A stretch of 46,294 bases of DNA, from the NCBI GenBank assembly GCA_027324255.1, contig DAHVTI010000406.1, forward strand, positions 1 through 46,294. Direction: 5' to 3'. The notes below the pieces were generated by a model. It saw only the letters and a list, made by a program, of their open reading frames with translations. It did not search any database and was not told the DNA's origin. The position numbers and the translations under genes are program-made. Source of the stretch: Bryobacterales bacterium. Lineage in GTDB: Bacteria > Acidobacteriota > Terriglobia > Bryobacterales > Bryobacteraceae. This document shows positions 1 through 46,294 of the stretch, in pieces (the stretch's first letter is position 1; each line of letters starts with the position of its first letter).

Positions 1-2
1 GC

Positions 3-272
3 CGGGGAATGCCGGAGGTTTGCCTGCGGGAAGGCAAAAACATGTTGCGCGGCGCGGCCGTTACGCAGCCGTAGTGGACTGCGCCGGAAGCGGAACAGAC
101 TCCTATGCTTGTCTTTCACCTCTACAGAGACCGGCCGTTCCTGGCGGGGCTGGCTTGGGCAGGAATGAAGTTCACGGTACTGAAGCCGGGCAATGCAAAG
201 GCGCTGGTCACTTCTCGAATGCTGCAGGCGGCGCAGCGCGAAGAGGTGAAGGTAATCGCCGCAGCAAGGTAG
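3..272 (+). pseudogene. Damaged 3' part of a small secreted-protein paralog (copy 1 of a tandem pair)
   Basis: The frame starting at base 3 runs off the left edge and ends at TAG 270-272. It is interrupted by TAG at 72-74. Both sides of that stop align with the downstream gene at 455: before it, CLREGKNMLRGAAVT matches VLIEGANLQRSAYVLT; after it, TAPEAEQTPMLVFHLYRDR matches TAPDVPTLGETSLTFNRFED. The C-terminus KALVTSRM...VKVIAAAR matches KELVTSKI...VKILAAAR in the second copy. This is therefore a paralog with one nonsense codon, either a pseudogene or a base-call error. The 5' end lies outside the window. Function unknown; the family looks like the short exported beta-rich proteins common in acidobacteria. 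Confidence 0.6.
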
Positions 273-454
273 CGAAAGGCAAGCGGGGGCGGGAGCTATC
301 GAAAGGTGCGAGGGCAGCGGACGGCAGGTTTTCTTACGCGATTTGCTAAAAACGTGAGGCAGCGCGAAGGACTTGGCCGAACGAGGGATTCACAAGGGTG
401 GCATGTGGGGCACCCCCCGTGGGGCGTTTGTCCGGGACAGAGAGAGAGGGAATC
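273..454. other. Spacer between the two small paralogs
   Basis: No credible gene is seen. It contains a C/G-rich imperfect inverted repeat near 409-427 and a purine-rich ribosome-binding stretch (GAGAGAGGGA) just before the ATG at 455. No clear -35/-10 pair was found. Confidence 0.4.
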
Positions 455-910
455 ATGAAGTACGCTCGTCTCGCAGTTCTGATCGTGGCCTGCTGCCTGC
501 CGGCTATGGCATGGCGGGGCACGGGAAGAACCGTGCACATCCCGTTCGCCTTCGAACTGGCCGACAAGCTGATGCCGGCCGGAGACTACTGGCTGACTCA
601 CTTCACCGCCACACCGGGGGTAGTTCTGATCGAAGGTGCGAACCTCCAGCGGAGCGCCTACGTGCTGACGGGGCTGACGGCGCCGGACGTCCCGACACTG
701 GGCGAGACGTCCCTGACATTCAACCGCTTCGAAGACCGGTATTTCCTGACGAGCGTCACGTTCCTGGACCTTCCGTACACGGTGGTCCCGGAGCGAAAAG
801 GAACTAGTCACCTCCAAGATCGTGAAGGCGGCCTCGCTGCGGCCGGTGGTGGTGAAGATCCTGGCAGCCGCGCGGTGAGGGTGTGCGCGCGGTTGAGCGG
901 GGCGTTCTGA
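455..910 (+). CDS. Small secreted protein, copy 2, with a probable C-terminal frameshift
   Basis: ATG 455 was chosen over the upstream start at 398 because a purine-rich RBS sits 4-12 bases before it and the protein then starts with a clean signal peptide (MKYARLAVLIVACCLPAMA). As read, the frame gives 151 residues. The last ~40 residues after TVVPE look non-native. The frame starting at 783 instead encodes SRSEKELVTSKIVKAA...VKILAAAR, ending at TGA 876-878, which matches the C-terminus of copy 1. A one-base slip near 786-797, where there is a CCC run, would join the two and give about 140 residues. Exported protein of unknown function; the name of the family is not known to me. Confidence 0.6.
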   Translation: MKYARLAVLIVACCLPAMAWRGTGRTVHIPFAFELADKLMPAGDYWLTHFTATPGVVLIEGANLQRSAYVLTGLTAPDVPTLGETSLTFNRFEDRYFLTSVTFLDLPYTVVPERKGTSHLQDREGGLAAAGGGEDPGSRAVRVCARLSGAF

Positions 911-977
911 AGCTGTCGCCGAGAGATGGGGTGGGGTGAGAGTGCCGGCGCGGGTCCGGGCACGCTAAGCTGAGGCC

Positions 978-3605
978 ATGCGCCTGCTGCTTGGCGAGCC
1001 TGGATCCGGCAAGACGACGAAAGTGCTGGGGGAGGTGCGCCAGCAGGGCGGGAGGAACGACATCCGGGTGGTGGTGCCGACGGCCACGATGGCGGAGCAC
1101 CTGCGCAACCGGCTGGCGCGCGAAGGATTTGCGACCAGGCCGTCGTGCGTTTCGACGATGGCCGGGCTGGTGGAGGAGATTGCGCCTGAAATCGGCACGG
1201 CGGACGGGGGGGCAGCGGCGCTGCTGACGCAACTCGTCCTGGAAGAGAAACAGATCCCGGCCTATGCCGCGCTGAGCGGTAGCCCGGGGCTGGCGCGCGC
1301 GCTGTCCGGGGCGATGGAAGAACTGGCCAACGCTGGCTGCGATGCGCTGCAATGGGCGGCGCTGGAGCGGATGGGCGTCCATCACGAGCGGACCCTGGCC
1401 GAAGCCTATGAAGGAGTGGAGAGGAGGCTGGCGGAGTGCGGGCTGACGTGGCGGGCCGGGCAACTGGCGGCGGCGGCACGGCGGGTGAGGGAAAGCGGAA
1501 CGGGCATCGGCAAGTTGTGGCTGGACGGGTTCTTCGCGTTTTCGCGGGGCGAGCTGGAGCTGATCCGCAGCCTGCGCGAACACGCCGACGTGACCGTAAC
1601 GCTGCCCGAATGGGAAGGGGCGGCTGTCGCGCGCGAAGAGCTGCGCCGGATGGGTTTCCGGGAAGAGCGGTTGAAGCGGCAGAGGCGCGAGCCGCGCGTG
1701 ACGCTGGCGGCGGCCGCCACGCGGGAGCGGGAGGCCAGCGAAGCGGCGCTGCGGCTGCTGGAGGAACGCGCGAAGGGGCGCGCCTGGCACGAGATGGGCG
1801 TGGTGATCCGCGGATTGCAGCCCTACGCGGGACTACTGGAAACGACGCTGCGCCGCGCCGGCATCCCGGTGCGCAGCTACTCTGCCATGCCGCTCAGCGG
1901 GCACCCGGCGGGGCGATTCCTGGCGGCGGTAGTGGAGGCGGCGCTGAGCGGCTGGGAGGGGACGAGGACACTGGAGGCGCTGCGGTCGGCGGTGGCGCAG
2001 AGCGGGCAGGACGTAGCGGATGACGGCTGGGAGCACCGCGTGCGGGAGGCGCTGCCGCTGGCCGGCCTGGACGCGATGCGGCGCTTTGCCGGGAGCCGGG
2101 TGGACGCCTGGCGGCCGATGGAGAACTGGGCGGGGGAGACGGCCACGCCGGCCGAGTGGGCAGCGCGGCTGGGCGGCCTGCCGCGCCTGGCGGCGGTGCC
2201 GCGGAGCGGCGGCGCGCATTCGACGGAAGAGGTACGGGCGTGGCGGAGCCGCGCCGCGGCGTTGCGCGCGTGGTCGGACTGCCTGGCGAGGACGGCCGCG
2301 CTGCTGCCGGCCGAGCCGCTGCTGCTGGACGGTTTCTGGCGGCCGGCGCAGACGGTGATGCGGGAGACGAGCGTCCGGGAGCAGGATCCGCGGCGCGACG
2401 CGGTGCACATCCTGGACGCGATGGAAGCGCGGCAGTGGGAGTTGAAAGTGGTGATCGTGTGCGGGCTGCTGGAAGGCGAGTTCCCGCGCACGGCGTCCGC
2501 CAGCGCGGTGCTGGGAGAGGATCTGCGGCAGCGGCTGCGGAACAGCGGGGTGATGCTGAAGACGCGCGGGGAACGGGAGTCGGAGGAGGCGTTCCTGCTG
2601 GAGGTGGCGCGGTCGCGGGCCACTGAAGAGTTGGTGCTGAGCTGGCCCGAATACGATGAGCAGGGGCGGCCGGCGCTGCGCAGCTTCGCGCTGGACCACC
2701 TGGGGGGAGAGGCGGCGCGGGCGCGCGCGCTGGAGGTGGAGCCACGCGCGCAGGCAGGACGTGCGCCGCGCCCGGCGCTACAGGGGAGCGACCTGCTGGA
2801 GGCGGTGCGGAGCCGGCATCCGTCGCAGCGGCCGACGGCGCTGGAGGTCTACCTGCAGTGCCCGTTCCGCTTCCATGCCGAGCAGACGCTCGGGCTGGCG
2901 GAGCCGCCGGGCACGCCGGCGGAGCGGCTGAACGGGCGGGCGCTGGGCACGCTGATCCACAAGGTGATTGCCGGCTGGCATCGCGGCGAAGGCGAATTGG
3001 AAGAGCTGTTCGAGAGGCTATGGCAGGAACTGCTGCGCAAGGAGCGCATCCCGCCGTCGCACCGCGTGGAACTGGCGCGGCTGACGATGCTGCGCAGCCT
3101 GCGCTTCTACCAGCAGGACAACCGGGTGCGGGAGGGCTGGAAGGTGGAGGTGGAGATGCCGCTGGAGCTAAACGGAGAGGGGCTGGCGGTGCGCGGGCGG
3201 GCGGACCGTGTGGACACGTCGCTGGAGGGGCAATGCATCGTTTACGACTTCAAGTATTCGGGGGGCAGCGGAGTCAGCGAGAAGGCCAGGATGCAGGAGG
3301 AGGGGCTGCTGGTGCAGGGCGGGCTGTATCTGGCGGCGCTGCGCGAGAGAGGACTGAGCCCGGCAGGATTCTACTTCGCCGGGGTGCGGGGCGAGCCGTC
3401 GTGGAAGGGGTCTGAGGACCCGGCGAAGGTGGAGCAGCAGATCGAGACCTCGCTGGCCGCGGCCCGGTCGGCGGTGGAGCGGATCTACGGAGGTGATATC
3501 CGCGTGGCGCCCGCCACCGACAAGACGTGCGACTACTGCGCCTTCGTGGATGCCTGCCGCGTTCAAGAGGGGCAATGGCTCAAGACGCAAGAGGCATCCG
3601 AGTAG
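978..3605 (+). CDS. AddB-like Fe-S PD-(D/E)XK nuclease/helicase-type protein
   Basis: Predicted double-strand break processing protein of 875 residues. The N-terminus has a Walker A loop (GEPGSGKTT, residues ~6-14) in a UvrD/AddB-type domain. The C-terminal nuclease has the RADRVD, VYDFKYS (D-x-K) and QGGLYLAAL (QxxxY) motifs. Four cysteines match the AddB Fe-S staple: C628 in YLQCPFRF, then C851-x2-C854-x5-C860. It is shorter than Bacillus AddB (about 1,160 residues). AddB normally works with AddA, and no AddA is in the window, so a stand-alone role or a remote addA is possible. The end of the gene (3525-3605) is duplicated in diverged form at 5312-5392, next to the FMN reductase. ATG 978 was chosen because the Walker loop follows at once. 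Confidence 0.85.
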   Translation: MRLLLGEPGSGKTTKVLGEVRQQGGRNDIRVVVPTATMAEHLRNRLAREGFATRPSCVSTMAGLVEEIAPEIGTADGGAAALLTQLVLEEKQIPAYAALSGSPGLARALSGAMEELANAGCDALQWAALERMGVHHERTLAEAYEGVERRLAECGLTWRAGQLAAAARRVRESGTGIGKLWLDGFFAFSRGELELIRSLREHADVTVTLPEWEGAAVAREELRRMGFREERLKRQRREPRVTLAAAATREREASEAALRLLEERAKGRAWHEMGVVIRGLQPYAGLLETTLRRAGIPVRSYSAMPLSGHPAGRFLAAVVEAALSGWEGTRTLEALRSAVAQSGQDVADDGWEHRVREALPLAGLDAMRRFAGSRVDAWRPMENWAGETATPAEWAARLGGLPRLAAVPRSGGAHSTEEVRAWRSRAAALRAWSDCLARTAALLPAEPLLLDGFWRPAQTVMRETSVREQDPRRDAVHILDAMEARQWELKVVIVCGLLEGEFPRTASASAVLGEDLRQRLRNSGVMLKTRGERESEEAFLLEVARSRATEELVLSWPEYDEQGRPALRSFALDHLGGEAARARALEVEPRAQAGRAPRPALQGSDLLEAVRSRHPSQRPTALEVYLQCPFRFHAEQTLGLAEPPGTPAERLNGRALGTLIHKVIAGWHRGEGELEELFERLWQELLRKERIPPSHRVELARLTMLRSLRFYQQDNRVREGWKVEVEMPLELNGEGLAVRGRADRVDTSLEGQCIVYDFKYSGGSGVSEKARMQEEGLLVQGGLYLAALRERGLSPAGFYFAGVRGEPSWKGSEDPAKVEQQIETSLAAARSAVERIYGGDIRVAPATDKTCDYCAFVDACRVQEGQWLKTQEASE

Positions 3606-3633
3606 TCCTGCGCAACGGGGGCGCGCGGCCGGG
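3525..3633 (+). repeat. Junction repeat, copy A (addB 3' end plus start of reductase)
   Basis: These 109 bases align without gaps to 5312-5420, with 91 identities by hand count. The repeat covers the last 27 codons of the AddB-like gene and, in an overlapping second frame, the first 20 codons of the FMN reductase. Both reading frames are recognisable in both copies, so the copies are old and diverged rather than a fresh target-site duplication. Confidence 0.8.
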
Positions 3634-3712
3634 TCCGGCGGCCAGAAGCGGCGCCGGTGCGGCGGGATGCCCGGAGCCGTGTGCCGCCGATCCCGGAAGC
3701 GGACCCGGGTAG
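3575..3712 (+). pseudogene. Relic of the FMN reductase N-terminus
   Basis: ATG 3575 starts MAQDARGIRVVLRNGGARPG, clearly related to MAEDTGSIRVILINGSARPG at the start of the intact reductase (5362). After that the frame becomes a low-complexity Gly/Ala/Pro stretch and stops at 3712 after 45 codons. It is best explained as the decayed partner of the duplicated junction. From 3713 to the icd stop at 3811 nothing is recognised. Confidence 0.65.
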
Positions 3713-3810
3713 AGGCCAAGCTCGCGAGGGCCAACCGGGCCCTCGTCAAACGGCCTGACCTCCATCCGGCACGGATGTGATGTGGGTCTGCCTGTGAACA
3801 GGACTGCGAG

Positions 3811-5046
3811 CTAGGCCATGTTTTCGATGATGGCCGTCGCAAATTCGGAGGTCTTGACCTTCGTTGCGCCTTCCATCTGGCGGTGGAGGTCGTAGGTGAC
3901 CTTTTTCTGGGCAATGGCCCCGGTGATGCCCTTCTCGATGAGAGCAGCAGCCTCTTTCCATTTCATGAATTCGAACATCATGATGCCGGAGAGCATGACG
4001 CTGGACGGGTTGATGACGTCGAGGTCCGCGTACTTGGGCGCGGTGCCGTGGGTGGCTTCGAAGATGCCGTGCTGGTCGCCGATGTTGGCTCCCGGGGCCA
4101 TGCCGAGTCCGCCGACCTGGGCGGCGCAGGCATCGGAGAGGTAGTCGCCATTGAGGTTCGGCGTGGCAAGAACGTCATACTCGTCGGGGCGCAGGAGGAC
4201 CTGCTGGAAGATGGAGTCGGCGATGCGATCCTTGACGAGAAGCTTCCCGGCGGGCAGATCGCCGGAGAGTTCAGATTCGGGGATACAGACATCGGCGAAC
4301 TCTTCCTTGACGAGCTCATAGCCCCAGTCGCGGAAGGCGCCCTCGGTGAACTTCATGATGTTGCCCTTGTGGACGAGGGTCACCGATTTTCGGCCGTTGG
4401 CAAGGGCGTATTTGATGGCCTGGCGGATGAGACGTTTGGAACCGGTAACGCTCATGGGCTTGATGCCGATGCCGGAGTCGGGGCGAATCTTGGCGCCCAT
4501 TTCCTGCGTGAGGAAGTCGATCACTTTTTTGGCTTCGGGGGTGCCCTCGCGGTATTCGATGCCGGCGTACACGTCCTCGGTGTTTTCCCGGAAAATGACA
4601 ACATCCAGTTTTTCGGGCCGCTTCATGGGTGAGGGGACACCGGTGTAGTATTTGACCGGCCGCTGGCAAACGTACAAGTCGAGGATCTGACGCAGAGAGA
4701 CGTTCAGGCTGCGGATCCCGCCGCCGACAGGCGTGGTGAGCGGGCCCTTGATGGCGATGTGAAAGCGCGTGATGGCGTCGAGAGTGTCCTGGGGAAGCCA
4801 ACTTTGGACGGCGTTGAAGGCTTTCTCGCCGGCGAGAACTTCGAACCAGGCGATTTTGCGCTTGCCGCCGTAGGCCCTTTCCACCGCGGCGTCAAAGACG
4901 CGGCGCGAGGCCTTCCAGATGTCCCGCCCGATGCCATCGCCCTCGATGAAGGGAATGATGGGATTATCCGGAATTGTCCACGTGCCATTCTCGACGCGGA
5001 TCTGAGCGCCATCAACGGGTACTGGGATTGAGTTGTATGATTCCAT
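3811..5046 (-). CDS. icd: NADP-dependent isocitrate dehydrogenase (E. coli type)
   Basis: Oxidative decarboxylation of isocitrate to 2-oxoglutarate in the TCA cycle. The 411 residues match the length of the E. coli-type enzyme. Seen: [12 protein letters not shown] near the N-terminus, the substrate and phosphorylation-loop region [30 protein letters not shown], and HGTAPKYAD, where Lys-Tyr marks NADP use in this family. ATG 5046 has AGAGGAAG eight bases upstream. A promoter-like TTGGAC-N18-TATACA lies at 5159-5130 on the same strand. It is a single gene, opposite in strand to its neighbours, sitting between the two copies of the addB/reductase junction. A second, structurally different isocitrate dehydrogenase lies at 8685. 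Confidence 0.96.
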
Positions 5047-5129
5047 ATTCGACTTCCTCTCTTCTGACTGGACAGCAGGCAGACTCAGCCGCCCCTGCGC
5101 TCAGGCCGCAAAGTGATACCTCTCATTCT

Positions 5130-5159
5130 TGTATAGCATTGCGGACAAGCAGAGTCCAA
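5130..5159 (-). promoter_or_regulatory. Sigma70-like promoter for icd
   Basis: On the minus strand, -35 TTGGAC (5159-5154), an 18-base spacer and -10 TATACA (5135-5130). This leaves a leader of about 75-80 bases before the icd ATG at 5046. Called from sequence match alone. Confidence 0.5.
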
Positions 5160-5311
5160 CGTCTGGTTCCGGCTCTGGTGCGCGCTGCAAATCCCGCAAC
5201 GAACAGGCATCCACAATGTGCCATCCCGGACCGGTCTTTTGCAGCTCTCAGGACCAGGACGCCATCCAGGAGCGGATGGGGACGCGGAGCGTGCTGAGAG
5301 CCCAAGGGAAA

Positions 5312-5392
5312 ACGTGCGACTACTGCGCCTTTGCGGACGGCTGCCGCATCCAAGAGGGGCAATGGCTGAAGACACGGGAAGCATCCGAGTGA
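5312..5392 (+). pseudogene. Relic of the AddB-like C-terminus
   Basis: The frame encodes TCDYCAFADGCRIQEGQWLK and stops at TGA 5390-5392, the same position relative to the repeat as the stop of the intact gene at 3603-3605. It retains the Cys-x2-Cys-x5-Cys of the Fe-S staple. Upstream (5129-5311) the frame stays open but is no longer recognisably AddB. It overlaps the start of the FMN reductase at 5362. Bases 5047-5311 otherwise hold only the icd leader and promoter. Confidence 0.6.
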
Positions 5393-5420
5393 TCCTGATC
5401 AACGGCAGCGCGCGTCCGGG
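5312..5420 (+). repeat. Junction repeat, copy B
   Basis: Partner of 3525-3633 (91 of 109 positions identical by hand count). In this copy the reductase half is intact and the AddB half is a relic, the reverse of copy A. Confidence 0.8.
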
Positions 5421-5967
5421 CAACTACACGGGCAAGGCGCTGGCGCTGGTAGAGAACGAGTTTCGCAAACACGGGCAGGTGCAGGCGGAAGTGATCGAGG
5501 CGGGCCGGCTGGGTCTGCCGCTGCCTGGCACGGACCCGGACAACGCCGCGGCCAAATTGCTGCGGGAGAAAGTGCGGGGGGCCGCGGCGGTAGTGCTGGC
5601 GACGCCGGAGTATCACGGGAGCTATTCGAGCGTGATCAAGCTGGCGGTGGAGAACCTGGGGTTCCCGTCGGTGCTGGCGGGCAAGCCGGTGGCGCTGCTG
5701 GGGGTGGCGGCGGGCACGATTGGCGCGGTGAAGTCGCTGGAGGCGCTGCGCGGGGTGGTGTCGCACGTGGGCGCGCTGGCGCTGCCGCTGGCGGTCTCCG
5801 TGGCCAACGTGCAGAAGGTGTTCGACGAGCAGGGCAACTGCCTGGACGCGGGCGTGGAGCGGCACGTGCGCCGCGTCGCGACGGGCCTCATGGATTACCT
5901 GCACCAGCACGTGTGCCCGGCGGTGACGCTGGAACGGCTGCTGCGGGAAGGCGTGGCGGCGGTTTAG
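5362..5967 (+). CDS. NADPH-dependent FMN reductase family protein
   Basis: Flavodoxin-fold oxidoreductase of 201 residues (PF03358-type). The phosphate-binding loop INGSARPGNYT is near the N-terminus, and the flavin-binding segment ATPEYHGSYSSVIKLAVE sits mid-protein, followed by LAGKPVALLGVAAG. Such enzymes reduce FMN, quinones or metals with NAD(P)H; the substrate cannot be told from sequence. ATG 5362 was preferred to the upstream start at 5218 because AGAGGGG lies 3-9 bases before it and the fold begins there. The start lies inside the relic AddB C-terminus, so the ancestral pair overlapped by about 30 bases. Its stop codon overlaps the stop of the convergent S46 peptidase gene. Confidence 0.88.
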   Translation: MAEDTGSIRVILINGSARPGNYTGKALALVENEFRKHGQVQAEVIEAGRLGLPLPGTDPDNAAAKLLREKVRGAAAVVLATPEYHGSYSSVIKLAVENLGFPSVLAGKPVALLGVAAGTIGAVKSLEALRGVVSHVGALALPLAVSVANVQKVFDEQGNCLDAGVERHVRRVATGLMDYLHQHVCPAVTLERLLREGVAAV

Positions 5968-8033
5968 CGCGCGGGGGCGGCGCCCAGCTCCTTGAGCAGG
6001 GTGTCCGCCTCCTCGACGTCCTTCAGCAGCCAGAGGAAGAAGCGGATGTCGACGTTGACGTTGCGGGCGATGTCGGGGTTGTAGCCGAAGTCGTTGGCGA
6101 CATTTTCCCAGACGCGGTCGAAGTTGAGGCCGACGAGTTCGCCGCGGCCGTTGACGGTGGGGCTGCCGGAGTTGCCGCCGGTGGTGTCGGCGTCGGCCAG
6201 GAAGTCGAGCGGGATTTTGGCGGGGTCGATGCGCGCGGCGGCCTCGCGGACGGAGGCGGGGACGTCGAAGGGCTCCTCGCCGGTGTCCTTTTCGAGCATG
6301 CCGGCGAGGGTGGTCTGCGGGGTGCAGAAGACGCCGTCGCGGGGCGAGTAGCCCTTCACGTGAGCGAAGCTGACGCGGAGGGTGGAGTTGGCGTCGGGGG
6401 CGACGGGCTTGCCGGCGAAGGCGATGACGGCGCGGCGCCAGGCGGGGCGGAGGCGGGCGACGGCGCCGTCGTCCTGCTTGTTGGCCTGATCGAGGGCGCG
6501 CAGGGCGGGATCGAGGGCGAAGGCGAGATCGAGCAGGGGGTCGTGGCGGGCGCGGAGCTGCTCCGTGGTTTCGGTGAACATCTTCAGGCGCCCCGTGAGT
6601 TCTGTCACCTTGGTGGAAGCGTAGAGCGCATTGACATCCGGAGCGGAGGCGAGCGGCGACTGCCCGGCGGCCTGCAGGCGGCGCAGCAGGGAGGAGAGCA
6701 GGGCCACGTCGGCCGGCTCGAAGAAGCTCTTCTGGTCGCGCTCCAGCCGGTCGCGCAGACGGGGCAATTCGCGCTCCATGTACGCGGCGTCGCGCTCCAT
6801 GTCTGGTTTGACGCGTTCGGCGGCGAGGCGCACGAGTTGGGTGGCCTGGCGCAGGGCGATGGGGCCGTTGGCGATGCTCGCCAGCAGGAAGTCGCGCACG
6901 GCGGTGGCGCGGCGCTTTTCGGTGAGGGCGTCGAGCTCGTTTTTGGCGGCGACGGCGGGAGCGAAGGCGGGGCGCTGGGCGGCCCAGGCCAGGACGCGGG
7001 CTTCGAGCTGGGCCTGCTTCTCGATGATGCGGCCGCGCTTGAGGCCGGCCAATTGCCCCTGCGCGTTCTTGGCGACGTTGTTGAGACCCTTCTGGGTGGA
7101 CGCCACGGCGATGGTGCCGGCGGCGCTGCCGCGCGTGGTCTCATCGAGCAGGCGGATCCATTCGCCGTACACCTCGGCGCGCAGCGCGAAATACGAGTCG
7201 CGCTGGCCGGCCATCTCGGCGGCAGTCAGCGAACGGACGGTGCGGCCGGGGTAGCCGAGGACCATGACGAAGTCGCCGGGCTTGACGCCGGCTGTGGAGA
7301 CGGGGAAGAAGAACTCGGGGCGGTAGGGTTTGCCGTCGAGGTAGGCGCGGGCGACGGAGAAATCGCCGGTATGGCGCGGCCACATCCAGTTGTCGATCTC
7401 GCCGCCGAACTCTCCGATGGCGCGCGGGGGAGCGTAGACGAGGCGGATGTCGGAGAGCTCGAACGACTCGATGAGGACGTATTGCAGGCCGCCGTCGAAA
7501 GCGGCCACGCGGCAGCGGGCTCCGGGCTTCTTCTCGCACGCGGCGACAAGTTCCTTCTCCTTCGCGTCGATGGCCTTGTTGCGGGCGAGATCGTCCGCGC
7601 CGGTGGGCACGGCCGCCTCCACTTGCTTTGTGACATCGGTGAATTTGCGGGGCACGGTGACGCGCGTGGTCTTGCCGGGTAGCTCCTCTTGCAGGGTGCG
7701 GGCCAGGAAACCGTTGGTGATGAGGTCCCGGTCCGGGCGGCTATACTCCTGGACGAGGGCAAAGAGGCAGTGATGGTTGGTGAGAATGAGTCCGGTGGCG
7801 GAGACGAAGCCGGCGGAGCAGCCGCCGATATTAACCGTGGCGGCCAGCAGGCGGGTGCCGCGGGCGGGATCCCAGAGGCGGGAAACCGGGATCTGGAGGC
7901 CCTGGCGCTGAAGGGCGGCGGTGTCGAGCTGGAGCACCTGCTGGGGGGTCCACTTCCCTTCCCCGGCCAGGACGGAAGGCAGGAGGAGGATTCCGGCCGC
8001 CAGAGTGCGAGAGAAGAAAGAACGGAAAAGCAT
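5964..8033 (-). CDS. S46 family dipeptidyl-peptidase, DPP11-like
   Basis: Exported serine exopeptidase of 689 residues releasing dipeptides from peptide N-termini. A signal peptide covers residues 1-23. The catalytic His is in TNHHC (~87), followed by DNWMWPRHTGDFS, with the nucleophile Ser ~622 in GGNSGSPT. Arg ~640 lies exactly 18 residues after the Ser, as in Porphyromonas DPP11 (Ser655/Arg673), where that Arg selects Asp/Glu at P1; DPP7 has Gly there. Cleavage after acidic residues is therefore the likely specificity (inference). Start ATG 8033 was chosen because the signal peptide begins there; the open frame continues far upstream only as a shadow. It is divergent from the gene at 8109 and convergent with the FMN reductase. 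Confidence 0.9.
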   Translation of the reverse strand: MLFRSFFSRTLAAGILLLPSVLAGEGKWTPQQVLQLDTAALQRQGLQIPVSRLWDPARGTRLLAATVNIGGCSAGFVSATGLILTNHHCLFALVQEYSRPDRDLITNGFLARTLQEELPGKTTRVTVPRKFTDVTKQVEAAVPTGADDLARNKAIDAKEKELVAACEKKPGARCRVAAFDGGLQYVLIESFELSDIRLVYAPPRAIGEFGGEIDNWMWPRHTGDFSVARAYLDGKPYRPEFFFPVSTAGVKPGDFVMVLGYPGRTVRSLTAAEMAGQRDSYFALRAEVYGEWIRLLDETTRGSAAGTIAVASTQKGLNNVAKNAQGQLAGLKRGRIIEKQAQLEARVLAWAAQRPAFAPAVAAKNELDALTEKRRATAVRDFLLASIANGPIALRQATQLVRLAAERVKPDMERDAAYMERELPRLRDRLERDQKSFFEPADVALLSSLLRRLQAAGQSPLASAPDVNALYASTKVTELTGRLKMFTETTEQLRARHDPLLDLAFALDPALRALDQANKQDDGAVARLRPAWRRAVIAFAGKPVAPDANSTLRVSFAHVKGYSPRDGVFCTPQTTLAGMLEKDTGEEPFDVPASVREAAARIDPAKIPLDFLADADTTGGNSGSPTVNGRGELVGLNFDRVWENVANDFGYNPDIARNVNVDIRFFLWLLKDVEEADTLLKELGAAPAR

Positions 8034-8057
8034 GAAAAAAATTCCTTGGCGGGCGAC

Positions 8058-8086
8058 TTCACATCTATCAGACTTCAGCATATATT
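8058..8086 (+). promoter_or_regulatory. Sigma70-like promoter for the gene at 8109
   Basis: TTCACA (8058-8063), a 17-base spacer and TATATT (8081-8086). The expected start near 8093 leaves a very short leader containing CGGAG before ATG 8109. It lies in the divergent spacer with the S46 peptidase gene. Confidence 0.55.
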
Positions 8087-8108
8087 GGTTGCGCCGGAGT
8101 AGACGAGC

Positions 8109-8600
8109 ATGACGTCCGAGATGAGGCAATGCGCGGCGGAGATTCGATACTGCTGGAAGCAGTGCGACGAATCCCTGCAGCAAGGCGACACGGAAGGCGC
8201 CAATAACGCCTTTGGGCGCGTGTTCGAGGTGGTGGACACGTTCCCCGCCCTGCTGGATGAGGACGTGTGGGCGCTGCGCTTCCTGTGCGCGCTGACGTGG
8301 GTGAAGGTGGCGGCGGCGCTGGAGGTCACCGGGCAGGATGAGTCGGCCGAGGAGGCGCGGCGCCAGGCGTTCGGGGTGATCGACGAGGTGCGGGACGAGC
8401 AGAGCGGGAAGGTGCCGCCGGGCTGGTCGTCGTTGGAGTTCGCGCGGGGGCTGGAATCGGAGGAGTCGGCCGACCTGGTGGGGCGGTTGTACCTGCTGTG
8501 CAGCAAGGCCGGGCGGCGGGACACCCTGCTGTGGGGGCGGTGCTTCATGGAGTTCGACCGCAAAGTGCACGGGGAGAACTCGCCGCCGAGCGTCAACTAG
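8109..8600 (+). CDS. Hypothetical helical protein
   Basis: 163 residues, no signal peptide, no membrane segment. The sequence is rich in Ala, Glu and Leu, with repeated helix-like blocks (YCWKQCDESLQQGDTEGANN; WVKVAAALEVTGQDESAEEA) suggesting a TPR-like alpha-solenoid. Cysteines are scattered and form no metal motif. A good sigma70-like promoter sits just upstream. It stands alone between the divergent S46 peptidase gene and the isocitrate dehydrogenase at 8685. Family not recognised and no function assigned. Confidence 0.75.
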   Translation: MTSEMRQCAAEIRYCWKQCDESLQQGDTEGANNAFGRVFEVVDTFPALLDEDVWALRFLCALTWVKVAAALEVTGQDESAEEARRQAFGVIDEVRDEQSGKVPPGWSSLEFARGLESEESADLVGRLYLLCSKAGRRDTLLWGRCFMEFDRKVHGENSPPSVN

Positions 8601-8684
8601 CGGCCCGGCCAGGGCCGGCTTGCGACTGGGCGAGCCAATGCGGCCGGGGAGATCAGAAGGGCTCCTCGAGATGGGAGCTGAATC

Positions 8685-10139
8685 ATGGCGGCGAGAACAC
8701 CCGTCACAATCGCCAGGGGCGACGGTATCGGCCCGGAGATCATGGATGCCACGCTGCACATCCTGCGGGCGGCGGGTGCGCGGATCGACGTCGAGGAGAT
8801 CGAGATCGGAGAAAAGGTCTACCTGCGCGGGAACACGGCGGGCATCGAGAGAAGGTCCATCGAGAGCCTGCTGAGGACGAAGGTCTTCCTGAAGGCGCCC
8901 ATCACGACGCCCCAGAGCGGCGGCTGCAAGAGCCTGAACGTGACGACGCGCAAGCTGCTGGGCCTGTACGCCAACGTGCGTCCCTGCGTGGCCTATGCGC
9001 CGTACGTCAGGACAAAGCACCCGGGGATGGACGTGGTGATTGTCCGCGAGAACGAAGAGGACCTCTACGCGGGCGTCGAATACCAGCAGACGCCGGACGA
9101 GACCACGGCGGTGAAGATCATCACGCGCGCCGGCTCGGAGCGCATTGTCCGCTATGCGTTCGAATACGCCAGGCGGAACAACCGCAGGAAGGTGACGTGC
9201 TTCATGAAGGACAACATCATGAAGATCACCGACGGGCTGTTCCACAGGACCTTCAACGAGATCGGCGCGCTGTACCCGGACATCCAGAAGGAAGACTGGA
9301 TTGTGGACATCGGCGCGGCCAAGTTGGCGGACACGCCGGAGCTCTTCGACGTGGTGGTGATGCCAAACCTGTACGGCGACATTCTGTCCGACGTGGCGGC
9401 GCAGATCGCGGGCTCGATCAGTCTGGCCGGCTCGGCCAACATCGGCATGAAGCACGCGATGTTCGAGGCCATCCACGGCTCCGCCCCGAGGCGCGCCAAC
9501 CAGAACCTGGCGAACCCGTCGGGGCTGCTGCTGTGCGCGGTGATGATGCTGGTCCACATCGGCCAGCCGGACATCGCGGAACTGGTGCACAACGCCTGGC
9601 TGCGCACAATGGAAGACGGCATCCACACCTACGACATCTACAAGGAAGGCATCAGTTCCCGGCAGGTGGGCACGAAGGAGTTCGCCGAGGCCGCGGCGGC
9701 GCGCCTGGGCCAGCGGCCCGAGAAGCTGAGGCCGGTGAGCTACAGCGCCGCCGCGGCGCAGACCGTGGACGCGCGCGCCGCCATCCCCGCGGCCGCAAGG
9801 CAGCGCGACCTGGTGGGCGTCGACGTGTTCGTGTACCACGAGCCGGGCGATCCGAACCGGGTGGGCGCGCTGGTGGAAGGCGTCAACGGCGACGGGCTGA
9901 AGCTGCAAGTGATCTCCAGCCGCGGCGTGAAGGTCTATCCGGAACCGCTGCCGGACACCATCACGAGCGACAGTTGGCGCTGCCGGTTCGTCAGCTCGGG
10001 CGAGAACCCGGTGATCGCGCCGCGGCAGATCCTGAGCCTGCTGGGCCGCGTGGCCGCCGCCGGGATCCCGTGGAGCAAGACGGAGCATCTGTACAACTTC
10101 GACGGCAAGCCCGGCTACTCCGCGATTCAGGGCTACTGA
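8685..10139 (+). CDS. icd: Isocitrate dehydrogenase, Thermus-type with C-terminal extension
   Basis: 484-residue isocitrate/isopropylmalate dehydrogenase family member. GDGIGPEIMDATL is at the N-terminus, followed by TTPQSGGCKSLNVTTRK, RENEEDLYAGVEYQ, MPNLYGDILSDVAAQIAG and IHGSAPRRANQNLANPSG. The last ~140 residues form an extra domain as in the ~496-residue Thermus thermophilus enzyme and are absent from E. coli Icd. Two Arg in the APRRA segment, where NAD enzymes carry Asp-Ile, suggest NADP (inference). ATG 8685 follows GGGAGCTGAATC. It is colinear with purE, 16 bases downstream of its stop. This is the second isocitrate dehydrogenase in the window, from a distinct subfamily. Confidence 0.9.
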   Translation: MAARTPVTIARGDGIGPEIMDATLHILRAAGARIDVEEIEIGEKVYLRGNTAGIERRSIESLLRTKVFLKAPITTPQSGGCKSLNVTTRKLLGLYANVRPCVAYAPYVRTKHPGMDVVIVRENEEDLYAGVEYQQTPDETTAVKIITRAGSERIVRYAFEYARRNNRRKVTCFMKDNIMKITDGLFHRTFNEIGALYPDIQKEDWIVDIGAAKLADTPELFDVVVMPNLYGDILSDVAAQIAGSISLAGSANIGMKHAMFEAIHGSAPRRANQNLANPSGLLLCAVMMLVHIGQPDIAELVHNAWLRTMEDGIHTYDIYKEGISSRQVGTKEFAEAAAARLGQRPEKLRPVSYSAAAAQTVDARAAIPAAARQRDLVGVDVFVYHEPGDPNRVGALVEGVNGDGLKLQVISSRGVKVYPEPLPDTITSDSWRCRFVSSGENPVIAPRQILSLLGRVAAAGIPWSKTEHLYNFDGKPGYSAIQGY

Positions 10140-10155
10140 GTGGAGAATAGAGAGT

Positions 10156-10644
10156 ATGGAGCAGACCCCTTTGATCGCTGTCATCTTGGGCAGCAAGTCC
10201 GACTGGGAAACGATGAAGTACGCCTGCGAGACGCTGGACCTGTTCGGCATCGCGCACGAAAGACGGGTGCTGTCGGCGCACCGCACCCCGGAGCAGGCCA
10301 CCGAGTTCGTGCGCACGGCGCGCGGCCGGGGAGTGAAGGCCATCATCGCCGCCGCCGGCGGCGCGGCCCACCTGGCCGGCGTCTGCGCGGCGCACACGAC
10401 GCTGCCGGTGCTGGGTGTGCCGATGAAGGGCTGGTCACTGGACGGGCTGGACGCGCTGCTGTCCACCGTGCAGATGCCCGGCGGCATTCCAGTGGCGACC
10501 TTCGCCATCGGCAAGGCCGGCGCGGTGAACGCGGCGCTGTTCGCCGTGTCCGTGCTGGCGCTGGCCGATGAGGATCTGAAGCTGCGGCTGGACGAGTTCC
10601 GCGAGTCGCAGACGGCCAAGGTCCTCGGCGAAACGCTACCCTGA
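10156..10644 (+). CDS. purE: 5-(carboxyamino)imidazole ribonucleotide mutase
   Basis: PurE catalyses N5-CAIR to CAIR in purine biosynthesis. The 162 residues match the usual length. Hallmarks: LGSKSDWETM near the N-terminus, VLSAHRTPE, AAAGGAAHLAG and MPGGIPVATFAIG. The arrangement fits the class I (bacterial, PurK-dependent) enzyme, but purK is not in the window. RBS-like GGAGAA upstream (10142-10147). It lies between isocitrate dehydrogenase and the L-2-hydroxyglutarate oxidase gene, with only four bases before the latter's start, so the three genes are probably co-transcribed. Confidence 0.95.
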   Translation: MEQTPLIAVILGSKSDWETMKYACETLDLFGIAHERRVLSAHRTPEQATEFVRTARGRGVKAIIAAAGGAAHLAGVCAAHTTLPVLGVPMKGWSLDGLDALLSTVQMPGGIPVATFAIGKAGAVNAALFAVSVLALADEDLKLRLDEFRESQTAKVLGETLP

Positions 10645-10648
10645 CGTT

Positions 10649-11854
10649 GTGGGCAGTACACAGCGCATTCTCGTGATCGGGGGCGGGGCCGTGGGCCTCG
10701 CCTCCGCCTACCGTATTCTGCAGGCGCAGCCGGGCGCGCGGCTCACGCTGCTGGAAAAAGAGCCCGGCGTGGGGCGCCATCAGACCGGCAACAACTCCGG
10801 CGTGATGCACTGCGGCCTGGCCTACCGGCCCGGCACGGCCAAGGCGCGGCTGGCGGTGCGCGGCATCCGCCAGCTCACCGAATTCTGCATCGAGAAGGGC
10901 ATCCGGCACGACGTGTGCGGCAAGCTGGTGGTGGCGTCGCAGCCGGAGCAGGTGCCACGGCTCGACAATCTGCTGGAGCGCGGCACGGCCAACGGACTGC
11001 GCGGCCTGGAGATTCTGGACCCGGCGGGCATTCGCGACGTGGAGCCGCACGCCGGCGGGCTGGCCGCGCTGCGCGTGCCGGAGGAAGGCATTGTCGATTA
11101 CCCGGCGGTGTGCGAGAAGCTGGCGCGCGAAATTGAAGCGCTGGGCGGAAGTGTGGAGTGCGGCGCGGGCGTCGAGAAGCTGGTACGGCGCGGCGCCGAA
11201 TGGGTGGCCCGCACGCCGCGGGGCGAGTTCGCCTCGGACGTGATCGTGACGTGCGCCGGCCTGCAGGCCGACCGCGTGGCGCGCCTGGCCGGCGAGCGGC
11301 CCGAAGTGCGCATCGTGCCCTTCCGCGGCGACTACTACAAGCTGAAGCCGCACCGCGAATACCTGGTGCGCAACCTGATTTACCCCGTGGCCGACCCCAA
11401 GTTTCCGTTCCTGGGCGTGCACTTCACGCGCATGATCGCCGGCGGCATCGAGGCCGGCCCCAACGCTGTGCTGGCGCTGAAGCGCGAAGGCTACACGCGC
11501 ACGGCGTTCGACGCCGCCGACGCCTGGGACGCGCTCACCTTCCCCGGCTTGTGGCGCTTCGTCTTCCGCCACCTGCGCATGTGCGTGGCCGAGGTGGAGC
11601 GGGCGTTTTCGAAAGAGCTGTTCTGCCGCTCGCTGCAGACGCTGGTGCCGGAGGTCCAGGTGGACGACCTGGAAGAGGCCGGCGCGGGCATCCGCGCGCA
11701 GGCCATGCGGCCGGAAGGCCAACTGGTGGAGGACTTCGAGATTCTGGCGCGGCCCGCGGCGGTGCACGTGTTGAACGCGCCCAGCCCGGCGGCCACCGCC
11801 TGCCTCGCCATCGGCGAAGAGGTGGCCGCGCGGGTGGGCGCAATTCTCAACTAA
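10649..11854 (+). CDS. lhgO: L-2-hydroxyglutarate oxidase
   Basis: FAD enzyme of 401 residues that oxidises L-2-hydroxyglutarate, the wasteful reduction product of 2-oxoglutarate, back to 2-oxoglutarate. The N-terminal Rossmann motif VIGGGAVGLASAYRI is followed by LEKE, typical of DAO-fold oxidases. RHQTGNNSGVMHCGLAY and PFRGDYYKLKP are characteristic LhgO segments. Start is GTG 10649, four bases after the purE stop, with no strong RBS, suggesting translational coupling. Proximity to two isocitrate dehydrogenases fits a metabolite-repair role. It converges on the flotillin-like gene with a five-base gap. Confidence 0.92.
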   Translation: MGSTQRILVIGGGAVGLASAYRILQAQPGARLTLLEKEPGVGRHQTGNNSGVMHCGLAYRPGTAKARLAVRGIRQLTEFCIEKGIRHDVCGKLVVASQPEQVPRLDNLLERGTANGLRGLEILDPAGIRDVEPHAGGLAALRVPEEGIVDYPAVCEKLAREIEALGGSVECGAGVEKLVRRGAEWVARTPRGEFASDVIVTCAGLQADRVARLAGERPEVRIVPFRGDYYKLKPHREYLVRNLIYPVADPKFPFLGVHFTRMIAGGIEAGPNAVLALKREGYTRTAFDAADAWDALTFPGLWRFVFRHLRMCVAEVERAFSKELFCRSLQTLVPEVQVDDLEEAGAGIRAQAMRPEGQLVEDFEILARPAAVHVLNAPSPAATACLAIGEEVAARVGAILN

Positions 11855-11859
11855 GCCGC

Positions 11860-13655
11860 TCAGCCCTTTTTGACGAGCTGGGAGGCGAGCAGGGCCACCA
11901 GCGCTTCGGAGGCGGAAGAGGCCCCGTTGGCGCCGCCGGCCACCAGCACGTCGGGTGTCAGGCGGATGCCCTTGTCGGCCAGCGAGGAGAAGATCTGCAG
12001 CAGGCCGTAGTACTCGCCCATGGCCTCGACGCCCTTGCGGGCGGCTTCGGCGCGGGCCAGGCCGACAGCCTGCACGGCGCGCGCTTCGTGCTCGCCCTTG
12101 ACAGCGAGGATCTCGGCCTCGGCCGTGCCCCTGCGGCGGATGGCTTCGGATTCGCCGGCCGCGCGCGTGGACATGGCTGTCGAGTCGCCCTCAGCCTGCC
12201 GCACGGAGGCCTGTGCCTTGCGCTGCGCGATGAGAATGTTCTGCTCCTCGTTGACCAGCTCGCGCTGCTTTTCGGCCAACGCCTTCTCGGCTTCGAGCGT
12301 CTTGCGCGTCTCCTGCGCCAGGCGCTCGGCCTCGTAGGTCTTCTTCTGCTCCTCGGCCACTTGCTGGCGGTGAGCGTGTCCATCAGGGCGGCCGGCGGCG
12401 TGATGTCGCCGATGAGCGAGTCCACGCTCTGGACGTCGTATTCGAGGATGGCCTTGCTGATGTGCTCGCGGGCCTCGCGCTGACGGTCGGAGCGCGCCGA
12501 GAGGAAGTCGAGCACGGTGTAGTTCTGGGCGCTGTTGCGGAAGTAGTTCCCCACCAGCGGTTCCAGCACCTGGTTGACGAGGTTCTTCACCGAGCCGACG
12601 CGGCTGATCACCCACGGAGCCTTGGTAGCGCCGATATTGATGATCTGGCTGACGTCGAGGTTGAAGGTGAAGCCGTCGCGCGAGCGCACGGTGATGGTGG
12701 AGAGCTTCTCGTCCAGCTTGTGCGCCTCGCTGCGGGCGTTGGCCCAGTTGAGGACGATGTTGGTGGTAGGCACCAGTTCCACGCGCATGCACTCCGTGTT
12801 GAGCGGATGCTTGCCGGGATAGAGCGGCTCCGACCACACGCCCTTGCCGCCGCGCGGCACGATGTTGCCGTGCGTGAACTGCTCGCCGGAGATGTCCATC
12901 TCGTCGGAGCCGACGAAGCTGACGACGACGCCGACATGGCCGATGGGCACTTCGTAGAGCTCGGCCAGCCGCACCTCGACGAACCAGGGGTTCAGGTTGT
13001 ACTGGCCGGCCAGGATGATCTGCTCCTGCAGGCCGCGGCAGCCGCCGCGGGCGATGAACAACTCCGGCTCCTGGTAGTTCTTGTGGCCTTCGACGGCAGG
13101 CGCCGCCATCTGGCCGCGAGGCATGGACGCGCCGTCCATCGCGGTGAGGATGCCCACCTTGCCGGGCGGCACCATGGTGACGTCGGACTTGAAGACGTCG
13201 AACAGGACCAGGTTGATGCGGAACATGCCGGCGGTGAGCACGGCGCTCTGCTTGCCGCGCTGGCCGCCGTTGCGCAGGAATGCCTCGGCGTCCTGGAAGT
13301 TGTCGCACTCGACGCGGGCGGCGAGGATGCGGTCGGCAGGCAGTGCGTTGCCGTCCTTGGCGACGACGAGGCCGATCTTGCCGGGCTCGATGGTGACGAT
13401 GGGGCGCTTGTCCACGCGGTACATCCAGGGCCACAGCCAGAGGTGCAGGCCCGGTGGCAGGGTGCGCGCCTGGTAGCCGGCTTCGCCGTTGAGGGCGACG
13501 ATGCGGCCCTGCGGCATCTGCCGCGAGCTGAGCTTCTTGACGACGTGGCCCACCTGGTCCTCGCGGATGAGCACCCATCCGAGAAGGAATTTGCTGAGCA
13601 CCAGCACGGCGAGGAAGACCGCCGCGGCAAGAATGTAGACGAAATAGGTTTCCAT
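11860..13655 (-). pseudogene. Flotillin-like SPFH protein interrupted by a frameshift
   Basis: From ATG 13655 the frame encodes a membrane anchor (YFVYILAAAVFLAVLVL, residues 4-20) and a long SPFH/band-7 region to about residue 430 (DITPPAALMDTLT). It then turns into Arg-rich nonsense. The -1/+2 frame picks up immediately with RQQVAEEQKKTYEAERLAQE and continues as the flotillin coiled coil (Glu/Ala repeats) to LASQLVKKG and TGA at 11860. The break is near 12365-12372. The total span (1,796 bases) is not a multiple of three, so one indel explains it. If restored, the protein would be about 598 residues and would scaffold membrane microdomains. It is either a pseudogene or a consensus error. 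No NfeD partner is seen. Confidence 0.85.
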
Positions 13656-13812
13656 GGCTCCTCCTTTGGAGTCCGTCGATGGCCTGATTGTGATGCAAAA
13701 GGGAAGACGCGCCCGTGCCGGCGGCGGGAGCCACTGGCTTCTACGGGCGTCGCTTGAGGCGAGTCATCGTGGCTTGCCGGACGCTGGCGCATCCGGCCTC
13801 CAACAGAGAGAT

Positions 13813-13838
13813 ACGGAACCCGCGGCCGCGGGTTCCGT
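13813..13838. repeat. 26-bp perfect GC-rich palindrome
   Basis: Perfect inverted repeat with no loop (half-site ACGGAACCCGCGG), between the fucosidase stop (13875) and the flotillin-like start (13655). It contains the rare-cutter palindrome GCGGCCGC at its centre. No T-run follows on either side, so it is not a typical intrinsic terminator. It may be a protein-binding site or a transcript-end hairpin. The rest of 13656-13874 shows only an RBS-like GGAG before ATG 13655. Confidence 0.7.
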
Positions 13839-13874
13839 GGATCGGAGGAGAATCAAACGATTTCGGCGGCGGAT

Positions 13875-15359
13875 CTATCGGGCGCGCAGGCCCGGCAGCT
13901 TCACGACATAGGCGTATTGGGACTGGGCCGCATCGCCGGGGGCCGGAGGCATCTCCACCACCACGTCGCTGCCGGCGGCAGACCACTTCAGACTGCCGGG
14001 GCGGCCCAGCATGGAGGCCTGCATGGCGGCGGGCGCCGTCACGTTGCGCAGCGTCAGCTTCGCGCCGGGCCAGCCGGGCACGATGGCATAGACGTCGCCG
14101 CCCTTCGCGGTGAAGAAGGTCTCGATGACGGCCTGGCCGGGCTTCTTGCGCTCGATGTAGTCTGTGACTTCGTAGCGTGTCATGAATTCGCCGGTCTCGA
14201 GCTTGGGCTGCTGGCCCTCGCTCCACTGCCGCGTGCGCGCCCACGGTGCGCTTTCGTAGATGGCTTCGCCGTTCACCTTCAGCCAGCGGCCCATGGCCAC
14301 CAGGCGCTCCTGCATGATGACCGGGATGCGGCCGTCGGCGGTGGGCCCGATGTCGAGCAGGAAGTTGCCGCCGCGGCTCACCAGGTCGATGAGCATCAGC
14401 ACCAGCTCGCGGTTGGTGTGGTAGTTGTCGAGCTGCTCGGCGCGGTTGTAGCCGTAGCTGCGGCCCATGCCGCGGTTCTCCTCCCACGGATGCGTGCTGC
14501 CTTCGAGGCCGGCGGTGTATTCGGTGGTGAAGTGGCCGCCGTGCTTGTGGCGCGTCTCCTTGCCCCAGCGATCGTTGATGACCACTTCGTCCTTGACGGG
14601 CGAATCGTTGAAGAGCCAGGCCATCAGTTCGGCCGACTTCCAGTCCGCGCTGGGCATGTCCCACTCGCCGTCGGAGAAGATGACGGAGGGCTTGTAGCGC
14701 GTGACGAGTTCCTTGAACTGTGGGTGCATGTGCTCGACGGCGTACCTCTTGCGGTCGGCGAGCCACAACGGGTTGTACCACTCGTAGAGCGAATAATAGT
14801 AGCCCATGCGCAGGCCGCGCTTCCGCACGGCGTCGGTCAGGTCGCCGAGCACGTCGCGCTTCGGGCCAGTCTCCATGGCGTTCCAGGGCCGGCCCCAGGC
14901 CTTGCTGGCGTGCTGGTTGGGCCACAGTGTGAAGCCTTCGTGGTGCTTGGAGGTGAGCACCACATACTTCGCGCCGGAGCGTTCGAAGATGTCGGCCCAC
15001 TGCGCGGGGTCGAACATCTCGGCCTTGAACATGGGAGCGAAGTTCTCGTAGGGAAAGTTCTCGCCGAAGTTCTTCTTGTGGAACTCCCAGGTGGGGTTCG
15101 GCTGCCCTTTGACGGCCGGCCCCTTCTTGAGCTGGTTCCAATACCATTCGGAATAGGCTTCGCCGCCGTTGGCGGTGGGCGAGGCGAAGGAGGGGACGGC
15201 GTAGGTACCCCAGTGGATGAAGATGCCGAACTTGGCGTCGGTGAACCACTTGGGGCTCGGCCGCGAATCGATGGACTCCCAGTTGCCCTCGTAGCGTTTC
15301 TGCGCCGTGGCGAGGCCGCAGGAAAGAGCAGCGATAACGATAAAGGATTTGATTTTCAT
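13875..15359 (-). CDS. Alpha-L-fucosidase, GH29
   Basis: Retaining exo-glycosidase of 494 residues that removes terminal L-fucose from glycans. A signal peptide covers residues 1-19 (cleavage after LATA), so it acts outside the cytoplasm. GH29 landmarks: FGIFIHWGTYAVPSF (~44-58), YVVLTSKHHEGFTLW (~132-146), and VIFSDGEWD, where Asp ~230 is the probable nucleophile. GGNFLLDIGPTADGRIP follows near residue 335, and a C-terminal beta-domain with YIERKK begins near 410. It is the fourth gene of a minus-strand group that also encodes the aldehyde dehydrogenase, class II aldolase and 2-hydroxyacid dehydrogenase, which points to fucose use. The gap to the upstream dehydrogenase gene is 54 bases. Confidence 0.92.
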   Translation of the reverse strand: MKIKSFIVIAALSCGLATAQKRYEGNWESIDSRPSPKWFTDAKFGIFIHWGTYAVPSFASPTANGGEAYSEWYWNQLKKGPAVKGQPNPTWEFHKKNFGENFPYENFAPMFKAEMFDPAQWADIFERSGAKYVVLTSKHHEGFTLWPNQHASKAWGRPWNAMETGPKRDVLGDLTDAVRKRGLRMGYYYSLYEWYNPLWLADRKRYAVEHMHPQFKELVTRYKPSVIFSDGEWDMPSADWKSAELMAWLFNDSPVKDEVVINDRWGKETRHKHGGHFTTEYTAGLEGSTHPWEENRGMGRSYGYNRAEQLDNYHTNRELVLMLIDLVSRGGNFLLDIGPTADGRIPVIMQERLVAMGRWLKVNGEAIYESAPWARTRQWSEGQQPKLETGEFMTRYEVTDYIERKKPGQAVIETFFTAKGGDVYAIVPGWPGAKLTLRNVTAPAAMQASMLGRPGSLKWSAAGSDVVVEMPPAPGDAAQSQYAYVVKLPGLRAR

Positions 15360-15413
15360 GGCAGGCTGAAAAGCTCTACCATCTGTATCACACTCGGCCC
15401 GGGCGCGGGCCGG

Positions 15414-16412
15414 TCAGTAGCCCTTCTCGAGATCGACGACGTTCAGCAGGGGGCTTCCGGCGGCGAAGCGGCGGACATTTTCGCGGAACAGCTCCAGGCG
15501 GCGTGCCGGCATCAGGTCGGAGTGCCCGGCGATGTGCGGCGTGATGACGGTGTTTTGGAACTGCCACAGGGGATGGCCCGGCGGCAGGGGCTCCGGGTCG
15601 GTGACGTCGAGACCGGCGCCGGCCAGGCGGCCGCTGTCGAGCGCCTTCACCAGCGCGCCGGCGTCGTAGAGCTTGCCGCGCGACACGGCCACGAAGTAGG
15701 CGCCCTGCTTCATGAGGTCGAACTGGCGCGGCCCCATCATGTGCTCGGAGCGCGGCGTATGGGGCGCGGAGACGAACACGACGTCGGCGCGCGGCAGCAC
15801 TTCGTCCAGCCGGTCGGGCGTGACGGTTTCGTCAAGCAGCGGCGTATAGGGAATATCCTTCGGATCCACGCCAATGACCTTCATGCCGAAGCCCTTGGCG
15901 CGCTGCGCGATCTGCATGCCGATGCCGCCGGCGCCGATGATGACGGCGGTCTTGCCGGAAAGCTCCACCAGTTGATAGCCGTCGCGGTCCCACTGCTGCT
16001 TCGCCTTGCCGCCCTGGGCGCGATTGATCTGCCGGGTGAGGGTGAGCAGCAGCGCCAGGGCGTGATCGGCGATGTTCGGCCCCATGACGATCCTGGCGTT
16101 GGTCAGGGTGACACCTCGGGCGCGAAGCTCGGCCAGCGGCATGCGCTCCACACCGGCGCTGAGCGTCTGGACCCACTTGAGGCGCGGCGCGGTCTTGAGC
16201 AGGCCGGCGTTCAACGCGCCGATCAGCCCGTCGGCGGTGGCGAGTTCGGAGCGCAGATCCGCGGTTGAGACCGGCACCACCGTGACGCCTTCCGGCGCGG
16301 TCTTCTGCAACTCGTGCACCTCGGCGGGCGGAAGGTTCTGAACGAGGATTCTCTTCGGCTCGCCGGAGGCGGGCAGCAGGAATACGGCAAGGGCCAGCAG
16401 GGTTCGCATCAT
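15414..16412 (-). CDS. D-2-hydroxyacid dehydrogenase with N-terminal signal sequence
   Basis: 332 residues of the NAD-dependent D-isomer 2-hydroxyacid dehydrogenase family, which interconverts 2-keto and D-2-hydroxy acids. The nucleotide-binding loop is GAGGIGMQIAQ (~160-170). The catalytic triad is complete: Arg245 (VSRGKL), Glu274 (DPEPLPPGHPLW) and His293 (TPHIAGH). The oddity is the N-terminus MMRTLLALAVFLLPASGEPK, a convincing signal peptide, although NAD(H) is not available outside the cytoplasm. The start at 16412 (two ATGs in tandem) has AGAGGGA about 9 bases upstream, and no later start gives an intact fold. It sits between the fucosidase and aldolase genes; substrate unknown. Confidence 0.85.
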   Translation of the reverse strand: MMRTLLALAVFLLPASGEPKRILVQNLPPAEVHELQKTAPEGVTVVPVSTADLRSELATADGLIGALNAGLLKTAPRLKWVQTLSAGVERMPLAELRARGVTLTNARIVMGPNIADHALALLLTLTRQINRAQGGKAKQQWDRDGYQLVELSGKTAVIIGAGGIGMQIAQRAKGFGMKVIGVDPKDIPYTPLLDETVTPDRLDEVLPRADVVFVSAPHTPRSEHMMGPRQFDLMKQGAYFVAVSRGKLYDAGALVKALDSGRLAGAGLDVTDPEPLPPGHPLWQFQNTVITPHIAGHSDLMPARRLELFRENVRRFAAGSPLLNVVDLEKGY

Positions 16413-16471
16413 GGCTAAGGTCCCTCTGGCCCTGAATTGTACCGCGCGGCGGCCGCGCGGAGAGGCCGGCG

Positions 16472-17503
16472 CTACTTGCCGAGCTTGGCCAGCACGGCCT
16501 TGGTCACGGCCTCGATAATGGCCTCGGCTTCCGGCGAGAAGTGCTCCGAGGTGTCCACGGCGCAGGAGGAAGGCGGCAGGGAGATGGAACCCGGCCGCTC
16601 CTGCACCTCGCACACCGCGCACGACTTGTCGTCGAGGCGCGCGTCGGGCAGACCGAGGCGCTTCTTGATGGCGAGCAGGTCCGTGGCCTTGTCGGCGGGG
16701 ATGTGCGAGAGCGGCACGCCCAACTGGTTGGCATTCATGAGCGTCCAGCAGTAAGTGTCGAGCACCTCGGCGTACCATTCGGCGTGCGTCACTGTGTCGG
16801 CCCAGCAGACGATGCCGTGATTGGCGAGCAGCACGGAGTTGTGGCTCTTTACAAACGGAATCACCGTTTCGGCGAACTTCTGCGTGCCGGGGGTTTCGTA
16901 AGGCGAGAGCGCCGTGCGGCCGATGAAGACTTCGTATTCGGGGATGACGCAGGTGGGCGGCACGCGGGTGGTGATGGCGTAGGCGGTGGCGTGCGGCGGA
17001 TGGCAGTGCACGACGGCCTTGGCCTCGGGCACGGCCTTGTAGATTTCCAGGTGCATCAGGATCTCGCTGGTGCGGGGCCGCGGGCCGGCCAGTTGCTTGC
17101 CTTCGAGGTCCACCAGGCAAAGGTCCGCCGGTGAGAGGTCGTACTTGCTGCACAGCGTGGGCGTGCAGATGACGGCTTCGGGCGTGAGGCGGTAGCTGAT
17201 GTTGCCGCCGTTGCCGTCCACGTAGGAGCGCATCCACAATTTCTTGCCGACGGCGCAGATTTCGGCCTTGACGGCTTCTGCTTCCGGGGAGCGGAAGAGG
17301 GTTTCCCAGCGGGAGTCTCCGCCGGAGGGGCCGGCGGCGCGCCCGCCGAGAGTCATGCCGTAGCGGGACACGGCTTCGCTGGCGTCGGGCGTCAGCATGG
17401 CGTCGGGCCGCAGGAGGAGTTCGTTCACGCCGGCTCGGCCGGCCTGCTCGACGTCGGCAAGGGTGATCACTTTGTGCTGGCGCAGGTCAAGGCTGCTCAT
17501 CAT
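16472..17503 (-). CDS. Class II aldolase with microcompartment-type terminal extensions
   Basis: 343 residues. The core (~75-290) is a class II aldolase/adducin domain of the L-fuculose-phosphate aldolase kind: GNGGNISYRL, zinc ligands in HCHPPH (166-171) and ANHGIVCWAD. Predicted reaction: fuculose- or rhamnulose-1-phosphate to DHAP plus L-lactaldehyde. Two extensions are unusual. The N-terminus contains LTPDASEAVSRYG (~37-49), like the LTPxA..x..G segment seen in several microcompartment proteins. The last ~21 residues (SPEAEAIIEAVTKAVLAKLG) form a short amphipathic helix after a Ser/Pro-rich linker, the usual form of an encapsulation peptide. It follows the aldehyde dehydrogenase gene by 43 bases. 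Shell genes are not present. Possible alternative: a free cytosolic aldolase with decayed tags. Confidence 0.85.
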   Translation of the reverse strand: MMSSLDLRQHKVITLADVEQAGRAGVNELLLRPDAMLTPDASEAVSRYGMTLGGRAAGPSGGDSRWETLFRSPEAEAVKAEICAVGKKLWMRSYVDGNGGNISYRLTPEAVICTPTLCSKYDLSPADLCLVDLEGKQLAGPRPRTSEILMHLEIYKAVPEAKAVVHCHPPHATAYAITTRVPPTCVIPEYEVFIGRTALSPYETPGTQKFAETVIPFVKSHNSVLLANHGIVCWADTVTHAEWYAEVLDTYCWTLMNANQLGVPLSHIPADKATDLLAIKKRLGLPDARLDDKSCAVCEVQERPGSISLPPSSCAVDTSEHFSPEAEAIIEAVTKAVLAKLGK

Positions 17504-17546
17504 TCCACCTCAATCGTTCCCGGAGCAAAGATGCAATCCGGCATTC

Positions 17547-18977
17547 TCAAATAATCCTCAGGGCGCCGCCGCCGATAGCGAGCTGGCGTTCGCGGGTAAA
17601 AGTCAGCGGCGTGGTGACGCCTTCTCCCGTAGGGGTAGCGATGCTGAAACTCAGGTAGCCCGGGCTGCCGGAGCCCAGGGCGGCGGTGCAGGCGGCATTG
17701 TGCACGAAGAGCGTGGTGTTCATGGCGCGGGCCATCTTCGTGACATTGGCGACGTTGCGAGAATGGATCATGGCGGTGTGGCGGTAGCCCTGCTCGGCCT
17801 TGACCGCGGCGGCGATGCCGGCGTCCACGTTCGGCACGCGCACCACGGGCACAAAGGGCATCATCTGTTCCTCCTGCACGAAGGCGTGGTCCTCATGGGT
17901 CTCGCCGAACAGCAGCGGGCAGCCGGCCGGGGCCTGGACGCCGGCGGCGGCGGCGAGCACGGCGACGTCCTTACCGATCAGGTCTTTCTTGAGATGCGCG
18001 TGGCCGCAGCCCTTGCCGTCGCCGTCGAAGGTGAAGGCGGCCTGCGTGAGCCGCTCGATGGCGTCGGGCTTCAGCTCGACGGCGCCGGCGCGCCGCATGG
18101 CGGCCATAAAGGCATCGAAGACGCTCGCGACCACGAAGACTTCCTTTTCGCCGATGCAGAGCAGGTTGTTATCGAAGGAGCCGCCGGCCACGACGGAGGC
18201 GGCGGCGTTGTCGAGGTCGGCCGTTTCATCGACGACCACCGGCGGATTGCCCGGCCCGGCGGCGATGACGCGCTTGCCGTGCTTCATGGCGACGCGGACG
18301 ACGGCCGGCCCGCCGGTCACGCACAGCAGCGCGATGCCGGGGTGCTTGAAGACTTCCTCGGCCGACTTGATGCTGGGCTGGGCGATGGTGGTGAGCGTGT
18401 TGGCCACGCCGGTGTGGCGCGCGATCTCGGCGTTCATGGCGCGCAGCGCGCGGGCAGCGATTTTGGCGCCGGCCGGGTGGGGACTGAACACGGCGGTGTT
18501 GCCGGCGGAGATCACGTTGATGGCGTTGCTGGCCATGGTCGGGACGGAGTGCGTGGCGGGCAGCACCATGCCGATGACGCCCCACGGCGCGCGCTCGATA
18601 ATGCACAAGCCGCTCGAGTCGCTGCGGGCATCGGTGCGGAGCGCTTCGACGCCCAGCACGTTTTTCACGATCTTGAGCTTCTCGATCTTGTGGTCGAGGC
18701 GTCCGAGACCGGTCTCCTCGAGTTCGAGACGCGCCCACTCATTGGCGTTCTCCTCGCACAGGCGGCGGATGATGGAGACGATGCGGCCGCGCTCTTCCAG
18801 GCTCAGGGCGGCCACGCGGACCTGCGAGGCCGAAGCCGCCTGCACCGCTTCATCGACGGTGGCGAAGACGCCGTCACCGATCCCTGCCTGGGCAGCCGGC
18901 GCCGCGGTCTGGGCCTGCAGCCGCGCCAGCACCTCCCGGGCGATCTCCGCCACGAGCTGATCCTGATTGTAGGCCAT
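17547..18977 (-). CDS. CoA-acylating aldehyde dehydrogenase (PduP/EutE type)
   Basis: 476 residues that would oxidise an aldehyde (here likely lactaldehyde or propionaldehyde) to acyl-CoA with NAD. The N-terminal helix NQDQLVAEIAREVLARLQAQ (4-23) followed by an Ala/Pro linker is a typical encapsulation peptide. The catalytic domain begins at GVFATVDEAVQAA. Catalytic Cys ~274 is in NNLLCIGEKE, with VTGGPAVVRVAMKHGKRVI before it and ATPTGEGVTTPLTFTRERQ near the C-terminus, as in PduP. ATG 18977 is preceded by TAGGGATA. It is first in the cargo group and 75 bases downstream of the Spy-like gene. A GC hairpin without a T-run lies between, so co-transcription with the sigma-factor group is possible. 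Confidence 0.9.
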   Translation of the reverse strand: MAYNQDQLVAEIAREVLARLQAQTAAPAAQAGIGDGVFATVDEAVQAASASQVRVAALSLEERGRIVSIIRRLCEENANEWARLELEETGLGRLDHKIEKLKIVKNVLGVEALRTDARSDSSGLCIIERAPWGVIGMVLPATHSVPTMASNAINVISAGNTAVFSPHPAGAKIAARALRAMNAEIARHTGVANTLTTIAQPSIKSAEEVFKHPGIALLCVTGGPAVVRVAMKHGKRVIAAGPGNPPVVVDETADLDNAAASVVAGGSFDNNLLCIGEKEVFVVASVFDAFMAAMRRAGAVELKPDAIERLTQAAFTFDGDGKGCGHAHLKKDLIGKDVAVLAAAAGVQAPAGCPLLFGETHEDHAFVQEEQMMPFVPVVRVPNVDAGIAAAVKAEQGYRHTAMIHSRNVANVTKMARAMNTTLFVHNAACTAALGSGSPGYLSFSIATPTGEGVTTPLTFTRERQLAIGGGALRII

Positions 18978-19052
18978 TATCCCTATACGATATCGTTTTC
19001 GAGGGCGGCCGTGCCGGACCCCGGCGCAGCCTGAGAAAGGAGGGGCGGAAAA

Positions 19053-19448
19053 CTAGCGCAGCTTGGCGCTGGTCCGGGTCATCATCTTTTCGAAACGAGC
19101 CCGCTGCTCAGGGGTGAGAATGCGCACGATGCGGGCCTTGCCTTCGGAGCGGAAGTCGTCCATCTGCCCCTGCAGATTCTGGTAGTAGAGCACGAACTCG
19201 TCGAGGATCGTCTCGATCTGCGTGGCCTGGTCCGGAGTCAGATTCAGCTCGGCGCGCATCATCTGCAAGGTCCATTCCCTGCCCCCGGCGCTCCAGGAGC
19301 CGCCGGAAACCACCGGCGCGGGCGAGGCGAGACGCACGGCCAGAGCGCCCGCGGCAGCCCCGCACAGGAAGATGGTGAGAAGGAGGATGAGAACCCGCGG
19401 ATTATGCCACGAGGGGCGGTTATCCGTCAGTGCAGTTCTAACGCTCAA
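19053..19448 (-). CDS. Spy/CpxP-like periplasmic protein
   Basis: 131 residues: an N-terminal membrane anchor or signal (VLILLLTIFLCGAAAGALAV, ~19-38), then a small helical domain with the two LTPxQ motifs of the Spy/CpxP/Heavy-metal-resistance family (LNLTPDQ and LTPEQRARFEKMM). Such proteins act as envelope chaperones or stress sensors. Start is probably TTG 19448, because GAGGGAGA sits about 10 bases upstream and no ATG gives a longer frame. It is third in a colinear set behind an ECF sigma factor and its anti-sigma factor, which suggests it is part of, or modulates, that envelope-stress module. Confidence 0.75.
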   Translation of the reverse strand: MSVRTALTDNRPSWHNPRVLILLLTIFLCGAAAGALAVRLASPAPVVSGGSWSAGGREWTLQMMRAELNLTPDQATQIETILDEFVLYYQNLQGQMDDFRSEGKARIVRILTPEQRARFEKMMTRTSAKLR

Positions 19449-19469
19449 ATCTGGGTGGTCTCCCTCATC

Positions 19470-19976
19470 CTAATCGGAAGAGATCGGCAGCGAATCCGGG
19501 CTCTGCCCGCCGTCGCTCAAACTGACCAGGTTGGTCAGCACCACCTCGCGGTCGCGGCCCGGATCTTCGCCGGTGGCGGCCGGAAGGTCCCCGCCCGCCA
19601 TGATGTGAACCGGATTGGCCTCATCGATGGCGGTCGTGCCGGCCGTCTGCCAGACGGCGGAACCGAGCACCACGAACAGCGCCAGCGACGCGTAGAGCAG
19701 GCGCCGGCCGAAGGACGGCTCCAGGAAGATCGACCAGAACGAACCGGCGGCCTGCGCTTCGATCCGTTCCATGACCCGCGCATAGAACCCCGGGGCCGGA
19801 CCTTCGATTTCCGGCGCCTGCAGTTCCCGCAGCAGCGCCTGATGGGCGCGCAATTCGTCCACCATCGACCGGCAGCCGGAGCAATCGGCCAGATGGCGGT
19901 GGAACTCTTCGGACGGCTCCATGCCGCTCCGCCCGGCGAGGAATTCCTCGAGGCTTTGCTTAATGGGCTCGTGCAT
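19470..19976 (-). CDS. Zinc-finger anti-sigma factor
   Basis: 168 residues. The ZAS motif H28-x3-C32-x2-C35 (HLADCSGC) lies near the N-terminus, and one membrane helix (LLYASLALFVVLGSAVW, ~92-108) is followed by an acidic periplasmic tail. Proteins of this type hold an ECF sigma factor at the membrane and release it on envelope or redox signals. ATG 19976 follows GAGGGAAGAAGCC. The gene lies 221 bases downstream of the sigma factor; that spacer holds a 6-bp-stem hairpin near 20178-20193 and no recognisable gene. The Spy-like gene starts 21 bases after its stop. Confidence 0.85.
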   Translation of the reverse strand: MHEPIKQSLEEFLAGRSGMEPSEEFHRHLADCSGCRSMVDELRAHQALLRELQAPEIEGPAPGFYARVMERIEAQAAGSFWSIFLEPSFGRRLLYASLALFVVLGSAVWQTAGTTAIDEANPVHIMAGGDLPAATGEDPGRDREVVLTNLVSLSDGGQSPDSLPISSD

Positions 19977-20197
19977 TGGCTTCTTCCCTCAAATTCACGC
20001 GTTCCACGAACTTCCGGACGGAGGCGCCGAAGGATTCGGGACATTCGCTGCGGCCTGAGCCCGGCCGCCGGTCCTGCCGCCCGGGTTCACCCCGGTGCGG
20101 CCCTTCTGCGTCTCTCCGCTTATCATATCGTTCCTGCCTGCTTTCGCAAGTCTTTCCAATCCAACCAGGCCCCCGCCTCGCGGCGGGAGCCGCTATC

Positions 20198-20875
20198 TTA
20201 TTCCACGGCCAGAGGCGCCGACGACCCCTTCAGGAGCCGTTGCGCCGCCTTCAAAAGCTTCTGGCGCGCCCGGAACAGCTTCACTTTGATCGTATTCTCA
20301 TTCATCCCGGTCATCTCCGCCAGCTCTTCGACGGAGTGGCCTTCCACTTCCTTGAGCATCATCAGGTTGCGGTCTTCTGCGGAAACCTTGGACAGCAGCT
20401 TCATCACCAGGTCGCGCCGCACCAGGGCGGTGTCGATCATCGGCGAACGGTCCGGCTCGCTGCGCTCCATGCCCACGGCGTCTTCCTCGGTGAAGTCGCT
20501 TTCGTAGACCAGCTTGCGTACCTTCTTTTTCCGCAGGTAGTCGTAGCACTCGTTCACCGTGATCTTGTAGACCCAGGTGAGGAGCGAGCTGCGGAAGTCG
20601 AAGTTTCCGATGGAGAAATAAACCTTGGTGAAGACCTGCTGGGCGATGTCCTCGGCGTCGTTGCGGTTCCGCAGGATGCCGTAGATGATGGAGAAGACCT
20701 TGGACTGGTAGCGGTCCACGATTTCGCGGAAGGCCAGCTCGTCGCGAGCCTGCACTCTCCGGACCAGTTCCGCTTCTTCAGTCTTGCGGTAATCCACTCT
20801 GGTTCTACCCTGGCGGGATGCCGGTGCCTGAGCGCCGCCAGCGGGATAGGGGAGGACGCCGGTGTAGCCGTTCAT
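20198..20875 (-). CDS. ECF-type RNA polymerase sigma factor
   Basis: 225 residues. Region 2 covers ~37-107 (AFREIVDRYQSKVFSIIYGI...DAEDIAQQVFTKVYFSI) and region 4 is at the C-terminus (VEGHSVEELAEMTGMNENTIKVKLFRARQKL). There is no region 1 or 3, as in RpoE/SigW-like factors. ATG 20875 was chosen because GGTAGGAC lies just before it; a GTG at VDYRKTEE is an alternative. The next gene is a zinc-finger anti-sigma factor, the usual partner. It is divergent from the Fe-S carrier gene. Its regulon may include the downstream colinear genes (inference). Confidence 0.92.
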   Translation of the reverse strand: MNGYTGVLPYPAGGAQAPASRQGRTRVDYRKTEEAELVRRVQARDELAFREIVDRYQSKVFSIIYGILRNRNDAEDIAQQVFTKVYFSIGNFDFRSSLLTWVYKITVNECYDYLRKKKVRKLVYESDFTEEDAVGMERSEPDRSPMIDTALVRRDLVMKLLSKVSAEDRNLMMLKEVEGHSVEELAEMTGMNENTIKVKLFRARQKLLKAAQRLLKGSSAPLAVE

Positions 20876-21043
20876 ACGTCCTACCGACGTTCCCCGCCCG
20901 GGGGCGGTTTCAGGGGAAACGGGACACCCGGCCGGCGTGGCGCGCCGGCACAGGCTTCGACCTGAACCACCATACCAGATCGGCGCAACTTTTCGGCGCC
21001 CCGCCTCATCGGATATGCGTGGGGCGGCTACCGCCCGGCATGG

Positions 21044-21049
21044 TATAAT
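21044..21049 (+). promoter_or_regulatory. Extended -10 promoter of the Fe-S carrier gene
   Basis: TGGTATAAT (extended -10; TATAAT at 21044-21049) in the divergent spacer, with no good -35 at 16-18 bases. The expected transcript start near 21056 gives a ~31-base leader containing AGGAGGT (21069-21075). Confidence 0.55.
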
Positions 21050-21086
21050 CAAATCAGTACCAAAGTGTAGGAGGTCGGTTAACCTC

Positions 21087-21410
21087 ATGATTACGCTCAC
21101 CAATACGGCTGTCGGCAAGGTCAAGGAGATTCTTTCTTCCCAGGAGCCGAAACCAGACGGCCTGCGCATTTCCGTGGTCGGCGGAGGCTGTTCAGGCTTC
21201 AGCTATTCGATGGCTTTCGAGAACAGCCCCGGCATGCTGGACAAGACCTACAACTTCGACGGCCTGAAAGTGTTCGTCGACCAGGCGAGCATGCTGTACC
21301 TGGACGGAGCGGAGGTCGACTACGTCGAGACCCTGGAAGGGGCCGGCTTCAAATTCAACAACCCGCACGTGAAGTCGACCTGCGGCTGCGGCTCCAGCTT
21401 CAGCGCCTAG
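21087..21410 (+). CDS. erpA: A-type iron-sulfur carrier protein (ErpA/IscA family)
   Basis: 107 residues. The three cluster-ligating cysteines of the A-type family are present: C35 (GGGCSGFSY), C99 and C101 (STCGCGSSF). It delivers Fe-S clusters to apo-targets. ATG 21087 is 11 bases after a perfect AGGAGGT, which decides the start over upstream frames. It is single-cistron: an extended -10 lies before it and a strong intrinsic terminator follows at 21436-21465. Whether it is ErpA or IscA cannot be settled from the motif; no isc/suf genes are nearby. Confidence 0.92.
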   Translation: MITLTNTAVGKVKEILSSQEPKPDGLRISVVGGGCSGFSYSMAFENSPGMLDKTYNFDGLKVFVDQASMLYLDGAEVDYVETLEGAGFKFNNPHVKSTCGCGSSFSA

Positions 21411-21435
21411 CCGCCAGACCCATGAGAATCGGCCG

Positions 21436-21465
21436 AAGGCCGGGCTCGCAGGAGTCCGGCCTTTT
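21436..21465 (+). terminator. Intrinsic terminator after the Fe-S carrier gene
   Basis: Stem AAGGCCGG-x-CTC, loop GCAG, GAG-x-CCGGCCTT, running into TTTT. This is the clearest rho-independent terminator in the window, 26 bases after the stop codon. Confidence 0.85.
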
Positions 21466-21527
21466 GCTGTGTCCGGACGCTGGCAGATGAGCCGGCGCGG
21501 CGCGCATGGTAGAAAGGTCTTTGCGCC

Positions 21528-22430
21528 ATGAGTGAACCGCTCGACCTCAGCCACCTCACCACGGAAGCGATCAACCCCGCCTCCGAGAACCTGGACGCGA
21601 TGTCCACGCTGGACATGCTCGGCGTCTTCAACCGCGAAGACCGCAAGGTGATCGAGGCGGTGGAAGCCGCGCTGCCGCGGATCGCCGAAGCCGTGGACAC
21701 CATTGCCGGAGCGCTGCGCGCCGGCGGGCGTCTTTTCTACACGGGCGCCGGAACTAGCGGGCGGCTGGGCGTGCTGGACGCCTCCGAGTGCCCGCCCACT
21801 TTCAACGTGCCGCCAGGCCTGGTGGTGGGTCTGATCGCGGGCGGCGACTACGCGCTGCGCAACGCCGTGGAGGGGGTGGAAGACAGCCCGGAGGCCGGGG
21901 CGGCTGACCTGCAGGCGCACGGCTTCGGCGCGGGCGATATGCTGGTGGGCATCGCGGCCAGCGGCCGGACGCCCTACGTCCTCGGCGCCGTGGACGAGGC
22001 CAACCGCCTGGGCGCCGTCACGGCCGGCATCGCGTGCGCGAAGGACTCGGAGTTGTCGGCGCGTGTGCGGATCCCCATCGAGGTGGTTCCGGGACCGGAG
22101 GTGGTGACCGGGTCCACGCGCCTGAAGGCCGGCACGGCCACTAAGCTGGTGCTGAACATGCTCTCCACGGGCGTGATGGTGCGGCTGGGCTACGTCTACT
22201 CAAACCTGATGGTGAACGTACAGCCGCGGAACCGGAAGCTGGTGGACCGCGCGCAGCGGATCGTCATGGCCGTGGCGCGCGTCTCGCGTGAGGAGGCCGG
22301 GCGCGTGCTGGAGGAGTCCGGCCAGGACGTGCGCATCGCCTGCGTCATGGCCCGCCTGGGCGTTCCGCGCGAGGAAGCCGTGCGCCGCTTGGCGGCCTGC
22401 GGAGGCCGCATCCGCGAGGCAATCAGTTAA
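21528..22430 (+). CDS. murQ: N-acetylmuramic acid 6-phosphate etherase
   Basis: Cleaves the D-lactyl ether of MurNAc-6-P to GlcNAc-6-P and D-lactate in cell-wall recycling. 300 residues, the usual length. SIS-domain landmarks: GAGTSGRLGVLDASECPPTF (~73-92), GDYALRNAVEGVEDSPEAG, GIAASGRTPYVLGA and STRLKAGTATKLVLNMLSTG. The latter two are diagnostic for MurQ. ATG 21528 is preceded by GAAAGGT. It follows the Fe-S carrier terminator, so it has its own promoter, and is 10 bases from the rhodanese gene. No anmK or ampG neighbour is seen. Confidence 0.95.
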   Translation: MSEPLDLSHLTTEAINPASENLDAMSTLDMLGVFNREDRKVIEAVEAALPRIAEAVDTIAGALRAGGRLFYTGAGTSGRLGVLDASECPPTFNVPPGLVVGLIAGGDYALRNAVEGVEDSPEAGAADLQAHGFGAGDMLVGIAASGRTPYVLGAVDEANRLGAVTAGIACAKDSELSARVRIPIEVVPGPEVVTGSTRLKAGTATKLVLNMLSTGVMVRLGYVYSNLMVNVQPRNRKLVDRAQRIVMAVARVSREEAGRVLEESGQDVRIACVMARLGVPREEAVRRLAACGGRIREAIS

Positions 22431-22440
22431 AATCCGGGAT

Positions 22441-22809
22441 ATGAAGCATTCGCCGGGATTCCTGGCCCTCGTCAACGACGCGAAGTCGCGCGTCAGGGAG
22501 ATCGACATCGACGGCTACATGGAGATGCGCGCCGCGGGCGCGGCCCACCTGCTGATCGACACGCGCGAGGAGAGCGAGTGGGCCGCCGGCCACGTGGAAG
22601 GCGCCATCCACCTGGGCAAGGGCATCATCGAGCGGGACATCGAAACCAGGGTGCCGGACAAGTCGCTGGCCCTGGTGCTCTACTGCGGCGGCGGCTACCG
22701 CAGCGCGCTGGTGGCCGACAACCTGGGGCGCATGGGGTACGAGAACTGCATTTCGCTGGACGGGGGCTGGCGCGCGTGGAACGAGCGCGGGCTGCCGGTG
22801 GAGCGCTGA
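22441..22809 (+). CDS. Single-domain rhodanese-like protein
   Basis: 122 residues: one rhodanese domain with the active-site cysteine at C82 in LYCGGGYRSAL, the entry motif LLIDTREESEWAAGHVEGA (~38-56) and the closing DGGWRAWNERGLP. It probably transfers sulfane sulfur; the acceptor is unknown. ATG 22441 is 10 bases after the murQ stop with only a weak RBS, so it is likely translated from the murQ transcript. It is cytoplasmic (no signal). Confidence 0.9.
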   Translation: MKHSPGFLALVNDAKSRVREIDIDGYMEMRAAGAAHLLIDTREESEWAAGHVEGAIHLGKGIIERDIETRVPDKSLALVLYCGGGYRSALVADNLGRMGYENCISLDGGWRAWNERGLPVER

Positions 22810-22819
22810 GGACCGCGCC

Positions 22820-23128
22820 TCAGATGGCCTTGACCATGGCTGTGATGAGCCGCCAGGAGATGTGGAGCAGAGCGCCGAGCTCGAGGATGCGCACCAGGAA
22901 GATGACGCGCTCATTCATGAACTCGAAGCGCAGCAGCAGGGCGCAAACCACGGCCACATAGACGACGTACGGGTTCAGCACCAGTTCCAGGCTGTTCAGG
23001 TAGACGACGAGACCCAGGTAGTAAAAGAGGGGCCAACTGTTGTCCAGCCGCATGCGCGGACGCGTGACGGCCAGCCAGACGGTGGCGACCGTCAGTCCGA
23101 ACGTAGCCAGGAGGCCGATGTTTCCCAT
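22820..23128 (-). CDS. Small hypothetical membrane protein
   Basis: 102 residues with three or four hydrophobic segments (IGLLATFGLTVATVWLAV, WPLFYYLGLVVYLNSLELVL, YVVYVAVVCALLLRF, and a weaker ILELGALLHISW). ATG 23128 starts a clean hydrophobic N-terminus; the open frame upstream overlaps the barrel gene as a shadow. It follows the barrel gene on the same strand with a 22-base gap, so it is possibly the third gene of the cytochrome operon. Family not recognised. Confidence 0.7.
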   Translation of the reverse strand: MGNIGLLATFGLTVATVWLAVTRPRMRLDNSWPLFYYLGLVVYLNSLELVLNPYVVYVAVVCALLLRFEFMNERVIFLVRILELGALLHISWRLITAMVKAI

Positions 23129-23150
23129 AGTTGCGCGCGGGCCGCTAGCC

Positions 23151-25127
23151 CTAGAAAGTCCATAATACGCTGGTGTAGCCCGTATGCGCGCGGTAATTCT
23201 GCAGGGGGAGCAAATCTTCCCGGTAGCGGTAATACTGATAACCGGCGTTCCACCGAAGCCTGGTGTGGAGTTTGACTGAGATGCGCGCCAGCGGCGCGTC
23301 GTATTCCATGGGAAACACCTGAACGGAGGTAAGCGCCCCGAGGACGGTGCTCGCGCGCCCTGCCGCGCCGCCGGCATCGCGGGAGATGCTGAAGCCGGCG
23401 TAGAGGTCCACGCGCTCGCGCAGGGAGATGTGCAGACCCATATGGCCGGTGTGCAGGTTGCTGAGAAAGACGGACCGGCCGCCCTCGATCAGAGCCGAGG
23501 AAAGGAAGTACGCGATGCCTGTGGAAGTGTAGGCGTGGAGCTTCGCGTATCCGGCATCGAGGGAGAACCAGTCGCGCGGGTTCCAACTGACGTCGGCCGA
23601 ATAATTCCGCGAGCGGGCGCTGTGCGCGAACAGTGAGAGGGAATTGAAGTTAGCGTAGGAGCGCGCCGTGGCCGAGAACTGGAGCGGCCCGCCTCGGTAT
23701 TGGAGGCGGGCGGAAAAGGCGTGATAGTCCTTCTCCGACGTCGGGTAGAAGGGGTTGTCCTGCCGCCCTATCTCGCCGTCCAAGGCGAGGGTCAACGGCT
23801 TAACCGGCCGCAGCCGGAAGCCGGCCGATCCGGCATTGAGGCGGTTCTCCTGCTGGCTGCGCCGCCCGGCCGGGAAGCCCTCGATTTCCACCTGCTCCAC
23901 GCTGCGGATTTTGCGGGTGGAGTACTGATACCCGCCGCGCAGGGCGAGCCAGGGTTTCCACTGGAACACCCCGTCGGTCGAGTTGCTGAACATGCGGATG
24001 CCCAGGTACTGGAAGTTGATGGTGGTGAGGTTCAGCGAGGCGTTTTCGAGCTCGCGATAGGTGGAGTCGCCTTCCATGCGCGTGGCATGGAAGGCGCTGT
24101 GGTTGACGAGAGTGAGGTTGTCGTGGGGGAAGAAGCTGAGCGTGACGGCTCCGGTGGTGACGGGGCGCCGGGCGTTGCCCGAAACCAGCACCTGGCGGTT
24201 GCGCGCGGAGCCGAAACGGTCAGTACCGGCGGCCGTCTCGTCGAAGGCAAAGTCGCGGCGGCCGGCCGAGTAGGTGAAGCGGCCGTTGGCCGCCCAGCGG
24301 CGGCCGCGTTCGCGGAAGAGGTTGAGGCGGAAGGAGGGCGTCTTGCCTGCGATGGGGTCGCGCTGAGCGTAGGAGGCGAGTGTGGTGCGGTCCGCGGCGC
24401 TCGATCCGGCGGAGGCGCCGCCCAGGGACAGCGGCGAGTCTTCGCGGTACAACTCCCAGGCCTGCATCCAGTTCAGCTTCAGGCCGAACAGGACGATTTC
24501 GTTGCCGAAACGGAACTCGTTCTGCCGGCGGCGAACGGCGGCAAACAGCGGGAACTCGTCGCCGCGGGCGCCGTCGAAGAGGTTCACGGTGGCCAGCGCC
24601 GGGCCTTCCTGCGTCGAGCGGCTAAAGCCGGCGAAGAATTTCACCTTCGACTGGGGGAAGAGCGTGAAGTCGTGGTCCTGGAGGCGGCGGACGGTGTCCA
24701 TCGCGTGCTGGCCCGCCGAGATGGCGAGGGCCGGGTTGTAGTAGCCGCTGGAGCGCCATAGGGCGTCGTAGCGGTAGAGCCTGGTCTTGGCGATGCGCAG
24801 GCTGGCGGACTCGTAGGGGTCGTTGCCGAGCCCCTGGGTAAAGAGCGAGAGTTCGTCGAACGGACCGCCGTGGCCGTCGCGGGAGCGCACGCTGAGGCGG
24901 CTGCCGAGGAGCCGCACGCCGTTGCCGAAATTGACGTCGCTGCGGTACTTGCCGAGGTTCCCGCCGGAGGACACGAAGCGGTAGCCGAGTTCCCAGTCCT
25001 GGACGATGTTGTAGTTGCCCCGGTTGGCGCCGCGCGGCTCGCCGGTGCGCTCGGGCGTGGGCGCCACCACCTGCTGGGCCGGCAGGAGCGAGGAGAGGAC
25101 GGTGAGGAGGCAGAGCGCCGTTTTCAT
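23151..25127 (-). CDS. MtrB/PioB-like outer-membrane beta-barrel
   Basis: 658 residues. A signal peptide (MKTALCLLTVLSSLLPAQ) is followed by alternating aromatic/polar beta-strands throughout and a terminal ...YTSVLWTF, ending in Phe as outer-membrane barrels do. Length matches the 650-700-residue MtrB/PioB family, whose barrel sheathes a decaheme cytochrome to carry electrons through the outer membrane. The N-terminal CxxC of Shewanella MtrB is absent. Start and stop of the two genes overlap (ATGA at 25124-25127) with the decaheme cytochrome gene just upstream, which is the main support for this role. Other porin families cannot be excluded from sequence alone. Confidence 0.75.
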   Translation of the reverse strand: MKTALCLLTVLSSLLPAQQVVAPTPERTGEPRGANRGNYNIVQDWELGYRFVSSGGNLGKYRSDVNFGNGVRLLGSRLSVRSRDGHGGPFDELSLFTQGLGNDPYESASLRIAKTRLYRYDALWRSSGYYNPALAISAGQHAMDTVRRLQDHDFTLFPQSKVKFFAGFSRSTQEGPALATVNLFDGARGDEFPLFAAVRRRQNEFRFGNEIVLFGLKLNWMQAWELYREDSPLSLGGASAGSSAADRTTLASYAQRDPIAGKTPSFRLNLFRERGRRWAANGRFTYSAGRRDFAFDETAAGTDRFGSARNRQVLVSGNARRPVTTGAVTLSFFPHDNLTLVNHSAFHATRMEGDSTYRELENASLNLTTINFQYLGIRMFSNSTDGVFQWKPWLALRGGYQYSTRKIRSVEQVEIEGFPAGRRSQQENRLNAGSAGFRLRPVKPLTLALDGEIGRQDNPFYPTSEKDYHAFSARLQYRGGPLQFSATARSYANFNSLSLFAHSARSRNYSADVSWNPRDWFSLDAGYAKLHAYTSTGIAYFLSSALIEGGRSVFLSNLHTGHMGLHISLRERVDLYAGFSISRDAGGAAGRASTVLGALTSVQVFPMEYDAPLARISVKLHTRLRWNAGYQYYRYREDLLPLQNYRAHTGYTSVLWTF

Positions 25128-26053
25128 CGGGTCAGGCTCCGGGAGGAATTCGAACCGTGGATTCGCAGGTGGCAGGAGGTGCAGTTGCGGAAGCGCGGAT
25201 CGGCGAGGTTGTGGGTGCTGGGGGTCAGGGTGACGCCGTCGTCCTGGCGGCCGAACCCGGCGACTCCGTTGTGGCACTCCAGGCAGAGCGTAAAGACCAC
25301 TGGACGCTTGAGCAGGCGGGCGTTGGCGGTGCCGTGCGGCACGTGGCAGGAGGAGCAGCCTTCCACGCGCACGGCCGGATGCTCGAAGGCGAACGGCCCG
25401 CGTTTGTCGTTGTGGCACCTGAGGCAGGGCTCTTCGTTGCCGAGGGCCGCGTCCACCATGCGGGGCCGCGCGCCCATGGCACGGCTGGGAGCGGGCGCGC
25501 CGTGTGGATTGTGGCAATCCGTGCAGGTCATGAAGCCCTCATTGACGCGATGCCGGGAGGGCTGGGCGAACTGCGCCCTGATATTGGCGTGACAGCCGTA
25601 GCAGACGTCGCGCTGGTCACGGGTGAGCAGCGCCTTCTGGGTTCTGGCCTTGTGGATGGAGTGGCAGGAGTTGCAGGCGACGCCCGCCAGCGAGTGCGAC
25701 GAACGGCGGATGGCGGCGCGGCCCAGGCTTTCGGCGTGGCAGCGGAGGCAGTTGTCGAGCACCTGCTTCGGGGCCAGTTCGGAGAAAGCGGTAATTTTCG
25801 CTTTGTCGCCTTTGGCGGCCACGTGCTCGCTGGCCGGGCCGTGACAGCCTTCACAGCCGGTGCGTTCCGGCGGTTCCGTTCCCAGCGCGATCGTTTTGTG
25901 GTGAGGATTGCGGTAGAAATCCGCGCTGATTGCCGGGTGGCAGGTGCGGCAGACGGCGCTGCCGGCATACTGCGGCGCGGCCTGGAGCGGACCTGCCGGC
26001 AGGCCCAGCGCCGCGCAATAAAACACGAGCGGAAGCCCCTTGCATCGCTTCAT
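25124..26053 (-). CDS. Decaheme c-type cytochrome (DmsE/MtrA/PioA family)
   Basis: 309 residues with a signal peptide (~1-25) and exactly ten CxxCH heme-binding motifs: CRTCH, CEGCH, CLRCH, CNSCH, CYGCH, CTDCH, CLRCH, CSSCH, CLECH and CTSCH. Ten hemes in ~310 residues, with many distal His (HPHGAP, HPAVRVEG), is the MtrA/PioA signature. It would move electrons from the periplasm through the barrel encoded next door. The two genes overlap by four bases. No MtrC-like outer cytochrome, CymA or terminal reductase is in the window. The start at 26053 has a weak RBS. Confidence 0.9.
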   Translation of the reverse strand: MKRCKGLPLVFYCAALGLPAGPLQAAPQYAGSAVCRTCHPAISADFYRNPHHKTIALGTEPPERTGCEGCHGPASEHVAAKGDKAKITAFSELAPKQVLDNCLRCHAESLGRAAIRRSSHSLAGVACNSCHSIHKARTQKALLTRDQRDVCYGCHANIRAQFAQPSRHRVNEGFMTCTDCHNPHGAPAPSRAMGARPRMVDAALGNEEPCLRCHNDKRGPFAFEHPAVRVEGCSSCHVPHGTANARLLKRPVVFTLCLECHNGVAGFGRQDDGVTLTPSTHNLADPRFRNCTSCHLRIHGSNSSRSLTR

Positions 26054-26072
26054 AGGTTCACTATAGGCGACG

Positions 26073-26099
26073 ACGGGCCGCGCCTAGAGCGCGGCCCGT
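26073..26099. terminator. Strong 11-bp-stem hairpin between the cytochrome and barrel genes
   Basis: Perfect stem ACGGGCCGCGC / GCGCGGCCCGT with loop CTAGA. On the plus strand it is followed by GCGGGTTTTG; on the minus strand, where the neighbouring genes lie, no T-run follows. It probably separates the minus-strand beta-barrel gene (stop 26142) from the cytochrome gene (start 26053). Confidence 0.55.
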
Positions 26100-26141
26100 G
26101 CGGGTTTTGTGAATTGTTTGTGAAATCGCCGGCCGCGGCTC

Positions 26142-26789
26142 TTACCAGACGTAGCTCAGGCTGACCATCGGCATGAAATTGATGTACCAGCCGCTGAGGG
26201 AGCCCGTGACCGGGGTGATGACCTTGGTGGGCGTTTCGGTGAGGAACAGCCGCACCTCGGCGCGGATGTGGGACTTGTTGCCCGTGGCGATGCGCACGCC
26301 GCCGCCGGCGGTGATGAGCGGCTTCCACTCGCTGGTATTGGTGAGCACGGCGATGGAACCGAGCGGCTGAATGGCGATGGCGTCGCCGGTGCCGGTGTAC
26401 TGCTTCATACCGCCGCCGACAAGGACATAAGGCCGCGTGCCGGAGTTCTTGCCGTTGAAGTAGACGCTGAGGTCGTAGTGGATAGCCTGGGTCCTGCCGC
26501 CCATGGTGAAGTTGCGGCTGAGGCCGGACAGCTCCATCTCATTCGACTGCCAGGTGTAGCGGAGCTCACCGCCGAGCCGGTTGCCGATCTGGCCGACATA
26601 GGCGCTGAAGCCGTAGCCCGGTTTGAACTTCGCATCGACGCTGCCAGCCGCGGCGCTGATGGATTTGCTGCCGTAGATCGACGCGCCGCCGCCGGCTCCC
26701 ACTTCCCACTGCTGCCCGTATGCCGCCGGCGCGATGGCCGCGATGAGCCCGGCGACGGTGATGAAGGACGCGATTCTGAAACAAAACAT
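26142..26789 (-). CDS. Small outer-membrane beta-barrel protein
   Basis: 215 residues: signal peptide (~1-25, ending AAYGQ), then amphipathic strands with Gly-rich turns (WEVGAGGGASIYGS; LSVYFNGKNSGTRPYVLVGGG; HIRAEVRLFL) and a C-terminal MVSLSYVW ending in Trp. This resembles the eight-stranded OmpA/OmpX-like barrel domain. Specific role unknown. It sits between hairpins at 26073-26099 and 26864-26884, so it is likely monocistronic. Confidence 0.8.
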   Translation of the reverse strand: MFCFRIASFITVAGLIAAIAPAAYGQQWEVGAGGGASIYGSKSISAAAGSVDAKFKPGYGFSAYVGQIGNRLGGELRYTWQSNEMELSGLSRNFTMGGRTQAIHYDLSVYFNGKNSGTRPYVLVGGGMKQYTGTGDAIAIQPLGSIAVLTNTSEWKPLITAGGGVRIATGNKSHIRAEVRLFLTETPTKVITPVTGSLSGWYINFMPMVSLSYVW

Positions 26790-26863
26790 AGCTCTATTGT
26801 TCTACCCGACTTTCAGTGAAATTGGAAGCGGGCATTTGCCGGCCCGCAGGGTGAGGAGGAAAG

Positions 26864-26884
26864 GACGGGGCGCGAAGCCCCGTC
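26864..26884 (-). terminator. Intrinsic terminator of the propeller gene
   Basis: Eight-bp perfect stem GACGGGGC / GCCCCGTC with a 5-base loop, ten bases after the stop of the gene at 26895. On the minus strand it is followed by CTTTCCTCC, a weak T-rich tract. Confidence 0.6.
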
Positions 26885-26894
26885 CCGCGGGGCT

Positions 26895-29800
26895 TCAGTC
26901 GATGACGCGGACCGACACGGAGCTCGAGTAGCCGCCCTGCCTGATCTGGAGGGTCTGGTTCATGCCTTTGGGCACGGTCCAAGGCACGGCAACCTTGATT
27001 TCGTAGACGCCCACCTGGCCCGGCACGAGTCCGGCGTTGGCGATCGGCAGGCTGAAGCCGTTGATGGTCACTTCAGGCTGGGTGAGAACCTGGACGTCCG
27101 AGGGGGCTGGGGTACCCGCCGGGATCTCGGGATCGGTCTTACCCATGCCGGTCAGGTAGATGAAGAGCTCATCGTTGCTGCGGACGGGGTTGGAGGGTGT
27201 GACCACCTGGCCGTTATCGGCGCGAACCACCGTGGGCACTTCGTAGTCCTCGGCCAGCGGGGTTCGGAAGACGCTCGGGGCCGTGGGCAGGATCGTCAGG
27301 TTGTAGTTGTCGCTGACGCCGCCGGGCGTGCGCAGCACCATGGTCACGTTGCCTTCGGCCTGGAACGGCAGTTGGGCGTTGATCTGGCTGGAGGAGACCA
27401 TGAGCATCGGGACCGGCATGCCGTTCACGGTGAGGCAGCTCTCGCCGAGAGCGGTGGGCAGGGGCACCTCGCGCGTGGCGATGTTGACCGGGCTGAGGTC
27501 CTGGCCTTCGACGATGATCAGTCCGCCGGGCGCCACGGCGCGCGAGCGGTCGGCCGCGTTGGTGACGCGGGAGATGCGGGGGATCGCGGTGGCGGCATCG
27601 TACTCCCAGGCGACCACGGTGAAGCCGGAGGTGGTGAGGTTGACGATGGCGGTCCGCCCCGGCAGGACGGCCAGGGTCCGGGTGAACGCGCTCCGCGTAT
27701 CGCCGAGCAGCGGAGCTTCCACGATGCGGGTGGCGGCGATGCCGCTGTTGCTGCCGAAGCTCACGCGCTGGATGGCGCCCGGGCTATCGGCGGTCAGAGC
27801 GCCGGTCCGAAGTCCTCCGTCATCCACGAAGACGAAGCCGGAAGGCAGCCCCACCTCGCTGTCGAAGGTGCGCACGGGCACCAGCGAGGCGTTGTAGAGT
27901 GTGTTGCCGATCACGTACTGATCGAAGCTGGACGCCGCCAGGGCGCCGGCCAGCGCCGCGCTTTCCTTGCGCGAGATGGTGAAGGTGTCGGCATTCGCGT
28001 TGTAGAGCAGGACGTTTCCATCGGCCTGCGCGGCCAGGATGGTGCCGCCGTTGGACGAGGCGGCGAGAGCCGTGTTCAGGTCGATGCTGTTGTCGAAGAC
28101 GCCCAGAGTAGGCAACTCGGTGGCCGTGCGGCTGAAGAAGTCCACGCGGTCGATGGTGTTCTTGGGCCCAGCCACGCGGGTAGCCGCCAGGATGGCTTTG
28201 GCCGACGCCGCCAGGTAGCGCGGATAGTGGCCGAAGGGGAATCGGATGGGCGCCTGCTGCTCGAAAGTTTCCAGGTCGTACACGTTGGCGTACTGGGAGT
28301 TGTCGTTCCCAATCAGGAGGTACTTGCGGTCGAAGGTGAAGGCCATGGAATACGGGGTGTTGCCCGTGCGCAGCGTGGCGATCTGGGTATAGTCGCTGCC
28401 GTCGAAGACCAGCACTTCGTTGGTGTCCTGCCGCAGCACGAAGAAGCGGTTGCGGAAAGGATCGGCCAGAATGTCCACCAGTTTCCCGGGGACGTTGGCG
28501 ATGACGCCGCGCTGGTCCGGGTCCTGCAGGTTGACGAGGACGCGGATGGGCTGCGGAATGTTCACGGCGGAGGAAGAGCGCAGGACGATCTGCGTCGAGA
28601 GCGTCCCCTTCTGGTTCTGGAAGGAAGCCGGATCGATGGATACCTGAACGGTGGCCGGGGTCACGCCGCGGCTGGGAGAGATGCGGACGCCGGCGGTGGC
28701 GGTAGAAAGCGAAAATTCGGTCTCCGCGCCGCTCGGATCGACGATGGTCAGCTCCTGCGTAACCACACCGGAGTTGCAGAAAGAGCTGCGGAACAGCAGG
28801 TTCGGCTGCACGGCCGCAACGCGCGGGCTGGAATTGAGCGAACCCACCGGAAGCACGGTCACGCCGCTCTCCGACAGGGCGTACATCATCGAGCCGTCAG
28901 CCGACAGGAGGCCCTTGCCTGACAGGTGTTCGGCCAGCTTCAACCTCTCGCGGACCGTGAGGTTGTCGGCGTCGGCCACCATCAGGACCGGCGGCGACAG
29001 CGTCTCCGTCGACGTGCTGGAGGACGAGGAGGATCCGGAAGAGGAACTGCTCGAGGAGGACGATGTGGTGACGACACCCTCGGGAACTTCGGCGTAGACG
29101 ATGCCGCGATCGGAATCGATCGCGTGCGACCCGACCTCGAGCTTGCCGAGCGGATTGGGGAACTGGTTCAAGGCGCTGCGCCGGTCGAACATCGCCCAGC
29201 CGGCGATGTAGTAGGAGCCGTCGCGCGACACGCTCATCGCCCGGGGGCCGAGCGGCGGATCGGCGACATAGCCGACCGATCCGACCGTCCTGGCTGCGAC
29301 GTCGTAGCTGAACAGGATGCTATCTGTAACGCCGTAGATCCAGAAGCCGTCCCCGGAGGACTGGACCGAGGCCCCAATGATCTGCGTCGGCGCCTGGGCT
29401 GGAGCCTGGGGCAGCGTCTTGGCGGCCACGCCTGCGATGGTGTCCAGCACCTCCATGGTGCCGAATTCGGGATCGAAGAGGAGGAACTGGGTGGAGGTGA
29501 CCACCAACGCCTTGCCGTCGATGCCGAACGCTACGCCGAAGGGCGGGTCCGCCAGGGAGAAGGTTCTGCGCGTGGAGCCGTCCAGTTCGATGACGCTCAG
29601 CGCGTTGCGCGGCGCGTTGGGCGCCGCGAAGTTGCCGTAGTGGCCCACCACCAGATAGCGCCCGTCGGGCGAAAGCGCCAGCGTGCTGGGCTGCGACGCT
29701 ACGTTGATCGAGCGCTCCAGTACCCCATCGGGCACAGAAACGACGTCGATCCTGTTGGCGGTAAAGTTTGCCACATAGAGCGCCCTGCGAGGCTCATCGA

Positions 29801-29915
29801 GCGCCAGGTCGGAGGCGTGGCCCCCGAGCGCGACAACCCGACCGAAAGTCTGGCCCCAGGCGCCGGCCGACATTGCCAGCCAGATCGCTGCGATCCACAT
29901 GCGAGACGTTAGCAT
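26895..29915 (-). CDS. Secreted beta-propeller protein with Solibacter-type C-terminal domain
   Basis: 1,006 residues. Signal peptide ~1-22 (AMSAGAWG/Q). The N-terminal ~300 residues carry YVTN/WD-like propeller repeats (GRVVALGGHASDLALDEP; STLALSPDGRYLVVGHYG). A poly-Ser/Thr linker follows near residue 290 (29005-29062 on the DNA). A second propeller-like region spans ~440-720. The last ~230 residues (VAPGGLIIVEGQDLSPV; AQLPFQAEGNVTMVLRTPGG; YLTGMGKTDPEIPAGTP) match the acidobacterial C-terminal domain known as TIGR03437. ATG 29915 was chosen because GAGGGAGA lies just upstream. Function unknown; probably surface-associated. Confidence 0.85.
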   Translation of the reverse strand: MLTSRMWIAAIWLAMSAGAWGQTFGRVVALGGHASDLALDEPRRALYVANFTANRIDVVSVPDGVLERSINVASQPSTLALSPDGRYLVVGHYGNFAAPNAPRNALSVIELDGSTRRTFSLADPPFGVAFGIDGKALVVTSTQFLLFDPEFGTMEVLDTIAGVAAKTLPQAPAQAPTQIIGASVQSSGDGFWIYGVTDSILFSYDVAARTVGSVGYVADPPLGPRAMSVSRDGSYYIAGWAMFDRRSALNQFPNPLGKLEVGSHAIDSDRGIVYAEVPEGVVTTSSSSSSSSSGSSSSSSTSTETLSPPVLMVADADNLTVRERLKLAEHLSGKGLLSADGSMMYALSESGVTVLPVGSLNSSPRVAAVQPNLLFRSSFCNSGVVTQELTIVDPSGAETEFSLSTATAGVRISPSRGVTPATVQVSIDPASFQNQKGTLSTQIVLRSSSAVNIPQPIRVLVNLQDPDQRGVIANVPGKLVDILADPFRNRFFVLRQDTNEVLVFDGSDYTQIATLRTGNTPYSMAFTFDRKYLLIGNDNSQYANVYDLETFEQQAPIRFPFGHYPRYLAASAKAILAATRVAGPKNTIDRVDFFSRTATELPTLGVFDNSIDLNTALAASSNGGTILAAQADGNVLLYNANADTFTISRKESAALAGALAASSFDQYVIGNTLYNASLVPVRTFDSEVGLPSGFVFVDDGGLRTGALTADSPGAIQRVSFGSNSGIAATRIVEAPLLGDTRSAFTRTLAVLPGRTAIVNLTTSGFTVVAWEYDAATAIPRISRVTNAADRSRAVAPGGLIIVEGQDLSPVNIATREVPLPTALGESCLTVNGMPVPMLMVSSSQINAQLPFQAEGNVTMVLRTPGGVSDNYNLTILPTAPSVFRTPLAEDYEVPTVVRADNGQVVTPSNPVRSNDELFIYLTGMGKTDPEIPAGTPAPSDVQVLTQPEVTINGFSLPIANAGLVPGQVGVYEIKVAVPWTVPKGMNQTLQIRQGGYSSSVSVRVID

Positions 29916-30039
29916 CGTAGTCTCCCTCACTCCACTCAGAAGTCACACTGTTTTCCAACACAACCTGGGCGCGGCGGAAGGGCCGGCCTTGCGGCACTCT
30001 CCCCGGCCCGCCGCCTCGCCCGTTCCGGACATCGCCGGG

Positions 30040-30141
30040 CTATTCCTCAGCGTTGCGGCCTTTCCGGCGCAGGATGATCGCGCCGAGAAGCACGACGGCG
30101 AGCACCGAACAGATGATGCGAACAATCGAGGTAGATTCCAT
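30040..30141 (-). CDS. 33-residue single-span membrane peptide downstream of tadC
   Basis: Encodes MESTSIVRIICSVLAVVLLG and continues AIILRRKGRNAEE. One hydrophobic helix is followed by a positive tail (RRKGR), so an N-out orientation is expected. The AAGGAG Shine-Dalgarno (eight bases before ATG 30141) is the best in this part of the window and strongly supports translation. It lies 69 bases after the tadC stop, with a palindromic hairpin between. Too short for family assignment; possibly a Tad accessory peptide. Confidence 0.65.
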   Translation of the reverse strand: MESTSIVRIICSVLAVVLLGAIILRRKGRNAEE

Positions 30142-30184
30142 TTGGTTTTCTCCTTTTCCCTATTCCCGCGAATTGTTGTTAGTC

Positions 30185-30214
30185 GTGAGGCATCCCCTGC
30201 AGGGGACCACTCAC
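30185..30214 (-). repeat. Intercistronic palindrome overlapping the tadC stop
   Basis: Nested inverted repeat: outer arms GTGAG/CTCAC, 3-base internal bulges, inner perfect TCCCC-TGCA-GGGGA. It covers the tadC stop codon (30211-30213) and precedes the 33-residue ORF. No T-run follows, so an mRNA processing or stability element fits better than a terminator. Confidence 0.6.
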
Positions 30215-31128
30215 ACGCCAGTCATCATCGGGATGAGTTCCCGGACGATCTTGACAGCCACAGGTCCAACCGTCACCACGAAGAGCGACGGCAAAATGCA
30301 GAAAAAAATCGGGAACACCAGCTTCACACCGAGCTTGGCGGCTTTTTCCTCGGCCACCTGGCGAGCCTGGACGCGCATGAAATCGGCGTGCGCGCGCAGG
30401 CTCGCGGCCACACCGGTGCCGAAGCGGTCGGCCTGGATCAGCACGGCCACCAGCTTCTTGAGGTCGTCCACCGCCGTCCTTTCAGCCAGGTTGCGCAGCG
30501 CCTCGGCGCGCCTCTTGCCGGCCTTCAGCTCCAGGTTCACCATGGCGAACTCTTCGCTGATTTCCGGGTGGGCGTGCTCCAGTTCCTTGGCCACCTGCAG
30601 GATGGCCTGATCGAGGCCGAGGCCCGACTCCACGCAGACCACCTTGAGGTCGAGGGCGTTCGGCAGCCCGCGGCGGATCGCTTTCTGTCTCCTCTTGCTC
30701 ACCAGGGAGACGTACTCATTGGGCCCGAAGAAGCCCAGTCCGGCCGCCGCTGCGACAGCCGCGAGTTTGTTGAAGACCTCGGCCGCGGAGCCCCACACGA
30801 CAACGGCCATGATGACGGGGAGCAGGAGGCCGAGAATCACCTTCGAACCGTAGAGGATCTTGAGAGCATTGGGGCCGCGGATGCCGGCGCGCACCAGGCG
30901 GCGCTGCATGACCGTCAGGTCCTTGGGCGAGGCCGGCACGATGGTGCCGAGACGGTTCAGCATGTCCCGGAAAACCAGGCTGGGATGGGTGGGCGTCTCC
31001 TCTTCCTCGAAGTTGACGCCGGTGACGCGCTCAATGGCCTCTTTGGGCCGAACCCAGAGCCTGAGGCCCAGGACGGCGGCGCCGAGGGCCACGCCAAGGA
31101 AGATCAACGTGCTGAAAATTAGCATCAT
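30211..31128 (-). CDS. tadC: Tad inner-membrane platform protein TadC
   Basis: 305 residues of the type II/IV secretion platform family (T2SSF domain in the C-terminal half: GLPNALDLKVVCVESGLGLDQA; LIQADRFGTGVAASLRAHAD). Membrane helices lie at ~4-22, ~95-135 and at the C-terminus (KLVFPIFFCILPSLFVVTVG). With TadB it forms the inner-membrane base on which CpaF drives pilus assembly. Start at 31128 (ATGATG) follows AGAGG. It lies 25 bases after tadB. Confidence 0.93.
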   Translation of the reverse strand: MMLIFSTLIFLGVALGAAVLGLRLWVRPKEAIERVTGVNFEEEETPTHPSLVFRDMLNRLGTIVPASPKDLTVMQRRLVRAGIRGPNALKILYGSKVILGLLLPVIMAVVVWGSAAEVFNKLAAVAAAAGLGFFGPNEYVSLVSKRRQKAIRRGLPNALDLKVVCVESGLGLDQAILQVAKELEHAHPEISEEFAMVNLELKAGKRRAEALRNLAERTAVDDLKKLVAVLIQADRFGTGVAASLRAHADFMRVQARQVAEEKAAKLGVKLVFPIFFCILPSLFVVTVGPVAVKIVRELIPMMTGV

Positions 31129-31153
31129 CGCATTTGCCTCTGAATCCCCGGTC

Positions 31154-32131
31154 CTAAACCTCGATGGTCACGATCTTCTTGATGATTCCGTAGCCGATAA
31201 TCTGGAGCCCCACGGCGCCGAGGGCCATGTAATTACCCACTTCCTCTCTGACGAAGAAGGTGACGTAGTCCGGATTGGTGACGAACATCATCGCCGCCAC
31301 CGCACAAGGAATCGACGAGAGCGCCATGCCCGTCATGCGGCCGTGGGCGCTGATGGCGCGGATCTTGCCGCGCAACTTGAAGCGCTCCCGGATCACGTAG
31401 GCGAGCTTGTCCAGGATCTCCGCCAGGTTGCCGCCTGTCCTTTTCTGCAGCAGCACCGCCGAGACGAAGAAGTGGACGTCCAGCGAAGGCACCCGTTGCG
31501 CCAGTTTTTGGAGGGCGGTTTCGAGCGGAAGACCCAGGTTGTGTTCTTCGAATGCCCGGCGGAACTCCCCGGCCAGCGGCTCCTGAAACTCACGGTGGAG
31601 CATTTCGAGGGAGACGGAAAAGGCGTGTCCGGCGCGCATGGATCGCGCAACGAACTCGAGGCTCTCCGGAAACTGCTCCTCGAACTTCCGCAGCCGCGAC
31701 GCCCGCTTCCTCGTGACGTACAGCACCGGCAGGCAGGAGAAGGCGAGTCCGGGCAAAAGGGCCAAAGGCTGATACCGCGAGGGCAGGAACAGCCAGCCGA
31801 CCGCGAAGCCTCCCAGAAAGAGCGAGAGGCACATGTGGATGAGGCGCGCCGGCTTCCACTTCAGGCCGGCCTGCTCGATCATCGTCTTCAGGCGGTCCTG
31901 CAACTGGAAGCGGGCCATGATCTGCAGTACAACGCGCCCGGTAGTCTTGTCTTCTTCGGCGAGCAGCGGCGCGACGGTTCTGGACCCCTTCTTGGGGCGG
32001 ACCGGCCGGTTCGTCCCCAGCAGGCGGTCCCGGATCTTGCCCGAGTCCGCGCTCTTGAACGCGCTGGTGAGAATCCACCACGCGCCGATGACGACCACCC
32101 AGATTCCAATAACGATGAGGACGAAATTCAT
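31154..32131 (-). CDS. tadB: Tad inner-membrane platform protein TadB
   Basis: 325 residues, T2SSF family: N-terminal helix (VLIVIGIWVVVIGAWWIL), helices near 120-160, the cytoplasmic T2SSF domain (FPESLEFVARSMRAGHAFSV; LLQKRTGGNLAEILDKLAYV) and two C-terminal helices. ATG 32131 was preferred over 32158 because GGAGGT lies 8-13 bases upstream. The cpaF stop is four bases before the start, so the genes are translationally linked. Confidence 0.93.
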   Translation of the reverse strand: MNFVLIVIGIWVVVIGAWWILTSAFKSADSGKIRDRLLGTNRPVRPKKGSRTVAPLLAEEDKTTGRVVLQIMARFQLQDRLKTMIEQAGLKWKPARLIHMCLSLFLGGFAVGWLFLPSRYQPLALLPGLAFSCLPVLYVTRKRASRLRKFEEQFPESLEFVARSMRAGHAFSVSLEMLHREFQEPLAGEFRRAFEEHNLGLPLETALQKLAQRVPSLDVHFFVSAVLLQKRTGGNLAEILDKLAYVIRERFKLRGKIRAISAHGRMTGMALSSIPCAVAAMMFVTNPDYVTFFVREEVGNYMALGAVGLQIIGYGIIKKIVTIEV

Positions 32132-32135
32132 GGCG

Positions 32136-33497
32136 TCAGACCTCCACCACTTCGTCAAAGAGGTCCGGGCGCAGGCGGATGCCCGCGGCCAGAAGCTTCT
32201 CGTAGAATTTCGGACGGATGCCCGTCGCGGCGAAGCGCCCCAGCACCCGGCCTTCGGGCGACAGCCCGCGCTTTTCGAAGACGAAGATGTCCTGCAGAGT
32301 GATGACTTCGCCTTCCATGCCGGTCACTTCGGTGATGTTGGTCACGCGGCGGGAACCGTCGCTGAGCCGGGCGGCCTGCACCAGGACGTGCACGGCGCTG
32401 GCGATCTGCTGCCGGATGGAGACCAGCTGCATGCTCGCATTGGCCAGCGAAACCATGACTTCCAGGCGGCTCACGCCGTCGCGCGGCGAGTTGGCGTGGA
32501 TGGTGGTCAGCGAGCCGTCATGACCCGTGTTCATGGCCTGGAGCATGTCGAGCGCCTCCGGGCCGCGGACTTCGCCCACGACAATGCGGTCAGGCCGCAT
32601 ACGAAGACTGTTGATGAGCAGCTCGCGCTGCCGGATGGCGCCGTTTCCCTCGAGGTTGGCAGGCCGGGTTTCGAGGCGCGCCACGTGGGGCTGTTTCAAT
32701 TGCAGTTCCGCCGCGTCCTCGATGGTGATGATGCGCTCTTTCGGGTTGATGAAGAAGGAGAGCGCGTTCAGCAGGGTGGTCTTGCCGGCGCCGGTTCCGC
32801 CGATGATGATGATGTTCAGGTGCGCCTTGACCGCGGCCTCGAGCAGTTCCATCATGCCGCGGGTCATGGCCTTGCGTTCCACCAGGTCCGCCGGCATCAG
32901 CTTGTCCTGGGAGAAGCGGCGGATGGACATCAGCGGCCCGTCGAGGGCCAGCGGCGGGATGATGGCGTTCACACGGCTGCCGTCCAGCAGGCGGGCGTCG
33001 ACCATGGGAGTGGATTCGTCCACGCGCCGTCCGACCTGGCTGACGATCTTGTCAATGATGCGCAGGAGGTGCGGATCGTCTCGGAAGGTCACGCTGGTGA
33101 GCTCAAGCAGGCCTTTTCTTTCCACGTAGACCTGCTTGCTGCCGTTCACCAGGATGTCGGAGATGGTCGGGTCCTGCAGCAGGGGCTCGAGCGGCCCCAG
33201 CCCGAAGACTTCGTCCAAAACCTCGTCGCAGATCTGCTGCTTTTCGAGCGCGCTGAGCAGCGTCGGCTCGCTGTCGATCAGGGAAATGAGGGCCTGGCGC
33301 ACCTCGCCCCGGACGCGCTGGTTGTCGATGGTGGCCAGCGCCTCGAGGTTGATCTTGTCCAGCAGCTTGCGGTGGAGCGTGAACTTCAGCTCCTGGTACT
33401 CGGGCTTCAGCGAGGATTTGGGCCGGCCGGCATTCTTCAGCAGCCTCTGCTCCCAGCTGAGCTGCTGTGCCGGTTTCTGATCCATCGTCGGAATCAT
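32136..33497 (-). CDS. cpaF: Tad pilus assembly ATPase CpaF/TadA
   Basis: 453 residues. Secretion ATPase of the VirB11/PulE superfamily. Walker A GGTGAGKT (233-240), Asp box [11 protein letters not shown], His-containing [10 protein letters not shown] and Walker B-like [15 protein letters not shown] are all present. Powers extension (and possibly retraction) of the Flp pilus from the cytoplasmic face. The N-terminal ~120 residues are the usual CpaF helical region. Start ATG 33497; MDQKPAQQ (33485) is an alternative. Confidence 0.96.
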
Positions 33498-33585
33498 GAG
33501 CGTGTGTACCTGGTTTCTTTTCGTCGCGGCGCATTACGCCCGCTGGTTAATGATCGACCGCCGAGGGTGAAAACTTGAGAGCCCA

Positions 33586-34794
33586 TCACCCCTCCAAAAG
33601 CACCGGCTTGGATTCCACGAGCGCGGCGCTTGACTTCCTGTCGGCGCGGGCGAGGCCGGCCAGCTTGCCGGCAATCTGCTCGATGGATCGCCCCAGTTCG
33701 CAGTCCGGCGGCAGCGCCTCGGCGCGCGTCACCACTTTGTGGAGCGAATGGTAGTCGTTCGGCAGGGAGGCGTAAACCGGGCAGGCGAAAATCTTCTGCA
33801 TGTCCGCGATCGAGATGTCGGCTTTCTTGTTCAGCCGGTTCACGATCATCTGAAACCGGTCCTTGCCGTAGCCCAATTGGGTCAGCATCCCCACGGCCCT
33901 CCGCGCCAGGTGCAGGCTCGGCAGTTCGGATGTCGAAACCAGGTAGGCCTGATCGGCTTCGGAAAACGCGAAGAGGCTGGTCCGGTAGAAGACGGTCGGC
34001 AGATCCACAACGATCCAGTCGTAGAGCATCCTGGCGTATTCGAAGACGTCGTGCACCCGGCTGAATTCAAAATCCTCATTGGCGGCGTGGTCCGGAGCCG
34101 GGAGGACATCGACGCCATAGGCGCTCACCGTGAATGCGGACCACAGTCCGGGATCCAACTGGTCGGACCGCTCCAGCGCATCGAGGAGGCTGTAAGTCGG
34201 GCTGAGCTTGAGCGAGAAGGCAATGGATCCGCTGAAGAGGTCCATGTCCATCAGCAGCACGCGCTTGCCTGTCAGACGCTTCAACGCGAAGGCGCACTGC
34301 GTCGCCAGGGTGGAAGCGCCCGACCCGGGCTTGGCGCTCGACCAGACGACCAGTTTGCCGAACTCCTGCGGATTCCGGGCCTCCGGCTCCATGAGACGGC
34401 GGATCCGGCTGGCCGCTTCCTTCTGGGCCTCTGCCTCGAAGGGAGCGCTCAGAAACTCGCTGGCGCCGGCCCGCAGGCTGCGGATCAGCACGTCCGGGTT
34501 GTTTTCCCAATGCAGCCCGATCACGCGGACCGGGGGCTCCACCTTGCTGACAAACCGGATCAGCGCCGCGGCGGACTCGGGATTACTGGCCAGGTCCACC
34601 AGCACGACGTTCGGCTGGATCTGCCGCAGGCGGATCTCCAGGGTCTGTTCCTGCGGGTAGCTCTTCAGGTCGGAGAGGATTTCGAACTCGCGCGTCTCCG
34701 CCATGGCGGCGGTGGCGCGCGACGCGAGTTCGCGGTCCTCTGCGATCATCAGCGCCGTGAGAGCCGGCTCCCGCTTTGTGCCTTTGACATTCAT
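33586..34794 (-). CDS. cpaE: Tad pilus localisation ATPase CpaE/TadZ
   Basis: 402 residues: an atypical receiver-like domain (~10-130; ALMIAEDRELASRATAAMAE; PNVVLVDLASNPESA) and a ParA/MinD-type ATPase with a deviant Walker A SAKPGSGASTLA (~158-169) and VLLMDMDLFSGSIAF. TadZ/CpaE places the pilus machine, usually at a cell pole. ATG 34794 was chosen because the receiver fold begins directly after it. It lies 49 bases downstream of the secretin gene. Confidence 0.9.
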   Translation of the reverse strand: MNVKGTKREPALTALMIAEDRELASRATAAMAETREFEILSDLKSYPQEQTLEIRLRQIQPNVVLVDLASNPESAAALIRFVSKVEPPVRVIGLHWENNPDVLIRSLRAGASEFLSAPFEAEAQKEAASRIRRLMEPEARNPQEFGKLVVWSSAKPGSGASTLATQCAFALKRLTGKRVLLMDMDLFSGSIAFSLKLSPTYSLLDALERSDQLDPGLWSAFTVSAYGVDVLPAPDHAANEDFEFSRVHDVFEYARMLYDWIVVDLPTVFYRTSLFAFSEADQAYLVSTSELPSLHLARRAVGMLTQLGYGKDRFQMIVNRLNKKADISIADMQKIFACPVYASLPNDYHSLHKVVTRAEALPPDCELGRSIEQIAGKLAGLARADRKSSAALVESKPVLLEG

Positions 34795-34843
34795 GCGTTG
34801 CGCAAGACCTCGTCCGGCGAATACCGCGGGTTTTCGCCCGGCG

Positions 34844-36274
34844 TCACTTGGCCGCCTGGATCTTCTGAAAGGCCTCTTTCCGCGATTTGGCTGCCGGGGC
34901 TTTATTGGCCGGGGCGCCCGATCCGACATTCGACGATCCGGGCATGCCTTCCGGCAGCATCATGGGCTTCAGGAAATCTCCCGGCAACTGCGGCGCCAGC
35001 TTGGGATCGCCAGCCGCCATCGGCTCGACGATTTCCGGCGTGACCAGCACAATCAGCTCTGTCTTGTTGCGATTCTCATTCCGGCTCTTGAACAGCGTCC
35101 CCAGCAGCGGGATGCTGGACAGCCCGGGAATCTTCGAGAAGGTCTCGTTCGTGCGGTCGTCGATCAGACCGCCGATCACAAAGCTCTGGCCCGGCCCCAG
35201 TTCGATGTTGGACTCGACACGGCGCGTGGCCAGCGCGGGAATCGTGAAGCCGTTCAAGGTCACGGCGTTCGCAATGTCGATGGTGGAGACCTCGGGCTTC
35301 ACGTACATCTTGAGGGTGTTGTTCTCGGTGAGCTGCGGGTTGAAGGTCAGGCGAATGCCGTACTCGCGAAACTGGACGGTCACGGCGCCCGAATTCCCAC
35401 CGCCCTGCAACACCGGGACGGGGAACTCGCCGCCCACCAGGAAGCTGGCTTCCTTGCCATTGCTCGTCACCAGGTTGGGCTCGGCCAGAATCTGCAGCAT
35501 GCCTTGCTGTTGCAGCAGCTTGACGGCCGCCGCCAGGTTGAGGTCCGGCCGGAAAGCAAAGATATTGAGGGCGTCGGTCAGGTTCAACTGCGAGGACGTC
35601 CCGCTGAGCTTCCCGCCGATGGTGCCCTGGATCGTGTCGGGGCGGGCCGAAGAGTACTGCCCCGTCGAGACCAGGCCCGGGGTGTTCAAAGCTCCAGTGG
35701 AGAGCAGGTTCACGCCGAACTGGTGGGTATAGTTGCGGTCGAGCTCGGCAAACTTCACCCGCAACAGCACCTGCTTTTCGGCCGGCGCCGTCTTGATGCG
35801 CAGGTTGTTCACCACGTTCTTCGTCAGCGGCGTGACGAGCGCGGCGGCGCGGTCCGCCACGGCCTGGCTCGAAGCCACGCCGATCAACGACAGCGAGTCC
35901 TTGGCCGCCGCCAGTTGGATCTGTTCGTTGGGGAACGTCTCGCGCAGCAGCCGGCGGGCCGGCTCCAGGTTCATCTCGACGTTTACGGTGTAGAAGTTCC
36001 GCTGCCCGGACTTGGCCCACACCACCAGCGTGGCGGTCCCGAGCCCCTTGGCGTGCAGCAGGATCTCGCGCGTCGAAACCGGCACGTAGTCCACAATCTC
36101 GGGATTGGAGGTCGAGATGCGGTTGACGTCCTCGGGGTAGTCGATAACCACGCTCTTGCCGAGCGTGACCTTGATATCGTCCGGAGTGCTTGCCGCCGGC
36201 GCAGCCGGCGGGCAGAGCAGGAGAGCGGCCGACAGGGCGGCGAAGCTGGAGAGTGCGCGATTCAGGAAGCTCAC
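34844..36274 (-). CDS. cpaC: Tad outer-membrane secretin CpaC/RcpA
   Basis: 476 residues: signal peptide (~1-27), the N-terminal secretin domain (DIKVTLGKSVVIDYPEDVNR), a BON-like domain (~110-160) and the secretin core (LLQQQGMLQILAEPNLVTSN; GLIDDRTNETFSKIPGLSSI; ELIVLVTPEIVEP). It forms the outer-membrane channel for the pilus. Its start codon overlaps the cpaB stop (36271-36274). The C-terminal ~60 residues are Pro/Ala/Lys-rich and not part of the core. Confidence 0.94.
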   Translation of the reverse strand: MSFLNRALSSFAALSAALLLCPPAAPAASTPDDIKVTLGKSVVIDYPEDVNRISTSNPEIVDYVPVSTREILLHAKGLGTATLVVWAKSGQRNFYTVNVEMNLEPARRLLRETFPNEQIQLAAAKDSLSLIGVASSQAVADRAAALVTPLTKNVVNNLRIKTAPAEKQVLLRVKFAELDRNYTHQFGVNLLSTGALNTPGLVSTGQYSSARPDTIQGTIGGKLSGTSSQLNLTDALNIFAFRPDLNLAAAVKLLQQQGMLQILAEPNLVTSNGKEASFLVGGEFPVPVLQGGGNSGAVTVQFREYGIRLTFNPQLTENNTLKMYVKPEVSTIDIANAVTLNGFTIPALATRRVESNIELGPGQSFVIGGLIDDRTNETFSKIPGLSSIPLLGTLFKSRNENRNKTELIVLVTPEIVEPMAAGDPKLAPQLPGDFLKPMMLPEGMPGSSNVGSGAPANKAPAAKSRKEAFQKIQAAK

Positions 36275-37179
36275 GGATTCCTCCCGGTATCTTCAGGATT
36301 CTTCTTGGCGGCCACGGTCTCCACCCGCTTGTCGATGCCGCGGATGGTGATGATCTGGTCGGGCACCGGCGCCGGAGGGGGGGCAGGAGGCGCCGCCACG
36401 GCCACGGGCTCCGGCCGGCGGCGGGGAGCGGGCCGGGCCTCGGAAGACGCCGGCACGATCTTGGTGTGGCTTCCGTACAGCGCCGCCAGGCTAAGGCCTT
36501 CGGTCTTCTCGATGGTCTGATCGCCGCCGTTCCTGAGAACCAACTGGATGCGGCCCTCGTTCCCGGCCAGGGTGAGCAACTCGGCCTGCTGCGGAGTCAC
36601 CAGAACGGTGACGTTCGGGGCGTCCACGGGCTTGCCGGTGGCGTCGGTCTGCAGCGTCTGCCCGGCGGAAAGCACCAGGATGTTCTGCAGGACGGTCTTG
36701 GTCACCATGCTCGGGTTCCCCGGCGGGTGCCCTGTGATGAGAACGTCCACGCGCATGCCGGGCAGTACGAAGCCGGCCACGCCCACGACGTCGTTCACCC
36801 GCACCGTCACGGCGCGCATACCGACCGGAATCACGGGCGCCAGCCCGACCCCGCTGCCGCGCTGCGCCAGGCGGCCTTCGATCATCGGCTCCTCCGCCAG
36901 GATCGTGGAGATCACCGGACGGTCGAGCACGTCTTCGGGCTTGCTGAACGCTCCTTTCGGAAACGCCTGCGCCGGCATTTTGACGACCTTTACGTCGGCC
37001 GCCTTCACGGTGAGTCCAATAGGCAGGGGCCGTGCGGCGATCACCACATCCTTCAGGTCCGACACCTCCGCCTGCTTCGGCGTGCCGCCGGCCTTCGAGG
37101 TCATCTGATAAAAGACCGCGCTCACCACCAGCGCGAACACCAAGCTAACCCCGAGTACTGTCAGAAACCTGCGATCCAT
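36271..37179 (-). CDS. cpaB: Tad assembly protein CpaB/RcpC
   Basis: 302 residues: an N-terminal membrane helix (FLTVLGVSLVFALVVSAVFY), an SAF domain (DVVIAARPLPIGLTVKAADV) and the RcpC-type region (VRVNDVVGVAGFVLPGMRVD; TVLVTPQQAELLTLAGNEG). The C-terminal ~60 residues are Pro/Arg-rich. CpaB sits in the periplasm beside the secretin. It overlaps cpaC by four bases (ATGA) and follows the prepilin peptidase by 53 bases. Confidence 0.93.
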   Translation of the reverse strand: MDRRFLTVLGVSLVFALVVSAVFYQMTSKAGGTPKQAEVSDLKDVVIAARPLPIGLTVKAADVKVVKMPAQAFPKGAFSKPEDVLDRPVISTILAEEPMIEGRLAQRGSGVGLAPVIPVGMRAVTVRVNDVVGVAGFVLPGMRVDVLITGHPPGNPSMVTKTVLQNILVLSAGQTLQTDATGKPVDAPNVTVLVTPQQAELLTLAGNEGRIQLVLRNGGDQTIEKTEGLSLAALYGSHTKIVPASSEARPAPRRRPEPVAVAAPPAPPPAPVPDQIITIRGIDKRVETVAAKKNPEDTGRNP

Positions 37180-37232
37180 TCATGGCCTCCTGATCCTCAC
37201 CCCGGCGTCTGGGCGCCGGGACATTCCAACCT

Positions 37233-37697
37233 CTACGTCCGAACCCACAGCGCGATCCAGGCGCCCGCGGCAATCGCCGGTGCGTATGGAATAGAGTCGT
37301 TCTTCCGTGCCGCGGCGCCGTCCTTGCACGGCGTCCACAGCTTCCTCAAATACCGCCAGTAGACGGTCCCGGCGGCGGCCAACCCGCCCGCCAGGCAGAT
37401 CCAAAGCAGCGCCTGCCCCAGGGCCGGCAGCCCGAGCAGCGCACCGAAACCGGCCGTCAGCTTCACATCCCCGCCGCCCATTCCACCCAGCAGGTAGATC
37501 GCGAGAAACGCCAGAAACCCGCACACCGCGCCGCCCAGGGCCAGGACCACGCCACGCCAACCGGCGTCGAACGCGTGCCAGCCCACGCCGCCCGCCACGG
37601 CAGCCGCCGGAATCCAGTTTGGGATCGTCCGGTCCCGCAGGTCCGTAATGCAGGCCGCCAAGCCGACGAGCAGTGCCGCGTACACCTGAAAGTTCAT
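37233..37697 (-). CDS. cpaA: Prepilin peptidase (A24, CpaA/TadV type)
   Basis: 154 residues, four to five membrane helices. The two catalytic aspartates of A24 peptidases are seen: D19 in TDLRDRTIPNW and D77 in GGMGGGDVKL. It lacks the N-methylation domain, as expected for the short Tad type. It processes Flp pilins and pseudopilins after the Gly of their leader. ATG 37697 follows GGAAGGCGAG and overlaps the stop of the upstream small ORF (ATGA). Confidence 0.9.
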   Translation of the reverse strand: MNFQVYAALLVGLAACITDLRDRTIPNWIPAAAVAGGVGWHAFDAGWRGVVLALGGAVCGFLAFLAIYLLGGMGGGDVKLTAGFGALLGLPALGQALLWICLAGGLAAAGTVYWRYLRKLWTPCKDGAAARKNDSIPYAPAIAAGAWIALWVRT

Positions 37698-37936
37698 CTC
37701 GCCTTCCTTCCGGACCGGGCGACGGCCGCCGGCTCCGGCGCCCCATCCCCGCGTTCCGACATCGGAGAAACTTCCAACAGCGGGCAGGCTGCAATCCCCG
37801 CCGCGAGGGCAAAGCTGATCAGGTCTTCCCCTGATGGCAGCCGCCACTCGGCGTCGCCCCCATACCCGCTGCCTTCCGTCGGCGCGGGCGGTAAAGGCGC
37901 TCGATCCGGAGGCAAGTTGGATCTCTTACCGGTCAT
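37694..37936 (-). CDS. 80-residue ORF with a Flp-pilin-like segment
   Basis: From ATG 37936 (GGAG seven bases upstream) the 80 residues include SGEDLISFALAAGIAACPLL (35-54). This resembles the Flp pilin processing region G/xxxxE-Y plus hydrophobic stretch, with Ser in place of the usual Glu5 and Phe in place of Tyr6. The hydrophobic run is short (~13) and the leader long (~35). The ORF starts inside the preceding tiny ORF and overlaps cpaA by four bases, so translation is plausible. It may be a divergent pilin, a pseudopilin or a fortuitous ORF. Confidence 0.4.
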   Translation of the reverse strand: MTGKRSNLPPDRAPLPPAPTEGSGYGGDAEWRLPSGEDLISFALAAGIAACPLLEVSPMSERGDGAPEPAAVARSGRKAR

Positions 37937-37991
37937 CCTGGTCTCCACTGTTACTTTCGGCGGTGTCCATCTTTTTCATTAGCCCTGCCAT
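37926..37991 (-). CDS. Tiny coupled ORF (21 residues)
   Basis: MAGLMKKMDTAESNSGDQDD... begins with a TGATG overlap with the stop of the membrane protein gene (37991-37993), and its stop overlaps the start of the 80-residue ORF. It may be a leader that carries ribosomes between genes rather than a functional peptide. Confidence 0.3.
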   Translation of the reverse strand: MAGLMKKMDTAESNSGDQDDR

Positions 37992-39592
37992 CAGGAATTC
38001 CCCTTCCGCGGCCCCACCCGCCGGAAGAGGACCGCTTTCTTGTCGTCCTCGACGATCTCCCACCCGGGAGACTGCTTCAGCAGCGTCGCCAGCGCCCAGT
38101 TCGGCCGGGCCAGCACGACTTCGAACCCGTACTTGTCCAGCAACTGCTCGTAGTCGTGCCCCACGCCCACGATCCGCTGGTACTCCCGCGTCGTCTTCTC
38201 CCCGTAAAAGTCGCTCCGCCCGTCGAAAAACGCCTTGAACCGCGGCGAGAAGCGATAGATGAGGTAATCGGCCCACTGGTCTTCGGTAAACACCCGTGAA
38301 GAGGACAGCAGGGCCTCGTGCCGGCCGGCCATCTTCACCGGGAACCGTTCGGCCGGAAAATCGTGCCGCCACGGAATCGGGATCACCCCCACGGCGATCA
38401 GCACGAACGGAATCACCGACCAGGCTGACGCCCGCCTCAGCCCGGCTCCGGCCTCCTGCGCCAGCCCCTCCATGATCCCGGCCACGGAGTTCTTCCTGGC
38501 TCCGTCCGTCCAGTTTTTCCACAGCCGTTGCAATTCGTCGGCCAGGAACGGCAGCGCCACGGCCGCAAACAGCGGAATGTGCCGTCCGGAAACCAGCGAC
38601 GAATGTGCCCAGAAGGCCACCCACAGCGGCCCCACCACCTCTTTCCTGGAAAGCGCCAGGCCCGCGGCGGCGCAGGCCGCCAACAGTACGATCTCGTACT
38701 GCAGCATGTTCTCGCTGCGGAACTCGGGGGAACGGAACTCCATCACCACGTCCTTGATCCAGTCCGCCGCCAGGTACTCGGCGGTGTGCTGGTGCAATCG
38801 CCAGCCGTAAGGATTCAGCAGCGAAGCCGCGAAGCAGGCGGCCGTCAGCACCGCATACCGCTTCACCGAACCCCAGTCCGCCTTTCCCAGCCACACCTCC
38901 ACCGCCCGGCCGGCCGCCGTCAGCCCCAGGATCGAGATCAGGGCCAGCCAGCCCCCGTGCAGGTTTGTCCACAGGGCCGCCAGCGGCACCAGCAGCCAGA
39001 TCCAGCGCCGCGGCTGCCGCAGGTCCGCCTGCACCATCCACACCGACACCGCCATCAACAGCATCGTCACCAGGTGCGGCCTCGCCAGCAGGTGCACCGT
39101 CGCCATCCCGAAACCCATCAGCGCCAGCGGCAGGGCGATGAACAGGTTCACCCCGCGCCACGCCATGTGCCGCAGCAGCGCCCCGCAGAACAACGCCGAC
39201 ACCACCATGCCGGCCATCGTCACCCCCGGCAGCCCGGCCGCCCGGTGCGCCAGCGCCAGCAGCACGTCCGATAGCCACTCCCAGGCAAACCACGGCTGTC
39301 CCGGCTTGCTGAAGGAAAACAGGTCCGTCCACACGAACGAGTGGTGGTTCAGGATCCACTCGCCGGTGCGGATGTGCCAGCCCGTGTCGCCGTCCGACAA
39401 CAGCAGACCCGTTCCGCCGTCGGCCAGCCCGAAAAACCACAGCGGCAGCGACACCAGGATCACGTCGAACAGCGACGGCCATAGCCAGCGCGCCCAGCGC
39501 CCCAGGGCCGCTCCGCTGCCCGCGACGGGCCGCGCCGCCGCTCCTGCCGCGGTGCCCGCCAGGCCCGCCTGTGGATTCGTGGAAGTAGCCAT
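37991..39592 (-). CDS. Polytopic membrane protein upstream of the Tad genes
   Basis: 533 residues with about ten membrane helices. The periplasmic-loop motif DGDTGWHIRTGEWILNHHSF (~66-85), followed by WFAWEWLSDVLLALAHR, recalls GT-C/oligosaccharyltransferase-like membrane proteins, with an acidic D-x-D near the first loop. The C-terminal ~120 residues (EDQWADYLIYRFSPRFKAFF; FDGRSDFYGEKTTREYQRI) form a soluble domain. Start ATG 39592 follows AAGGAACG; 39646 is an alternative. It is first in the minus-strand run leading into the Tad operon, so a role in glycan or pilus modification is possible but unproven. Confidence 0.75.
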   Translation of the reverse strand: MATSTNPQAGLAGTAAGAAARPVAGSGAALGRWARWLWPSLFDVILVSLPLWFFGLADGGTGLLLSDGDTGWHIRTGEWILNHHSFVWTDLFSFSKPGQPWFAWEWLSDVLLALAHRAAGLPGVTMAGMVVSALFCGALLRHMAWRGVNLFIALPLALMGFGMATVHLLARPHLVTMLLMAVSVWMVQADLRQPRRWIWLLVPLAALWTNLHGGWLALISILGLTAAGRAVEVWLGKADWGSVKRYAVLTAACFAASLLNPYGWRLHQHTAEYLAADWIKDVVMEFRSPEFRSENMLQYEIVLLAACAAAGLALSRKEVVGPLWVAFWAHSSLVSGRHIPLFAAVALPFLADELQRLWKNWTDGARKNSVAGIMEGLAQEAGAGLRRASAWSVIPFVLIAVGVIPIPWRHDFPAERFPVKMAGRHEALLSSSRVFTEDQWADYLIYRFSPRFKAFFDGRSDFYGEKTTREYQRIVGVGHDYEQLLDKYGFEVVLARPNWALATLLKQSPGWEIVEDDKKAVLFRRVGPRKGNS

Positions 39593-39733
39593 GGGAACGT
39601 TCCTTAAGTGGACTAAGGTCCTGATCGGCAAGTTCGGCGAAAACATTTAGCCCGTCCGTAGCAGGCTCAACGGCAGACACCGCAGCCCTTTCCGGCGGCG
39701 GGTCGTCTAATCTCAAGAGGAGGCCATCGAATT

Positions 39734-41281
39734 ATGTTGCTACCATTGGTTCTCTTTTTGTTCTCCCAGGCAGCCGACACGCCCATCTTCAAAGTCGATG
39801 TCGTCTCCAAGTCCGCCAAGGCCATCAACTACGAACGCGGCACCGGCGCCACGCGGATCGACTTCGCCGGCACGGCCCTGCTGCCCCAGGCCCGGGGCTC
39901 GGGCGAGGTCGAAAGCAAGAAGGGCTACATCCAGATCGAGGCGAAGTTCGAAAACCTCGAGCCCGCCCAGAAGTTCGGCGCCGAGTACCTCACCTACGTC
40001 CTGTGGTCCATCTCCCCGGAGGGCCGCGTCGCCAACCTCGGCGAAATCGTGCTCAAGAACGGCAAGGGCCGGCTCAATGTCACCACGGAGCTGCAGATCT
40101 TCGGCCTGTTAGTCACGGCCGAGCCCTACTACGCGGTCCGGCAGCCGTCCGACGTCATCGTGCTCGACAATGAACTCCGCAAGGACACCCGCGGTAAGGT
40201 CTACATCATCGACTCCAAGCTGGAGTTGCTCAGGCGCGGCCAGTACGAGAAGCTGGCCAACCCGCTGAACCTCACCGTGGACACCCGGAACGTGCCGCTG
40301 GAGCTGTACGAAGCGCGCAACGCCATTCAGATCGCCCGCTCCATCGGCGCCGACAAATACGCTGCCGACGTCTTCTCCAAGGCCGACGCCAGCCTGAAGA
40401 TGGCCGAGTTGTACCCGCAGGACCAGCGCTACAACGACGAGATCGTCCGCACCTCGCGCCAGGCGGTTCAGATCGCCGAGGACGCCCGCGCCATCGCCAT
40501 CGAGCGCCAGGCGCAGGAGCGGATGCAGAAGGAGCGCAACCGCATGCAGGCCGAACGGGAAGCGGCGCTTAAGAAAGCGGCCGCGGAAGCCGAGGCGCGC
40601 TTGGCGGCCGACCAACTGCGGGCCCGCGCCGACGAGCAGCGCCGCGCCGCCGAGGCCCAGACCCTGGCCGCCGAACGCGACCGCCGCAGCGCCGAAGAGA
40701 ACCGCCTGAAGGCCGAACTCACGGCCAGCCAGGCCGCCGCCCGCAGCACCGAGGCTGAAGCCGCCAAGGCCCGCGCGCTCGAAGCCGCCGCCGGCGCCGA
40801 GAAGGCCCGCGACCAGGCCGAGGCCGAGCGCAGGGCCCTGCGCGAGCGCCTCCTGAAGCAGTTCTCCGCCGCCCTCCCCACGCGCGACTCCGAGCGCGGC
40901 CTCATCGTCAACCTCGGCGACGTGCTGTTCGACACCGGCAAAGCCGTCATCCGCCCCGTGGCGCGCGAAAAGCTGGCCCTGCTGGCCGGCATCTGCCTGG
41001 CCTATCCGGGCCTGCGCCTCGAAGCCGAGGGCCACACCGACAACACCGGCTCTGACGAGCTCAACCAGAAGCTCTCCGAGCAGCGCGCCTTCGCCGTCCG
41101 CACACTGCTGCTCGACCAGGGACTCGACCCGTCGCGCGTCATGGCCCGCGGCTTCGGCAAGGACCAGCCCGTGGCGGACAACTCCACTTCGCAGGGCCGC
41201 CAGCAGAACCGCCGCGTCGAGATCGTGGTCTCCGGCGAGGTCATCGGCACCTCGCTCGACCAGGTGATCCAGCGTCAGTAA
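39734..41281 (+). CDS. OmpA-family protein with long coiled coil
   Basis: 515 residues: short signal peptide (MLLPLVLFLFSQAADT), an N-terminal globular beta domain (~20-160), a helical Ala/Glu/Arg-rich coiled coil (~220-375) and a C-terminal OmpA peptidoglycan-binding domain (VLFDTGKAVIRPVAREKLAL; EGHTDNTGSDELNQKLSEQR; ARGFGKDQPVADN). It probably ties the outer membrane to the cell wall. ATG 39734 is ten bases after AAGAGGAGG. It is divergent from the membrane protein at 39592; the 141-base spacer shows no further gene. Confidence 0.9.
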   Translation: MLLPLVLFLFSQAADTPIFKVDVVSKSAKAINYERGTGATRIDFAGTALLPQARGSGEVESKKGYIQIEAKFENLEPAQKFGAEYLTYVLWSISPEGRVANLGEIVLKNGKGRLNVTTELQIFGLLVTAEPYYAVRQPSDVIVLDNELRKDTRGKVYIIDSKLELLRRGQYEKLANPLNLTVDTRNVPLELYEARNAIQIARSIGADKYAADVFSKADASLKMAELYPQDQRYNDEIVRTSRQAVQIAEDARAIAIERQAQERMQKERNRMQAEREAALKKAAAEAEARLAADQLRARADEQRRAAEAQTLAAERDRRSAEENRLKAELTASQAAARSTEAEAAKARALEAAAGAEKARDQAEAERRALRERLLKQFSAALPTRDSERGLIVNLGDVLFDTGKAVIRPVAREKLALLAGICLAYPGLRLEAEGHTDNTGSDELNQKLSEQRAFAVRTLLLDQGLDPSRVMARGFGKDQPVADNSTSQGRQQNRRVEIVVSGEVIGTSLDQVIQRQ

Positions 41282-41330
41282 GCCGGATTCGAGTTACGCA
41301 CGCGGGCGGCGCCGGAGGCCCCGCCCGGCC

Positions 41331-42725
41331 TCACTCCACCCGGTAGCCCACATACCGCAGCGCGCCGTCCCGCTCCACCTGCAGCACCACCGCGTCGCCC
41401 TTCTTCATGGCGTCCAGGCTTTCCCGCAGCGCCTCCACGCTGGTCACCATCAGCGTGTTGACGGAGTGGATCACGTCGCCCTGCTGCAGGTCCACGTTCG
41501 CCGCCACCGGATTCGGCAGCACCGCCGCCACCATCACGCCCCACGACTGGCGCAGCGATTCGATCACCGGCCCCATGTCCTTCGTGACGCTCAGCCCGAG
41601 AACGGCCAGTTGCGGAATCATGTTCCGCTGCGGGTCCGCCAGCTCGGCCAGCTTGTCCGTCGCGTCCGGCCTCGCGGCCACCTCCACGTCCAGCGGGATC
41701 ACGTCGCCGTCGCGCCACACTTCCAGCCGCAGCTTCTGCCCGGCGGACGCCCGAAATACCCGCAATTCCAGGTGCCTCGCGTTCCGCACCGGCACCTTGT
41801 CGACGCTCAGCACCAGGTCGCCCGCCTTCAGCCCCCCTTTGTCCGCCGGCCCGTCGGGCCGCACATCGGAAACCAGGACGCCGCTCCGGCGTTTCAGCTT
41901 CAAGCCGTCTGCCAGGATCGAAGTCACGTTCTGCACCGATACGCCCACAACACCCCGGTGCACGTGGCCGCGGGCCTTCAACTGACGGTAGACGTCGCGC
42001 ACCAGGTTGGATGGAATCGCAAACCCAACGCCCTCGCTGCCGCCCGACCGCGACATGATCATCGTGTTGATCCCCACCACGCGCCCGTCGCCGTCCACCA
42101 GCGCACCGCCGCTGTTGCCGGGGTTGATGGGCGCGTCCGTCTGGATATACTGCATGAAATCCTCTTCCGCCAACTGCCTCCCCACGGAGCTCACCACACC
42201 CATCGTCACGGAGTTGAAGAGGCCCAGCGGGCTGCCGAAGGCCAGCACCACCTGTCCCTGCCGCACCCGGTCGGAATCCGCCAAGGCCAGGAACGGCAGG
42301 TCCTTCCGCGCCACCTTGAGCACCGCGAGGTCGGTCTCCGGGTCCACGCCCACAATCCGGGCCGGCAGGCCGCCGTCTTCCCCGTCCCCGCCGGCGGCTC
42401 CGGCAATGGTGACCGACACCTTCTGTGCGTTCTTCACCACGTGCGCGTTGGTCACGATGAACCCGTCCGCGCTCAGCACCACGCCGGATCCGGTCGCCCG
42501 CTCCCGCGCGATCGACGCCGCGCGGCCCGCTTCGGCGTCGGGCACCAGCGCATACCCGCTCACGGAGATCTGCACCACGGAACGGGATACGCGTTGCGCC
42601 AATTCCTCGAACGACGCGCTCATCTCCAGAATGGTTCCCGGCGCCTGCTTCGCCTGCGGCCGCGTCTGCGCGGCCGCACCCGCCGCCAACAACGCCGCCA
42701 CCGCGGTCAGACCAGTCACTCGCAT
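41331..42725 (-). CDS. HtrA/DegP-type serine protease with two PDZ domains
   Basis: 464 residues. Signal peptide ~1-20 (LLAAGAAAQ). Trypsin-like triad: H95 (TNAHVV), D132 (DPETDLAVLK) and S205 (NPGNSGGALV). PDZ1 ~275-350 (GVLVSDVRPDGPADKGGLKA) and PDZ2 ~375-460 (VAAVLPNPVAANVDLQQGD). Periplasmic quality-control protease. ATG 42725 was preferred to GTG 42734 because GAGAGG then has normal spacing. It is divergent from the enolase-superfamily gene and convergent with the OmpA gene. Confidence 0.92.
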   Translation of the reverse strand: MRVTGLTAVAALLAAGAAAQTRPQAKQAPGTILEMSASFEELAQRVSRSVVQISVSGYALVPDAEAGRAASIARERATGSGVVLSADGFIVTNAHVVKNAQKVSVTIAGAAGGDGEDGGLPARIVGVDPETDLAVLKVARKDLPFLALADSDRVRQGQVVLAFGSPLGLFNSVTMGVVSSVGRQLAEEDFMQYIQTDAPINPGNSGGALVDGDGRVVGINTMIMSRSGGSEGVGFAIPSNLVRDVYRQLKARGHVHRGVVGVSVQNVTSILADGLKLKRRSGVLVSDVRPDGPADKGGLKAGDLVLSVDKVPVRNARHLELRVFRASAGQKLRLEVWRDGDVIPLDVEVAARPDATDKLAELADPQRNMIPQLAVLGLSVTKDMGPVIESLRQSWGVMVAAVLPNPVAANVDLQQGDVIHSVNTLMVTSVEALRESLDAMKKGDAVVLQVERDGALRYVGYRVE

Positions 42726-42826
42726 GGGATTCACCTCTCCCCATGTTTATACCGGATGGCGGCGGCGGACTGCACTCCCCTCGGACCGCAGCCTCTCCCT
42801 GATATGCTGTCTGCGGACTCCGCCCC

Positions 42827-44062
42827 ATGAAACGACGCGCTTTCCTCTGCTCTCCGGGCGCCGCCGCGCTGGCCGCCCAATCCTCCAAGGACTTTCGCAA
42901 TTCCACGGAGCCCGGCGCCGTCCCCGCCTGGGAGGCGCCCCTCTTCAACCTCCCGGCCCACTCCAAGACACCTGTCATCGCCGCGCGTATCGAACTGCTG
43001 AAAACCGGCAGGACTTATTTCGTCCGCGCCACCTCCAAGGACGGAGCAGTGGGCATCGCCTGCGTCAAGCAGATCGACAATTACCTGCCCATGCTCACAC
43101 GCCTGGCGATGCCGTTTTACATCGGCAAGGACGTGCGCCAGTTGGAAAGCCTGGTGGACCAGTTCTACATCGCCAATTACAAGATGGCGGGCCAGGCCCT
43201 GTGGGCGCCGCACGCCTACGTCGAACAGGCCCTGTTCGACCTCTAAGGAAAGACCGTCAACAAGCCCGTCGGCGCCCTGCTCGGCGGGGTGCGCCGCAAG
43301 CGCATCCCCATCTATGTCTCCGGCTCCGGCCGCGAAACCACGGCCGAGCAGGAAGTTGAGGTTTACGCCCGGGCTCTCGAACTCAGCGGCGCGAAGGTCA
43401 TGAAGTTCAAAATCGCCGGCCGCATGGGCCGCAATGCCGACCAGTATCCGGGACGCACGGAAACCATGCTGCGCCTGGCGCGCAAAACCTACCCTGCCGG
43501 CACCATCATCTATGTGGACGCCAACGGGGGTTACAATTCCGCCAAGGCCATCGCCATGGCGCCCTTCTTTAAGGAGATCGGCATCGGGTACTTCGAGGAG
43601 CCTTGCCCTTGGGAGGAGATGGCGGAGACCCAGCGAGTGGCCGATGCTCTCGACATCCCTGTCGCCTTCGGCGAGTGCGACTCCAGCCTGTGGAAGTTTG
43701 ACCACATGATCCGCAGCCGCGCTCTCGACATCGTGCAGCCGGACCTCAACTACAATGGCGGCTTCATCCGCACCGCGCGCGTCGCCCGCATGGCCGCGAA
43801 GGCCGGAATCCCCATCACGCCGCACAACACGCAAACCGGCGCCGCGGCGTGCAACATCGTGCAATTCGCTTCCGCCATTCCGAACATCGGGCCGTACATG
43901 GAGTTCCCTTTCCGCGGCAAGTACTCGGGCGATTCCTGGTCCTCGCCCCACTTCCGCATCGAGCAGGGCTCTATCCCGGTTCCCGACGCCCCGGGTCTGG
44001 GTGTCGCGATCGACCCGGACTTCCTCGCCAAGGCGCAGGTGCTCTCAACGGCGGGCGCCTGA
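42827..44062 (+). pseudogene. Mandelate racemase/muconate-lactonizing family gene with in-frame stop
   Basis: One frame of 411 codons is broken only by TAA 43244-43246. The N-terminal part has a Tat-like signal (MKRRAFLCSPGAAALAA) and the enolase capping domain to EQALFDL. After the stop, GKTVNKPVGALLGGVRRKRI continues in frame. The barrel domain keeps the expected residues: VMKFKIAGR (K-x-K), YVDANGG (Asp), YFEEP (Glu), GECDSS (Glu) and ITPHNTQTG (His). The stop falls in the normally conserved DL.GK..NKP motif. Single-base decay or error; substrate class unknown. Confidence 0.85.
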
Positions 44063-44075
44063 GCATCTGACGCCA

Positions 44076-46294
44076 CTACGGCCGCGGCCGTGCTCCCGGA
44101 GTTCGCGGCCTGCCCGCAGGTGGACGTTCCTCCGAATCGCCTGGCCGTACGGATCCTCCCTGGGTCACGCCCGCTTGCGCGCCCAGGCTCAACTTGACGG
44201 CTATCGCGTCTTCCGCCGTTCCTCCCGAATGAGCCGGCTGAAAGGCTTGCTCCGAAACTGGCCAGTTTGTGGAAGAGGTCGTCCCCGCGGCCAGCACGCT
44301 GCCTTCGGCATCGAGCCGCAAAGCAGACAGCCAATCGTTCGCGGCTCCACCCAGGTACGTCGAGAAGCCCAGTTCACGTCCCTCACGCGGCAGGCAGAGC
44401 AAAAACGCATCGGTTTGCCCGCCCTGGTGCCGGCCCTGAATCGCCCCGGAAATCGGGAAGTCCGTGGACCGCGTCGTACCCGCCAGCCAAACCTCACCAC
44501 CCGGCGAGACGGCTAACGCCAGTGCAGCGTCCGATCCGTTGCCCCCCAGATAAGTCGAATAGCCGATCGACTGGCCCTCTCCGCCCAACTGGGTCAGAAA
44601 CACGTCTTCGCTGTTCCCCTTCTCCGGTCTCACGGCGTCATCCGTCACGGGCCAACTCGATGATGTGGTGTAGCCCGTCACCCAGATCGATCCCCGCGCG
44701 TCGAGTGTCACCGCTAAGCCATAGTCGACGTCCCTGGTTCCCAAGTACGTGGAAAACACAGCCGCCCTGCCGTCGGCGGACAGCCTGGTCAGGAACAGCT
44801 CCGGCGCCGCAGTGGCCGTCACGTAGAGATTCTCCGGCGCCTGTGCATCCTGCGTCGCCGACGACAGATAACGGCCCGGCAATCCCTCTGTTCGCGGCTC
44901 GAAGGTCGCACAACGATCGGCCGACCGGTAAAAGCCCAATCGGGTGGCCGCGTAGATCACGTCACTGTCCGCGGCGTCTACCCAGAACGTCTGCGCCTGC
45001 TCGGGGAACGTCCCGCACAGCGACCAGTTCCGGCCGTCGTCAGTGCTGCGCGCCAGAGCCCCGGTCACGCCGTCAGCCGTCGCCTGAAAGATGTCCGCAT
45101 AGAGCACGCCCACATCTCGTGGATCCAGCGCCAGCCCCTGCATCCCTGCCGGCAGCGTCCCCTGCAGAGCTGGGGGCAACGCAAGAGGAGTCCACGTCGC
45201 ACCGGCGTCCTCGCTGCGAAAGTAGCCGTTGTTCACCAGGTAAAGCACGCCGTCCCGAGATTCATCCTGGACCAACTTTGCGGAGCCGTTCAGCGTAAGG
45301 CCCGCTGCCAGCCGCAGCCACGACACGCCGCCGTCGTCTGTCCGCAACAGCTGAAACTCCGGCAGCCCCGTGCCGCCGGCCGGTGGCAGGACCACCAGGA
45401 CGGACACAACGTCTTTGTTCTTCGGATCCGGCCACACTCCCATGGGCTGGAACTTCAAAGGCACCACGCTCCAGTGCTCCCCGCCATCCTCGCTACGCAA
45501 CAACTGGCCGGTCGTCATGGCGTAAAGCACTCCGGCCTGAGCTTTCGACGGAGCAACCCGCTGCACGTTCGGCGTGGGTGTCAGTGGAATCCCCTCGTTG
45601 ACGGCTCGCCATGTGGCTCCGAAATCCGTTGTCTTGACGATGCCAGTGGGCAGGGAGACCGCATAGGCGGTCCCCGCCGTGAATGGATCCACGGTAATCT
45701 GCGTGAGCGTGCTAAAGGCCAACCCTTCGTTTCTCGGCTGCCACGAGCCTCCGCCATCGCTGCTCCAACTCACGCCCCCGGCGCTCGCGTTGTGGGGCTG
45801 CAGCGCGTTCACCACCGGGAACGTATTCGACGTGGTGCTGCCGAGGACGATCGCCTCGCCTTCCGCCGATACGGCCAGCGCGGACACCCCGCCTTCCCCG
45901 TTGCCGGCCAGCCACGTCGCGTATCCCAGATCGCCATCACCCGTCAGTTTCACAACGAACGCCTTGCCCCGGTGCGATGGCGGCATCTGCGCCTGGAACG
46001 CCCCTTCTGTCACGGGCAGGCCCGGGTCAACTCCCACCGTGCCCTCGTAAAATCCGGCTGCGTAAACACCACCGTCCTGGCCCAGTGCCAGCGCGGTGGC
46101 ATAAGCGCCTGCGCACAGGCAGGCAGCCCACTCCACGCGATCGCCCGCCGGCGAAATCTTCAGCACGAACGCCGTGCGACTGCTGGTTTCGCAACCCTTC
46201 CCCAACACCTTCGTGTAGGGGAACTCGGGCCCCGCGCGCCCGGCCACGTACGCCGCACCGTTGCCGGCCACGGCCAACCCGTAGCCGATGTCCG
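44076..46294 (-). CDS. Large SBBP-repeat/Asp-box surface protein (5' end outside the window)
   Basis: At least 739 codons, open at the right edge: in-frame codons upstream of 46277 continue the repeat (DIGYGLAVAGNGAAYVAG), so no start is called. SBBP repeats occur at both ends (GDLGYATWLAGNGEGGVSAL; ...GYSTYLGGNGSDAALALAVS), and the middle ~300 residues carry about seven Asp-box/BNR motifs (SSDGGGSWQP, TTDFGATWRA, SEDGGEHWSV, TDDGGVSWLR, SEDAGATWTP, STDDGRNWSL and a degenerate SADRCATFEP). The C-terminus lacks a recognised anchor. Probably an exported beta-propeller protein; role unknown. Confidence 0.85.
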   Translation of the reverse strand, partial: DIGYGLAVAGNGAAYVAGRAGPEFPYTKVLGKGCETSSRTAFVLKISPAGDRVEWAACLCAGAYATALALGQDGGVYAAGFYEGTVGVDPGLPVTEGAFQAQMPPSHRGKAFVVKLTGDGDLGYATWLAGNGEGGVSALAVSAEGEAIVLGSTTSNTFPVVNALQPHNASAGGVSWSSDGGGSWQPRNEGLAFSTLTQITVDPFTAGTAYAVSLPTGIVKTTDFGATWRAVNEGIPLTPTPNVQRVAPSKAQAGVLYAMTTGQLLRSEDGGEHWSVVPLKFQPMGVWPDPKNKDVVSVLVVLPPAGGTGLPEFQLLRTDDGGVSWLRLAAGLTLNGSAKLVQDESRDGVLYLVNNGYFRSEDAGATWTPLALPPALQGTLPAGMQGLALDPRDVGVLYADIFQATADGVTGALARSTDDGRNWSLCGTFPEQAQTFWVDAADSDVIYAATRLGFYRSADRCATFEPRTEGLPGRYLSSATQDAQAPENLYVTATAAPELFLTRLSADGRAAVFSTYLGTRDVDYGLAVTLDARGSIWVTGYTTSSSWPVTDDAVRPEKGNSEDVFLTQLGGEGQSIGYSTYLGGNGSDAALALAVSPGGEVWLAGTTRSTDFPISGAIQGRHQGGQTDAFLLCLPREGRELGFSTYLGGAANDWLSALRLDAEGSVLAAGTTSSTNWPVSEQAFQPAHSGGTAEDAIAVKLSLGAQAGVTQGGSVRPGDSEERPPAGRPRTPGARPRP

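Follow-up and report, generated by a model that had tools for sequence, protein, structure and literature searches.

A decaheme cytochrome and a predicted MtrB-like barrel as a probable MtrC-independent electron conduit in Bryobacteraceae

The window, by which we mean the whole 46,294-nucleotide stretch of DNA analysed here, comes from the draft genome (G000) of a soil acidobacterium of the order Bryobacterales, an assembly of 605 contigs that totals 6.17 Mb at 97.5% completeness. It carries a decaheme cytochrome gene and a barrel gene on one strand, together with three neighbours that define their site:

23151–25127, minus strand: outer-membrane barrel of 658 amino acids with a predicted MtrB-like fold (open reading frame from the ATG at 25127; predicted structure)
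25124–26053, minus strand: decaheme c-type cytochrome of 309 amino acids, DmsE/MtrA family, TIGR03508 (curated model; CXXCH count)
22820–23128, minus strand: hydrophobic protein of 102 amino acids, a conserved neighbour of the site, without matches in Pfam or NCBIfam at E 0.01
26142–26789, minus strand: OMP_b-brl protein of 215 amino acids, upstream border of the site (Pfam-type match)
26895–29930, minus strand: protein of 1,011 amino acids with the Solibacter C-terminal domain TIGR03437, lying at the outer edge of the conserved block (NCBIfam-type match)

An earlier note on this DNA had reported ten heme-binding motifs in the 309 residues of the cytochrome and a four-base overlap with a 658-residue barrel gene, and both observations were borne out. 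Exactly ten CXXCH motifs begin at residues 35, 67, 102, 127, 151, 177, 210, 233, 257 and 291, compared with a mean of 0.10 and a maximum of 3 in 20,000 shuffled versions of the sequence, and the overlap is an ATGA at 25124–25127 in which the barrel start meets the cytochrome stop. The protein matched the DmsE/MtrA model TIGR03508 at 260 bits (cut-off, 192.2) across model positions 1–257 of 258. Its best sequence match in the Protein Data Bank was chain A of 6r2q (residues 31–303, E = 9.9e-34), an entry whose chains A and B we take to be MtrA and MtrB; its title reads 'Structure of the Mtr complex', and the database copy labels chain A 'Cystathionine beta-synthase'. Aligning the window protein with ten relatives and the second MtrA-like protein of the same genome (12 sequences in total) revealed 20 invariant histidines, ten of them within the CXXCH motifs, which are all invariant, and ten outside. 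The latter would fit one possible distal ligand per heme, matching what bis-His ligation of every heme would need. The predicted structure of the cytochrome (pLDDT 39.7) was left out of our conclusions.

The barrel gave no match at E 1 to either Pfam or the MtrB/PioB model TIGR03509, and a TIGR03509 search of the window's genome returned no match anywhere; as a control, the same model found matches in 50 of the 199 genomes sampled from the phylum, above its cut-off in 21. Fold comparison placed the protein close to MtrB. An AlphaFold2 model built from 11 sequences (pLDDT 70.3, pTM 0.60, with weak N-terminal strands) contains 28 strand elements; treating three short pieces at residues 601–621 as a single strand lowers the count to 26. 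MtrB itself has 26 strands, according to an excerpt of PMC7198977. Foldseek returned chain B of 6r2q as the best solved structure (TM 0.61 both ways), with the other 49 among the matches listed at 0.44 or below, and VIA-align scored the same chain at Z 21.7 over 545 residues (rmsd 4.8), with the next at Z 15.0 among the matches listed. The model thus indicates an MtrB-like fold in a protein outside the TIGR03509 sequence family. The earlier note had proposed an MtrA–MtrB or PioA–PioB arrangement and had named an unrelated porin as the outcome that would count against it. That outcome was not seen, and the arrangement stands for the TIGR03508 decaheme and the predicted fold but not for barrel family membership. 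Relative to the Mtr complex of 6r2q, the cytochrome is homologous and the barrel fold, as modelled, similar, whereas barrel identity is 12–13% and the window locus has no MtrC gene. The miss by TIGR03509, the non-significant profile comparison with acidobacterial TIGR03509 barrels, the modest pLDDT and pTM of the barrel model and its weak N-terminal strands count against a conduit.

A second known pair with a decaheme and a barrel is Geobacter GSU2203–GSU2204 (NF041028, NF041027), although both window proteins fall under the curated cut-offs: the cytochrome scored 219 bits against 325, and NF041027, the sole NCBIfam match of the barrel, was faint at 15.8 bits against 350. By profile, the window barrel is closer to six GSU2204-type barrels (a moderate match; 89%, E = 2e-6) than to four acidobacterial TIGR03509 barrels (9.7%, not significant), and the TIGR03509 and GSU2204 sets match each other at 99.1%. 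All six aligned GSU2204-type barrels share an invariant CXXCH motif (C175, C178, H179), whereas the window barrel has a single cysteine, at residue 6.

Cytochrome and barrel occurred together on one strand in all 31 loci compared (29 distinct), with match ends at most 0.9 kb apart. These comprise ten database loci, the window and 20 stretches from family genomes, including two duplicates; the 20 were a non-random choice from the 29 best-scoring barrel matches. Every distinct locus encodes a cytochrome with exactly ten CXXCH motifs. Relatives of the cytochrome (48–77% identity in the best segment) are encoded in ten of 11 database loci, the eleventh (L019) giving a weak 30% match to an open reading frame with 26 CXXCH motifs, and a barrel adjoins each of the ten, which argues that the pair is no chance reading frame. 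Nine of these ten keep the four-base overlap, and the tenth (L012) has a 13-base gap instead. The nearest named relative is Paludibaculum sp., in agreement with the acidobacterial host that the earlier note had assigned. Among Pfam matches of the ten open reading frames neighbouring the pair there was no molybdopterin oxidoreductase, as the DMSO reductase subunits of a DmsEFAB system would require.

We then surveyed 150 genomes of the family with a profile of the window-type barrel, which matched 140 of them. Barrels were classed as high-scoring (at least 400 bits) or low-scoring (under 300 bits), leaving out one match at 377. Among the matches listed, there were 114 high-scoring barrels in 111 of the 150 genomes and at least 35 low-scoring ones; one of these 35, in G038, is a truncated copy of the high-scoring type, 375 bases at a contig edge. 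An MtrC-family gene was found within 3.5 kb upstream of none of the 114 high-scoring barrels and downstream of one (G067), and upstream of 27 of the 35 low-scoring barrels, again among the matches listed; in the latter it lies 969–1,355 bases away, leaving room for an MtrA gene. Reading the distinct loci directly gave the same picture: in 28 of 29, no open reading frame of at least 60 amino acids besides the decaheme has more than two CXXCH motifs. The exception is G067, where an MtrC-family decaheme follows the barrel by 484 bases, apparently a natural pairing of a window-type barrel with an MtrC. The lack of an adjacent MtrC is thus nearly always the rule for the window-type barrel, and not a local gap.

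The MtrC-family model TIGR03507 exceeded its cut-off in 112 of the 150 family genomes. Because the first search scored at most seven candidates per genome, it was repeated with every candidate scored in the 15 pair-bearing genomes that had given no match (leaving out five further no-match genomes), and TIGR03507 was found in none of them. Overall, 15 of the 111 genomes with a window-type barrel therefore have no TIGR03507 match (G009, G022, G023, G024, G039, G040, G071, G074, G097, G101, G104, G106, G113, G121 and G122), which indicates that the pair persists without MtrC. In 12 of these, completeness is 90% or more and contamination 5% or less; G104, assembled in 4 contigs, is one such genome.

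In related genomes the site of the pair can be empty. The 102-residue gene follows the barrel by 20–289 bases (between match ends) in 55 of the 114 high-scoring cases among the matches listed, and follows it in 18 of the 29 distinct pair loci; in 14 of these 18, a match to the 215-residue OMP lies 2,995–3,878 bases upstream of the small gene, with the pair in between. We rejected the 102-residue protein as an obligatory third member of the operon. It lies away from a high-scoring barrel in 33 matches, and in ten of the 20 of these examined the OMP match is 64–277 bases upstream and the pair is missing from the interval; the remaining ten had no match to OMP, pair or propeller within the stretch read. 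No open reading frame of at least 120 amino acids in these 20 loci has more than two CXXCH motifs. In G038, outside the 20, the small gene follows the barrel fragment at the contig edge. Its retention at pair-less sites makes it probably no obligatory partner, and, because the OMP and 102-residue genes adjoin directly where the pair is absent, the pair is a discrete two-gene unit gained or lost inside an otherwise conserved block, and in some genomes located elsewhere. This behaviour is in line with the mobility of mtrCAB described in excerpts of PMC8805035.

A single origin of the site was also rejected. On a tree of 29 barrels and one outgroup (whose very long branch leaves the root unsure), presence or absence of the 102-residue gene needs five label changes, at least three of them forced by well-supported branches. 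The association of the pair with the small gene has therefore changed more than once, through movement or loss of either. Recent foreign origin of the pair was rejected on composition: its GC content of 0.668 is close to that of the flanks (0.653 and 0.655) and gives no sign of recent acquisition, and third-position GC is 0.84–0.88 compared with 0.88–0.90 in two neighbours.

Within the window, the only open reading frame of at least 100 amino acids besides the cytochrome with a CXXCH motif (299–964, minus strand) has a single one, so no MtrC-like gene is seen there. The earlier note had claimed as much, and had suggested a genome search for MtrC/OmcA-like genes. This search qualifies the claim, since one gene exceeded the TIGR03507 cut-off, on contig C182 only, with partners of its own in the following order:

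First on C182: OmcA/MtrC-family decaheme (TIGR03507, 521 bits; ten CXXCH motifs)
Second on C182: DmsE/MtrA-family decaheme (242.6 bits; ten CXXCH motifs)
Third on C182: barrel of 707 amino acids, whose start overlaps the preceding stop by 4 bases, as in the window

C182 thus holds a full MtrCAB-like set apart from the window pair. The MtrA-like cytochromes of the two contigs are 38% identical and the barrels 24–34% identical in two aligned pieces; the barrels are homologous (BLASTP E = 2e-20; hhalign 99.8%), and the C182 barrel likewise had no match to the four acidobacterial TIGR03509 barrels (1.8%). GC content is 0.644 for C182 and 0.664 for the window. Contamination as the source of C182 was rejected: the four sampled genomes of the same genus (G047, G100, G127 and G145), two of them assembled in 2–3 contigs, all carry a TIGR03507 gene, which makes MtrC a trait of the genus. 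The earlier note had also seen no CymA in the window, but contig C395 encodes a NapC/NirT-type protein (26.6 bits; cut-off, 24.1) that is a candidate quinol dehydrogenase. The same contig encodes two multiheme proteins with 9 and 19 CXXCH motifs and cytochrome b561-like parts (one under the Pfam cut-off), which are reminiscent of ImcH and CbcL. Judged by sequence, the C395 proteins are candidates for electron supply to either conduit.

Together, these results make it probable that the pair forms an MtrAB-type electron conduit at the outer membrane and operates independently of MtrC. In favour of this reading are the fold match and the conserved histidines; we infer that the two proteins form a complex, reside at the outer membrane and conduct electrons. 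As in the Mtr complex, the ten-heme cytochrome would be threaded through a barrel with roughly 26 strands, so that its hemes form a path across the outer membrane within the lumen. Electrons from periplasmic donors would enter at one end of the chain, and the other end would be exposed to the exterior with no MtrC cap, so that electrons could pass between periplasm and cell surface. The pair would work beside the separate MtrCAB-like set of the same genome. As to direction, our judgement leans somewhat towards export over uptake, with electrons passing to acceptors that are soluble or chelated or to a different surface cytochrome.

The reverse direction, with oxidation of iron(II) or some other donor outside the cell and inward electron flow as in PioAB or MtoAB, we consider rather unlikely. 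Like the window pair, those systems are MtrA–MtrB-type pairs without MtrC; excerpts of PMC8805035 and PMC10654088 place them in iron oxidisers and describe MtrAB homologues without MtrC in Sideroxydans and Gallionella, and the latter source also reports homologues of PioA, PioB and PioC in Acidobacteria. Known pairs without MtrC (Pio, Mto) have been tied to oxidation. According to PMC8805035, however, these form no separate clades, and direction is not inferable for most such organisms. The window pair differs from PioAB and MtoAB in its barrel, which is outside TIGR03509, and in its genome, where all 22 of 22 candidates scored gave no match to HiPIP (PioC type, PF01355), a model that matched its control in Haloferax volcanii. 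The MtrC-family set in the same genome also speaks against uptake.

It appears improbable that the pair serves as an additional outlet relying on the C182 MtrC-type cytochrome, which would make it functionally an MtrCAB encoded in two places. An MtrC-family gene does exist in the genome, and in G067 one adjoins a window-type barrel, but MtrA-like and barrel genes of its own accompany the MtrC-family gene on C182, and the 15 genomes described above keep the barrel with no TIGR03507 match. Finally, an ordinary porin or transporter merely co-transcribed with a periplasmic electron carrier would explain why no curated family claims the barrel over its cut-off and why TIGR03509 misses it, but is very hard to credit given the wide margin of the fold match to 6r2q chain B, the conserved overlap and adjacency, and homology to the barrel of the MtrC-containing C182 set.

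Returning to the MtrC-independent conduit, a further proposal, which we put forward tentatively, is that the pair represents a distinct class, common in Bryobacteraceae, with a job different from that of MtrCAB in the same cell, for example electron uptake or soluble redox exchange in soil. Barrels of such a class would escape detection by the standard MtrB model.

Relatives of these proteins have been reported in Acidobacteria before. Excerpts of the literature describe five MtrCAB matches among Acidobacteriia, with Group 5 being Bryobacterales or unclassified (PMC8805035, mBio 2022), Solibacter and Terriglobus sequences among MtrA/MtrC relatives (PMC3669403), 27 PioA/MtoA matches in Acidobacteriia (PMC10654088) and porin–cytochrome clusters in a Holophaga (PMC7399161), so an MtrA homologue was to be expected here. 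Group 5 MtrCAB shares with the window an MtrA-type decaheme, a barrel and the bacterial order, and the C182 set may belong to it. By contrast, MtrC is missing from the window pair, which is separate from the C182 set and distantly paralogous to it. Nor was the tetraheme gene that PMC8805035 places downstream of mtrB in Group 5 seen beside the pair. The acidobacterial PioA/PioB homologues noted in excerpts of PMC10654088 may include the window pair type. In the open-licence literature, we found no description of an MtrC-less pair type in Bryobacteraceae, its frequency or its site. Taken with the survey, the window pair falls in a separate type of putative conduit in which an adjacent MtrC is nearly always absent.

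Soils are rich in Acidobacteria, and little work has addressed how these bacteria transfer electrons outside the cell. Surveys built on TIGR03509 could undercount conduits, because this model missed the barrel in the window's genome, and the window-type barrel is present in 111 of the 150 family genomes among the matches listed. The contribution of MtrC, and any link between its absence and electron uptake, could be tested directly by comparing genomes that naturally hold MtrC-less and MtrC-bearing sets together, the MtrC-free genomes and G067. Across the wider phylum sample, 47 of 199 genomes matched the barrel profile, all below 440 bits except the window's genome and one other of the same family.

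Among the matches listed, the cytochrome–barrel pair of the window type adjoins an MtrC-family decaheme gene in one case only, in G067, another Bryobacteraceae genome. The window's own genome (G000) also carries an MtrC-bearing set, on contig C182, together with further multiheme genes on other contigs.

L049 (G067:C584:1-15000), 2861-8421: window-type pair with MtrC-family decaheme (10 CXXCH) downstream, gene order A-B-C
L020 (G000:C182:1-7361), 1976-7328: MtrC-MtrA-barrel set
L022 (G000:C395:8000-25011), 493-9076, minus strand: genes for NapC/NirT-type, 9-CXXCH and 19-CXXCH proteins
L021 (G000:C294:1-5551), 2752-4014: 12-CXXCH protein
L021, 5142-5549: 3-CXXCH protein, at contig edge

In the Bryobacterales MtrCAB clusters (Group 5) described in PMC8805035, a tetraheme gene follows the barrel gene; any counterpart here would lie beyond the edge of C182, which ends 33 bases past the barrel's stop codon. 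A possible degraded or divergent MtrC-type gene is suggested by the sequence of G000:C184:8889-9513, where two weak, mutually overlapping matches to TIGR03507 (the OmcA/MtrC-family decaheme model) both fall below the cut-off and one contains an in-frame TAA. The three L022 proteins are candidate quinol dehydrogenases; the 9- and 19-CXXCH proteins have cytochrome b561-like parts, and the third gene lies 2.6 kb from the other two. A MerR/HTH_17-type gene lies upstream in L021.

Next to the window pair, the product of 22820-23128 belongs with its relatives to a family of hydrophobic proteins (~100 aa) present in 87 of the 150 sampled genomes of the bacterial family and without a Pfam or NCBIfam match. 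RFEF is invariant across 12 aligned members; the L054 member, excluded from that alignment, has RLGW.

Among the database loci, the L015 barrel frame (8852-10798) ends ~20 residues before the C-terminus of the other ten aligned barrels, and its tblastn match extends beyond this early stop, which may be genuine or an assembly error. L019, from a GC-rich bacterial MAG, has two ORFs with many CXXCH motifs.

L019, 7665-10031: 26-CXXCH ORF
L019, 11706-12791: 13-CXXCH ORF
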